A stretch of 64,000 nt of DNA, from assembly GCF_039555335.1 (NCBI RefSeq), contig NC_092628.1, forward strand, positions 57,399,547-57,463,546. Direction: 5' to 3'. Shown here piece after piece: positions 1 to 64,000 of this stretch; the stretch's first letter is position 1; each line of letters opens with the position of its first letter. A program made the position numbers and the translations under genes. The notes under the pieces are model-generated. The model was not told the origin of the DNA. It saw nothing but the letters and a program-made list of their open reading frames with translations, and did no database searches. This stretch comes from Amphiura filiformis. Its lineage: Eukaryota > Echinodermata > Ophiuroidea > Amphilepidida > Amphiuridae.

Positions 1-420
1 TAACATTGATACTGAAATCTCTTGCGGTTGAAGCAGTTATTCTAAATCTTTTCAGTTTCAATTGTTAAGTATCTTCATTATATAGCAATTGTTAGCGATC
101 TTCTGTCGATAAAAATTGTTACTTACCATCTGTAGCTAGCAATTATAGTTATCTTCAGTAGATAGCAATTATCATTATCACATATCATTATTACACAAAC
201 ATGCCAGAAAAGGATTTTATATAGGCCTGGCCTAAAACAACTTGGCTTTGCCTTGGAAAGCACATTAGTGTAGGGATTTTAAATCCCTACCAACATATTA
301 TGTATTCAGATATGTAATATGTATTTAATGTGTAGTGCATTCGGTCTCAAAGTTAATGATTAAGATTTTGTTTGGAGTATACAACATTAATAATAAGCCC
401 AGCTCTTTTATTTTCTCAAG

Positions 421-720
421 TAAAGCTGAGTATGCAGACATTTTTATTAGACGTACAATATTGTATGTAACATATCTATGTTATTTAATCTATTGCCATT
501 CTATTTCCAGTAATGTTTAAGTTCTAACGAATGTTTGATGACGTAAAATCGATAATATATTTCTACCAGATATTATACATAACATATTATCCATTTTATG
601 TCATCAAACATTCGTTAGAACTTAAACATTACTGGAAATAGAATGGCAATAGATTAAATAACGTAGATATGTTACATACAATATTGTACGTCTAATACTT
701 GGAGTCTGCATACTGCTTTA
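421..720. mobile_element. Inverted-repeat (MITE-like) insertion in copy 1
   Basis: Two arms of about 125 bp (421-553 and 593-720) are near-perfect reverse complements around a short AT-rich centre. The ends read TAAAGCTGAGTATGCAGAC and GTCTGCATACTGCTTTA. Copies 2 and 3 of the surrounding tandem unit lack it (intact sites near 3041 and 4601), so it is a clean insertion. TA on both sides would fit a TA-targeting (Tc1/mariner-type) non-autonomous element, although one extra T in the empty sites leaves the exact duplication uncertain. It encodes no transposase. Confidence 0.85.
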
Positions 721-1483
721 TGCTTGAACAACTTGCATTGCATTTAGTGTTTCTAAATTACAGTTTGTATAAAGAATAATCATCTAAAATACTAGTGAGA
801 ATATAGTTTAACATTTAGTTTGTTTGACATTATATTTGACATTTTTATTGGATTGAAACTTAATCAGGCAGAATAATTACTTCCATGTGTATAGTGATTT
901 TTAAAAATGAAGAATAGTCGTAACTATTGCTCATTTTCTTTGATAGGTTTATTACTTGAGATATATACAAGCCAAATGGAGATCCAACCGAATGGGGAAT
1001 CTTAATATCTATAAAAGATGCAAAAAAGTCTTGTGTGATCAGTTTACATCTAAGCTGTTGAACATTAATGTTTAAAATGTCTCAGTAGGTTCCTCATCTG
1101 GAGACTATTGACACCTTTAAGTCCTAAGTGATTTTTAGACCTATGAAATGAATATGATATGATTACCTGGCAGAGTTGTCAAGGTAGTCACCTTGTATTG
1201 CCATCTTGGTGTATTAAATCCTCCTCTCTTAGGATGAGTACACTTCTTGAATGATCCCATGTGAAATGCATGGCCTATCATGTTTGACTGGTTGGGTTGC
1301 TGTGAACTTATATGATGAGGTGGTGGAAAATTGCTGAGCAGTAAGAAAAATAGAATGATACTGAATGTGAAAAATATATTTGGATGAGGATTGCTCTGCC
1401 AATTCAATGATGATAATGATAATAATAAAATGGTGACAATTTAAAATGGCAACAATGATCATGGTGCAGCTGCAGCTGAATGC

Positions 1484-1545
1484 AGATGATGATGATGATG
1501 AGAAGGAGGAGGAGGAGGACGACGATGAGGAGGAGGAGGAGGTAC
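1484..1545 (+). repeat. GAT/GGA trinucleotide microsatellite
   Basis: A run of GAT triplets passes into GGA/GAC triplets. It is absent from copy 3, where the flanks meet directly near 5395 (GCAGATGAT followed by ATCTCTCCC). The antisense poly-serine ORF here is a product of the repeat. Confidence 0.9.
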
Positions 1546-2690
1546 ATTTCTTTCCGTACACAGGTGGTGAAAATGATGACAGCAGTGTATGAAAGCATAA
1601 GTTTTATGATTTTTGTCATTAACAGATAAGATTACTTACTGGAAATATATAAAATGATTGGAAAAATATCTCTCCCACAGATCCCTTTTACCTTCAAATG
1701 TGTCTTTTAAGACCGATATTCCCAAGGAGACGGCCATGTCTACAAGTCTTATGTCAGACTGCCAATAACGAATCTTGTCTGTATCAATTCATTGTGCATT
1801 TGTATCAACAACACATTCATGATTAGACTAAACCTGTATGCCAATGTTTAGCTTTGTGTGTGCCTGGAATTGTCATCGCCCTGCTCATATAGGAAACTTA
1901 TAGCCCATTTATGTCATGCATGACAATGCCTAACTTTGTCTTATTATTCTGTCTCCCTTTGCATGGGCGATAAGGTAATTAACTGCAATGATAAAACAAC
2001 ATTTCTCTTGCCTTGCAATGCTGGCCTATTTATGTCACTATCTGAATGTGTAAGCTTTAGCCTGCTGACTTGTCTCTCCATGTAAGGAGTAAATCAGGAA
2101 TTAGTTAATGCACATACAAAACTATGAACATAATCTATAAACATGTTTTATCATTAATTTCATGACAGTCATCATGATTATTTTAAAATCATTTCTTTTC
2201 AATTTCACATTTTAAAATTCAAATAAGGTGATGAAAACTAAAAACAAACAATTTTTTTTCAAAGAAAGGGTTTGAATTTATTGACTTAACATTTCCATGA
2301 CATATTCATGATGCAAATGGGGCAATTTGCAGACATCAGTTCTAGATATCGTAATAGTGTTTGACAATACCATGTCTGGTTTGCACTTAGGTAAATAGAA
2401 AGAATTAATTTAGCATCACACATAACATTGATCAACTGTCAATGTCTATAGTCAAACTACTTCACTGAATGCGATTGATCATAAGACAACCTTGATGCGT
2501 GTCTCTGACTAACCATTTGCATACTGTTACAGGAGTTTTAATAGAAATTGCAGTGTGCAATGTGATAAAATACGCAAAGTGTTCAGTGCACATCAGAACA
2601 TAGTGAGTAAGGGTTTACTTGAATCTGGTGGGCTTCATCATCACAGAATATTGCTTGCTTTCTGTATCCAAAACCAATACCCAAAAGTAG

Positions 2691-4210
2691 CATTGATACT
2701 GAAATCTGAATCTCTTGTGGTTATATATCTTCCATATATAGCAATTGTTAGCAATCTTCTGTAGATAAGAATTGTTACTTACCATCTGTAGCTAGCAATT
2801 AAAGCTATCTTCAGTAGATAGCAATTATTACATGACATATCATTTTATACACAAAAAACAACTTGGCTTTGCCTTGAAAAGCACATTAGTATAGGGATTT
2901 TTAATCCCTACCAACATATTATGTATTAAGATATGTAATATGTATTTAATGTGTAGTGCATTCGGTCTCAAAGTTAATGATTAAGATTTTGTTTGAAGTA
3001 TACAACATTAATAATAAGCCCAGCTCTTTTATTTTCTCAAGTTATGCTTGAACAACTTGCATTGCATTTAGTGTTTCTAAATTACAGTTTGTAGAAAGAA
3101 TAGTCATCTAAAATACTAGTGAGAATGTAGTCTAACATTTAGTTTGTTTGACATTATATTTGACAGTTTTATTGGATTGAAACTTAATCAGGCAGAATAA
3201 TTACTTTCATGTGTAATGTGATTTTTTAAAGAAGAGCCATAACTATTGCTCATTTTCTTTCATAGATTTATTACTTCAGATATATATTCATGGAAGCCAA
3301 ATGGAGATCCAACCAAATGGGGAATTTTAATGTCTGTAAAAGATGCAAAAAAGTCTTGTGTGATCAGTTTACATCTAAGCTGTTGAACATTAATGTTTAA
3401 AATGTCTCAGTAGGTTCCTCATCTGGAGACTATTGAGACTGTTGACAATGCCTAACTTTGTCTTATTAAACTGTCTCCCTTTGCATGGGCGATAAGGTAA
3501 TTAACTGCAATGATAAAACAACATTTCTCTTGCCTTGCAATGCTGGGCCATTTATGTCACTATCTGAATATGTAATCTTTAGCCTGCTGACTTGTCTCAC
3601 CATAATAAGTAAATCAGGAATTAGTTAACGCACATTCAAAACTATGAACATAATCTATGAACATGTTTTATTATTAATTTCATGACAGTCATCATGCTTA
3701 TTTTAAAATCATTTCTTTTCAATTTCACATTTTAGAATTCAAATAAGGTGATGAAAACTAAAAACAAACAATTTTTTTTCAAAGAAAGGGTTTGAATTTA
3801 TTGACTTAACATTTCCATGACATATTCATGATGCAAATGGGGCAATTTGCAGACATCAGTTCTAGATATCGTAATAGTGTTTGACAATACCATGTCTGGT
3901 TTGCACTTAGGTAAATAGAAAGAATTAATTTAGCATCACACATAACATTGATCAACTGTCAATGTCTATATTCAAACTACTCTACTGAATGCGATTGATC
4001 ATAAGACAACCTTGATGCGTTTCTCTGACTAACCATTTGCATGCTGTTACAGGAGTCTTAATACAAATTACAGTGTGCAATGTGATAAAATACACAAAAT
4101 GTTCAGTGCACATCAGAACATAGAGTGAGTAAGGGTTTACTTGAATCTGGTGGGCTTCATCATCACAGAATATTGCTTGCTTTCTGTATCCAAAACCAAT
4201 ACCCAAAAGT
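2691..4210. repeat. Tandem unit, copy 2 (internally deleted)
   Basis: Same order of landmarks as copy 1, but the stretch corresponding to copy 1 positions ~1116-1923 is missing; the junction lies at about 3433-3446 (CTATTGAGACTGTTGACAAT). It lacks the 421-720 insertion and so provides one of the empty sites. No coding potential is recognised. Confidence 0.85.
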
Positions 4211-6285
4211 AGCATTGATACTGAAATCTGAATCTCTTGTGGTTATATATCTTCCATATATAGCAATTGTTAGCGATCTTCTGTAGATAAAAATTTTCAC
4301 TTACCATCTGTAGCTAGCAATTAAAGCTATCTTCAGTAGATAGCAATTATTACATGACATATCAGTTAGGCACAAACATGCCAGAAAAGCATTTTATACA
4401 GGCCTGGCCTAAAACAACTTGGCTTTGCCTTGGAAAGCACATTAGTGTAGGGATTTTAAAATAAATCCCTACCAACATATTATGTATTAAGATATGTAAT
4501 ATGTATTTAATGTGTAGTGCATTCGGTCTCAAAGTTAATGATTAAGATTTTGTTTGAAGTATACAACATTAATAATAAGCCCAGCTCTTTTATTTTCTCA
4601 AGTTATGCTTGAACAACTTACATTGCATTTAGTGTTTCTAAATTACAGTTTGTAGAAAGAAAAATTACAGTTTGTAGAAAGAATAGTCATCTAAAATACT
4701 AGTGAGAATGTAGTCTAACATTTAGTTTGTTTGACATTATATTTGACATTTTTATTGGATTGAAACTTAATCAGGCAGAATAATTACTTTCATGTGTAAT
4801 GTGATTTTTTAAAGAAGAAGAGCCATAACTATAGCTCATTTTCTTTGATCGATTTATTACTTGAGATATATATTCATGGAAGGCGAATGGAGATCTAACC
4901 AAATGGGGAATCTTAATGTCTGTAAAAGATGCAAAAAAGTCTTGTGTGATCAGTTTACATCTAAGCTGTTGAACATTAATGTTTAAAATGTCTCAGTAGG
5001 TTCCTCATCTGGAGACTATTGACACCGTTGAGTCCCAAGTGATTTTTAGACCTATGAAATGAATATGATATGATTACCTGGCAGAGTTGTCAAGGTAGTC
5101 ACCTTGTATTGCCATCTTGGTGTATTAAATCCTCCTCTCTTAGGATGAGTACACTTCTTGAATGATCCCATGTGAAATGCATGGCCTATCATGTTTGACT
5201 GGTTGGGTTGTTGTGAACTTATACGATGAGGTGGTGGAAAATTGCTGAGCAGTAGGAAAAAAATAGAATGATACTGAATGTGAAAAATATATTTGGATGA
5301 GGATTGCTCTGCCAATTCAATGATGATAATGATAATAATAAAATGGTGACAATTTAAAATGGCAACAATGATCATGGTGCAGCTGAGTGCAGATGATATC
5401 TCTCCCACAGATCCCTAATACCTTCAAATGTGTCATTTAAGACCAATATTCCCAAGGAGACGGCCATGTTTACAAGTCTTATGTCAGACTGCCAATAACG
5501 AATCTTGTCTGTATCAATTCATTCTGTATTTGTATCAACAACACATTCATGATTAGACTAAACCTGTATGCCAATGTTTAGCTTTGTGTGTGCCTGGAAT
5601 TGTCATCGCCCTGCTCATATAGGAAACTTATAGCCCATTTATGTCATGCATGACAATGCCTAACTTTGTCTTATTATTCTGTCTCCCTTTGCATGAGTGA
5701 TAAGGTAATTAACTGCAATGATAAAACAACATTTCTCTTGCCTTGCAATGCTGGCCTATTTATGTCACTATCTGAATGTGTAAGCTTTAGCCTGCTGACT
5801 TGTCTCTCCATGTAAGGAGTAAATCAGGAATTAGTTAATGCACATACAAAGCTATGAACATAATCTATAAAGATGTTTTATCATTAATTTCATGACAGTC
5901 ATCATGATTATTTTAAAATCATTTCTTTTCAATTTCACATTTTAAAATTCAAATAAGGTGATGAAAACTAAAAACAAACAATTTTTTCAAAGAAAGGGTT
6001 TGAATTTATTGACTTAACATTTCCATGACATATTCATGATGCAAATGGGGCAATTTGCAGACATCAGTTCTAGATATTGTAATAGTGTTTGACAATACCA
6101 TGTCTGGTTTGCACTTAGGTAAATAGAAAGAATTAATTTAGCATCACACATAACATTGATCAACTGTCAATGTCTATATTCAAACTACTTCACTGAATGC
6201 GATTGATCATAAGACAACCTTGATGCGTGTCTCTGACTAACCATTTGCATGCTGTTACAGGTGTCGTAACACAAATTACGGTCGA

Positions 6286-6470
6286 TCCTTCATGTAATTA
6301 TTTCGTGTAATCTAATCCTAACTCTAACCCTAACCCTAACCCTAAGCCTAATCCTAATCATAACCCTAATCCTAACCCTAACCCTAATCCTAACCCTAAT
6401 CCTAACCCTAAACTAACCCTAACCTTAACCCTAACCCTAACCCTAATTTCGTGTGAAATTACATGAAGGA
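6286..6470. mobile_element. TIR element carrying telomere-like repeats
   Basis: The ends TCCTTCATGTAATT (6286) and AATTACATGAAGGA (to 6470) are exact reverse complements and enclose degenerate CCCTAA repeats. It is flanked by an imperfect ~15-bp duplication (TAACACAAATTACGG left, TAACCCAAATTACAG right). Copies 1 and 2 of the tandem unit have one such site and no insertion. It looks like a small non-autonomous transposon or a repair-mediated insertion built around telomeric sequence. Confidence 0.75.
6311..6446 (-). repeat. Interstitial telomeric repeats (TTAGGG)n, degenerate
   Basis: About 20 units of CCCTAA with CCTAAT and CCTTAA variants on the + strand. TTAGGG is the usual metazoan telomere unit. 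It sits inside a TIR-bounded insertion, not at a contig end. Confidence 0.9.
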
Positions 6471-6699
6471 ATAACCCAAATTACAGTGTGCAATGTGATA
6501 AAATACAGAATGTATGACACTCTTCCATGCCAAATTTGCACATTAGAACATAGAGTGAGTAAGGGTTTACTTGAATCTGGCAGGCTTCATCATCACATAA
6601 TATTGCTTGCTTTCTGTATCCAAAACCAATACCCAACAGTAACATTGGTACTGAAATCTGAATCTCTTGCGGTTGAAGCAGTTATTCTAAAATCTTTCC

Positions 6700-7410
6700 A
6701 GTTGCAATTGTTAGGTATCGCCCATATATAGCATTTTTTAGTTATTTTCAGTACATAGCAATTGTTAGTTATCTTCTGTAGATACTTACTGTTAGTTATC
6801 TTTGGTAGATTTTTTCGTTATTTTCTGTAGATAGCAATTTTAATCTTATGTAATCTATTGTAAATAGCAATTTTTTATTAGTTATCTTCTGTAGATAGCA
6901 AATTTTAGTTACCCTTGGTAGATAGCAATGTTTAGTTTTCTTCAGTAGATAGCAGATAGCAATTTTAGTAATCTTCTGTAGAGAGCACTTGTTAGTTATC
7001 TTTGGTAGATAGCAGTTATTAGTTATCTTCAGTAGATGGCAATTTTTAGTTATCTTTGGTAGATAGCAATTTTGAGTAATCTTCAGTAGATAGCAATTTT
7101 AATTATCTTCTGTAGATAGCAATTGTTAGTTATCTTTGGTAGATATCAATGGTTAGTTATCTTTGGTAGGTAGCAATTATTAGTTATCTTTGGTAGGTAG
7201 CAATTACTAGTTATCGTTAGCAGATAACAATTTTTAGTTACCTTCAGTACATAGCAATTTTTAAGAATTTAGTTATCTTCAATATATAGCCATATTATTA
7301 GTTTTCTTCTTTAGATAGCAATTGTAAGCTGTGTTTGGTTGATACCAATTTTTATTTATCTAATGTAGATAACAATTATTAGTTATCTTCTATATATTTC
7401 ATTGGGGATG
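6700..7410. repeat. ~27-bp minisatellite (TTAGTTATCTTCNGTAGATAGCAA)
   Basis: Roughly 25 degenerate units of TTAGTTATCTT(C/T)(A/T/G)GTAGATAGCAATT. The core TATCT-TCAGT-AGATA is nearly self-complementary. Single or paired units occur near 65-170, 2730-2830 and 4255-4350 at the starts of the upstream tandem copies, so the array probably expanded from the unit boundary. Confidence 0.9.
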
Positions 7411-9584
7411 AGGGGAACACATTCCAATATAACTGCCATTTATAAGGGATTGTCTTTTTATTTTACTAACAGTGTAAGAGATGTATTGCTGCCAAATAAG
7501 ATCAGATATTGCTCATAAATTGAGATACATTCATTAGGTGTTACCAAATAATGAAACAATAATTTGAAAAGGCACAAAAATCAAGAAATTTGATATTAAT
7601 GATTCCTCACTTTATATACATCCCTTTAACATTATTCCTTCAAGCCATTAATTGATTAAAACTGTTGTTATCATTGTATCCATCAATCATCATGTGATCA
7701 CCTGTTAAGCATTAGGGATTTCAATCTTTCCTCTCGTATTTCAATTAGTCTATCTACTCCATCTCTGACAACTTGATTACCTGTTAGGCTATTATTAAGG
7801 TGGATTGAATGCTCTACAATGTGAAACAAATTCTAGAGTTAAAAGGGAAGAAACAGGTGGACATTGTGCAATATTTTGACGTATCTTGTGATTTGACATG
7901 TTTTTTATCTAGCAGATAAATGGAACTGAAATGGGATAAGTCTCAAAATGCAATCTTTTATGCAACAATGTCTTGTCTGCTAAAACAGCAATTTGTTATT
8001 TCAGTTTTATTATTAAACAAATCTTGTCTGCGAAGGAGCCCATGGAGAGCCTATCAGGCACCTTGCGTAGAATGACTCTGTTTAACCCATATGATGAGTT
8101 TATGATAACATAAAAATACGGAAGGTATTTTCACAAGAGTGCTTCCTGCAGTGTTTGCTCATATGAACCATAAAGCTACTAGTTTGCATAGGTGTACCTG
8201 ATATCAAATAATAATATAACAGATCCAGCTATTTGTTATGGATCAAGGTTAAGATATACTTGTATTCATTTAGATTTATTTAATTCTTAAGAAAGAAAAA
8301 ACACGGTTAACTTTGAACAATTCTATAAAATAAGACCTGTTACCTGTGTGTGTATCCAGTGCATGAATGGTTAATAAAGAGTGGCATTGATATAGGGAGT
8401 TCTAATCCATTCAGTGACTATCCAATTTATTAGTTGCTGTATATCATTGTGGAGGCGTAGAAGAACTTGATGGGATTACAAAAGGTCTATGTCCTCTACT
8501 AATCAATTTACATGGATGCAGCAGTCACAATTTGAAAGTATCAATTGCAACAAATTGCTAAGGCTCTCAGTCATATGGAAGCGATTTATATACTTGTATA
8601 TAGCTGGATAAATTGTGACATCTAAATTGAAAATTTCAGTTATATTGCTAACAAAATAAGCATCAATCAATTGTGATTGTCTCTACCAATCAAAAGGCTT
8701 ATTGCTTTTAATAAACTGCTTTGCTTTGTTATTGTCGGTAAGCACTGGTAATATAAATCAACTATTTTCTTTGAATAGTGAAAATGTAGTTTTGTTAGTA
8801 GCTATAGTATGTTATCTTCTTTACTTAGAATTATGAGCTTCATTCATTCAGTACATGAAATAAAATAAACCTTTTGTAGTACATGATTGGTAATTTTATG
8901 GACAATGCTGTCATCCATATAGAGTAGCTTTTAATATAATCAAATCTAATATTGTTCATTCGACTTTTTGCAGCAAATGACATTTTCAGATTTGTAGCAT
9001 TGTCTGCTATCTTCAGTAGACAGCAAATTGTGCTATATATTTCCAGTGAATTGTATTTTCTGCTATCTACAGTAGACAGTCTATACATGTTGTATTGAAT
9101 CTTTTTTAAATAAGATTCAATATTCAGCAATCTTTGATTCAGGTGTCATAATTCTACTACTTCCAATTAGAGCATATGCTTTACTCTGCCATCTTCAGTA
9201 GAATCACAGATCATTGTTTTCTGCTATCTTCAGTAGATAGTGCAAATTAATTCCTGTAAACAGGAAATTTTGTTTTAGAAAGACAAATATTACATTACAT
9301 CGGAGCATGAATTGACAGCATTCAAACTACATTTTTTTAGTATACAGGAAAGTTAGAAATTTCATAGTATACTAAACACATAAAAAGAAAGTCCCCACTA
9401 CTTTGAGTGGCCATAACTTTGAACACAATTAACTTATGACAATAATGTTGATATGGACATTTTGAGAATTTTGTTAGCTGCAGTTTGGTACCACACTTGT
9501 GTAAAAATAAAATTGGAAAGATTTGGATAATTCGCAATTAAATGGAATTTGATGCAATTTGATGCAATTTGAAAAATTGATTTT
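7411..9584. other. Gene-free stretch with minisatellite remnants
   Basis: AT-rich sequence with no exon-like ORF. Isolated GCTATCTTCAGTAGA(C/T)AG units related to the neighbouring minisatellite occur near 9009-9025, 9060-9080 and 9222-9240. Confidence 0.6.
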
Positions 9585-9815
9585 TAGTTATCTTCAGTAC
9601 ATAGCAATTGTTAGTTATCTTCTGTAGATAGCAATTTTTAGTTATTTTCAGTAGAGAGCAATTGTTAGTTATCTTTGGTAGATGGCAATTATTAGTTATC
9701 TTCAGTAGATAGCAATTTTTAGTTATCTTCTGTAGATAGCAATTTTTAGTTATCTTTTGTAGATAATAATTTTTAGTTATCTTTGGTAGATAGCAATCAT
9801 TAGTTATCTTTATTT
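9585..9815. repeat. ~27-bp minisatellite, second array
   Basis: About eight units of the same TTAGTTATCTTC(A/T)GTAGATAGCAATT motif found at 6.7-7.4 kb, in the same orientation, separated from that array by 2.2 kb of mostly unrelated sequence. Confidence 0.9.
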
Positions 9816-9881
9816 AGTTACGGTCATGATGAAAACTCCCCTTTTTCTGAAATGAACGAAATTTGTTTACCGTTTTAGTTG

Positions 9882-10047
9882 TGTGTACTGCAATCTTGTT
9901 TTCGTATATTATGCTCAATAATGTGTTACATACTCGCGCCTCGACAAGTGTCTTCCGCGATGACGTGGTTGCTGCCGTTTACCGTGTGATAGACGGCATA
10001 CCAAAAATTTACTCATGCACAGTAACAGGGCTGCAAATTTTCAAGTA
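9882..10047 (+). other. Possible orphan coding exon (unrecognised)
   Basis: A CpG-richer island in AT-rich surroundings stays open for about 55 codons after an AG (CCGTTTTAG). It encodes a hydrophobic stretch (TAILFSYIMLNNVL) followed by a mixed polar stretch (FRDDVVAAVYRVIDGIPKIY) and stops at 10048. The first ATG is near 9911. A membrane-anchor exon would fit the composition, but I recognise no family, and it does not match the N-terminus expected for the P4HTM gene downstream. It could be chance. Confidence 0.2.
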
Positions 10048-10846
10048 AAATCAAAGTCCATACATCATATTTTTTATCCAAGTTTAGTATCATACTGCAG
10101 CTGACATAATTCTCCATCCGTTCATATCAATATTTTATTGCTTTAAGTTTATTGAGCCCTCTAGTTACACTAATCAAACTAGTGGGAACTTTCTTTTTTC
10201 ATGTAATATAATTATTGAGGTAAGACTCAGTTCCTTGCCTGTTAGGATTTTACCCATCTTTCGTTTTTTAAACATTTTTTATAAACGGAGTTAAGCAGAG
10301 CAAAATGCTTGAGGCAAAGATTTACTTCTAGCAGCTGATTTCAATTGAATTCAAACTAAATTAAACTTCTGAGATCTGATATCTTCAATCAACAGAAGTA
10401 AAGAAATCCAGCAACACACTTGACTTACATTTAAAAAGCACCCTGCAGGGTTGGAAATGGAACTTGCGAGGAGGAAATTTAGCGTGAAATGAGAAAATGG
10501 TGTTAAAGATATTCGAAAGGTGTATTTTATTTAAGAAGGACGATTTTTTTCTGATGATTTTCTGGCCTCATTTCCAAACTAATCCTGAAAAGGTGAATTA
10601 GAACTAGAATATGTGGGATAAAATAGAACACCTGTTAACATCCTAGCAACACATACCAGCTAACATAGATGATGTGCAATTTGACCCATATAATTATACA
10701 GAATATTTACAGAGCAGAGAAGTGAAATAGACCACCAGCATCAAGTTCTCAAACTAGAAAAAGTGTTTGGTTGTGTGGCAGTGGTTCTATACAGGTGACC
10801 AGGACTGCCAAGAGCTGCAGGTGGCTTACTGTTTAGAGCACATAAT

Positions 10847-11126
10847 GGGCTATTCCAGTTGAAATCCACACTACCCCTGTGGAAGATTTAACTAATGTCC
10901 TTCACAGAAGAAGTATAAGTTTTGAATAGAATAGACAAATGGGAACTTCCATTTGAAATACTCACTCCAGTTGTGGAAGATATAGGTAAAGCTATATAAT
11001 ACAGGGGGAGTATGGGTTTCAAAATGATTAACTCTGACCAATTGTATTTGAAAAACTTACTCCCCCTGTGGAAAGTATTTCCAATATCTTCCACAGGGGT
11101 AGCGTGGATTTCAACTGGAATAGCCC
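10847..11126. mobile_element. GGGCTATTCCAGTTGAAATC MITE, copy A
   Basis: Terminal inverted repeats of about 40 bp begin GGGCTATTCCAGTTGAAATC and continue CCCCTGTGGAAGAT; the interior holds further inverted and direct CCCCTGTGGAAGAT-like segments. A close full-length copy is at 25826-26102 and a diverged one at 11955-12241. No protein is encoded; the antisense ORF across it is a by-product. Confidence 0.9.
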
Positions 11127-11954
11127 AATAGCATTACTAGGTGTAGACCAGTCTGGTGGATCTGATGAAGCAAAAGTCTGTTACACTCTCAATGCCTTAA
11201 TGCATCCAAGGCTTTTTGTTGAAAGTCACTGATGGAGCTCTGTGAACATGGCTTTGTAGCTGTTTCAGAGTAGTGGCGAAAAAAAAATTAGCAAAACTCG
11301 CAACCTGGTTTAATACAACATGGTAACACACATGCAGGGCCACATATTATTGGAAACTACCATGAAATTAGGTCTGTAAATGCAGTTCTTTGCAAGAATG
11401 TGATATACTAACAGTTAAATCTATGAACATTCTACTATAATGTGGTGATGAATTGGATGGAAAATGAAGTTAGAATAGAGCTTGTTCAAGCAATTCTGCA
11501 ATCATGACATACCAGTGTTAAGTTTACTTACTATGCTATGACATGGAAATTTCTGCATTTTGGTCAATTTTTCTTTTAAAAAAGAAAAAAAGGGGGGGGG
11601 GCATTTATTAGAAAGGGTATTAATTAGACAATATATGATACATCTTTATATCGAATTGTAATAGTATATTTTACAACAATTTAGAAATTTCAACAACATA
11701 AAAAACACCGATTTGAATGGAGCAAAAAAGCTAAATATAACTTGACATGAAATATGACCTAAATGTTAGTTTCTAATGAATCTCAGTTGACAGGAAAGAT
11801 GCACCATGCCCTTCTTCAACAACATCATTTTACACAAATTGAATTAAGATACACTGGATGAGTTAGAGCAGGGCAGATCAAGAAATAGATTTACTCATGC
11901 AGCACTATGCGAATGTAAATTGTACTATGAAATGTGACCCTTTTACTTACTAAT

Positions 11955-12241
11955 GGGCTGTTTCACTTGAAATCCATCACCCCTATGGAAAACATGAACT
12001 TAATCTCCCACAAAGGGAGTACCCCTATGGAAAACATGACCTTAATCTCCCACAAAGGGAGTACCCCTATGGAAAACATGTACCCCTATGGAAAACATGA
12101 CCTTAATCTCCCACAGAGGCAGTATGAATTTCAAATAGGGTTACCTAAACTGGGTGACTCCATTTGAAATCTAAACCTCCAATGAGGGAGATTAAAGTCA
12201 TGTCATCTATAGGGGGTGTGTGGATAGCAACTAGAACAGCC
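11955..12241. mobile_element. Diverged MITE of the same family with internal tandem repeats
   Basis: Ends GGGCTGTTTCACTTGAAATC and CTAGAACAGCC resemble the GGGCTATTCC family. Inside, a ~42-bp segment (ACCCCTATGGAAAACATGA through CTCCCACAAAGGGAGT) is repeated about three times, which creates a repetitive 77-codon ORF of no evident meaning. Confidence 0.75.
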
Positions 12242-14825
12242 AAATGAAGCTTGGCTGACAGGAAAGGCGCATTCCCCTACACCTACAACATTATTCGACA
12301 CAATTAGATTAATATGGAATAAGAACAGGGCTAGGGGTATATAGAGAGGTTGGTTACAGCATTGCATTAAGGAGTAAAATCTGTTGTGAAAGTTGACCTA
12401 TATATTAGTTGGTAATGAATTTTAGTTGACTGAACAGACTTACTTGGCTCTTGGGTCAGAGGAATCAGGTTAATCAGATCTGGTGGCAGTAATTGATGTG
12501 TGGATCCAGGGCATGACTTATTGACATTTTTGTCTTCACATTACGTAATTTCATACAGGTGCTTTTACCCCATCTAGAAATTAGAGAATGGTAACTTGTC
12601 ATCGGTGATGGGATTCTCTTTGGCTGTCAGTTCTGGAATTCGCCAATGGTACTACTCCATTTACAAAATGGCTGTCAAAAAATATAGACTTTTGCCAACA
12701 TGAATGGGATTCAGATAATGGAAGGAAAATATTGTGGGTTTCATGTGACAGTGTCATATGAAAGAAGACATTAAATCAGCCATATTTACAATAACTGGCA
12801 AGTCACATGCTTACAATAACTGGCAAGTCATAGTTTTAGCAGGTTCAGATTTGTAAAATACTGTATTTATGATTACCAGCTCATTTTACACAACAATGTT
12901 TTAGTTCCAATTAGTATTAGAACACGAAATATGTAAGAACTGAATCCATTAAACTTTGTGAAATAAATGAAGTTAAATTTGTCAAAAGAAGCAAGAAATT
13001 AGAGTTAAGCTGCAAAAACCAATAAACGCCACTTTCGCATGACGCTAACATATGCTAGAAATATAATGTTGGCTCTAAATTTCCCAGGTACATTTTTGAA
13101 AATATGATACACATACAAACTGTTCTCAAACTTTTCACAATATATTCAGTAATTAGGAAAAGAGAGCATCTAAAACTTATAAAGTCCTTAAATTTTACCT
13201 CTTGCCATCTGATTTTAATCCATATGCTGATGCTAATATTTGAAATCCTTGTGTTGTTGGAGACATGTTCAAAATTAAGAAAACTACTAAGAAATAATAT
13301 GACTAAAAGATGTATGAATTAATTTCAAATGCATATAGATGTGCTCTAAATAGCTACCATAGAAAAATGAGAAGTGTTCCACTTCATGTCAAAGGCAGAA
13401 TTGACACTAGAAATCACCCCAGAGAGTACCTCATGTTTGATTTCAACCAAGTATCAAGGGGATGTGAGGATTTCATTAAGTATAGTTGGTATACTGGAGA
13501 AACCGTTCAATCAGTTTTCAAAATTGTGTCTTTTGGCCCTAGTGTATCAGATTATGTATGATTGGTACTCAGGTTGTGAAAATAGAACACCATCATACAT
13601 TTCCACTTTATGTATTTGGATCACGGAATGAGGAAAATGATTGAAATGTTAGGTTTTACCTGAGAAACTGTCAAAACATTGCGAACTTGAGCCAGGAGAC
13701 AGTAATTTGCATACAAAAATATGCGCAGATGTCTTTTTGACAAAAACAAAATCTTCAAAACATAATAATGTACAGCTTTTGATAACATGAGTTGGAGAAA
13801 CATTAAAAGACAAGATAAAGTATGTATTAGGGTCACAGAATGCCAGTGGGGCAAGGAAACTAGATCATCGCCACAAGCAAGGAAAATAATGAACAAAAAA
13901 CGGTGTCATGTTGACCTAGTATTTGCTTTGCAATAAGCTAGGGATTAAGGGAGTTTATCTAGGAAATCACAAAAACCAGGTGAGGGTATTGTTATTGCTT
14001 TTGCCCCTGCTTCAGAATTGCTTCCCTTCTTTCATAAACAAACGTGAACAAAACTGGGCCAGGTTATCGATGTTGCCCCTTCAAAAAACGATTTGTGTTG
14101 ATCTGTTAAAGAAGAAGAAATGTACGTGAAAGTTTCTTTAATTTTTGTGCAGCCAAATTGGTTTCAAGAATTGCAGAATCTGTTTGTAAAGCTTGCACCA
14201 TAAAACAGTAGAAACAAGTAGTAGAAAAATTTTGTAAAATAAATCATCTACTTCACTACTAAGAATTAACCATACTGCTTACTTAATTTTTTTTTACAAA
14301 TTTCATCTATTTTGACATTAATATGACCTTATTTCTAGTAAACTCTAATTGTATTAGAGTTGTCATTATTATTAATATTATATATCCTTATAGTAGTGCA
14401 CCATGCCAAATATCCAAAAAAAGTATATATTATTTTCTTTGGTTCAATCAGTCGGCTGTCGACAAAAGCATAATGACCTATATGTAATTCAATGAGTATT
14501 TGGTGATCATGCGTGTCATCATAACCATATTACGTCCTCAACAACACCAATTGCTACATAATCAACCCAGATTTCTGCTGAAAAATCAAATCATGTAAGC
14601 ATTCATTAAAGGTATAACAAAGCTCTCTTAAATATGGGCTTCAGTGACTAGAATTTCAAATCTGATTTCAATGATGTGAACCATTTACCAAATGTTTTGC
14701 ACCATAAGGCAAGTAAGATTTTTTCAAGAATTCCAACAAAATGGAGTTTAGCTTTCAGCAATCTAAGCGGTGTCAGAAGTGCATTATTAGATAAGGGCTG
14801 TTCCTTATCACATGGATCAAGCCTT
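12242..14825. other. Gene-free stretch
   Basis: Mostly AT-rich sequence. A 21-bp direct repeat (CTTACAATAACTGGCAAGTC) occurs near 12787-12830. Overlapping ORFs at 13.1-13.6 kb have no recognisable domain and lie in several frames at once. No exon of the downstream hydroxylase gene was recognised. Confidence 0.5.
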
Positions 14826-15034
14826 AACCCCATGAGCACTACCTGCCGATCTAACATTGCCGCTGGTTGGTCAATTACATGATATCTTCATTTTAATCAC
14901 CAATCAGAATGGAGCTTTGCAAATAATTCACCCCATTTTTTGTGTGGTGAAATTATTGTAACAATGTTGCTGATTGGTCCAATTGATAATGAAAACTTCT
15001 TTTTGACAAATAGGTAGGTAGTTCTCATGGGGTT
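14826..15034. mobile_element. Short TIR element (AACCCCATGAG ends)
   Basis: The left end AACCCCATGAGCACTACCTG is matched by the right end GTAGGTAGTTCTCATGGGGTT (about 20 of 22 positions pair). The ~210-bp interior has no ORF. Classed as a probable MITE from TIR structure alone. Confidence 0.7.
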
Positions 15035-16027
15035 ATAATCAAAAATCATGTTATTTTCCCCAAAGTTAACCAACCAACCAATGCATGTAGCACAAATGCT
15101 TTTACATCACATAATAAAAAAAAATGGAAGAAAAGATTGAACAGGTTAAAGGACATTTTTGAAGAAACCAGGGCACAACTTATACAGTGGGCCTCCCAAT
15201 TCACAGAGCCTCCTTTCTAATCATGTTAGGTTCTAACCATACTTATTTGTGAACCATTATGTATACATCAGTCTCATCAAGTGTTTTACTGTGTGTCGAG
15301 ACAGACAAGACATGAGTCCTCTATGGACCGACTAGCCATTGATAAGTGCTAATCAGTATGTTTGCAAATGCGAGGATGAATGCCAACATGATATGTCCCA
15401 TATGATTCACCAGAATAGCAAATGTCATTATAGGCTGGGAATTAAGAGTACAAGTTGGTGCTAGACATCAAAAGATTTAATTGCAACAGTCTTTGAATGT
15501 CACTGACCATCTTGTTAATATCTCAACCTGACATTATGGTTGCTTGGGAAAAGTTATAAAAATATTTGCTTCCAGTGTGCAGTTAATTCAGCATTTACAT
15601 TCAATAAATGTATTTTTCCTCTTGTTTTAACCTGCAGCAGCATACCTGAAAGTAGGGATTTGGGGAAATAATGTTAATCCTGAATGTTAGTCTACTCTTA
15701 TAATGTGTTTAAGCAGCACCATTGGGCATATTACCAAATGAAATTTAAAAAATCATTGTAACTGGTTAGTAACTAGCTGTAACTTGCATTTTTGTGGTAT
15801 TTATCAGTTGTCAGAACCATTTGTACAAAGAAACAAAGATTATGTTTCCCTGAAACCTATAATAGGCATGTACTATGACTTCTATCACTATATAGAGCTA
15901 GGCTATAATCTGTCATGATTTACTTGCTTGTGATGCAAACCTGTTAGAAATAAGACAATTAGCAGTAAGTTCCTTGTCCAGCAGAATTTCAAGCTAACAC
16001 AATTTTTCCACAATAGTGTACTAAATC

Positions 16028-16105
16028 ACTTGCAGGGGTTTGAACCCCCAACCTCTCGCACCATAGTCAAATGTCTTATTGATTGAGCCAACTCAATTGT
16101 TAATA
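16028..16105 (-). mobile_element. tRNA-derived SINE remnant
   Basis: On the minus strand, a D-arm-like stretch (GTTGGCTCAATCAATAAGAC) is followed by a T-arm GGGGGTTCAAACCCC with a perfect stem and B-box. No matching acceptor stem is visible, so this is a SINE head, not a working tRNA gene. Confidence 0.55.
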
Positions 16106-17199
16106 GCCTACCACTGTAGGTTTACAATGCCTGTCTTTTAAAGAATGGTGCCACACATGCACAGCCAATATGGTAGATTTCAACCAAGTGAGAGGCAAAT
16201 TCAATATGGGTGAAGATTCAACATCAGTGGAAATTTCAACAGGGATATGTCTGCTCTGGCATTCTATAGAAAATGTACAACACAAAATATACTTGTCAAC
16301 ATGGCTTTCAACAGAGTACAATAATAAAAAAAATATTAACTTTGGAAAAACAGCATGATGATATGGCCTTAAAATATGATTAGGTATAAGGAGCTATAAG
16401 GGTGGATCCAGAACTGTTCAACACACAACCAAAAACTTATTGGCTGCAAGAGTGAGCTAACCTGCCAAGTGTCTGTCCATAAATGGGAGAGGTGGTGACA
16501 TGAGTAAGCTCTAGGCCCCCTTTCTCACATCCATAGATTTATTGCACCTGAACTGACAGGTAGTGTGTTTACTTGCATTGGAAATAGATAGTAATGATGA
16601 GCCTAGGGATTCAGTGGCCTACTATTAGCTTGTATAGACATATACTGTTCGCTATTTAGATCGTCATAATTCAAAATACTGACACATCTGGAACTTATTT
16701 GTTTTGGAAGAGATAGGTAAAACACGATGCATGGCACAGTGCTATTATGGAATTAAAGGTTTGTGATCACAATGAAGTGAAAATGAAAATAAATGCTGAA
16801 ATAATTCAGGGACCTAACAATATTATAAGTGTTGTCTCTTTCTAAGTTGGCATAAAATGGAAACGCAGAATTTGTTTCTGTTATGTAATATAGACTACTG
16901 AATAAGAAACATTTACAAATTGACCAATCAAGAATTGAACATGATTATTATAGCTCAAGATAGCGCCTTATGTCTTTCTTATGTAGGAACAGAGAAGATC
17001 TTCTCTGGTAGGAACAAGTGTTTTGGTTGTGAATTGTGTGTTTGTTTCTGAGTTTAGTTTTTAAGAATGTTTCAGTTAATTTGTTAATTATTGTTAATTA
17101 TTAAGTAAGCCTATGACATTAATATTATGGATATAGTATGCTAGCCAAACTAGATGAAAATAGAAATTTAAAATGAAATTAACTTTTTTTTTATGTCGA

Positions 17200-17533
17200 A
17201 CATACTAGTATCTAGGCATTAACAGCTGAAATCTAGGAGATAACACTAACAAATCTTCGGCCAGGCACCAGTGACCTTGCGAACGAAGGGGGTTGCCGTA
17301 GATAGCTGGTCTGGGCAATTTTTCCAGGACAGTCAAGTGTAGCCAACAATCGGGCTTGTTACCCTGATCGGAACTGACTGTAACAAGGTCTTTTATCATG
17401 GATCATCTGCCCCACCTTAACCAGATGAGCCACTGGGAGAGTGGATAAGATTTCTTTTGTTGGTCCTGCAGGGAATTGAGCCCGGGACCTCTTACACCAA
17501 AGGCATAAGACCTTAACCAGTGTGCCACGCTGC
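17200..17533 (-). mobile_element. tRNA-derived SINE with ~250-bp body
   Basis: Read on the minus strand, a tRNA-like head starts at 17533 (GCAGCGTGGCACACTGGTTA as A-box region, GGGCTCAATTCC as B-box region). A second similar segment (GTGGCTCATCTGGTTAAGG) follows, then a body ending with CTGGCCGAAGATTTGTTAG. Head-plus-body is typical of tRNA-type SINEs; the family was not identified. Confidence 0.6.
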
Positions 17534-17660
17534 TTTTTACAAACAAGTGAACAAATTTGTTGTCATCCCTCAGAATGAACATACCAATGGAGTTATTTAG
17601 CTGAACCTTTTATTTTGCAATCTTTAAATTTGTTTTCTGTTTCTTATTTGTCTATTACAG

Positions 17661-20600
17661 AATAGCCAAGTTGTCTCGATTACCTCAGCCTTTGATAGAC
17701 AAGTTTAGTTTCTTCCAAGTGGTTCGTTATGGTAAACACGGCCATTATAATGCACATCATGACTCGGGTAATAGCACTGAATTACAGTGTTGTCATCTTT
17801 CCAGTACTAAGAACTGTAGAATATGCAGGTGAGTGGGTTATCACCATATACAACTTAATTAGTGCCATGGGCACTTACAACATCCTACACATTACGTTTC
17901 ACTACCTGAAGAGAATTGATCAAAAATTGAATTCCCTCCTGAGGTTGGTATCTGTCAATGAGTTAAACATCACCAGGCTGTCATTATAGCTAGAGGCAGT
18001 ATATGGAGCACATGGGTCAATGAGTTACTTAGAAATGTCCTTGTGTGGTATTTTGTTCCCAGGATGTGAGTTTTGCCTTAGGCAATTAATTGTTAAATGT
18101 TGATCCCTCACTACAAGAGTTATTACCATTGATTTGGTTGAAAAAGGAGGTGAGACATGATCAAATCTCTCCTGGTAACAAAACGTAATGCATGCTTCTC
18201 GTAATATTATGAGTTGCACAAAATTACACTCCTAGCACAAGTTGCAATATTACGAGTTGCACATAAGACGATGTCAGCCATCTTTGATAATGCGAGTGAT
18301 GGAAAACGTACAAGATAATTACTTCATAAACATGATTATTCCTCTTGAGCAGTTTTGAAATTAATCTTTCCTGCACATCCAAGATGGCCACCATCGGCTT
18401 ATGCTAGGTCGCATCATTGTGTCATGCACAAAAATTTAGCTTGCGCGTGTGTAGCAAGTGTTAAGTAAGTCATTTAAAGTGGTTTCGATTATTTACTATG
18501 TTATGAAGTCAAACTGAATGTTTGCCATGCAAAATATTGTAATGGCAAAATGAAAGGTAATAATTAATAACAACTGCCACAGACATACATAGCAACTTCA
18601 TGCACTGTACATCTTTTACCAAATTTCAAATGGGAAAAGTTCACAAGGGGACACTCTTTATATAAGGAAGGGGCACTTTAAGTAGGTTATGTGTGGTGTT
18701 TGTGTTTGCTATGGTTAGAAACGTTCAAGTCCAATTGGCCTTGTGCAATGGAAGAGACTGTAGACAAAGAAGTGCTCCATTATTATTATTTCTGAACAGT
18801 GCACTGTTCAGAAATAATTTTCTTTATGTTTTCAAACATACGTGTATCCATGATGAATGAAAATACACACAAATACCACAACTTTCAAACAAAAACTGTA
18901 GTTTCTGACTCACACCTAAATTTCTGTACTTGGGCACTTCTTCCCTGAGATGAAAAACCTTTATGTATTTTCGTCTTAGCTTCTGCCACTAGATTCTTCT
19001 ATCGTTCGCTACAAAGTTTTGCTTATTTTTCTACAGTAATGGCATTTTACATAATTTGATTTGGTGGTTCTTTAGATACAAGTATAGCTAAAAAAATCTT
19101 CAATCATTAATATGAATATGAAATCATTATAAAAGATACAATGTAACATACCAAAACATTCCCTATCAGCTTGATATCTGCACATAGTACAGATAAGAAG
19201 TGTTATAAACGATACAGTCAGAGCAGCATGGTATCACATGGCTTGCAGCACTGCATAGCAATTACAAATTAGCCCAGTTTCAATTTTGATAAAAAAACGT
19301 AGCAATTTGTTCCCACTAGTATATGTTACAATATATTTGCAACATCCAAGCTTTAGATTTGAGAAATATCACATTTCAGCTGTTTATCTGAAATTCACAA
19401 ACACACTTCTTGATTTGCTGTTAGATAAGAAGAGGAGAAAGATCTCTAGTGTAATATTTAAAAGGGTATGCAAGAATCATGATCAGCAAAAAGAAGAAAC
19501 ATTTGAGGAAAACAACACTGAATATGCAAAATGATTACCCAACAACTTCAGATAATTGGTGGCAGTGGTTGGGGCATGGGGTCATCTTCCCACTTGGGTA
19601 TGACCCCTCATTGAAAACAAAACAAATTATGTACCAATTCCACTATTTAAGACAAAACGGCAAAAGTTTAGGCAAATTATCTGATTTTGGATCCCTTGGA
19701 ATATATGTTGTCCTCCAATATCTGCCCCCTCCCCCTAAAAAAAACCAAACAAACAAGAACAAAATAACACACACTACCCGGTGCCACCACTGACTTTGAT
19801 GCCTGGCTATCAACAAATCAGTTTGCTTTTCAAGACCAATAATCACAACATGAAAAAAAAAACAATCAACAAATCTGATTCAAGATGAGAATTTACACTT
19901 GGTGGATGTTTCTGTGGCGACCAGCTCGGTTAATATTTTCTGAACTAGATAGGTTAGTGACAACATTTGAGGTTAACCTCTCTTGCAGTATGGGATTTAC
20001 AAGATTTGAAAACAGTGCAGTGCTGAAGTCATACACCCCTCATCTTTCTTCATAGTAATCACCTTTTGCCATGATAATACAATTGTATACTGATTGCATT
20101 GCTTAAACCTTTGTTCTCTCATTTAGTTTTGTTCTCTCATTTTGCTTAAACTAATCAACTTTGAGTAAAAGTACTGTTTATGTTATTGTATTAACTTTTT
20201 TTTTATTATTCTGTACTTTATCTGCAGGTTCATGACCATAATGGTTTATCTTAATGAGGTAGAAGAAGGTGGTGAAACTGCCTTTCCAATAGCAAATAAC
20301 GAAACCTATGATGACCATGTGAGTATTACATTCCTTGAAAGGTCTGTGCTTTTGTTCCCAGTGGCTTTCATTTATGTACTTCTCAAAGGATTATAACTTG
20401 CTAAAAGTTTGTACTCAATAAAATTTAATAATCTACATGAATCTACTCAATACCTGAAAGTCCTATACTAAGTTGGGACATTTAGATCTGTAGATCAGTG
20501 GCCTACCAACTAAGCTATAAGTAAGCTAGGGAAAACATAAAGGGTTACCTAATGTGATGTTATCTTCTGAGAAAATGAGTGGATGAAGAGGCATTTTCTT

Positions 20601-21421
20601 AAAATTAGGAAATGATCTGACTGATCAATATTTCTTTTGTTTAAAGCAAATTAGACATACACATTTTTTATAATACTTTTATATTTTCATTGCATCTTAT
20701 TATTTTACGAATAATCAATGTAGTTAATGAGCTAAAATGACTGGAAAGCTCATAAATACATAATTTTGCCACTATTTTTTGTTTGAAGATTTATGATATA
20801 GATAGCTTGGAGATTCCTCTCGATTTTATATATATTTTGCTGATCAAATAATGGGCATATCTGTATTCAATACCATAATTTTAATATGATGTATTGAATA
20901 TTAAGTTTCATTTAGATGCCTGTCCAAACTTGTTTGTATATATATAATCTGTGTTATAAACAAGTCACTATTAAATCAGCGATGGAAATATCGAACTTGG
21001 GTAAAACATGCTTGTAAAGTTCTCAACCCAAAGTTTGTAATTCATTTTCCAATCAAAACACTGGTGGAATAATGTATTTTCTAAAAGGGAAAAAACACAC
21101 AGACTATAATTACATTAGGGTTATGAAATCATCATATATTATTAAAGTTCTGGTCGTTCTTTTCTCTCTTTACAGACTTTCCGCTCAAGCGGTCAGGTTA
21201 ATCTCAACAACAACTGTGCCAAGGCAAATTTTAGCGTCACACCATCTCCGGGGAAATCAGTCTTTTGGTATAACCATTTTATCAATGAGGATGGTTGGCT
21301 TGGTAACATAGACCCATATACATGGCATGGTGGATGCCCAGTAACCAAAGGTAGCAAATGGATCATGAACAGGTGGATTGCAGTGAGCCCTGATAGAGAA
21401 ATGGACTTGTCGCCATTATAA
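17661..21421 (+). CDS. P4HTM: Transmembrane prolyl 4-hydroxylase, 3' three exons (partial gene)
   Basis: Fe(II)/2-oxoglutarate dioxygenase of the P4HTM type; family members are ER-membrane enzymes that hydroxylate prolines and are linked to HIF regulation. Exons: 17661-17828, 20228-20318, 21176-21421 (stop TAA), with phases that match and AG/GT borders. Exon 1 seen encodes FFQVVRYGKHGHYNAHHDSG, in which HHD is the iron-binding HxD. The exon continues through a Cys/His-rich loop to a strong donor (CAG|GTGAGT). Exon 2 encodes a YLNEVEEGGETAFP strand. Exon 3 has VFWYN, the distal iron ligand in WHGGCPV and the 2-oxoglutarate Lys in TKGSKW. The C-terminus ends soon after (MDLSPL), shorter than the human tail. 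About 167 residues are visible. The N-terminal anchor and EF-hand exons were not found upstream, so the gene is partial here. Family assignment is firm; orthology is inferred. Confidence 0.88.
18785..18818. repeat. 34-bp perfect palindrome
   Basis: Seventeen bases (ATTATTTCTGAACAGTG) are followed with no spacer by their exact reverse complement. It lies in the P4HTM intron and could extrude as a hairpin. No function is assigned. Confidence 0.9.
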
Positions 21422-21586
21422 CAAGTAGTGATTTGGGGTGTAGGGGTGGGTTGCAATGAGCCTCAATAGAGAATGCAATATGTATAATATCATGCAATTG
21501 GTGATTTGGGGTGAATGGGGGGGGGGGTAGATGGGTTGACATGGCATTGTTATAATAATAAGTGATATTACTGGGGTGAAGGGTAG

Positions 21587-21748
21587 CAGTGGCATGTCCA
21601 GGGGGGTGCTTTGGGTGCTAAAGCCCTGCACTTTGTTAAAAATCATGTAAAATCAGCCATTTTTTGGCGATTTTAGCCATTAAGCCCCCCGTATAACTCG
21701 GAAAGCCCCTCTGAGACCCTGCAGGAACAGATCCTGGACATGCCGGTG
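21587..21748. mobile_element. Short TIR element (CAGTGGCATGTCCAGG ends)
   Basis: The left end CAGTGGCATGTCCAGG faces the right end CCTGGACATGCCGGTG. It is about 160 bp, has no ORF, and starts about 165 bp after the P4HTM stop codon, so it may lie within the 3' UTR. Confidence 0.6.
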
Positions 21749-22408
21749 GGTAGGCCTATTAACTTGAGTTCATATTGCAAATATTGTAAGATGAAAATGT
21801 GCTAAAAAGTTAGAATTTAAGATATTCCTTTACTTCAGAATTATCAGATAAAACTACATTTTTCTTCTTGAATAGTAAACCTGCATCAGGGATTTGAGGA
21901 AAAATGAAGTTGCACCTGAAAATTCCAAGTTGGGAACAAATTCCATTGTGCATGGATCAGGGTGCGCCCTGTGTATTCTGAAGGTCTGGTATTTCAAAAA
22001 GGACTAGAATCCAAACATATATTTTTCTTTCCCCTCCCCATAGGCTCACTGGTCTGAAGCAGTTGAAATCCTGGAATTAAAAACAAAATGAGGCAGCTAT
22101 TTAGCAGGTCTCATTGATCACTTAAGTCTGCTCCAACAGAAAACAATTGTTATTTTGAAAATCCATGCCTTATTGAAATTCAAAATACCAATGTTACTAT
22201 TGTTATTATTATACTATATAGCAAACCTTTTTTGTTTTCAATATCAATAAACAGGACCCTCTGAATAACATACCTTTGGAATACAGGAATGGGTTGTCTT
22301 GATCTGAAAATTAATGCCAACATTCTACGTTGTTGTGCAGGAAAAACCTCCAATTTCCACTGTTATTCATTTGGCAAAACATGGCACTGTACAAAATGTA
22401 AGCTTTAA

Positions 22409-22753
22409 GGGGGTACTACACCCCTGCCCAATTTTGTGCCTATTTTTGCATTTTTCTCAAAAATTATAGATAGAGCATTGGTGACAAGTAAGATATGTAT
22501 ATTATAGGGGCAAGGACTACAACTGCTACACTGGAAATTTTATTTCAGCACAGACAACAGTTGTGGAGTTACAGTCAAAAATGAGGGAAAACCAATATTT
22601 GATCAATAAATCAATAACTACTTGCCTTGAGTTGCTGAATTTTCAGTGCAGTAGTTGTAGTCCTTGCCCCTTATCTTACTTGTCACCAATGCGCTATAAT
22701 TTGGGAGAAAAACACAAAAATAAGCAAAAAATTGGCTAGGGGTGTAGTACCCC
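22409..22753. mobile_element. Foldback MITE, TTAA type, copy A
   Basis: Starts GGGGGTACTACACCCCTG after TTAA and ends GGGGTGTAGTACCCC. Almost the entire 345 bp folds back on itself, for example GCATTGGTGACAAGTAAGAT pairs with the CTTACTTGTCACCAATGC segment. A second full copy is at 55673-56032. Confidence 0.88.
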
Positions 22754-23468
22754 TTGACAAATTTTGCAGTGGACATCAAGCACACTTACCTAATTCAAAT
22801 CTTTGAACAGTTACACAGTTTTTGTGTGTCCCCTGTAAAATTAAAACACCTTCAAATTTGACAATTTGTACTGTTCCCTGTTTTGAAAAATGAGGAACAG
22901 TGAAAATTTACATAATTTTTATGAGGTTTTTCCTGCCTAGAGACGTAATGCAAATTAATATATTTAGGATATTCACAAATATATTATGTAAACTAAGGTA
23001 AAAAAGTGGTGAGATTGTTGCAACCAGTGTGGAGTTTTATACTATTTTTGAAACATATAAATTAAAGTTTACAAAGTTGTCAGTGGTATATTTCAAATTG
23101 TTTTAAATTTGAAAATCCCATAAATTTGCATATTATAAATAACCACAAATTAACCTGCATAATATAACTTTTTATTAATGATTTCCAACTGCAAGCCAAA
23201 GAAGTGAACAAACAATTTTGGCACCCATTTGTGTGACTTCTTTTCAATTCTACACCCTAAGAAAAATACTTGCTAAAAAGAATTATGCTAATTTTCCTGC
23301 TTGCGTTGTATTTGCATCACTTCTTTACACAATTGAAGGGTTGAATATGGTTCCCAACAATTGTCATGTGTTAAATGGGAGGCAAACAAATTTTGTCAAA
23401 AGGGAAGGGAAAACAATGTTTGACGGACATTTTGGAACCTCACAGTGCACATAATTATTACACAACCC

Positions 23469-23890
23469 TTATAATTAAAGACAGGGATAAAAAGAATTTA
23501 TCGCGTCTGATGTCACTGTCAATTACGATCTTTGATTGGTTTACACAGGTTAATAGTGCGTAAAAGGAAGACCGATCTATCTGATGCTGATCGGAGAAAA
23601 GGAATAGTAGCAAATTGCGAAAAATTATGTACTTTTACAAGGCACAAAGCAGCTTTTCTAGGCATTGTCGACATGGTGCCTTCGCCAAAGAAAGTTTCCT
23701 ACTATCAAGACCTAACTTTTGATATGGTTTGCATGTTTGAAGGTGCAAAATTAACAATAAGGCGCCGGTTGTACCGCCTTGGCGTTCAGCAAGTCATCAT
23801 CACGACACTTGTAAACAAACCGTGCTCGAATTTGATTGACAGATGACATCAGACGCGATAAATTCTTTTTATCTCTGTCTTTAATTATAG
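23469..23890. mobile_element. ~420-bp TIR element (TATAATTAAAGACAG ends)
   Basis: Terminal inverted repeats of about 55 bp: TATAATTAAAGACAGGGATA on the left and TATCTCTGTCTTTAATTATA on the right, with ATCGCGTCTGATGTCA just inside. The interior contains an unrelated 104-codon ORF without known motifs. Probable non-autonomous DNA transposon. Confidence 0.85.
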
Positions 23891-25825
23891 TAAAACAAAG
23901 TTATGGATATATCAACACTTCCAATGAATATAAAGTTCTGAAATAATACATATGTAGTGTTTTATCGGAGAAGGGAGCATTGTACGGCTCGTATGTCACA
24001 ACTCACAAAGCGTGTGTACTCAATTAAGCAAATACTTGCAGTATTATTTATCTAGTGTGTAACTCGATGCAAACAACTCTCAATTTATTACTAGTGCAAA
24101 ATACTGAAGTGAAATATATCCAACACTCTTAAGTGTGTTAAGTGAAAAAAAACCAGCTACTACATTCCCAGTACTATATGATTCCAGTCACAAGTTTAAT
24201 CAGTATTACTCCATTAGCTAGTGACTATGTTACAGTGAAACCAATCAGGCTAATGTTGCCAATCTGTTGAATAAGTTGCAGGCTGAGAAATTGAAATCTA
24301 GCAGACTACTTTCCTTTTGAAGACTTTTTAAGTCTTGAAAATCTACCATTATTGTATTTTATTAAATTAGAATAGTGGTATATATCTGCTCTTCCTACTA
24401 TTTGTACAATGTGGTTTCTTTTTCATCGTCAGTCTTTGCCTGTGCAAACTTTAATTTCAAGAAAAGGTGATATTCGTAGAGTATAAGATAGTAAACAGCA
24501 GCATTAAAGCAATGTTGTTTATAACGAAGAGGTGGGTAGCATATTTATTTACATTTATTGAAAGAGAGAGTATTCTGGTGTTAAAGTACTGAACTTTAAC
24601 AAGATGTCTTCAAGTGAGTAATGTAAAATGGCTTCTTTATACTAAATTGATCTGCAAGCCATATTGGTTTATACATTAATAAAAAGGCTGACACTTAGTT
24701 TAGCTATATAGCAAACACCATGCAATATGAATGCAACCTAATGACCAAACCAGATTATTCTAATGTATGTGTATGTACATTCCTTTCTCTTATATCGAGA
24801 AAGTTGACTCTTTTATTAATGTATATAAGCATTTTTGATAGTTTTGTTCTTTGATTTTAGGAAACACTATCATTCAAATCTTTTCATTTATGATGGTCAG
24901 ATTGAAATTTTGTCTCAGAAACAACATTTTCTTAACATTCCCATCATTTGATGCACAGTTATTTAAAATGTATATATTCCTATCTCATGGGCTGTGTTGA
25001 CTTGCAGGGTGTGCCAAAATGGTTAATACCAGTTCATGCCATAAACTAGGAAATAGCAGTTGATCAGTATTCAGTGGAGCATATGTATTGCAAGTTTAGA
25101 GACAGACAGTTAATGTAAATGATGTTGATGGTCAAGTGAAAATTCAAACAATTGTGACCGTCCACCACAAAATGGCCATAAAGTCGGCCCTGGTCAATTT
25201 TGTTTTATTTTGTGTTTAGAAAATATGTTTCATTAGCTTTAAAATGATATATCATTTGACTTCAAACAACATCCAGAAGCAGAGTAATGGTTTGTTGAAC
25301 TTTGCTCCTTTAGCAAAATGTTACCTTATTTCAGTTCTACATGTGTCTCTTTTTCCACATTGCTGGTAATAAATATCAAACAGTCATAATTGGCGGTCAT
25401 TTCAAATCATCCCCAAGTCAACAAAGTATACATACCTAGACAAAATACAATGCTTTGTAACCCACCAATTTAGCCAAAGGAAACAAAGGCTAGAGCTATT
25501 TAAGAATTCTATAGACATAGGTAGAAGCTTAATATCCTCTTCCAACAATAGGATTATTGATTGGTTTAAAAGGTGTTTGACTGGCACTAGTAAAATGAGA
25601 TACATGTAGCACCAACTTGAGGTACCTATGAATACAACCTTCATGCTTATTTTACACTGTAACTCAGAATACAATTTGCAGACTTTACGGCTGGTTTGTG
25701 GTGGATGGTCAGTTATGAAAACTAGCACCATAGATGGGAACCAATCATGTTGGCACACCCTAGTATTGTCGTATTATTATCTATAGAAATCACCAGCCTT
25801 TGGTTATCCAACAACTAATGAGAAT
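23891..25825. other. Gene-free stretch
   Basis: AT-rich; no conserved exon, RNA gene or clear repeat recognised. Confidence 0.5.
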
Positions 25826-26102
25826 GGGCTATTCCATTTAAAATCCACACTACCCCTGTGGAAGATTTATCTAAAGTCTTCCACAGAGGGAGTATGAGTT
25901 TCAAATAGAATAGACAATTGGGTAGCTTCCACTTGAAATACTCACTCCAGTTGTGGAAGATATAGGTAAACCCATAATACAGAGGGAGTGTGAGTTTCAA
26001 AATGGTTAACTCTGACCAATTGCATTTGAAAAACATACTACCCCTGTTGAAGATATTTCCAATATCTTCCACAGGGGTAGTGGATTTCAACTGGAATAGC
26101 CC
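25826..26102. mobile_element. GGGCTATTCC MITE, copy B
   Basis: Full-length relative of 10847-11126 with the same ends (GGGCTATTCC and GGAATAGCCC) and the same order of internal CCCCTGTGGAAGAT segments. The two copies align along their whole length with scattered substitutions. Confidence 0.9.
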
Positions 26103-27362
26103 AGTGAACATAATGGAGTAGATGTTTGAGATGATGATTTAGATTTCTTGTTGATTTCATTAGACTGAATTTCAAGAAGGAAATTCACAATTTCTTGAAT
26201 CAATGTACTAAAAATGATTCTTATACTTCATCACTTTACATGCAAATCTTCTTTAATATTTTTACTTGTATTTTCTAAGGTATAAACTATATCATTATAA
26301 ATAATTTTTCTTTCAACAAAATAGAGGTTGCATGCATTTGTGCAAAATTGCACATGTATTTATATAAATAATCATATTATCTCTTGTACATAAGGATTTT
26401 AAATAATATTGAAAATGTATAAAATTTAATTCTCATTTTAAGGGAAATTCCACAAAATTTTGTGTGTGCAAATTATTTTATAATTACTTGCCAATTAATA
26501 ATGATATTAATCAATTCTTGCCATAATATATGCAAACCAAAATGTGCCTTGTAAATATATATATGATGTACAAGAATTTATTAAATGCATTTGTCAAAGT
26601 TTTCTGTCTATTGCATTAAAAAGTGGTAGTGGCAGATATGAAGAGAGGGAAGTTGTACAAAGGATGTGAGAGAAATCACACCCAAATGTGATACATTTGT
26701 CAAATTCTTTTATAGTAAAGAATTCTGTTGGTTTTAATAGCCACCATTTCAAAACAACAGCAAATTGCACCCTTTGATTTAAGTGTGCAATTTAGTGTCC
26801 CTATATTATAAGTTGGAGCAATATACCTTTTCAAATCATTTCCAAAGTTTGTATGAATAACCCAGTTGATATATGGGTCATCAACTCTAACACAAACGCA
26901 ACTATTTAGCATGAACCCATATCTGCATGAAAGACATAATCAAGCATGGGGTATACCTTGTGTAAGAGATTGATGTTTACATAGTGACATAATTTTTTTG
27001 TCAAAATTATTTGTACTGAAAATTACAAATATTTGCACTTTTCTTTCCATTACTGGCATTTGTGAAGTATCAAATAGCAGATGTTAGTTAAGTATGCTTA
27101 ATAGGAAAATATTTTAATATTTTACCTATGACTCCATTTTGACATTAGCTATAATAAGCTGTATTTTTGCTCCAGTACAGTGATTCATGATTTTCCTGTC
27201 TACAATTTGACCCCCTAGCTTACTGAATAGATACCGCTGTTTTTACGCTCTTGATTTGAAATGGTCTATTATTTTGGGTCTCAAGTTAGATGAGGTAGTG
27301 TACAATGAATAACATAATGTATTTTTTATCAAAAGCATAAATTAGGCTGAAGTCATGTTATG
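26103..27362. other. Gene-free stretch
   Basis: AT-rich non-coding sequence; nothing supported. Confidence 0.5.
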
Positions 27363-27845
27363 AGCTCTGGTATGAGCATTTGGACAGTATTTTTTGTGGG
27401 ACATGAGAGCACATCAGACATATCAAATTGCATTCTGAATACAAAGAATGTCCTTCTGATATCTAATCCTTCTGATATCAAATAATTTTGATTTTTTTTG
27501 TTTAATTTTTAAAATTTGAATTTTCATATTGAAGATATACATTTTTTCCCAACAAGACAAAATATCTTCAATACAAAAGGTCATAATTTCAATTGATCAT
27601 CGGCTTTTCATCCCAGCTACATTCACTTTAACTTAAGTACATATTAGATTTATAAAGTTTACTTCAAGGACTGTTAAATATCAAAAATATCAATTTTTAA
27701 TCATTTGCCATCAAATGTGTATTATATCACGAATTAAAAAAAAAAATCAAAATTCTTTGATATCAGGACATTCTTCGTATTCACAATGAATCTGACATGC
27801 TCTCATGTGCCACAAAACATACTACCCAAACGCTCATACCAGAGC
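27363..27845. mobile_element. TIR element (GCTCTGGTATGAGC ends)
   Basis: About 110 bp at each end are inverted repeats: GCTCTGGTATGAGCATTTGG / CCAAACGCTCATACCAGAGC, then ATGAGAGCACATCAGACATA / TCTGACATGCTCTCATG and GAATGTCCTTCTGATATC / GATATCAGGACATTCTTCG. An AT-rich centre has no ORF. Related sequences are at 62869-63122 (compact) and 53381-53533 (one half). Confidence 0.88.
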
Positions 27846-28079
27846 CCTTAAGTGAATTTTTCTTGGGAGTGCATATATACCTCTTGTATAACCTGACATT
27901 TAATGCATGTAAGCATTAATGTATATATATTATTTAATTTGTAATAAGTTGGGGCTTTCTTAAGTTCATCCTGATATCTTCATTGCATATATTTAATTAT
28001 TATTAACATAGAAGTTCAGGTAATTAGTTCTTCATAATCAATATCTATTTTTGTCAATTAACTAACTTTTAAAGTGCCA

Positions 28080-28420
28080 TTTTGTATTGGCCAAAACATT
28101 TTAATAACATTAAATGTCGGGTTATATAAAGGTCATGAAAATGTTTTAATGTTGTTTCATAGAAAAAACAACATTGTTAAAATGTTGTTAAAATATTATC
28201 ATCAAATGTATTTTACAAACATTTTTGCAAAATATTTTATCAACATTTACATACCATGATGTTATGTTTGCAGTATGTTTTCAAGAATGTTTTTGAATGT
28301 AATTAAAAGGTTTTATACACTGTGCTCCCGGTCTCACATAATCTTTATATAAACCGACATTTAAACATTTTCTGGCAACCTTTTGCGAATGTTTTCAAAA
28401 AACATTTTGTGTTTGCTGGG
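28080..28420. mobile_element. AACATTTT/AAAATGTT-rich interspersed repeat
   Basis: Dense alternating AACATTTT and AAAATGTT motifs from GGCCAAAACATTTTAATAAC to AACATTTTGTGTTTGCTGGG; GTCGGGTTATATAAA near 28107 and CTTTATATAAACCGACAT near 28342 are partly complementary. A shorter relative (AAATGTTGGGTTATATAAAT) is near 61022. Resembles a short palindromic MITE but the ends are not sharp. Confidence 0.4.
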
Positions 28421-28486
28421 ATGAAGGTGAATCACAAAATTAAAATAATGGTGGGATCAGGTGGTGGTCGCATTGCATTCTCTAAA

Positions 28487-28600
28487 TACAGTAAATTTTC
28501 ATCGTCAACCGTGTAATTGAATGGGATTATTTTGAAATTTTAAAACGCTTGAAATATCACAAACAAATAGGCCTATGTTAATAAATAATATAAATACTAA
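28487..28600. repeat. Dispersed ~115-bp repeat, copy A
   Basis: The segment with TGCATTCTCTAAATACAGTA through GCCTATGTTAATAAATAATA recurs at 39668-39767 plus 39875-39905, where a 107-bp element interrupts it. It is the uninterrupted copy. Confidence 0.85.
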
Positions 28601-29894
28601 ATGCTAAAACCGTTGGGGTTCGATAATGAACCCCACAAAACTAACCGAGTACATGTATATGGAAAATGCCATACAGCCGGGCGGTTTCACAAGTTGCCGA
28701 TGCTATCATGCCATTCGCCGCCTGGGTGGGATGTTAATATTCTTTGTGGCAAACCAAGGTAATAAAACAAGCGTGACTGAATGAATGTCATACCTCTTTT
28801 ATCCGGCCATGATGGGACCAAGCATTGGCCTGATAAATGAAAATAAATGTGTAATTCTACATTGAATGAAGTGCTGAAATTGTGACACTGAAGGATTACT
28901 CCGTATGGGGGAATTCACCTTCATAGTGAATATGTCATGTCTTAGTTACTGATGCATGCTTGGTTTGCACACCTGTTAGCAACCCATTGATTTTGCACTG
29001 TGATCATATTGATCATGGTTCAAAACATAGCGTGAACCGGATGGCTTGACAATGACCGATTTTGATGTCACAGAACGACAGCGAATAACCCCAAAAGATG
29101 GGCTCAGAAGTTGAGGCAACACAATGTCCTAAATGCTTCAGAACATGAAATTAAGGTGTCAAAACATTAAAACTAAAAGAATGTTTCCTATGAAGATCTA
29201 TTGGCCCGATAAGAGAGAATCCTGGATAAGAGAGGTTGGACTGTATTTGAGTTTCTTTATGGAGTATAAATTGACTTAAATTTGGTAAAGTCACTGTGGT
29301 TAGTGGCATGATTACACTCTATGAAATAATGGTATGCAAATAAATAATTGGTATAAATTATATTATTATGCACTTGCAATCCATTGTTAGACCATTTTTA
29401 CCACACACATATATCTCTGCATTTTGTGTTATTTTATGCACTATATCCTGACAGAAAAATATGTACAATCATATTTCTTTATGAATATGAATAAATAGCA
29501 TTCCTGCATGTAATAATATGTGGCAAGTTCCTAATTTATAAGGCTGGGGTAGTGGATGGAATAGTTGAATCATGAAAGATGTTTTGAATCCAGCAACATT
29601 CCTATATCATCTTTAATTCCCTTGTGAAATTGGGGTGTGTTCCAAGTTGACGCAGCAGGAGAAACTTATCAAAATACACACAAAAAAAACCCACCAAAAT
29701 TACCACTTTTACGGTAGATTGATTTCTGATGTGAAAGAAACCATGTTTTACTTTGTACATTCCAGGGACCAAATTCTCATAACAGAATTGTAACTTAGAC
29801 TGGCTGTATCACTTGCCTTGTACAACTGCCTGGCTGCTGTGCCATTGTGTAAAATCATAAGGCGATGACCATGACTACCAAGAGATGTGGTTAC

Positions 29895-30037
29895 AGCAGC
29901 TTCAACCGATCGTGGGACATTTTTCAAACAAATCCAGGTTATCGGGAGATTGCATATCACGCTAAAGATGAGGTACAAATGATTGACTGGCAGCCTGGAT
30001 TTGTTGGAAGAATGTCCCACGATAGGTTGAATCTGCT
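29895..30037. mobile_element. 143-bp inverted-repeat element (AGCAGCTTCAACC ends)
   Basis: Arms of about 44 bp: AGCAGCTTCAACCGATCGTG on the left and CACGATAGGTTGAATCTGCT on the right, both continuing through GGGACATT and AAATCCAGG. The loop is about 55 bp. No ORF of note. Confidence 0.8.
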
Positions 30038-30107
30038 ATAATTACACTGACAAGATGATCTTAAATCCCTGTAAAACTGCAACACCAGCTATCTTTTTTT
30101 TTTAAGT

Positions 30108-30208
30108 ACTGGTATATGAATCTGCCAAGTTGATTTGGTCACAATTATACAGTATATAAAACTGGTATATGAATCTGCTGAGTTGATTGGGTCACAAGTA
30201 TACAGTAT
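30108..30208 (+). repeat. 53-bp direct repeat, two copies
   Basis: ACTGGTATATGAATCTGC...TTGGTCACAATTATACAGTATA is followed directly by a close second copy starting at 30161. Confidence 0.85.
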
Positions 30209-30762
30209 AGTTCCACGTAGTACATGGAGGTTGATACACCACCCCCCCCTCTAAGATTAGAACTTTCGATATTTTACAAGCTTGTGGCTCTAGGTGATCT
30301 TGGGGCCAACCTTATTTTACATTTTGAACACATTTTAACACAAATGCTCTTGTTTAACTTTTATGATCATTATGCTCACTATATCTGGTCATTCCATGAA
30401 TGATGAGTGCATTTTAAAACCAGCCCTAATTTGTATCAAACATTTAGTAGCTGTCATGTGCAAGATGTAACACTAATTAAGACTAGTAGTAGACCTATAC
30501 TAAAGGAATAAAGGAATGGTTGAGTGAGCACCATACAGTTCTGTGTGTTCAAACCAATTAAAATCCTACTTGAAGGAGTTTCCAACCAATGGATCACATG
30601 GAGGGTTGCAAGTCAACCTCAAGAAGACTATTTAATAAACCCTGGAACAAAGCTATAAGTTGAGTGCAAATACAGGCTGTATACTGTTTTTATTACTGCG
30701 CATGTTAATTAAGTCCCAACTTTCGGTCATGTAAATTCACATATGCGTGCGACAGTAATGTA

Positions 30763-30933
30763 GTACACTTAGACTGTGATCACATGGAAGTACACTGTAT
30801 ATGGTATTCGCTATACGATATATGCTCATTCGATCAGGCTGAGTTTACATAGTATTAACTCAGCCTGATCGAATGAGCATATATGGTATAGCGAATACCG
30901 TATACTTCTATGTGATCGCAACCTTAGCGTAAG
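30763..30933. repeat. Long hairpin (imperfect palindrome)
   Basis: Arms 30763-30844 and 30857-30933 are complementary: ATATGCTCATTCGATCAGGC pairs with GCCTGATCGAATGAGCATAT, and GGTATTCGCTATA with TATAGCGAATACC. The loop is about 12 bp. The left arm has a short insertion. Probably a foldback element. Confidence 0.9.
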
Positions 30934-31329
30934 TGCTGCACCCTACTTTGTGCACACCATTCTAATCAATCCATGATGTTACGAGTTTTGTCACTTAAAC
31001 TAAGTATATAGCACATTAACATTTATCTGTATGTCACTGGATTATCAACAACATGGATAACACTGATTACACAAATTATGTTGAATCAGTATATCATTTA
31101 TTTCAAATTGCAATTCACTACAAATATAGTGTTTGTTATACTTACTATTATAATTACCATTATTATGGTGTGTGTTTAATTTTCTATACATTGTATAATT
31201 ATTTGAATGCATTTATTCTATGAACCTTGCAATACTTATGACACAATTCATGTAAGAAATAAAATGATCCATTTGATAAAAAAGTGTTATCTGGTTGTAT
31301 TGTGTATTCATTCAATCCTACACTGTTGG

Positions 31330-31730
31330 TAACCCACGCTTTAGAAAGGGTGGGTTTGAAGGGTCCACAAAATGCTTAAAAGGGTGGGTTTGAAAAATGT
31401 CTGTTTAAAATGTGTGTCCAAATATAAAGCGTGGTCACTGGTAAAAAAGAGTGGGTGTAGAAATCAACAATTGCAATCTCAAAGCTTACTGTAATTTCCA
31501 ATTGAATGACACTAAATGAAACACAAAAAAATATTGAAATCCCATTCTGTTTGGTCATCTAAAACTTATGTAATTCTCTTTGGATGCAAATCTGCACCTC
31601 CTGGACCACCATAACCACTTATCTATGATCAGTAACCACGCTTAGAAAGGGTGGGTTTCAGAGTTTTGGTATAAAGGGTATAAAATAAAAAAGGGTGGGT
31701 TTGAAATAAAAAGGGTGGGTTTGTATCACC
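31330..31730. repeat. AAGGGTGGGTTTGAAA-type repeats
   Basis: Five or more AAAGGGTGGGTTT units, with related CCACGCTTTAGAAAGGGTGG and CCACGCTTAGAAAGGGTGG starts near 31334 and 31637. No ORF of interest. Confidence 0.65.
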
Positions 31731-31800
31731 GCTGCCAACTATGTCCTGGTTGTCATGCCAGTTGTTACATGCAGGGTTGGTTGGTTAGGTGTCAGATAAA

Positions 31801-31890
31801 ATTGGTTATTCCAGTTGTAATCCATACACCCCTATGGAAGACACAATCTTCCAGGGAGTATGAATTTCAAATGAGGTTACAGTGTTGTGG
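31801..31890. mobile_element. Truncated GGGCTATTCC-family MITE fragment
   Basis: TTATTCCAGTTGTAATCCAT with CACCCCTATGGAAGACA and a GTATGAATTTCAAATGAGG segment match one half of the family seen at 10.8, 12.0 and 25.8 kb. No second terminal repeat is visible. Confidence 0.6.
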
Positions 31891-32049
31891 TGTAGATTTC
31901 AAATCTACAGCCCTTGTTATAAAGCCCGCTAATTACGAGCTCATTCCTGAAGAAATTTTCTAAAAAACATTACCAGTTTTACCAGCTGATCAAAATTTAA
32001 ACAAAACATTACCAGTTTTACCAGGGTATTAGACATTTCTCTAAGATGC

Positions 32050-32543
32050 TATAGGGACCACAACTTATAAGTTCCCCCTAATACTTTTTAAACCAAGTCC
32101 AAAAATATTTTATGAAATGTAAAAAGGTATGTATTGCCCTATTTGTTTCACACATGTGGACCAATTTATAGCGTCACATGTCATTGCGTTCAGTCACAAC
32201 GGTTAATTGTGTAAGAAAAGAGGCTGTTTCAAAAGTTGCACCTGAGTCCATAGCAGTCAGGTTTTCTTTAACAAACATATGAATAAACCTGGTCTACTGT
32301 ATTGTTTTAGAGCTGACTCCTATGCACCCAGGTGAAACTTTTACCACTGTTTAAAACGGTCTCTTTTTTTACATAATGAACCACTGTGACTGAACTCAAT
32401 GACGTGTGATGCTATAATTTGGTCCATATGTGTAAAACAAACAAGGCTTCCCATACCCTTTTAGATGTTTGCATTTCGTCAAATATTTTTCGATTTATTT
32501 TAAAAAGTATTTAGGGGGAACTTATAAAGTTGTGGACCCTATA
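32050..32543. mobile_element. ~490-bp TIR element (TATAGGGACCACAACTTATA ends)
   Basis: Left end TATAGGGACCACAACTTATA, right end CTTATAAAGTTGTGGACCCTATA. Complementarity continues inwards (TTTATAGCGTCACATGTCAT against ATGACGTGTGATGCTATAAT, and ACCACTGTTTAAAACGG opposite the AAAGAGGCTGTTTC region). TA at both edges suggests TA insertion. No transposase. Confidence 0.88.
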
Positions 32544-32785
32544 CGGCCATCAAAACAGCCCATGAAAAAATGGAATGCAGAATTGGATGACTCACACCAT
32601 GACTCTGCTTTAATTTAGACTAATGCAACCTGAAAATTAACTACAGTCGGAACCAAAAGTTTTTTTCTCTTTGCATTTTGCCTTTGATTTGAGATATCTA
32701 AGGGATAATCTCTAAAGAATCAATGACAATCATTTTCATTTCATGATGTGCGGATTGTGCTCACAGGAAAGTGCAGCATATGTTT

Positions 32786-35700
32786 TTAGGAACAGCTTAT
32801 TTCATCAAAAAAATCAGGTGATTTATCCACATTTTTCTCATCAAAGAAATCAGTTGATTCATTCACATTTATCTCATCAAAGAAATCAGGTGATTCATTC
32901 ATATTTTTCTTATCCTCCATTGTCTGTCCTCCTTCAACCTGTAAGTGGAAAGTCTCCACATATGTATATTCCCGAGTTCCACTGGTGTCTTCATCATCAC
33001 AACTACCACCCTTAACACTCATCTCTTTCATGTCCTCCTCATCTGACAAACTTGTCTCTTCCGCATGTTGCTCCCACTCTGCATTCTGGCCCTCTAATTT
33101 TGTTGGTCTGGTTGACCAAAGAATGAGAACTTGGTTATTTTCACACTTAACCCTTTGTTTTTTAACTTTGAATGGTCCACTGGACTCTGGAATGTTGTCT
33201 GCAGTAACCTCTTCTTCTAAGATGCCTTCATCCTGTAAAGCCTTTGTTTGGTCATTTCTCTCTACTTGTAAGGAGTTACTTAATGAATCATGTGCTTCCT
33301 GAATAGCTCCATCTTGTTTCGTTACATGTACCTCTGCTTGTGTAAGATCTGAATCACTTAAACTACCTGCTTCCCATTCATCATCACTATTATCACTTTG
33401 ATATTGGCCTTTCATATTACCCATATCCTCCATCTTTGCATCCTCTGTATCAGCATTTTGCTCTAAATCAAGTTTTCCATCACTTTGGTTGGTTTCTTCA
33501 TCAACCAGTGATTTTGAATCCTGGTTTTGTGATGATATTGCTTCTTGTACACTCAGCTCTGCTGGTTCCAAATCAGAATCATGCAAGTTACCCTCATCCT
33601 GTAAAGCCTTTGTTTGGTCGCTTCTCTCTACTTGTAAAGAGTTACTTACTGATGAACCATGTGCTTCCTGAATAGCTCCATCTTGTTTCGTTACATGTAC
33701 CTCTGCTTGTGTAAGATCTGAATCACTTAAACTACCTGCTTCCCATTCATTATCACTTTGATATTGGCCTTTCATATTACCCATATCCTCCATCTTTGCA
33801 TCTTCTGTATCAGCATTTTGCTCTAAATCAAATTTGCCAACACTTTGGTTGGTTTCTTCATCAATCAGTGATTTTGGATCCTGGTTTTGTGATGATATTG
33901 CATGAGCCACAATAACCTTACTTTTATTAATTGTCTTAGTTTTGACCTTCCTTAAATGTTCACTAACTGCTACATTTTGAGATTTTCTTAATTCAACCTC
34001 TTTACTTTTGATCTTTCTTAACTCAGCTCGTCTTTTTGCATATCTCTGTCTACGTTCATATAACCTAAAATCAGCAATAAACCTATCTTCTTCATCTTTT
34101 ATACTACTATGCTCTGCCTGTTTTCTTAATTCACATAATAGTAGATGATCAACATATGTACGACCAGATAATACCTCCTTGCAGCCACTACACTTTTGTT
34201 GCATTGTATTTTTGTGCATGAATTCATGTTTCTTCAAATCTGATTGATTAGTAAACCTTTCAGGACAGTAAGCACATGTAAATAGTTTTGCATAAAGATG
34301 TTTATTTGTGTGACGTTGGAATAGAGCATAACTGAGTGTTCTATAATTGCACTGGTCGCACTTGTGAGCCTTTGTTCCTTGGTGCGTTTTAAGGTGCCCT
34401 CGCATACTTCTTTGAAACAGATATCTTCCACAAACTTTGCACTGGTGTTTATCTCGGTTTCTTGGTTTTGGGTTTGGGTTTGGTTTTCGTTTTTTCACAG
34501 GAAATTTATAGCCTATGTGAGTCTGTTCACAGTGTTTCTTATGCTGTTTATGACTTGCAAATGACAAATGACATACTTTACATATATATTTTTGTCCTGT
34601 TTCACAACTTCCCATTTTGTTTGCTTTGATTACATGGATTCTAAAACAAGGATAGTCAACAAAATGCCGTTTGCAAACATGGCAAACAAGATCATCAATA
34701 TTTGAAGTCTCTTCTGATAACTGTTGATGTCCAAATTTATCACAGTGCTTCCTAAATCCAGTCAGACACTGAAACCGGATGTTACACACACTGCACCTAT
34801 ACTTCACCAACTCTGCATGCAGTAATTTATGGGGGGTCATACATGTATAATATTTGAAGGTCTTATCACACATAGGACACTTATATGGCTCCAGTATATC
34901 ATGAACATATTTGAGATGGCCATAAAGCTCATAATTTGCATCAAAAGTGGCAGAACAAATGTTACAGTTTCTTCTAATATTTTTCTTCAATCTGTCTCCA
35001 ATGTTGTGCACTTTATCCAGATGAACTTTGTAATTAGAGGACCATTTCATAGTGTTGCCACAAATATAACATGTGATCCTCTTGCCTTCGTGTTCAACTG
35101 CAATATGCTCTTCCAAATGTACAGGACGTACATAGGCTCTCTGACATATACGGCATTTGTAAACTAGAGGTTTTCCTTTCTTACGTTTCTTGGGTGTTTT
35201 TTTCTTTGGTGCATTCTGTTTGTCCTTCCTGTTTGGTGAAGACTTGTTCTGGTGTTGGTTTTTTCTAGCTTTTGTAGGAGACTTGTTCTCTTTGCTTTCT
35301 GCTACTTGTATACTGACAATGTCACCTGCAAAAGATAAGATTAGTAATGAGAGTTATGATCATTGGGATTTCCAGATTCTTGATCAAGTTTAAGACGGTA
35401 GCACAGGCATTTAGCTAGAAATTTACAAGTCATGTGAATGACATATATATAGCATGACAACATTTTTATCTTGATGACTTGAACCTAATTTCTACATCCC
35501 ACTGGGAGTTCATTAGGCTCAATTTAAATCAATTTGACCAAGTTCTGAGTGCACAGAACTTTCTCATCAGTTAATGCTATTTTTTGTTACAATTTCACAT
35601 CCATCTTTCAAATTTTCCTGCTTGGTGGCACACCAGAATAGGTAGATGACAGATGGATGCATAGCTCTCTAGGATACTAATGTATCATTATTTAGAGAAT

Positions 35701-36960
35701 AAAAGTATTGTTTTGAGACCCTGATGTGTATCTATCACCTGATAGAACACAGGTTCTATGGAAAACTAATGGTATCTTGCATGTTCTATCATTCAACCTG
35801 GGTGATGACAGTCTACTACAGTGCCTACTTATATCTATTTGCAAGTAGGTAGATAGTTTGGTCATCTTATAATTGGTGAAACATTGTTTACTGATATAGA
35901 ATGGCATAACCCACCTTAGCTAATGGCTGGTCTATTCTATAGCTACTGGATGATCTATTCTTGGCATGCTACATGTATTTCTTACCATTCTGTAATCCTG
36001 CCTAGCTACTGGGTGATCTATTCTTGGCATTCTACATGTATTTCTTATCATCCTGTAATCCTGCCTAGCTACTGGGTGATATTCTTGGCATGCTACATGA
36101 ATATCTTACCATCCTGTAATCCCACCTAGCTACTGGGTGATATTCTTGGCATGCTACATGAATATCTTACCATCCTGTAATCCCACCTAGCTACTGGGTG
36201 ATCTATTCTTGGCATTCTACATGTATATCTTACCATCCTGTAATCCCACCTAGCTACTGGGTGATCTATTCTTGGCATGCTACATGTATATCTTACCATC
36301 CTGTAATCCCACCTAGCTACTGGGTGATCTATTCTTGGCATTCTACATGTATATCTTACCATCCTGTAATCCCGCCTAGCTACTGGGGGATCTATTCTTG
36401 GCATTCTACATGTATATCTTACCATCCTGTAATCCCGCCTAGCTACTGGGGGATCTATTCTTGGCATGTTACATGTATTTCTTACCATCCTGTAACCCTG
36501 CCTAGCTACTGGGTGATCTATTCTTGGCATGCTACATGTATTTCTTACCATCCTGTAACCCACCTTAGCCACTGGGTGATCTATTCTTGGCATGCTACAT
36601 GAATATCATACCATCCTGTAATCCCGCCTAGCTACTGGGTATCTATTCTTGGCATGCTACATGAATATCTTACCATCCTGTAATCCACCTTAGCTACTGG
36701 GTGATCTATTCTTGGCATGCTACATGAATATCTTACCATCCTGTAATCCACCTTAGCTACTGGGTGATCTATTCTTGGCATGCTACATGAATATCTTACC
36801 CTCCTGTAACCCACCTTAGCTACTGGGTGATCTATTCTTGGCATGCTACATGTATATATTTCTTACCTTCCTTGACAGCTCTCTCCTCATCAGCAATCAA
36901 CTTTGCAATAGCAAGTAACTGCTCGATATTATCAGAACTATCTTTGCCCTTCGCATCCAT
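32786..36960 (-). CDS. Multi-C2H2 zinc-finger protein with acidic repeat tail
   Basis: Two coding exons on the minus strand: 36960-36867 and 35325-32786, joined in phase (GAAG|GTGAC) to a complete 877-residue protein. Exon 1 encodes a short helical start (DSSDNIEQLLAIAKLIADEE). Exon 2 begins with a basic NLS-like stretch (PKKKTPKKRKKGK, residues 71-83). About nine canonical C2H2 fingers and two degenerate ones follow (residues ~89-430), with long irregular linkers, not the TGEKP linkers of vertebrate arrays. The rest is acidic and low-complexity. It contains a ~120-residue tandem duplication (unit start AISSQNQD) and a closing triple repeat around ESPDFFDE. A nuclear DNA-binding role is inferred from the fingers only; I recognise no named orthologue. 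An AG at about 36979 (TATATTCTTAACAG) just before the start codon suggests an upstream 5' UTR exon. Antisense ORFs across the locus are shadows. Confidence 0.88.
35940..36865. repeat. 63-bp minisatellite in the zinc-finger gene intron
   Basis: About 15 units of roughly 63 bp (core GCTACTGGGTGATCTATTC, TTGGCATGCTACATG, ACCATCCTGTAATCC), with 61- and 62-bp variants. It ends at the donor of exon 1. Because 63 is divisible by three and the unit lacks stops in some frames, long repetitive ORFs appear on both strands; these are not genes. Confidence 0.95.
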
Positions 36961-37649
36961 TGTGAACACACATTTACCTGTTAAGAATATAATAAAAGAG
37001 AACCACTTATTTTAACAACAATATACACCTGACAATATAGCTAGGTGATCAGTTTTACCTAAAATTTAATTTCAAGTGGACAATGCTGATTCCATGATAC
37101 AGGTGGAAGAAAATAATCAGAAATTTCTTCACTGTATAAAATTTGTTTTTCAAACGATCATGAAGCAGTCATTTGATATGTTGATAATTTACTATTTGGT
37201 GGATGTTTCATATATTTTTGTATGTTGGCCAGTGGCGTATCCTGGGTCATCATATGGGGGCACCGACCATGAAATATGAATTTGCGCATGACAGTTGTAG
37301 GCCTACACATTCGATGCTATCGTTTTTCAGTTGGTCAGCTTTGACATTTTTTGCAACAGAGGTTTATTATTCTGTTGATGTTGAAATTTGGATGAATTTT
37401 GAGACACCAAAGAAATTTGTAACTATTCCACCTTATTTGATGTACCAACTCAGGACATATGATCACATACTCCTAGTATAATAGCTTCAATCTGTGCAAT
37501 CGTTAACGATAACTCCGTTAAATGCATTCACTTTTAAGTGTTTAAAAACACTGTGGACAAAGGCAACACTTTCCTTACAAACAAGTACCATAATTCAATT
37601 AAAATCATACCTCGGCAAGTACCATCATTCAAGTGTTGTCTTGGTCACT

Positions 37650-37821
37650 CAGGGCCGTAGCAAGTGGGGCGGCCGGCCGGGGATGCCATGGCTGCCCCAC
37701 TTTTTGAGAAATTTGTTAACCTTTTCTTTATATCTTTATTTCAATTTGGATGTATATTTGTAATTTGGCCTCCCCACATTTGTGATGGCCACCCCACATT
37801 TTTCAACCTTGCTACGCCCTG
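37650..37821. mobile_element. hAT-like MITE (CAGGGCCGTAGCAAG ends)
   Basis: The left end CAGGGCCGTAGCAAG pairs with the right end CTTGCTACGCCCTG. CAGGG ends and a 172-bp length fit a non-autonomous hAT-type element; an 8-bp target duplication is not clear. Confidence 0.7.
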
Positions 37822-39240
37822 GTCTCGGTCCCAGCCGGCTGTATTCCTGCGTCACTTAATAAACCGCCTGGCAACAAACAACCCATGAAATGACAATCAC
37901 CGATTGGTTAATGAATTTCCAAATAAAAACGTTTTCAATTGGTTATGGAACCATATGACTGTTGAATTAGGACGTGACTTGTGCAGGAGCGACACTAAAC
38001 ATCATATTTGTAGAGATACCACAAACGCAAAATATACGCTAGCTTGCAGCCACTGAGGCGCCAATCATTTGATAATAGGATATTGCCTTTCATGTCAGCG
38101 CATTGTGTGGATTTGTATCACAGTTGGCTGAAGCTCAGTGATTGATTGACTGTCAATTTTTACCTCAGTTTTATACAGAGAGGATGTTCAGCCAATCAGA
38201 TAAGACATACATACTACAGTCTGTCCACATAGAAGTACAAACCAAATCTATGGCATCGGGGGTCGATGCTTTGCATCACATGCACTGTGTGTTAAAAAAC
38301 ATGACGCGCAGCATTGGAATGGCTTGGTGTAGCAAAATGCTACTCAATTTTATAAATTTGCAACACAATTTTGGAATTGAATAGCATTTTTATGTCACAG
38401 ACTAAAGTTTGTTCGGTTTATATAAGGCAGAAAAGTTAAGACTCATAACACCATGTATTGATATGGAATTGCATGCACGCAGTTGGGAGCAATGCTTATG
38501 CAATGTTGTGCATTGCGTACAGTGCCGTAGATTTCTTTTGACATGGGGGGGGATGGGTTGGAATAAAGTATAGTGAATTCAGCACCTTTTGGCGACATAA
38601 ATAAGTTTATGGTATAAATGCGCACGAAAAAAATTGCCATTTTGCAGCTGAACTGTTTTAAAATAAATTTGCATGAAGCACAAAAAATTTGCACAAGTTT
38701 GGGCTAAAATGGCCAAATATGAGGTTAATTTGGTCAGAAACCCACAGTATACAGGTGTCAACATTGGGGGATGAGTGTATGGACCATCTCCCCCTGGCAA
38801 AATATTGGGGAGATTTATCCCCCCATCCCCTGGGATCTACGCGCTATGCCTATGGTTGCGTAATGCGTGACTGGCGCACGCTTAATATGTGAATTTATGT
38901 GAGCGTGAGTTGGGACTATTGACGCGTACAGTAACAAAAGCAGAATAATTTCCACCTTATATAAGCCAAATGAACTTTAACACACTGAAATGTGTGAAAT
39001 ATACCTTGTTTGAAAGCAGATTTTGATACGCATAAAAAATTCTAAATTCCAACGCTGTGACGTGTAAAGAGCGTGGTGCGCTCGCATCCTCGGCAAGTAC
39101 AAATCGTGCAGCAGTTGGCGTGCCAAAGAAGCATTTACACATGCATTGCACTGAAATAATTATTCTCATACCTCCTCCAGTTTCCGAGGTCTATTTACTT
39201 CTATTTACTTCTATGTGGACAGACTGTTATGAGTATCAGA
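37822..39240. other. Gene-free stretch with scattered repeat fragments
   Basis: No recognisable exon. Transposon-like pieces include GTGCCGTAGATTTCTTTTGA near 38522. A complementary pair, ACAGTCTGTCCACATAGAAG (38216) and ACTTCTATGTGGACAGACTG (39208), could mark a 1-kb inverted-repeat element. Confidence 0.4.
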
Positions 39241-39670
39241 TAGGTATGAAAGGTGAATTCAAATTTGCCATCAAACCACATCATTTTATATAAAGCCCTT
39301 GAGTAAAGAAAGCTAAAACTGAATTTGTCATAGCACTTTCTGTAGCAAAGTTAGTACTGTAGTTACATCTTGTCAAAGGTTGACTTTCATCAAAAATATT
39401 TGACAGAATGACAGCCAACTTTTAATGCATCAATTAAAAAACAAAACAGCATAGTCTCATGATAGAGCAGCTTTTCTATGTGGAACTGCTATCAAAATCC
39501 CTCTAAAATTCCATGTGCAATTATCTCATCACAAAATTAAATCATATATTTGGGTCAAGTTAAGAAAAAAGTTGCTCTATCATGAGACTGCTGTTTTAAG
39601 ATCTAGAAACACCACCGAAATCGAAATGCTGTTTTGTTGGCTGAATCTTTTTGACAGGTGGTATGCGCCG
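39241..39670. repeat. Third copy of the foldback-element arm
   Basis: From GATAGGTATGAAAGGTGAAT through AAAGCCCTTGAGTAAAGAAA to GCTGAATCTTTTTGACAG this matches the arms at 42215-42625 (inverted) and 42900-43400, with some segments rearranged. Only one arm is present here. Confidence 0.75.
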
Positions 39671-39767
39671 TGCATTCTCTAAATTCAGTAAATTTCCATC
39701 GTCAACTGTGTAATTGAATGGGATTATTTTGAAATTTTAAAAACGCTTGAAATATCACAAACAAATA

Positions 39768-39874
39768 CAGGCCTGAGAGTGTGTCTTTGAAAAAATATCT
39801 GTTTTTGGTGAACGGAGGGTCTGGAACAAAACAATATCTGGAAACATATTTAAATCTGGTTTCTCACACCCCTG
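39768..39874. mobile_element. 107-bp insertion with CAGG...CCTG ends
   Basis: It interrupts a dispersed repeat whose intact copy is at 28487-28600. CAAATA is duplicated on both sides (39762-39767, 39875-39880). Ends CAGGCCTGAG and CTCACACCCCTG are imperfect inverted repeats of hAT-like type. Confidence 0.8.
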
Positions 39875-40334
39875 CAAATAGGCCTATGTTAATAAATAAT
39901 ATACCGTAACCACCCGGGTATAAGCCCACCCCCCTAGATGGGAGATTTCACTCAAAAAATGGGGGTGGGCTTATAGATGGGGAGGGGCTAGTATTTATGA
40001 TTTTTTTTAAATTTTTTTTTTAATTTGTATAATATTTATGCCCGATTTTTTTAATTAAAAAAAGGTGATCATAATAAAGTTATCAAGTCAAGCAAAACAT
40101 GCACAGTGTCATTGTATCAGCAGTCATACACAGACCACACCCCCCCCCCCCACCACGCCAGTATCAAAAGCTAAAACCCGGCTCAAGTTTGTGCTATGCA
40201 TGTACCAATACATGTAAAATAAAATGTTTTCAATTATGCTCCCTAGACCACTTTTTCCCAGGCCCGAGAAGGCCCCTGTAGAAAGACCACGAGGCCCGGG
40301 TATAAATGCCCAGGGTGTAGCTAATGCCACATGC

Positions 40335-40510
40335 TTAGACCATGCAGCCCAGCCAATCAACACTCAGGTGGATTACTGACGTTTTAGTGGGTGGAGCATA
40401 GTGACTGACAAGAAGCACATGTGTAAACACATATTCACGTGCTCAGACCATGCAGCCAGGCTATTCAGCCAATCAATACTCGGGAGGGTCACTGGGCGGA
40501 GCATAGAAGC
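40335..40510 (+). repeat. ~105-bp imperfect direct repeat
   Basis: AGACCATGCAGCC..AGCCAATCAA..ACTC.GG..GGGCGGAGCATAG occurs at 40338 and again at 40444 with small indels. Confidence 0.75.
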
Positions 40511-41287
40511 ATGCTGTAAATCAGTAGCCAATTCGAGCATCAGTCATTGATATGCAAAACATTTGATTGAACATTGAAGCAATAACAAAACATTGCCAAT
40601 TGATAATGGAGCAAATCCAGGTGCATGACCTTTCATGGTCGTGTTTTGACATGTTACGATATTTTATTATGAAATGCATGAATGGGGTTGTTAAAACAAA
40701 TTCAATTGGGATGCTATTAGAGTAAACAAACACACCGGGGCAAACACAGGGACAGACTTTTTCTTGTTTTCTTGCTAACATTCTTTTCAGTAAAAAGGAT
40801 AATTAAAAAAAGACCTGCTACCGTCATAAATATTTTTGTGTACTTTTTTCTTTTTTTTTCAAACAAAAAATGGAAAAAATGGAAAAATGACTAAAATTAA
40901 AAAATTAAATCAGACGGTACAGGACAACCTTGCAATGCTATCAATTTATTTTGATGCAATCTAGCGCAATGACTTGGTTTTCGTAATTTATCAAACATGT
41001 TCTTGTTGGTGTTTTGTTTACTTACAAAGTGATTAAATTTTAATGCCAATTTCAGCAAGTGGGCGGGGCGGGGCTTAATATGGGCATATCTGGAGCATCG
41101 AGCGTGTGGTCTAGCAAGATCGCAAGTTCCAGCAAGCTAAAACCAGTTTGGGTGATTTGGGGAAATACCCTAGCTGCTCACATATCATTATCGTAACTGC
41201 GTTCACTGTAGCTCACTGTTGTTTATAAATTTGAGCATAAATTGGCTTAATAAAACCTCAAAATAAAGAGGAAAAACAAACTTAAAA

Positions 41288-41588
41288 CAGGGCTGTCAAC
41301 TCTCACGCATTGGCCGTGAGTCTCACGCATTGGGATACTTTCTCACGGTCTCACGCCAAGGTAGTATAATCTCACGCCTAGGTAGTAAATCTCACGCAAA
41401 AAGCTGGAAAATGAGTAAAATCTCACGCATAGGCATGAATAATTTGTTGCTCCTACCCCCCCCCCCCTTTTTTTACATTCTCGAGCGCCGTGGCTCAAAT
41501 AATCATGATATAAAATGAACATGGGAGTCAGCGAATCCCGGAATGCCTCTCTCTCACGCCAAGCAATTCCAAAAGGTTGACAGCCCTG
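41288..41588. mobile_element. hAT-type MITE with 8-bp target duplication
   Basis: Ends CAGGGCTGTCAAC and GTTGACAGCCCTG are exact inverted repeats. The 8-bp sequence ACTTAAAA is present immediately before (41280-41287) and after (41589-41596). The interior is built of TCTCACGC(C/A)-motif repeats. An 8-bp duplication and CAGGG ends identify the hAT superfamily; no transposase is present. Confidence 0.92.
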
Positions 41589-42214
41589 ACTTAAAATGAA
41601 ATTATTCAACAAGATTTGTTCAAGAGATGTCATATTTATTCATTCACCATTGATTTGATGGTAGTATTTGGTCAAAATTAGTACTGGGCTTATACCCGAG
41701 TGCACCCTAGTTTCTCAAATATTTTGAAAAATAGGGGGTGGGCTTATGTAATAGGGGGTGGGCTTATGTAAAAAAAAAAAATTAAAAAAAAAAAATTAAT
41801 TTTTTTTTTATTTTATTTTATTTTTTAGTAGAAAAAATCGAAAAACCAATTTAAATCGGGGAATAATCAGGCCTGTTGAATTCACCTTTCATTCTCTTGA
41901 TCGGCCTGATCAGACGTCACAAATGGGGAAATAGCCTTGCAAAACCAGTGTGCGCATGTGCAGTTCCTCTTTCTCGAGCTGGTTGCTATGCGCGCTTGTG
42001 CAAAGGGGACGAAGGGGACAATGTTCCCGGATGCCCGACCGAGCGAATACCTACACAATAGCGTGATTCACGTAACATGAATGTCAATATATTAAAAATC
42101 TAGAACCATGTGCTTCTTTTGTCCAATTTACCATCAAGATTTCATATGGAAACAGTTCAGACCCAGAACACGATCATGTCAGAAATTAATATTTTGTTCT
42201 GGGACTGATTATTA

Positions 42215-43400
42215 AGTAGGTATGCCAGGCAAACACATTTGCTAGTCAGCCAAATTCGCCGACAATGTCAATGCATTTTTTACATAGAAATTTAAAACAA
42301 CTGGCCGAAGAAAGAAACCTACATAAATATGTTTTCTATACTTCACTTGACCCAAATATATGATTTTTATGGTGATAAGTCACTCGCACATGGAATTTTA
42401 GAGGGATTTTGATAGAAGTAAAAAAAAAAAAAGCTGCTATCATCATGAGATTAAGATCTAGAAACACCCCGAAATGCCGTTTTGGGGAATTTTGCTAGCT
42501 GAATCTTTTTGACATTGTTTGATGAAAGTCAATCTTTGACAAGATGTAACTTTGCTACGGAAAGTGCTATGAAAAAAAAGGTTTTCATTTTGGCTTTGTT
42601 TACTCAAGGGCTTTAATTTGATATATAAAATATATTAATATTAAGAGGGCAAGATGGCCGAGTGGTTAAGGCATTGCGCTGCTGGTCGGGAAATACGATC
42701 GACGAGGGTTCGAGCCTTGGGCTTGCCTTAGGTGAAAATTCTCTTCCCTCCCAAAAAGTTCCTATATGTGATGTGACCCCTCGGCACAACTGAGCCCGGA
42801 TGTCGCCAGTGCCACTATTGAGATATGCTCCATCGAACTTAACAATAAACAATAGGAAACAAAGGATTTATTGACTATTTTATTGATTTTTCACTACTTA
42901 AATGTCAAGTACTATATAGGTATGCTAGGTGAATTCAAATTTGCCATCAAACTGCATCATTTTACATATCAAATTAAAGCCCTTGAGTAAAGAAAGCCAA
43001 AACTGAAAACATTTTTGTCATAGTGCTTTCCGTAATAAAGTTACATCTTGTCAAAGATTGACTTTCATCAAAAAGATTCTGCTAGCAAAATTCCCCAAAA
43101 CGGCATTTAGGGTTGTTTCTAGATCTTAGTCTCATGGCGATAGCAGCTTTTTTTTAATGGAACTGCTATCAAAATCCTCTAAAATTCCATGTGCGACTTG
43201 ATTATCACCATAAAAAATCATATATCATATCATATCAATTGAAGTATAGAAAACATATTTATGTAGGTTTCCTTCACCGACCTATTCTTGAAAAAAATTC
43301 AAATTTCTATGTAAATATGCATTGTGTTTGGGCCCCGATCTCGCGAATTTCGCTGACTAGCAAATGTGTTAACTAAGGTTTGCCTGGGATACCTATACTA
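42215..43400. mobile_element. ~1.2-kb foldback element with SINE in the loop
   Basis: The left arm (about 42215-42625) and right arm (about 42900-43400) are extended reverse complements: GGCAAACACATTTGCTAGTC against GACTAGCAAATGTGTTAACT, GTCAATCTTTGACAAGATGT against ACATCTTGTCAAAGATTGAC, and CTCAAGGGCTTTAATTTGAT against ATCAAATTAAAGCCCTTGAG. The centre contains the tRNA-derived SINE listed separately. No ORF for a transposase. Confidence 0.85.
42640..42855 (+). mobile_element. tRNA-Leu/Ser-derived SINE
   Basis: A tRNA-like head has a clear A-box region (TGGCCGAGTGGTTAAGG) and B-box region (GGGTTCGAGCC). It is followed by a ~120-bp body with CGGCACAACTGAGCCCGG and a short A-rich tail (AACAATAAACAATAG). 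Inverted fragments of the same body lie near 43466-43530. Confidence 0.75.
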
Positions 43401-43465
43401 TAGACATGATATACATCATTTTAAAGCTAATTTCAAGCAGAATATTTTGGTTGAATATCTCAAAA

Positions 43466-43530
43466 ATGATGATTGGCGACTTCAGGGCTCAGTTGTGCCG
43501 AGAGGTCACATATATGGTCGGGAATCCTTC
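43466..43530 (-). mobile_element. SINE body fragment
   Basis: The reverse complement matches the SINE at 42.7 kb: GGCGACTTCAGGGCTCAGTT and GTGCCGAGAGGTCACATATA correspond to its body. The head is missing. Confidence 0.7.
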
Positions 43531-43954
43531 AATTAAAGGGGCATTTCGTGATCCACAGCCTCATCCCCCCACTTTTCTCAAAAAAAGTTGAGATTTTTAT
43601 ATCACTGGAAACCTCTGGCTACATGTTTATGTACAAAATATTTCTTGCAGATTAATTCGTTTAGCAAAGATATCGTGAAATTTGAATTTCGTTCTGGTGC
43701 ACCAGAACGAAATTACAATGCATTGTCTATGGAGCAGTGTACTGTAATACACATAATCATGCATAACTCGCGAACGCAAAATCGGAATCAACTGAAATTT
43801 TGGGAATAGGTTTTTTTCGTGGATATCTAACGAAAAATGACACTAGACAGAAATAGAGGATGCTAGGATCACGAAATACTCCTTTAAGTTCAGTAATTTA
43901 ATTTAATTGAAGAATTTTCTCTCGCCCCAATACACTGCTTAGCACGTGCAGATA

Positions 43955-44190
43955 TAGGTTCGGTAGGGTATGTGCTTCGTCCGTGATTCGGAAGTCATGT
44001 AAAGCCGTTGGTCCCGTGTTCAGGAGGATTCATCCCTGTGCACGTTAAAGTAAGTGAGAGCTATTCGAAAAGAGAAGGGCCAAGGGGGACCATCCCCGGT
44101 TCTGATATCTGCACTCAATCCTAGGTTTCAGGGTAAGTTGGCGAGAGTACGACTGGTTACAGTTGAAGCTGCCGACTCAATACAATGAAA
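43955..44190 (+). mobile_element. Probable SINE/LINE-tail repeat
   Basis: Non-coding segment with GCTTCGTCCGTGATTCGGAA, CGTTGGTCCCGTGTT and CCCTGTGCACGTTAAAG, ending in imperfect ATGAA repeats (AATGAAATGAATGAAATGA). Short 3' tandem repeats of this kind are typical of CR1/L2-mobilised SINEs. No full head is recognised. Confidence 0.45.
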
Positions 44191-44504
44191 TGAATGAAAT
44201 GACTACTTTCATACCTACAATACATCATACATGTACATCATTTTCATGATTTTTTTTGCATGAAGTGAAGTTTTATAGCGTTCTTATTTCACTATAATAA
44301 AGCCTATCATTAAAGCTTAACAATCCGACAGCTTATTCAGTAACTTGTGGTAGTGTTCTGCCTTAATACTGTCCCATCCTGTGCAGATTTGGTGTGTTTT
44401 TCTTACATTTTTCAACAAAAATTGAAAAAAATTCATTCTTCCGAATTTGATCTTCAAGTTGGTAACGCAAGCCCGTCGTCATTGGGTACAGAGGGCGCTC
44501 GTAC

Positions 44505-44625
44505 CTAAAAGACACTGGCAGGCAGGGTCTGCTGGTAGACACAGACATGGCAGTCAGTCTTGTACAAAAGACACTGGCAGACAGGGTCTGCTGGTAGACA
44601 CAGGCATGGCAGTCAGTCTTTTAAA
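44505..44625 (+). repeat. ~59-bp direct duplication
   Basis: AAAAGACACTGGCAGGCAGG...GGCAGTCAGTCTT is followed at once by a near-identical second copy (differences at three or so positions). Confidence 0.9.
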
Positions 44626-44734
44626 TACATGTATGACAGGCTTCCATATTTTAATACAAATAAAGATGTTTAGGTTCTTAACAGTTTTTAAACACACGAA
44701 CGTAACAACTGTCAAATAATCGCACTCTAAAGTT

Positions 44735-44970
44735 TATACTTTTATATAAACTTAGTTTTAAGTGTGTTTAAACTTGAACACACCAAACTGAGTATAAACG
44801 TTTATAAACACTACGGTATATCGGAAGTTAACGGTTAGTGTTTACCTTAAACACCCGGCCGCGTAAACACTGAAAATTTTTAAATTTAAGCATGGTGTTA
44901 AGCGTTTACATCGTTAGTGTTTATAACCGTTTATAACACTTTGGTGTGTTTAAGTATAAACTAATGAAAC
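44735..44970. repeat. GTTTATA/TATAAAC-rich interspersed segment
   Basis: A dozen or so TATAAAC, GTTTATA, GTGTTTA and TAAACAC motifs in both orientations across ~230 bp. Ends pair loosely (TATAAACTTAGTTTTAAGTG with TTTAAGTATAAAC). It looks like a decayed palindromic element. Confidence 0.4.
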
Positions 44971-44999
44971 TGTTAGGTTTTCAAGTTTGTATAATAGTA

Positions 45000-47053
45000 C
45001 GTGTAAAAATATTCAAATACATTCATTTCCTCTAAAGTTCCAGAGAACTCATCATTCCGGTTTAGCTCAATGAGCTGCTATAGGAACTTGAGTATAAAAA
45101 AGGAAGAGAAAGAGAGATGTATGAGTAGGCCCAGAGGTTTCTGAAAATACCAGTAATTTCTAAATAATGTGGATATTAAATATCTTCAGTTGTAATGAAC
45201 ACGTTCATGTGTTTAAAAAGTGTTACAGAAACCTAAACATTTTTATTTGCAGTGATATAACAGTAATGCTTTATCCCTTTCATTACCTTCCTTACCCTAT
45301 ATTCCCAATATAGTCACTGAATTTTAGAGGGGCTTCTAACCAAATGACCTTTCTGTAGGTCAATGGGAATATCCCGTGCTCTGTTATATCATTGTGTAAG
45401 CCTATAGGCCTACATGACGAAATACAGTAATAACATATGACATACGGTACCAGGAAGTGAACTTCCAGCTAGTTCGATGGATTTATTGTTTTAAAACCTA
45501 CGCAAGTCATACCAGTAACATCAACAAGTGTTGAAATTCGTTGAAGTTGACAGTGGTTGTAGGTAAGCAAGTGTAATTTACTACAGTATTACGATTCAAA
45601 GAGGCTATTATACAGTTTGGGTGTACAACTAAGTTAAGTTCCCCTCTGGAAAGTCAAACTACTCAAATTTGATAAGTTGGGTCATTTCTGACAACTTATT
45701 CATTCTATAATTTTTGACAAGATCGCCGTTTTAAAATGACAAGGCAATGATATCAAATAATATCAATTATTTTGATGAGTTTCTTGTCAATTTGATGAGA
45801 ATACCCGATTCATTTTGAAGACAAATCTGTTATGTCCCCATCTGAATTATTATTTCCCTTGTCAAATTTGACAGATGATTATTATTATTTATTATATATA
45901 TCTTTTTCAAATGATTTTGTTTTGCAAACTGAAAGAAGTAAACTCTTAAAACTTTAATAAATGATGGCCAGCACATAAATATAATATTCTGTAATTTAAA
46001 CAAAATGATTACTGGCAAGCATTATTTTTTGTAAAGTTGTGTAGGCCTATAGATCATTTTGAGTTACCCAGTATAGAAGTTGGCCATATTAATGAAGTCA
46101 GTAAACTTTATGTTATATCCACGTATTCACATTATGAGTTTGAAGTATTTACAAAATTTTAAAGAGGTGTGTTCCGATTTTTCATGTATTGGTTTTATCT
46201 TATATTGAGGCATACCACTACACCTATGTTTCCAAATTTTGAGTTAACATTACTCCATCACTCAGCGGTTTTGATAATTATGAGAAGCAAAAACGTGAAT
46301 AACAATACTCCAAAGGATAGTACGCGCACTTTCGGTGTGGAACTACAATTATATTTTTGTTCACACCGTATCTCAGAAGTTAAATTTGAGTAATGAGAAA
46401 AATATGAACTTTCTTCTGATGCCAAAATCTCGGCTGTTTTGATGAAGAAAAGCGGTGGGGATGAGGCTGATGATCGGGTCAAGGCCCTTTATGGAAACAA
46501 TATTGTAGGCTATTGGTCATCCGCTAAAACTTACCATGGAAACTGAGAGAGTATAGGCCTACTGTCACTGATTCATGGTGACAGGATGTACCAACATGCC
46601 TACCGCTGTTCCGAATCAAACCTGGTATTAAAGGTTATGCAAATGTAATCCAGGATATGACTGTATAGTACAAAATAGCATTTAAAGGTGGGTTCTATTT
46701 TCTCTGTGGTTTTCTCTCTGTGGTTTTCTATCTTACATTGTGGCCAACCAGCGGTTTTGATATGGAATCAAAAACGTGTAGGCCTATAACAATGTAATCA
46801 TATAGGCCTACATCATTTCGGTGATGTTTACCACTTTTTTACCACGTTTCTGTTCGGGCGTTATATTTTACTGGGTAATGGTAATGAGGAAAATAGGAAC
46901 TAAAGGCAATTGAAACATCCGTTACTTTCCTGGGTGACCAGTTGTATCTGAGTTTGAACGTTGTAAATAAAATCTCCCTAAAAGGTACCCAACAAATCGT
47001 GAATGACCGAACATGTAGATTTAGCATAATTATTTCCATGCAGGTTGAAATGA
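45000..47053. other. Gene-free stretch upstream of the CD38-like gene
   Basis: No exon recognised. A small possible TIR element is bounded by TGATATAACAG (about 45253) and CTGTTATATCA (about 45392). Several TAGGCCTA palindromes occur (about 45406, 46042, 46784, 46805). Confidence 0.45.
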
Positions 47054-47896
47054 CATACTGCAGTTACTGTCCGTTTTCCTATACACAATACACAGTGCTC
47101 TCACCATTGACGCGTGACCTCTACAAATGATGTATGTTGGAAGAATGGGCACTTGCCTAGTTAACATCACTGTGTGAAAAATAACCAGCCAATATTTAAC
47201 TTATTCTCCAAACTTCTAGCAAATATATTTCTCTAATATGACCTAAAATTACAGCTAGGTTAGATGTTCAGAAATAGTCGCACTTTTGTAAAATATGAGT
47301 GAGGGCAAGGCATAGCTAGCCAACTCCCCGTGTTAACTGAATGGAGATTTGACCGAAAATATTGGTATCGGACCGCTCACTTCTGAAGGATGCCAAAAAA
47401 AAACGGTACAAGCTACATTTAAACTATTCTCTGGCAATCATCATGATGAGTTTCTTATATGGTATGCCGAAATTGGGTACTGTAGGTGATTGACAAAGGG
47501 TCGCACTTTTGTGTTTTAGGAAGGATATGTAAACGACAGATAACACCAAAAATATAAAGAAATTATTTCCAAACCGTGTTAAGTCAACAATCATTATGTT
47601 GCTCATTTTCAAGAATGCTGGTTAACAAAAAGCAGGCCATTGTCTCATTTCGTGAACAAAAGTCTACATACCATTGTTTCCTTGCGTTTCCTTTATAATC
47701 GGTTACCCAACTGAAGCTGTATTATAGCAGCTCATTGCTATATCGCACATATAAAACAGACACATGTGCACAGCCAGAGAAGAAGTTAATCAGTTGAGCT
47801 GTTTCAATGAGTGTTATCTTGGTTTAATAGCTTTTAATGGGGTTTAAGTCCTGGAAAGGTCGAGGTGAATTCTACTGTAGACATGACTGCATCATG
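47054..47896 (+). repeat. Segmental duplication, copy 1 (5' flank of CD38-like gene)
   Basis: About 843 bp from CATACTGCAGTTACTGTCCG to GACTGCATCATG, repeated in direct orientation at 53650-54522 inside intron 2 of the same gene. The middle (about 47424-47500) is replaced by unrelated sequence in the other copy. It ends about 145 bp before the start codon, so it probably contains promoter and 5' UTR. Confidence 0.9.
47750..47756 (+). promoter_or_regulatory. Candidate TATA box of the CD38-like gene
   Basis: TATAAAA in CACATATAAAACAGACAC, 290 bp before the start codon; transcription would begin near 47780. The 5' UTR may be continuous or spliced to the AG at 48017-48018 (TTTTATTTTAACAG). The motif and its flanks are conserved in the intronic duplicate. 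Confidence 0.45.
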
Positions 47897-48039
47897 AAAG
47901 GAAAAGTGGCAAAATATAGAGCAACTGATTGTTCTAATCTCAACTATTTAGCCAAGATATACGGTAGGCTAATAACCGTTTATTATGATGTCGACCTGTC
48001 TTGTTTTTATTTTAACAGCAGCATCTTGGTTCTGACAAT

Positions 48040-51000
48040 ATGGATAGCAAATCTAACACTTTGCACACCGTTGCTCATCTCTGTATCCTATCATTTATGA
48101 TCGTCCTTTTGACATCTCTTGAAGCAAACGCACACATATGGCAAAGACAGGCGGATGCTGGTAAAGGAACAACAAGAAATATATCTGAAATATTCCAAGG
48201 AAGATGCCATGAGCTTATACAGTGTTTGCAAACGGACCCTGAATGCAACATCACAAGGTTTATTATTTGTTTTCTTCCTCGTCTTCCAAATTGTCTTCAT
48301 GTTTTCCTCCTTCATGTTCTTTCTTTTTCCTCTTTATATGTCTTCTCCTGTTTCTTCATCTTCTTGTTACCCTTTGCACAATTAAAGAACGTTTTGCAGA
48401 GCTGAAAAAAGGAAATATTTAACAAGAAGCGTCTTTCACAAAGACACAGTTCACGGATCAGGTAATAGTAATTTGTTCTAACTTTCCATTTTCATATCTA
48501 ACCTACTCTGCACTGATTTTACAATAAATTAGTGATTTGAGGCATAATGATACCTACATCCTGACTCTGGCTTATATAACTCTCCATCCAGCAAGAAACT
48601 CATTGAAATACAAACTTTCAAATCAATATCATAGGCCTATTAAAATTCAATTAGTATACCATGCCGATAATAACCATGGCCCAATAGTTATTAGGGATTC
48701 AATTAAGATAAGCAAACATTACTGGGTAGATAACAGGAACTGAATTTTGTCAGTTGGAGTAATTGAGTAAATCGCCTGTATCAAAATGCTCAGTGTATTT
48801 TTCATATATGCAGTAATATGCTCAGCCTTATCACAAAATAAACAATAGCATTGACCTTAGCCACCAATCAGTAAAGACTATTATAATCATGTGATGGCTC
48901 AATCCAATAGTAAACATGCTTAGAAAAAAGGCAAAAAAAATTGTCCTGGCTGCCAATTGTCTCAATACAAGATAAGATGTTCTAAAAAGTCCTTGTCATG
49001 TGGGGCAGGATTAGATAAAGGGATACAAACCAGGGTATGAGACATTAGGTATTATTTCCTAGCCTCTTAACCACAGGGTTGATGGGCAACAATAGCTATT
49101 CAAGACACAGTGTATGTTCAACTGTGCATATGAGATACCGTAAAACCCCGTCTACAAGGATATACCTAAGAAACGCCCTCAATAAAATTGGTTGCTTTTT
49201 GTATTTGGAGTTTGAGCAAATATATACTGGCACTGGGTGGCTATGCATTCCATCTAAGTATGTTGTAACACCAATCAATTGTATTGACATAATAACGACT
49301 GTTTCGTATATCAGGATCGTATAGCTCAATTGATAGAGCGTCAGACTTTGGAACTGAAGAGAGCATGGTCCGGGCACCGGTTCAGTTTTTTCATTCTCGT
49401 TTAATTTTTACTTTTTGACTTTTTTTTTTTATCTTTCTTCAAATCTACCTTTCTACTTTTAATTTTAGGTGTTTTTTTTGGGTTTTTTTTTAGTTTTTTT
49501 TTATAGTTTTTTTTTATAGTTTTTTTTAGTAATTTTGTGGTTTTATAGAAACTAGTAAAAGCATTTATTCTAAATAATAGCGAAACCAACGGTTAGACAG
49601 ATGTGTTGTAACTACTTGTCTGTCCTCGTCTTTGCAATAAAAACCTATGTTGCACCTTTGTGCCATCCCCATTCTTGAGGAATGATAGGTAGGGTGCGTT
49701 TTTGGCTTAAGCACGATTTTGTTTCTACTTGTGTGTATAAGTGTGTCATCAAAAAGACCGGCCACCACCGTGGCCGCGTCTCTTTTTAGACTAGCTTTCT
49801 TGCGGCCAGAACGGTCGACAATGGCAACTGCGTTCTCATCGTGGGGGTTGTACCTTCCCCTACGACTAGCCCGCTGTTGCCATAATGACGCATTCCGATC
49901 GCAAGAAGCCCGCACAAGAACACTTTCATCGTGCTGGAAAATATATGAAGCAAAACTAATCTAAGCATTTTAATGTTGTATACAAGAACCTGTTCCAACT
50001 TACTGCAGGGGTGTTCAATTTAGTTAATACTCTTGGTCCTTTTACGAACTTAATATATGCATCTTCTACCCCTCGCCAGAATGAAAGACTTGTGATGAAA
50101 TCATAATAAATATTGTTCTGTTGCCACAATTGCAGTTTTTTCAATAAAAAAATAGATGAGGAATAATAATTATTCCATATTTGAATCTATTGTCCCATCA
50201 AGAATAGAGTGTCTTCAAAAACTTCAATCAATTAATCTGACAAAGGAAACTATTCTGGTCATTCAATTTTGTTTCGCTTGCACCTGTTATATCACAGGCG
50301 TTGGTAGAGAAGGCACACTTCTCTTGTCTTCACCGAAGTAGTGATGTAAACACTTAAATGATTAATTACCATAGCTAGCAATGGACATACACTATTTTTT
50401 GTTCCACTTGAACCCATACTCATAGAGCGTGTTTATAGTGAGACAATCTATCCGTTATTTAGCTGGACTGCCACGCAGTCTATATTTGTTTATGTTTTAC
50501 TAACCATTGCAAATCTAGACTACGCGGTAGTTTAGCCAAATAACGGAAAGATTGTCTCACTATAAACACGCTCATAGCTATTCGCTGTCGATGTGACGTA
50601 ATTAATCGGATTAACTACCATAGCAATTGAACCATAATTGTCAAAGAAATGCTAATCACTCGCCATGTAAGATTAGTATTTATGAAAAGAGTGGTATTCA
50701 ATCTATGTTTGGTGACATACGCGGGTGATTAGTGCAATCTGCTTGATGGTAGTTATTGCGATTATTACGTCACTTCGACAGCGAATTGTAGTATAGACGA
50801 ATCCAACAAGCCAAGTGAAGTTACGTAATTAATCGGATTAATTACCATAGCAATAGGTGAAAACAATTTTGAACATATCGCGCTGCGCTACAAGCAGGTT
50901 ACACTCATCACCTGTACTGTGTATGTCTGCAATCATAGATTGAATACAATACTGGTCTTTTCAAAGATACTAATCTTACAGGTGCAGCATGATATGGTTC

Positions 51001-54000
51001 AATGAAGAGGTACCGCCTGAACGTATCAGTGTATAACGCGGTATATTCAAAAATTATTTTCACCTATTGCTATGGTAATCCGATTATTACGTAACTTCGC
51101 CAGCGTATTGGAATAAATCTACACCACATTTCGCCATAATACATTCTAGAAACGCTTGCTGTTAGAATAAGAAAAATTTTAATGCTAATTTATTGCACAT
51201 TCTAGGGAAGCGTGGTTACCTTTTAAAATAACCGAGTGAGAGGGTTTTCAAGAAAATATCTTTCCTGTCAAAACTGAAGCATCCTCTGTATAAAAGAAAA
51301 TATGAATATTAACTGCACATCATATATAACGATTCGTGATACCCAATTGTGGCACATTTGATGTCGTTTAAGAAGCAGAGAATTTTATTTCAATTTTATA
51401 TACGCCAAAATATTTTTTAATTGAGCAAGAATAAGGATAGAAAAACGTTGAAAATCCTATGTGAATATTACATTAGACCCGGCAAAAGATTACTGTTTCG
51501 TTTTTATGGTAATCTAATCTTTTATTTCCTGAAAAAAACATTTGGGGTCTAAAATGGATTTTTTATGTAATTGATAAAAACATCGAACGTGTATACAAGA
51601 AAATGGTAGGTTTCCTCTATAGTATTTTACTGACCATGGAAATGTACTGAGACACAAGCACGTGTCAAAATCGATATAATGTATTGTCCATACAGACGCC
51701 CAGTTATCATGTTTATTATTGGATTTTTTTTGTATAAAACATGCAGTTAACAATAATTGAGCGCTTTATAGTACACATAAATGTTTTTAGGCAAATAAAA
51801 TTCCAAAATATGGTACGTTTTCTGCCTTTGCTTGTCACGTGATAGGCCTATGTTGAAGTTGCGATTATATCTTAAAATAAGTTTCAAATGAATTCCAAGA
51901 AGACAAGTGGCCGAGTGGTCTAAGGCGCTGGGTTCATAGTGTGTCCAAAGCAGTCCGCCGCCGTGAGTTCGAACCCCGCCTCCGCCAAACTTTAATGAAT
52001 TAAAATTAAAATTTTACTTTAAAAAAATTTCATATTGGGGAAATGTGACTGGCAGAATTTATGTATGGCGTGGAGTGGTGTGGAATAAATCAGGAGGATG
52101 TGAGTTCATAAGGGCAATGTCGGGGATTATAGGTCACAATCGATGTGGAGAGATGAGAGGTCCGACCAACAGCCATTATAGCGAATGGTTCATGTTCAAC
52201 TAATTCCTGCGGACGGTCTGTGGCTAGTAAGGAATCGTCTTTGACCACATGCGCAGATCTGTCTCGTCAGGAAGATATTTAATATCCCGAATTTATAATA
52301 GGCCTATGCCTACCAGTTCCATCGTATAACCGATCTGCTAGAGAATATTTGTTACCATGTTTAATAAATTCGTATTTATCGTATAATAAAATGTAGCCAA
52401 ATGTATATTATGTGTCACACGGTTTTCTGCTGAACCACTAGCAGGCTATGTTACCCCATCTATGACAATGACAAAGGTGAATTTTGATGATTTTTACGAT
52501 CGTCCGGATGAGCAAATCACTGAATGGGTCTTTAGTTCCCTCCTCTCCTTATCCTGCCAATATTATATGAATCAAAGAAAATAAAGAACAAATAAAATTA
52601 AACAAGAAAAAAAGACAAAGAAAAGAAACAATAAAAGAAAAACAATAGAATAAATTAAACTAAATATGAAAAAAAAATGATCACGAAAGGAGTCTTTAGA
52701 AAATGCAAGAAAATATAAATGAAAAGTTTGAACAATATTTTGTTCATAAAAGTTTGTGTGACCGTGATGAGGCTCGAACTCATCATCTTCCGATCTAAAG
52801 AACCAAAGTCTTATGCCTTGCCAAGTGAGCTATGCTCGTGAGATGCGAAATAAAGATAGAATAATACATTGTATACCTGCTTGTGTCGGTAAATGATTTG
52901 CTCAAATTCCATAATGATATAATATTGTGGAGGGCGCTAGCGTGAAATATGCTATCATCACAGTCGCTACTATTCCTTGTAGACGGGTTTCTACGGTATG
53001 GGTTCAAGTGGGGGAAATTTTCACTCCGTGAACAAAAAATATCTTTGTAAAATTAATTTTAATCATTAGGCCCAGCATTAATGGAAGTAAAAACTCGCAT
53101 CAATCTTGTTTATTAAATATTTTCTAGAATCTAGATAGCATTATGAGAACTTGAAATAATATTTTGCCAAAACTCTCTTGTTTTGTATACAGACCAACGG
53201 TTGTAAATTGCACAGCAATATGGAATGAATTTCTGATGGCGTTTCAGTATAAGCCTCCATGTAATGTTCCTGCTGATGCCTACGATCAGTTCATTAGGAT
53301 GGCTTTACCGATAACACAAGCTGACCGGGTATGTAAAGGCCCACTGAGGTAGGCTGCGTTCTGGTATAGGGGATAGCAAATTTTGCCATAAAATTTGTAT
53401 TATATCGCGAATTAAAACAAAACACACGCACAAAAATCAAAATTATTTGATATGAGAAGGACATTCATCGTATTCAGAATGCAATTTTGTGTGTTTGATG
53501 GGCTCTCAGGTCCCACAAAAATACTGTGCAAAGGTAGGTGACCGAACACAAATTTAACGATGTTTTGGCTTAAACGAACGAATCGACACATTTTTTGCTC
53601 AGTCATAAACATATTTATGTAGCTAGATTTTTCCGGTGGTATAAGAATTCATACTGCAGTTACTGTCCGTTTTCCTATACACAATAAACAGTGCTCTCAC
53701 CATTGACGCGCGACCTTTACAAATAGTGTATGTTAGAAGTATATTGCATTTGCCTAGTTAACATCACTGTGTGAAAACTAACCGGCCAATATTTAAACTA
53801 CTAGTATTCTCCAAACTTCTAGCAAATATATTTCTCTAACATGACCTAAAATTACAGCTAGGTTAGATGTTCAGAAATAGTCGCACTTTCGTAGAATATG
53901 AGTGAGGGCAAGGCATAGCTAGCTCATAGCTAGCCAACTCCCCGTGTTAATTGAATGGAGATTTGACCGAAAATATTGAGCTATATTGGTAACGGACCGC

Positions 54001-57000
54001 TCCGTTCTGAAGGATGCAACAAAAAAAACGGTACAAGCTACATTTAAACTATTCTATGAAATTCTAGAAAATAGAGTTTTGTAACATGTCCTAAATTTTT
54101 AGCTAATTTAGGTGTTTGGAAATAGTCGCACTTTTGTGTTTTAGGAAGGATATGTAAACGACAGATAACACCAAAAATATGAAGAAATTATTTCCAAACC
54201 GTGTTAAGTCAACAATCATTATGTTGCTCATTTTCAAGAATGCTGGTTAACAAAAAGCAGGCCATTGTCTCATTTCGTGAACAAAGGTCCACATACCATT
54301 GTTTCCTTGCGTTTCCTTTATAATCAGTTACCCAACTGAAGCTGTATTATAGCACCTCATAGATACCGCACATATAAAACAGACACATGTGCACAACCAG
54401 AGAAGATCCGATTTAATCAGTTGAGCTGTTTCAATGAGTGTTATCTTGGTTTAATAGCTTTTTTTGTGGTTAAGTCCTGCAAAGGTCGAGATGAATTCTA
54501 CTGTAGACATGACTGCATCATGTTCAACCTTTTTTTGTGAGAAAAGTGGAACACGAGGCTATGAATCAAGAAAGAAGGAAACAATGGTCTTCATTTTGAA
54601 ATATGTTTTGTTTTCTACAGACACTTTTCTGGTCAGGCCTGCGTGACGCTGCTTTAAATGTCGCACGAGTTTCCAGGTACTACAAGTAAGTTACATTTAA
54701 CATTTCAAATATCAAAACCATGAAAATTGCCGTACAAATAATCAGAGCTTAAATAATGAATCACCTAAGGGGTCATTTTGATATTCACTGAGACTAGTAT
54801 CAGGACATAGACTACCCCATAGCTAAAACCAGTTCTTCATCACAAATAATACCCACACACCACTGCATTGTACAGATATACAGTATGCCAAAGAATTAAG
54901 GTACCAGTTGTGTTCACCCCTGTATATCCTAAATAAAGACAACCGAAGCAGCCAATACCTGTACTCTTTAGCTCTGATTTAAGACTTTATTTGTTGAAAT
55001 TGGTTGAGAATTAAAGAAACGGTGATCTAAAACCTAATGAAGAAACAAAATGAAAGTTGCACTTTTGTGTTCTAATCAATGAGCATGACGCTAGTTTTAA
55101 TGTGCTAATCAATATAAACACGGCGATATACGCGCTAGTTCTCTTGTTCCCGAATGCTTTGTGTACAATAGGGCATGCAATGGAGCAAACTGCAACTTTT
55201 TAATTGGCATCTTCTTTGGGTTTTTGGATCATTGTGTCTTTATTTCTTGAAAAATTTCAACGAACGAAGTCTTAAATTCGAGCTAAAAGATGCAGCTATT
55301 GCCTATTGGTTCTAATTGTGACATTTCTGTCTTTGTTTAGGCGGATATACAGGGGTGAACATAACTGGTACCTTAATTCTTTGGCTTACTGCAGTCAAAC
55401 TGGGTTATCGTATAACCGTAACCCATAGGCCTACCCTTACCCTAACCAACAATATAGTGATAGTGCTTCTGTCTACATACCTACCCGCTTTATTGACCGC
55501 GAACATTGACCGCTCTCGTCCACTAAGACTGTTTGAATTTATTAATGCAAATATTCCTTCCAAATCATTGTTAAACTATGTACGCGAGCTTGCGCGAGAC
55601 GTTGGTGTCAATATTATTGATAGAACCATCCCATTGGTGCCATTGTTAACTCAAATGTGATAGCACATTTAAGGGGTACTACACCCCTGTGGTAAATTTG
55701 TGAGTATTTTTGCATTTTTTCTCGAAAAATAATAACACACTGGTGACAAAAGTTATGTATATTATTGGGGCAAGGAATCCAATTACTACACTGAAATGTC
55801 AGTGATTCAAGACAAGCGGTTCAGTAAATATGATATGAAATGAGGTACATACTAGCGGTACCTCATTTTTTATCATAAGTATCGAACCACTTGTCTTGGG
55901 TCACTGAAATTCCAGTGTAGTAATTGGATTCCTTGCCCCTATAATATACATAACTTTTGTTATCAGTGTGTTATTAGTTTTTGAGAAAAATGCAAAAATA
56001 GTCACAAATTTATCGAGGGGTGTAGTACCCCCTTAACGCAGTCAAAAGCCTCTTCAAATATCGCCGCGCTTCCTGAGAGTTGCCTTGATTGGTCAGGGCA
56101 ATCTGGATAAGACGCTTACACAAACGGCAAGGCAGTGTGACGGACGTGATAATGTACAGATATAATTATAAAACTCGTCTGACCCAGGATTGGTCAAAGA
56201 GAACTTCCGTGAAATCTATGGGAAGTGAAAGGGAAAATATCTATACTGATTCGGAGGGTTTGGGGTTGATTAATAATGATATAGTCTATATTACCAGTCG
56301 TTATCCACGGACCCGAGGGAGGGTAGGCTATATCCTACCCATGTATCCAGTACCTGAGATCCAGTATAATACATTCAAAGAACACAATAAAATACGCTCT
56401 CATCACTAGCTCATGTTGGCATACCAGTGTAACGATACAGTTCTTTTAGAGATACCAAGTATAATTTGCAAATTGACGTTAACAACGTGAAATGCTACTG
56501 ATAATTTTAAATTAAGGGTAATTGAGGAATCTCTACCAGGCTATATAGCCAATAATCTAACCTGGTGTGGGAACCCAGACAGTGTCGACGGGATGAATTA
56601 CGAAGAGTGTCCGTCATGGGGTTCATGCGTGAATATGTCATCTGCTGTGCAGAGATTCTGGCCATCCGCATCAAAAGAGGTAACTTTACATAAATATTTC
56701 AAGTTTGCTTGACAAAACCAAGTGAATTTTTACTCACTACAATATGTCGTCCTTCATCAGGTATGACTGATATGGTCATCTGATCCACTTTCCCGGGAAA
56801 CTAATTTCCGGTACTTCTTCATCTCTATTCCAGTCTTTGAAAGAGGATCGTAGACGTGACTTAAGGAAATATGCCACCTCTTTTCTGTTCACGGTCTTGC
56901 TACCTCTTCTCCTTATTTCGAATGCTTCACACACTTCTCTCATACAATATTTATACAAGACTTTAACACCACAGAATGTATATTCCTGTATTAAAGCCAT

Positions 57001-60000
57001 ATTGTAAAATTTGATGAGGAGGACGCCCCAATATTGGTCAAAATTCTGTTTTTTACACGATTGTTATGTACTTTATTAAACTAACAACCCTGTAAAAATG
57101 CAGACGATGTAGTGTAGTTTTGTCAAAATCCGAGAATTTGAATAAAGTGCAGGAACTGTCGTTTAATTATTACGATAGAGATATTAGTCGAACGTACGGG
57201 ATGTTCATATCACGGTACGTACATGTTGTGCGAGACAGTCATACACACATCAAAGGATAGCAAACGTACCGTAGCACGACCGACGCAGTGCCACGGATTG
57301 GCGACATCTGCGCTGGTAGTAAATTCCAATTTTCTTTGCTTTACCTCAGTTGTTCGACTCAAAATTAAAAGGGGACATATCTGACAGTAACAGTTAACAT
57401 TTTATGGAAAAGAAATACCAGTCTATTTTTATGGAAATGTTACAATTTGGCTTTAACGGCCAGAGCTCGTATCAGTGAAATACATCACTTTTTATTCTGA
57501 TCTATCTAGAATCAAGGATTATTAACAATTGCTCATTAGACCATTAGGTCTGATTAGTGTAGATTGATATTTTTTCACACGAGGACACGAATACGAACAC
57601 ACAGTTAAATACGGCGCCATGGTGCAAGGTCACGTGAGGTGTTAAATGTTTTTGTGACTTCAAATACTCACGTGTATTGCGTATTTTATACCTGCGTTCC
57701 CTTCGTATTATTGACAGCAAGTCCTAATTTTGACATTACTTTGGCAAAAAGACATTCCTTTATCAAATCAAATTAGAAGACTTTCAAATCACTCGTGCCT
57801 GATTGGGATCATAGTATAGTAGTTGACCCACTGCCGTCAGTCGTGACCGTGCTAGAGGGCGTTTGTACTTTCTTCAACAGGTTCTATGTGGTGACAGGAA
57901 TAATAGACAAAGGGATAGGCATCCTAGACTGCTGCCCTCTCCCCGGGTGCCCTCTGTTGAAATATGTATCCTAGGTCTAGACAATAGGCGGATTAGCGGC
58001 CATTTTGTCTTCGACGTGATTTTATTCACGTGTCCTTATACTTTAGTACACAAATATACAAGTTAACAGGTTTACAATATTAAAATTATATTTTGAATCA
58101 ATTCTGTAGTAAATCGATCAAATGACGGTGATTGTTCAGGTATTATATGCTTGATAAAATTAAACTGTCTGACCAGCTAGTATTCTCCTCCGCCGTCAGT
58201 GTGATTCCAGACATTCCAGGGGGCGCAGCACTAATTCAGCGTCCCATAGGATAACGTGTGAATTCGGCCTACTTCAAGCGCTATTTCTGGCGTCCCTGCA
58301 ATACTTGGCAAAATAAATTTGGTATCAAATTAAAGCTCTGTTTCTCTAGATTCCAAAACTTTTGTCGGCATAATCGATGACCATTGACTTTTTTCGCTAT
58401 TTTTCGGTGCAAAAAAATATAGCTAAAAATATACTAAACTCACCACTCACATTTCAAAATCGGGTTTTCTCTTAATCCGCCACAGAGAATTGCTTTTGAG
58501 ATCAATTGTCCAGTTTTTTTTCTGCATGTTATCATTAAAGACACTTGTCGAATTCATATGAGCCAATATTAAGTGATTTAAAGTGAACATGTCGGTAGAT
58601 ATGGTCGCTACAATCTCATATTCACTATGGACTATATTAGCCGAATTTCGTTGTTACATAAAATGCGGAGTGATTTAGTGTTGCGCCCTCTCCACGTATC
58701 GTGTTGCGAAGGTGGAGGAGACTAAAGCTGTATTAACGAACACGCATGCGTTAAAAATGATGTAGCCTAGGTCGAACAATAGCGTGACGTAGTTTCCGGC
58801 ATTGTTCCTATGCACTTTCATCCTCCTGGTGGTAACCTCAATCACATGAGCCGCGTAAGAGTTGATGTGAATTATTCATAACCGATCGAGACCTTGCCTC
58901 ACTTTCTTGAGAGCAAGCCAACAAAATTCGTCATAGGTTTGCGTTGCTAATACAAAAACCGTGAATTTAGTGTCAGCCCCCCTGCATACTCACAGTTTAT
59001 GTAACAACATATTAGGACTATAAATAAGATTTGTAATAAGATCATATAAATGACTGTACTGTAGACTGCTGAATAAAATTTGTTCTTTCATTTTGACAGT
59101 TTGCAAGGCAAGCAACAGGAAAAGTATATGTAGCATTAGATGCACATAGAGATACGCCTTTCAAGAACGATAGGTAAAGATAAAACGCTAAAGTAACTGT
59201 TTTCCTAAGTACTTTCTTTATTTTAGCGTATAATTTCTGATCTTTGTGCGAGCATGTGGGGCTCTCGTTTATTAGTCCTATGGTATTTTCGTACAACACA
59301 TCCCGCCATTTTGAGTCTTTTTTCATTTGAAGATTTGATTTCTTTTTTTGCCAAAGTCGCAGACAACTTTGCCTACGAATCCATTTTGAGAGTACTGGTA
59401 TAGACGTCCGGTGGTTTGCATTCCCGGAGCTCCCGGGGTTTGCATTAGTTGTGGCCATCAACGTACATAGAGTATCTAGGACTTGACCACAATGAAGTTG
59501 TTGAATTTCACGTAGAAATGGTAGAACACTTACATTTCTTGTAAGCTCTTGTAATTACCGTTGCGTTTAATGTAGTGTTTAATACTGTAGTCGTTTCCAC
59601 ATGCCAATTCTTCGTGCAATATTTTCGCTCCACAGATAATATGTTATGTAGGTTTGCAAAAACGGTATTACCAGTGTAATGTAACCCATAAGCATGGCAC
59701 ATTATTATTCAATTCAGCGTGTTCGCTACCATTGAACTACCAAACTTAAACCCAGAGAAAGTTACCATGGTAGAGATCTTGTTGGTACCAGATATTACGT
59801 CACCAGACGTTGGGTAAGTGTGTTTAGATAATCTAAGAATCATCGGATGAATTTGGGAACCACTTTTTGGCTAGCCAAAAGGTACTTTTGCCACAAAATA
59901 TATTGGGCCGTACATCGTTTATTACGCACTCGTATAGTAGTAGTAGTAGCTCGAAATATATGACAAAACGTAAATTTCTTACTACATGTATACCCTGCCA

Positions 60001-63000
60001 TCGAAATCACATGCACTATCATGGACCATTCAGGTAAGAATAAGAGTTCACACATTTTCCCCCAAATAGTGAAGGGTCTGGGTTTAGGAGGGTGAACAAG
60101 TTTATTTTAGGAAAGTAAAATTGGGGATCCGTCGGGGATATGCTTGTTGCATATCTCACGGGCTTTCTTGATACAACACGCCTTATAAACCCACTCACCA
60201 TATTGACTCACTCATAACTTATTATACATGCTTGCTTGCTTGCTTTATTTACTCAATTGTCTTGCTTGATAGCCTCTTGATTGGTAGGCCCACTTACTCA
60301 CCCACCACTTTTTCCCGATTTTTTTTATTTAATACAGCGAAAAGTGTGGAGAGGGATCTATGAAAGAGTTACAAAGGCGTCTCGACAAAGCTGGGTTGAA
60401 ATGGACTTGTAATTACGACCCCCTGTGAGTATTCAAATATTAACGCGAGCAATTTCGCCACGTTCGCGTTATATGGACCAAAATATGCTATGCATGCATT
60501 TCTTTGTGTGCTATGCATGCATTTCTATGCTGTCAAGGTTACTGGGCTTTCTTGCCCTGCGGGGCCCTTTTATATTGGAACTCACTTGGAGTGAGGGCTC
60601 CGCAGGGCAAGAAAGCCCATTGACCTTGACACCATAGAATATATATTCTTCTTTTTAAAACTTTTACCCCATAATTTCCCTTATTCTCTATCGGGTAACT
60701 ATTTGTAGTTTAAGCTTCTTGGGTGTATACATATTTCGCGATTAGTGGTTATTTGTTGCCCTGCGGGGCAATCTAGTTGGATATCCAAATTTAGCGGTTA
60801 GTGGGGCTTTTGTTAAATTTCTTTTGTTAAATATTGTTTTGGAAACACTTCAACTATTCATATCTTTGGAATTAAATGTTCATATGTTTTTCGCATAATG
60901 TAAATAGCTTTGCAAATATTTTACAATCATGTAAAAAACTGAAAATTGAATATCCACGACTTCAGACTGAATTTGCTTGATCATACCACATATATCGATC
61001 GATGCATTTACAGAAAAGGTTTAAATGTTGGGTTATATAAATAAAATTAATAACATTAATAAAACATTTTGAAACCGTGATGCAAACATTCTAACAGAAT
61101 GTTATTGACTTTGACAATATTTATTTCAGTGAATTTCGGTTCATCCAATGTACGACACTAGACAACCCTCTGGATTACAATGCATGTAAAGGTGACAATA
61201 AAAGCAAAAACACGATGTCATCACGAGGCTGATGATGATGATGATGATGATGACAATGCTGATGTTAATGACGATGACGGCGACTACGTTATGAAAATGA
61301 TGATGATGAATTATGTTTTAATGTTTAAATTTGCTTGACCAGATTAATAACCTTATCCCCTCACTTTACCCCATCAAAATGCATGCAGAGTTTGGTGAAA
61401 GCTCATATTTCCTTACAACACCAGTGCATGTTTCGTTCTAGCGGTATGAACAAAAATATGACCGGTAGTTCATTGGTGCCGAAAGTCGTGTATTGTTGTA
61501 TGGACCACTATTATAGTAGAATAACCGAAAATGATTTTTGCTTCAAGAATCAAAATCTCTAAAGCAATTTATATTAATTCAAAACTTGAAATAAGAATAA
61601 ATATATTTTTTTCGTTTTTACTATCATTTTTTTTCTCTCTTTTAAAGACACACGACAGAGATGTAAGCCACGAAAAAACTCTTATGAAATGCTGAAATAA
61701 GAATATTTGGGTAATCGCCCATATCAAAAAATGAGACCTTTCCGGATAACTTCCCGATAGTCACCGGGTAGACACCGGCAAATTTCACATGCAAATTAGA
61801 TAGGTAGCGGGTGACTACCCGATAAATTTTTGGGAAACCATAGTGGATACCTTTCAGGTAATAGGTACCGGATGACTACCCGATGACCTTTTTGGGAAAC
61901 TAGCGGGTAACTACCCGGTGACTTTTTGGGGAACTAGCGGATAACTACCCGATAACTTTTCGGGGACCTAGCGGATAACTTTTGGTGACAATATACCTGG
62001 TGACCTCTTTGGAGACTTCCTATTGACCTTTTGGGGAATGCAGAAATACAAATTCATGAGTATGCACAAATTTATTAGACAGTAGTAAGCTTATTATTTG
62101 AATTGTAGTTTTTAATTAATGTACAACCAAATTGTTATGATAATAATAGGTAATAATTTTGCAAATCATTTGAAACGTATCGGACATTGAAAATGATTAT
62201 TTCATCTGTCAATTTTCTTCCCACAGGTGACGCACAATATACTGAAGAAATCATTATAATTGGAGCAGCAATGGGAGCAGTGATTCTCATTTTAATGATC
62301 GTAGTAGCAATATTCATTGTACAATCCTGCAAAGGGTAAGGCCTAAAAATAATTGTTTGATTGGCTTAACCCGACCTACCCTAAAATTGCAAAAAAAGAA
62401 TTGATTAATTAAAAAAAAAAAAAATAAATAAATAAACAAAAAAAGAAGAAAAAGTTCCAAAGCCTTTATCAACCCTGAAATGTTTTTAATGTTACGCCAA
62501 TCAAACAATTTTTCAAGGCCTAATTATACATTATACAAGCAATTCTTCCTGTTTAATTTTTTTATACAGGGTGGCTCAGAATAACCTATACCGTATTTGA
62601 AACAAAAATTAAAAATATAAAGTCAACAGTGTATCTACTTTTAATACATTTGGCGGGACTTTGATATTATTGAAAATGGACGAAAACCCATCATCTAACC
62701 GTCCAATTGGATGAAAATTGTTTTTAAAGAATGGGCTAAAAGTACAAAAAGGCCTTAAAAGTTGAAAAGCATGACAGCCAGCATCTCACAGAAGGATAAG
62801 ACTTCTCATGGAAGCAGTTACCTCCCCCGGCTACTGCTACGACGCTGTTTTTATTCCATTAAGGGATTGGGTATGAACGTTTGGACAGTATTTATTGCAA
62901 TATCGAATTGTATTCTGAATACGAAGAATGTCCTTCTGATATCAAATAATTTTGATTTTTTGAAATTCGCAATGTAATACACATTTTATGGCAAATGATT

Positions 63001-63265
63001 AAAAAATATCGTAAATTTCAAAAAATTATTTGATATCAGAAAGACATTCTTCGTATTCAGAATTCGATTCGATATGTCTGATGTGCTCTCATGTCACACA
63101 AAAAATACTGTCGAAACGCTCAAAACGCACATTCCAGGGAACTAAAAATGAGGAAATTTTTTTAAAAATCACCATCTAATTATTTATTTTATATTGATCA
63201 TTTGTTTTGTTTATTATTTATCATATATCTACAGGCGTTGCATGGAATTTGACCGACTTATCTAA
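48040..63265 (+). CDS. CD38: ADP-ribosyl cyclase / CD38-family ectoenzyme
   Basis: Family members make cyclic ADP-ribose and ADP-ribose from NAD (NAADP from NADP), the messengers of Ca2+ release. Ten coding exons: 48040-48257, 53193-53328, 54621-54685, 56517-56679, 59100-59173, 59718-59813, 60338-60424, 61130-61191, 62227-62335, 63235-63265. All borders are AG/GT and every phase matches; total 346 residues. Residues ~11-31 form a signal peptide (likely cleavage after ANA). The cyclase domain runs ~45-300. Catalytic positions by comparison with CD38: Trp122 (FWSG), Glu143 (IEESLPGY, facing the TLEDTL motif), Trp188 (RFWPS) and catalytic Glu225 (ATIELPNL). Twelve luminal cysteines fit six disulfides, and N-glycosylation sites include N47, N70, N78, N153 and N179. 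Residues ~309-332 form a hydrophobic membrane helix, followed by a short basic tail (RCMEFDRLI). The predicted topology is therefore type I, unlike type II vertebrate CD38. Introns are loaded with mobile elements. Family assignment is firm; enzymatic balance is unknown. Confidence 0.93.
49322..49392 (+). pseudogene. tRNA-like sequence (Gln-like anticodon arm), truncated
   Basis: D-arm TAGCTCAATTGATAGAGC and an anticodon arm with loop CTTTGGA (anticodon would be TTG) are followed by a degenerate T-arm and then T6. The acceptor stem does not close. Probably a tRNA-derived SINE head rather than a functional gene. Confidence 0.35.
49405..49560. repeat. Poly-T rich low-complexity tract
   Basis: Runs of T8-T10 separated by ATAG or GGG (TTTTTTTTTATAG units). 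Translating the other strand gives a lysine-only ORF without meaning. Confidence 0.85.
49568..49975 (-). pseudogene. HIRAN-domain gene relic, frameshifted
   Basis: Antisense in intron 1 of the CD38-like gene. One frame (49565-49915) encodes NPHDENAVAIVDRSG, SLKRDAATVVAGLFDD and a HIRAN-like C-terminal half. The N-terminal half (GMRHYGNSGLVVGE) lies in another frame just upstream (to ~49930), so the domain is broken by a frameshift around 49850-49860. HIRAN domains occur in HLTF-type helicases and as stand-alone copies in many invertebrate and transposon-linked genes. No flanking helicase was seen. It is intronless, consistent with a retrocopy or transposon cargo. An intact reading through an unseen intron is possible but less likely. 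Confidence 0.5.
50425..50573. mobile_element. Foldback element (GAGCGTGTTTATAGTGAGAC ends)
   Basis: Arms of about 60 bp: GAGCGTGTTTATAGTGAGAC and GTCTCACTATAAACACGCTC are exact, and pairing continues through CCGTTATTT/AAATAACGG and CACGCAGTCTA/TAGACTACGCGG. Short loop. In intron 1 of the CD38-like gene. Confidence 0.9.
50581..50785. mobile_element. TIR element (TTCGCTGTCGATGTGACG), copy A
   Basis: Left TTCGCTGTCGATGTGACGTA and right TTACGTCACTTCGACAGCGAA. It lies eight bases after the preceding foldback element. The core (GTAAGATTAGTATTTATGAA..GGTATTCAATCTATG) recurs in inverted orientation in copy B. Confidence 0.85.
50811..51106. mobile_element. TIR element of the same family, copy B
   Basis: Arms GTGAAGTTACGTAATTAATC and GATTATTACGTAACTTCGCC, continuing ACCATAGCAATAGGTGAAAA / TTTTCACCTATTGCTATGGT. 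The centre contains CATAGATTGAATACAATACT and ACTAATCTTACAGGTG, the reverse complement of copy A's core. Confidence 0.85.
51902..51989 (+). pseudogene. tRNA-Leu/Ser-like sequence
   Basis: GTGGCCGAGTGGTCTAAGGC (D-arm/A-box) and GAGTTCGAACCCCG (T-arm/B-box) are well formed and 60 bp apart, as in class II tRNAs. The 5' and 3' acceptor halves do not pair, and one T-stem pair is A-C. Most likely a tRNA-derived repeat or decayed tRNA gene. Confidence 0.4.
52762..52850 (-). pseudogene. tRNA-Gln-like sequence
   Basis: Minus strand: TAGCTCACTTGGCAAGGC D-arm, AAGA-CTTTGGT-TCTT anticodon arm (loop anticodon TTG) and a perfect T-arm ATGAG-TTCGAGC-CTCAT. The acceptor stem fails to pair and the variable region is long. 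Related to the element at 49.32 kb; probable SINE head. Confidence 0.4.
53381..53533 (-). mobile_element. Half copy of the GCTCTGGTATGAGC-family element
   Basis: TATATCGCGAATTAAAAC, TTGATATGAGAAGGACATTC and GGGCTCTCAGGTCCCACAAA match the right half of 27363-27845. The left half is absent. Confidence 0.75.
53650..54522 (+). repeat. Segmental duplication, copy 2 (intron 2 of CD38-like gene)
   Basis: About 873 bp, direct copy of 47054-47896, lying between exon 2 and exon 3 and ending about 100 bp before exon 3. It keeps the TATA-like motif and the TCAGTTGAGCTGTTTCAATG stretch just downstream of it. Differences include a GCTAGCTCATA duplication near 53920 and a replaced middle segment (about 54055-54120). 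Confidence 0.9.
54373..54379 (+). promoter_or_regulatory. Candidate intronic TATA box (duplicated promoter)
   Basis: TATAAAA in CACATATAAAACAGACAC, identical over 18 bp to the upstream candidate. A transcript starting near 54400 would meet an in-frame ATG at 54603-54605 that reads without a stop into exon 3 (MFCFLQ then TLFWSG), if the exon 3 acceptor is not used. Upstream out-of-frame ATGs are present. Confidence 0.3.
54887..55385. mobile_element. ~500-bp TIR element (CCAAAGAATTAAGGTACC ends)
   Basis: The left end CCAAAGAATTAAGGTACCAG with TTCACCCCTGTATATCC is matched by the right end GGATATACAGGGGTGAACAT with GGTACCTTAATTCTTTGG, about 42 bp each; a further inner inverted pair (TCTGATTTAAGACTTTATTT / GAAGTCTTAAATTCGAGC) is visible. 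Non-autonomous, Tc1/mariner-like by TIR appearance. In intron 3 of the CD38-like gene. Confidence 0.88.
55669..56036. mobile_element. Foldback MITE, TTAA type, copy B
   Basis: TTAA at 55669-55672 and 56033-56036 flanks an element beginning GGGGTACTACACCCCTG and ending GGGGTGTAGTACCCCC. Almost the whole sequence folds into one hairpin. TTAA duplication is the hallmark of piggyBac-type transposition. Same family as 22409-22753. Confidence 0.9.
56760..57000 (-). pseudogene. Retroelement reverse-transcriptase C-terminal tail relic
   Basis: Antisense in intron 4 of the CD38-like gene. The frame reads CGVKVLYKYCMREVCEAFEI then RRRGSKTVNRKEVAYFL. The pattern of RE-A-EI-RRR followed by NR-(D/K)-(E) resembles the C-terminal tail of LINE/Penelope-type reverse transcriptases found in many invertebrates. 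Only about 75 codons remain and no catalytic domain is present. Assignment rests on motif resemblance. Confidence 0.4.
57001..59099. other. CD38-like intron 4, remainder
   Basis: No supported feature. Small clusters of CpG-containing sequence (57.2-57.7 kb and 58.2-58.9 kb) carry no recognisable exon. Confidence 0.5.
60526..60636. repeat. GC-rich hairpin in CD38-like intron 7
   Basis: GGGCTTTCTTGCCCTGCGGGG pairs with CTCCGCAGGGCAAGAAAGCCC, extended outward by TGTCAAGGT / ACCTTGACA. It is preceded by a tandem pair of GCTATGCATGCATTTCT. A related GTTGCCCTGCGGGGCAA palindrome lies at about 60756. Confidence 0.85.
61228..61310 (+). repeat. GAT microsatellite
   Basis: GATGATGATGATGATGATGAT followed by degenerate GAT/GAC triplets, in CD38-like intron 8. 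Confidence 0.9.
61745..62035. repeat. ~45-bp degenerate minisatellite (GGGTAACTACCCG)
   Basis: Six or so units of AACTAGCGG(G/A)TAACTACCCG(A/G)TGACTTTTTGGGG with indels. Each unit includes a small hairpin (CGGGT..ACCCG). In CD38-like intron 8. Confidence 0.8.
62869..63122. mobile_element. Compact GCTCTGGTATGAGC-family element
   Basis: GGGTATGAACGTTTGGACAG, GAAGAATGTCCTTCTGATAT and, inverted, ATATCAGAAAGACATTCTTC, ATGTGCTCTCATGTCACACA and GTCGAAACGCTCA match both ends of 27363-27845 with a shorter centre. In the last intron of the CD38-like gene. Confidence 0.85.
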
Positions 63266-64000
63266 AACTGACGATCGATGTTGAAACATGAACCCTCACT
63301 TTAGCATTTGCTGTGTGTCAATCTTCCAGTGCAGGGCAAAATATACCCCTTTAGATATCAAGGGTGGGGCTGGGAAATTGGAGTCTTGACAATTTTTTTA
63401 ACACCTCGGCCACCAATTTGTTTTCATTTTACCCCTAGGTGAGACAATATTTTTTACTCGTCGGTGAGACGATTTTTTTAATCGTAAAGTTATCTATTTT
63501 CAACAATTTGTTTTTGGATTTGTGAAACACATAAGTCCATATTTTTACCAATGTTTTGTAGCACCTAAATTTCGCAATAATTTTTTACGTTAAAATGTGT
63601 TCACATGGTGCGGTTTTCGTGCGTAGCGGGGAACTTGAAATTGTTCAAAGTAGATCGATGTCTAAGAATTTATACTCTCTTCAAAACATGAACGGCTCCC
63701 ATCAGTGTGGCATTTTTTTGGAGGGGGGGGGGGGTGAATTGTAGTGAAATCTGGGAAGTAGATTGAATCAAGTGTTTTCACTCACAGAATAACTTTTCAC
63801 GAAGAAATGCGCACATAATATTTACCAGTTGATGAAAACTGTAACAAATGCAAGAAAATGGGTAATTTTAAAGCTTAGAGTTTTGCACCATAAGATACTA
63901 GATTGCCCTGCGACTATGATTTTCATGTTATTGTAATTGACTTCGTACAGCTGCATTTTTACACGGCTCTCAAAAATAGCCACTGAGCCAGTATTAATGA
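63266..64000. other. 3' flank of the CD38-like gene
   Basis: Presumed 3' UTR and downstream sequence. No clear AATAAA was seen before the window ends. A poly-G run (G12) occurs near 63724. Confidence 0.5.

Follow-up and report, generated by a model that had tools for sequence, protein, structure and literature searches.

The CD38-type gene and its product

The window, by which we mean the whole 64,000-nucleotide stretch of Amphiura filiformis DNA analysed here, contains a CD38-like gene whose ten coding exons lie between positions 48040 and 63265, read through in a single open frame, with all nine introns bounded by GT and AG, and encode a product of 344 residues. The coding exons are as follows.

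48040..48257, + strand, coding exon 1, read from the sequence
53193..53328, + strand, coding exon 2, read from the sequence
54621..54685, + strand, coding exon 3, which begins at residue 119
56517..56679, + strand, coding exon 4, read from the sequence
59100..59173, + strand, coding exon 5, read from the sequence
59718..59813, + strand, coding exon 6, which carries Glu225
60338..60424, + strand, coding exon 7, read from the sequence
61130..61185, + strand, coding exon 8, read from the sequence
62227..62335, + strand, coding exon 9, with the C-terminal hydrophobic helix
63235..63265, + strand, coding exon 10, which includes the stop codon

An earlier note on this DNA had recognized a CD38-like gene here, and the gene is real and intact: its product matches PF02267 over essentially its full length (239.5 bits against a gathering cut-off of 25, E=4.4e-71, profile positions 1-235 of 241), and the best solved chain for it is 3f6y, ADP-ribosyl cyclase 1 (CD38), with E=9.2e-40. 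Residues W122, E143, W188 and E225 align with the CD38 chain 3f6y, and we take these to be the catalytic tryptophan and glutamate positions of the family. The ten family cysteines are found at matching positions (56, 79, 96, 157, 171, 177, 254, 275, 287 and 299), and the five conserved disulfide pairs of the family, as given in the available text of PMC7764337, thus all appear to be represented in the product, judged by cysteine position; the sixth, CD38-only pair (Cys119-Cys201) is absent. The strongest hydrophobic stretch lies at the C terminus, at about residues 307-330, and by eye the N terminus could plausibly carry a signal sequence. Scored with consensus weights, the exon 1 donor (-3.9) and the exon 4 acceptor (-4.7) are weak, and these two borders are less sure than the others, though the protein alignment spans them.

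In its full PF02267 domain, conserved Trp and Glu residues, ten cysteines and hydrophobic C terminus the product resembles the known CD38/ADP-ribosyl cyclases, including SpARC1-3 of the sea urchin, a cloned and expanded cyclase family in which the ten Aplysia cysteines are conserved, according to the portion of PMC1949048 at hand. The same text locates SpARC1 to the ER lumen, gives it a predicted signal peptide and counts it among several cloned isoforms; it holds no pointer to an internal promoter, and the words 'intron' and 'exon' are absent from it (PMC1949048).

The introns of the gene contain other repeat-like sequences. Two places in intron 1 (51900-51990 and 52760-52845) look tRNA-like by eye and are perhaps SINE heads; ARAGORN calls none there. 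A 511-base segment in intron 3 (54881-55391) has 49-base inverted arms that are 96% complementary, with TA on its left side only, by eye, and is perhaps a mariner-type MITE. Also in intron 3, at 55716-55990, is a fold-back with 133-base arms that are 88% complementary, and a relative of about 71% identity is found at 22402-22755.

Two copies of one segment

A segment of about 0.85 kb is present in two copies at this intact CD38-type gene, one upstream of it and the other in its second intron. The copies, the related units within copy 2 and the ends are listed here, together with a relative of the sequence that surrounds copy 2.

47054..47896, + strand, copy 1, upstream of the CD38-like gene, aligned to copy 2 in one piece
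53650..54522, + strand, copy 2 of the repeat, in intron 2 of the CD38-like gene, an insertion according to the paralogous empty site
53805..53892, + strand, internal unit A, 88 bases, 78% identical to unit B
54050..54137, + strand, internal unit B, 88 bases, whose copy 1 counterpart is largely replaced (47431-47494)
47054..47071, + strand, left end of copy 1, pairing imperfectly with the inverted right end (score 9, anchored at the ends, over 18/17 bases)
47880..47896, + strand, right end of copy 1, the same 17 bases as at 54506-54522
53650..53667, + strand, left end of copy 2, with the same bases as 47054-47071
54506..54522, + strand, right end of copy 2, with the same bases as 47880-47896
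43544..43684, - strand, paralogous empty site, a relative of the joined copy 2 flanks that lacks the 0.87-kb segment

The duplication had been reported in the earlier note, and blastn recovers it with base-exact agreement in coordinates and in orientation: 47054-47896 and 53650-54522 form a single direct alignment in which 778 of 880 columns are identical (88.4%) and 44 are gaps. Much of the difference lies in one place, 47431-47494 of copy 1, which is a replaced stretch relative to copy 2; in a global alignment 55 of 835 ungapped columns are mismatched with this stretch included, and 36 of 776 (95.4% identity) without it. Copy 2 keeps an internal unit at this place, and the 88-base unit is thus present twice in copy 2, in diverged form. 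As the second internal unit survives in copy 2 but is largely replaced in copy 1, the former is not simply derived from the latter as it now stands.

Within the 64-kb window neither the segment nor the pair of its ends was found a third time; the right end alone has one match with three mismatches, at 37159, where shuffles average 0.31. A second CD38-like gene in the window was considered as the source of copy 2, and a tblastn search with exons 1-4 had, outside the gene, no hit better than E=0.79. Intron 2 is largely made up of sequence that recurs elsewhere in the window (1024 of its 1292 bases, 873 of which are copy 2 itself); the same test applied window-wide finds 15437 of 64000 bases to recur.

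Other repeats were noted in passing. Adjoining copy 2 in intron 2, at 53382-53532, is another repeat with relatives near 27.4, 27.8, 62.9 and 63.1 kb. Large direct duplications of about 0.4-1.6 kb and 84-98% identity occupy 64-6282, and a 63-base minisatellite of 14.7 copies, with open frames on both strands, lies at 35940-36857. An 855-codon open frame on the minus strand (32786-35353) has C2H2 zinc-finger matches, and a tandem repeat of period 360 is found at 33228-33901.

Flanks, ends and origin of the segment

The flanks of copy 2 bear directly on how it came to lie in intron 2. Taken separately, they give two weak minus-strand matches near 43.6 kb, one for either side of copy 2 (E=6e-4 and 0.008), and when they are joined (53549-53649 with 54523-54573) they match 43684-43544 through the junction, with 70.5% identity over 156 columns (blastn, E=1.7e-11). 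The score of the joined match is reached by none of 300 shuffles, and neither the left flank alone (score 88) nor the right flank alone (score 53) is equalled in any of 1000 randomized controls; in a scan of 626 overlapping tiles, the place at 43.6 kb ranks first for each flank. From this match through the junction to 43544-43684 on the minus strand, it follows that intron 2 contained an older repeat, into which copy 2 was inserted.

The surroundings of copy 1 are different. Its joined flanks show no similarity to those of copy 2 (175 of 300 shuffles are as good) or to the repeat at 43.6 kb (260 of 300), and a search of the window for an empty site of copy 1 gave none at E values of 1 or less. 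A larger shared unit around both copies was rejected because of these unrelated flanks. Since the copies also share base-exact ends, the observation is of one exact segment in two unrelated contexts.

The ends themselves, CATACTGCAGTTACTGTC and, on the other strand, CATGATGCAGTCATGTC, align from their first base as a short, imperfect inverted repeat over 18/17 bases, with a score that 11 of 20000 randomly placed pairs also reach. This rarity favors a mobile element with inverted ends over a segment with arbitrary breakpoints. Together with the exact shared ends, the unrelated flanks, the empty site and the diverged internal units, it leads us to a reading of the segment as a non-autonomous, transposon-like repeat. 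Our preferred interpretation, to which we give a probability of roughly 60%, takes the 0.85-kb segment to belong to a dispersed repeat that is transposon-like and non-coding and has inverted ends that match imperfectly. One copy would have settled upstream of the intact CD38/ADP-ribosyl cyclase gene, and the other would have entered the older repeat inside intron 2, from which it would be spliced out together with the intron, most likely taking no part in producing an alternative enzyme. The insertion of copy 2 fits ordinary repeat mobility, and as genome anatomy the duplication is ordinary. With two copies found in 64 kb, mobility as a dispersed family is something that we infer rather than demonstrate.

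Other observations count against a transposon-like repeat. Under random insertion the presence of two copies at one gene is a coincidence, and the target-site matches are within the range of chance: the best for copy 1 is 7/8 with one boundary shifted by two bases (reached in 132 of 2000 pairs of random boundaries), and for copy 2 it is 4/4, again with one boundary shifted by two bases (438 of 2000). Because these matches are at chance level and the count of copies is that of a 64-kb window, a one-off segmental duplication has to be weighed, in which a single event, such as templated break repair, placed a copy of the gene's upstream region in intron 2, and the segment is neither mobile nor functional. 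Such an event would account for both copies lying at one gene in the same orientation, for the lack of a further copy in the window and of a sound target-site duplication; the empty site fits it equally, as it proves the insertion of copy 2 only and by itself agrees with transposition and templated duplication alike. A one-off duplication does not predict end inverted repeats better than those of arbitrary breakpoints (the 11 in 20000 noted above), nor is it expected that copy 2, rather than copy 1, should retain the second internal unit, and we regard it as somewhat unlikely.

Among known elements, the segment is most readily compared with MITE-like non-autonomous inverted-repeat transposons, which it resembles in being short and non-coding, in its sharp shared ends with short imperfect inverted repeats, in having copies in an intron and upstream of a gene, and in the paralogous empty site for copy 2. 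It is unlike them in that there is no convincing target-site duplication, the superfamily is unassigned, and the copies within the 64-kb window number two. Helentron-associated elements (HINE/DINE-1) share with it the lack of coding sequence, the internal repeats, the position of copy 2 between T and T, and the absence of a clear target-site duplication, but in the accessible text of PMC4067079 their inverted repeats are subterminal, whereas here they are terminal. A HINE was rejected because copy 1, read in the same orientation, has A on either side and breaks the T/T insertion rule.

An LTR retrotransposon, with the two copies as its repeats, was likewise rejected. The direct repeats of LTR elements begin with TG, end with CA and enclose a retroviral interior; the ends here are CA...TG, and what lies between the copies includes the first two exons of the host gene.

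No coding part, transposase or named family was found for the segment, and Rfam (at the gathering threshold) and ARAGORN gave no matches in the whole window. The collections searched for outside copies comprise viruses, prokaryotes and plasmids and have little bearing on an animal repeat: exact-pattern scans of viral contigs gave no match in one case and in the other a single stretch, as an 18-21-base match only, those of genome contigs gave none, and a plasmid search with copy 2 gave none. A literature search at the level of titles and abstract beginnings found no report of this duplication among the papers listed, which does not prove that there is none.

Promoter-like sequence and its possible products

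Features that bear on transcription and translation are the following.

47750..47756, + strand, TATAAAA motif of copy 1, with its counterpart at 54373-54379 in copy 2
47865..47866, + strand, possible donor GT (TCGAG/GTGAAT), the best in copy 1; copy 2 reads GATGAAT, with no GT
48019..48039, + strand, probable 5' untranslated part of coding exon 1, behind a good acceptor (score 4.6)
54491..54646, + strand, 51-codon open reading frame, out of frame with exon 3, overrunning the ATG at 54603

The earlier note had called the segment the promoter region of the gene, with the same TATA motif in an 18-bp identical context in both copies. The motif is present, and the shared context is longer than claimed, with 29 identical bases at 47744-47772. 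The label of promoter is harder to sustain, as the window has 43 TATAAAA motifs on its two strands together, and this one is conserved to no greater degree than the repeat around it: the 61 columns around the TATA contain three mismatches (4.9%) as compared with 36 of 776 (4.6%) for the whole repeat, and thus there is no concentration of conservation at this place. Identical runs longer than that of the TATA, of 104, 56, 50 and 49 bases, are found elsewhere in the repeat. A promoter interpretation of the segment seems, on these grounds, weakly supported. We note as a caution that a repeat flanking a first coding exon mimics a duplicated promoter until an empty site is found.

Where transcription of the gene begins is a related question. 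An acceptor lies immediately before 48019, 21 bases ahead of the start codon, and scores well by consensus weights; its score is matched or exceeded by 41 of the window's 3304 AGs and is above that of seven of the nine acceptors that the gene itself uses. This good acceptor indicates an untranslated first exon, and the first coding exon (48040-48257) is therefore probably not the first exon of the transcript, which corrects the earlier note. Possible upstream donors are found at 46688 (6.5), 46167 (5.3), 46455 (4.6), 47865 (4.0) and 47964 (4.0), and with several to choose from the transcript may start within copy 1 or further upstream.

The donor at 47865 allows an arrangement in which a mobile repeat supplied the gene with its promoter and untranslated first exon (TATA at 47750, donor at 47865, acceptor before 48019); the second copy in intron 2 would then be a related start region in which the donor has changed and whose transcript has another fate. 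We consider this decidedly improbable. Were both copies live promoters of one mobile origin, the locus would be a compact natural experiment in which repeats supply start sites to a calcium-messenger enzyme. It is also conceivable that copy 2 is regulatory, or transcribed without coding, as the start of an intronic untranslated RNA or as an enhancer. The retention of promoter-like sequence at 95.4% identity is compatible with such a role, but the region of the TATA is conserved no better than the rest, and we rate this as very improbable indeed.

The earlier note had proposed that copy 2 acts as an alternative internal promoter, from which a transcript would give a cyclase without the signal peptide and the first 118 residues. 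Precedents for the first part of this proposal exist in zebrafish, where, in the available text of PMC9341505, intronic DNA transposons act as tissue-specific promoters and one TE-derived start is said to give a potential N-terminal truncation. The likeness is that of an intronic repeat with a promoter-like motif ahead of an internal exon; the difference is that promoter use in zebrafish rests on RNA-seq and nanoCAGE (PMC9341505), and is here a proposal from sequence.

Several details of the proposal agree with the DNA. The TATA context is kept in copy 2, and the ATG at 54603 is, as claimed, in frame with exon 3 if the acceptor before 54621 is unused. The catalytic Trp and Glu residues listed above would also be retained, as they all lie downstream of the beginning of exon 3. 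Donors between copy 2 and exon 3 are poor: the highest score, 0.6, belongs to one at 53902, on the upstream side of the TATA, and the best of those listed downstream of the TATA has -1.1; with donors this weak a transcript from copy 2 would probably keep the ATG at 54603, and the earlier ATGs too.

It is these earlier ATGs that argue against a truncated cyclase. The ATG at 54603 is the seventh counted from 54395 on, and three of the six ahead of it (54491, 54509 and 54584) share the out-of-frame open reading frame, whose stop at 54644 lies past 54603. By eye there is one further ATG between each TATA and the point where counting starts, at 54387 in copy 2 and at 47764 in copy 1. Truncation would in addition remove Cys56, Cys79 and Cys96 and so break two of the family's five conserved disulfides, following the pairs given in the same part of PMC7764337. 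The C-terminal hydrophobic helix would be retained in the truncated form, a point on which the earlier note needs correction. Because of the upstream ATGs and the two broken disulfides, a truncated, non-secreted cyclase is unlikely, and that copy 2 would yield one in working form appears, from the reading frames and cysteine positions, unlikely as well; the internal promoter with this product seems to us rather improbable.

Neither the ATGs nor the donors are decisive when taken singly. Copy 1 presents the same difficulty: in an unspliced transcript from it, six ATGs (counted from 47770 on) would precede the start codon at 48040, two of them opening reading frames that overlap 48040, so that upstream ATGs alone cannot exclude use; similarly, the gene itself uses a donor that scores -3.9, and a weak score thus cannot exclude a donor. 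Given the zebrafish precedents, copy 2 may serve as the start of some transcript.
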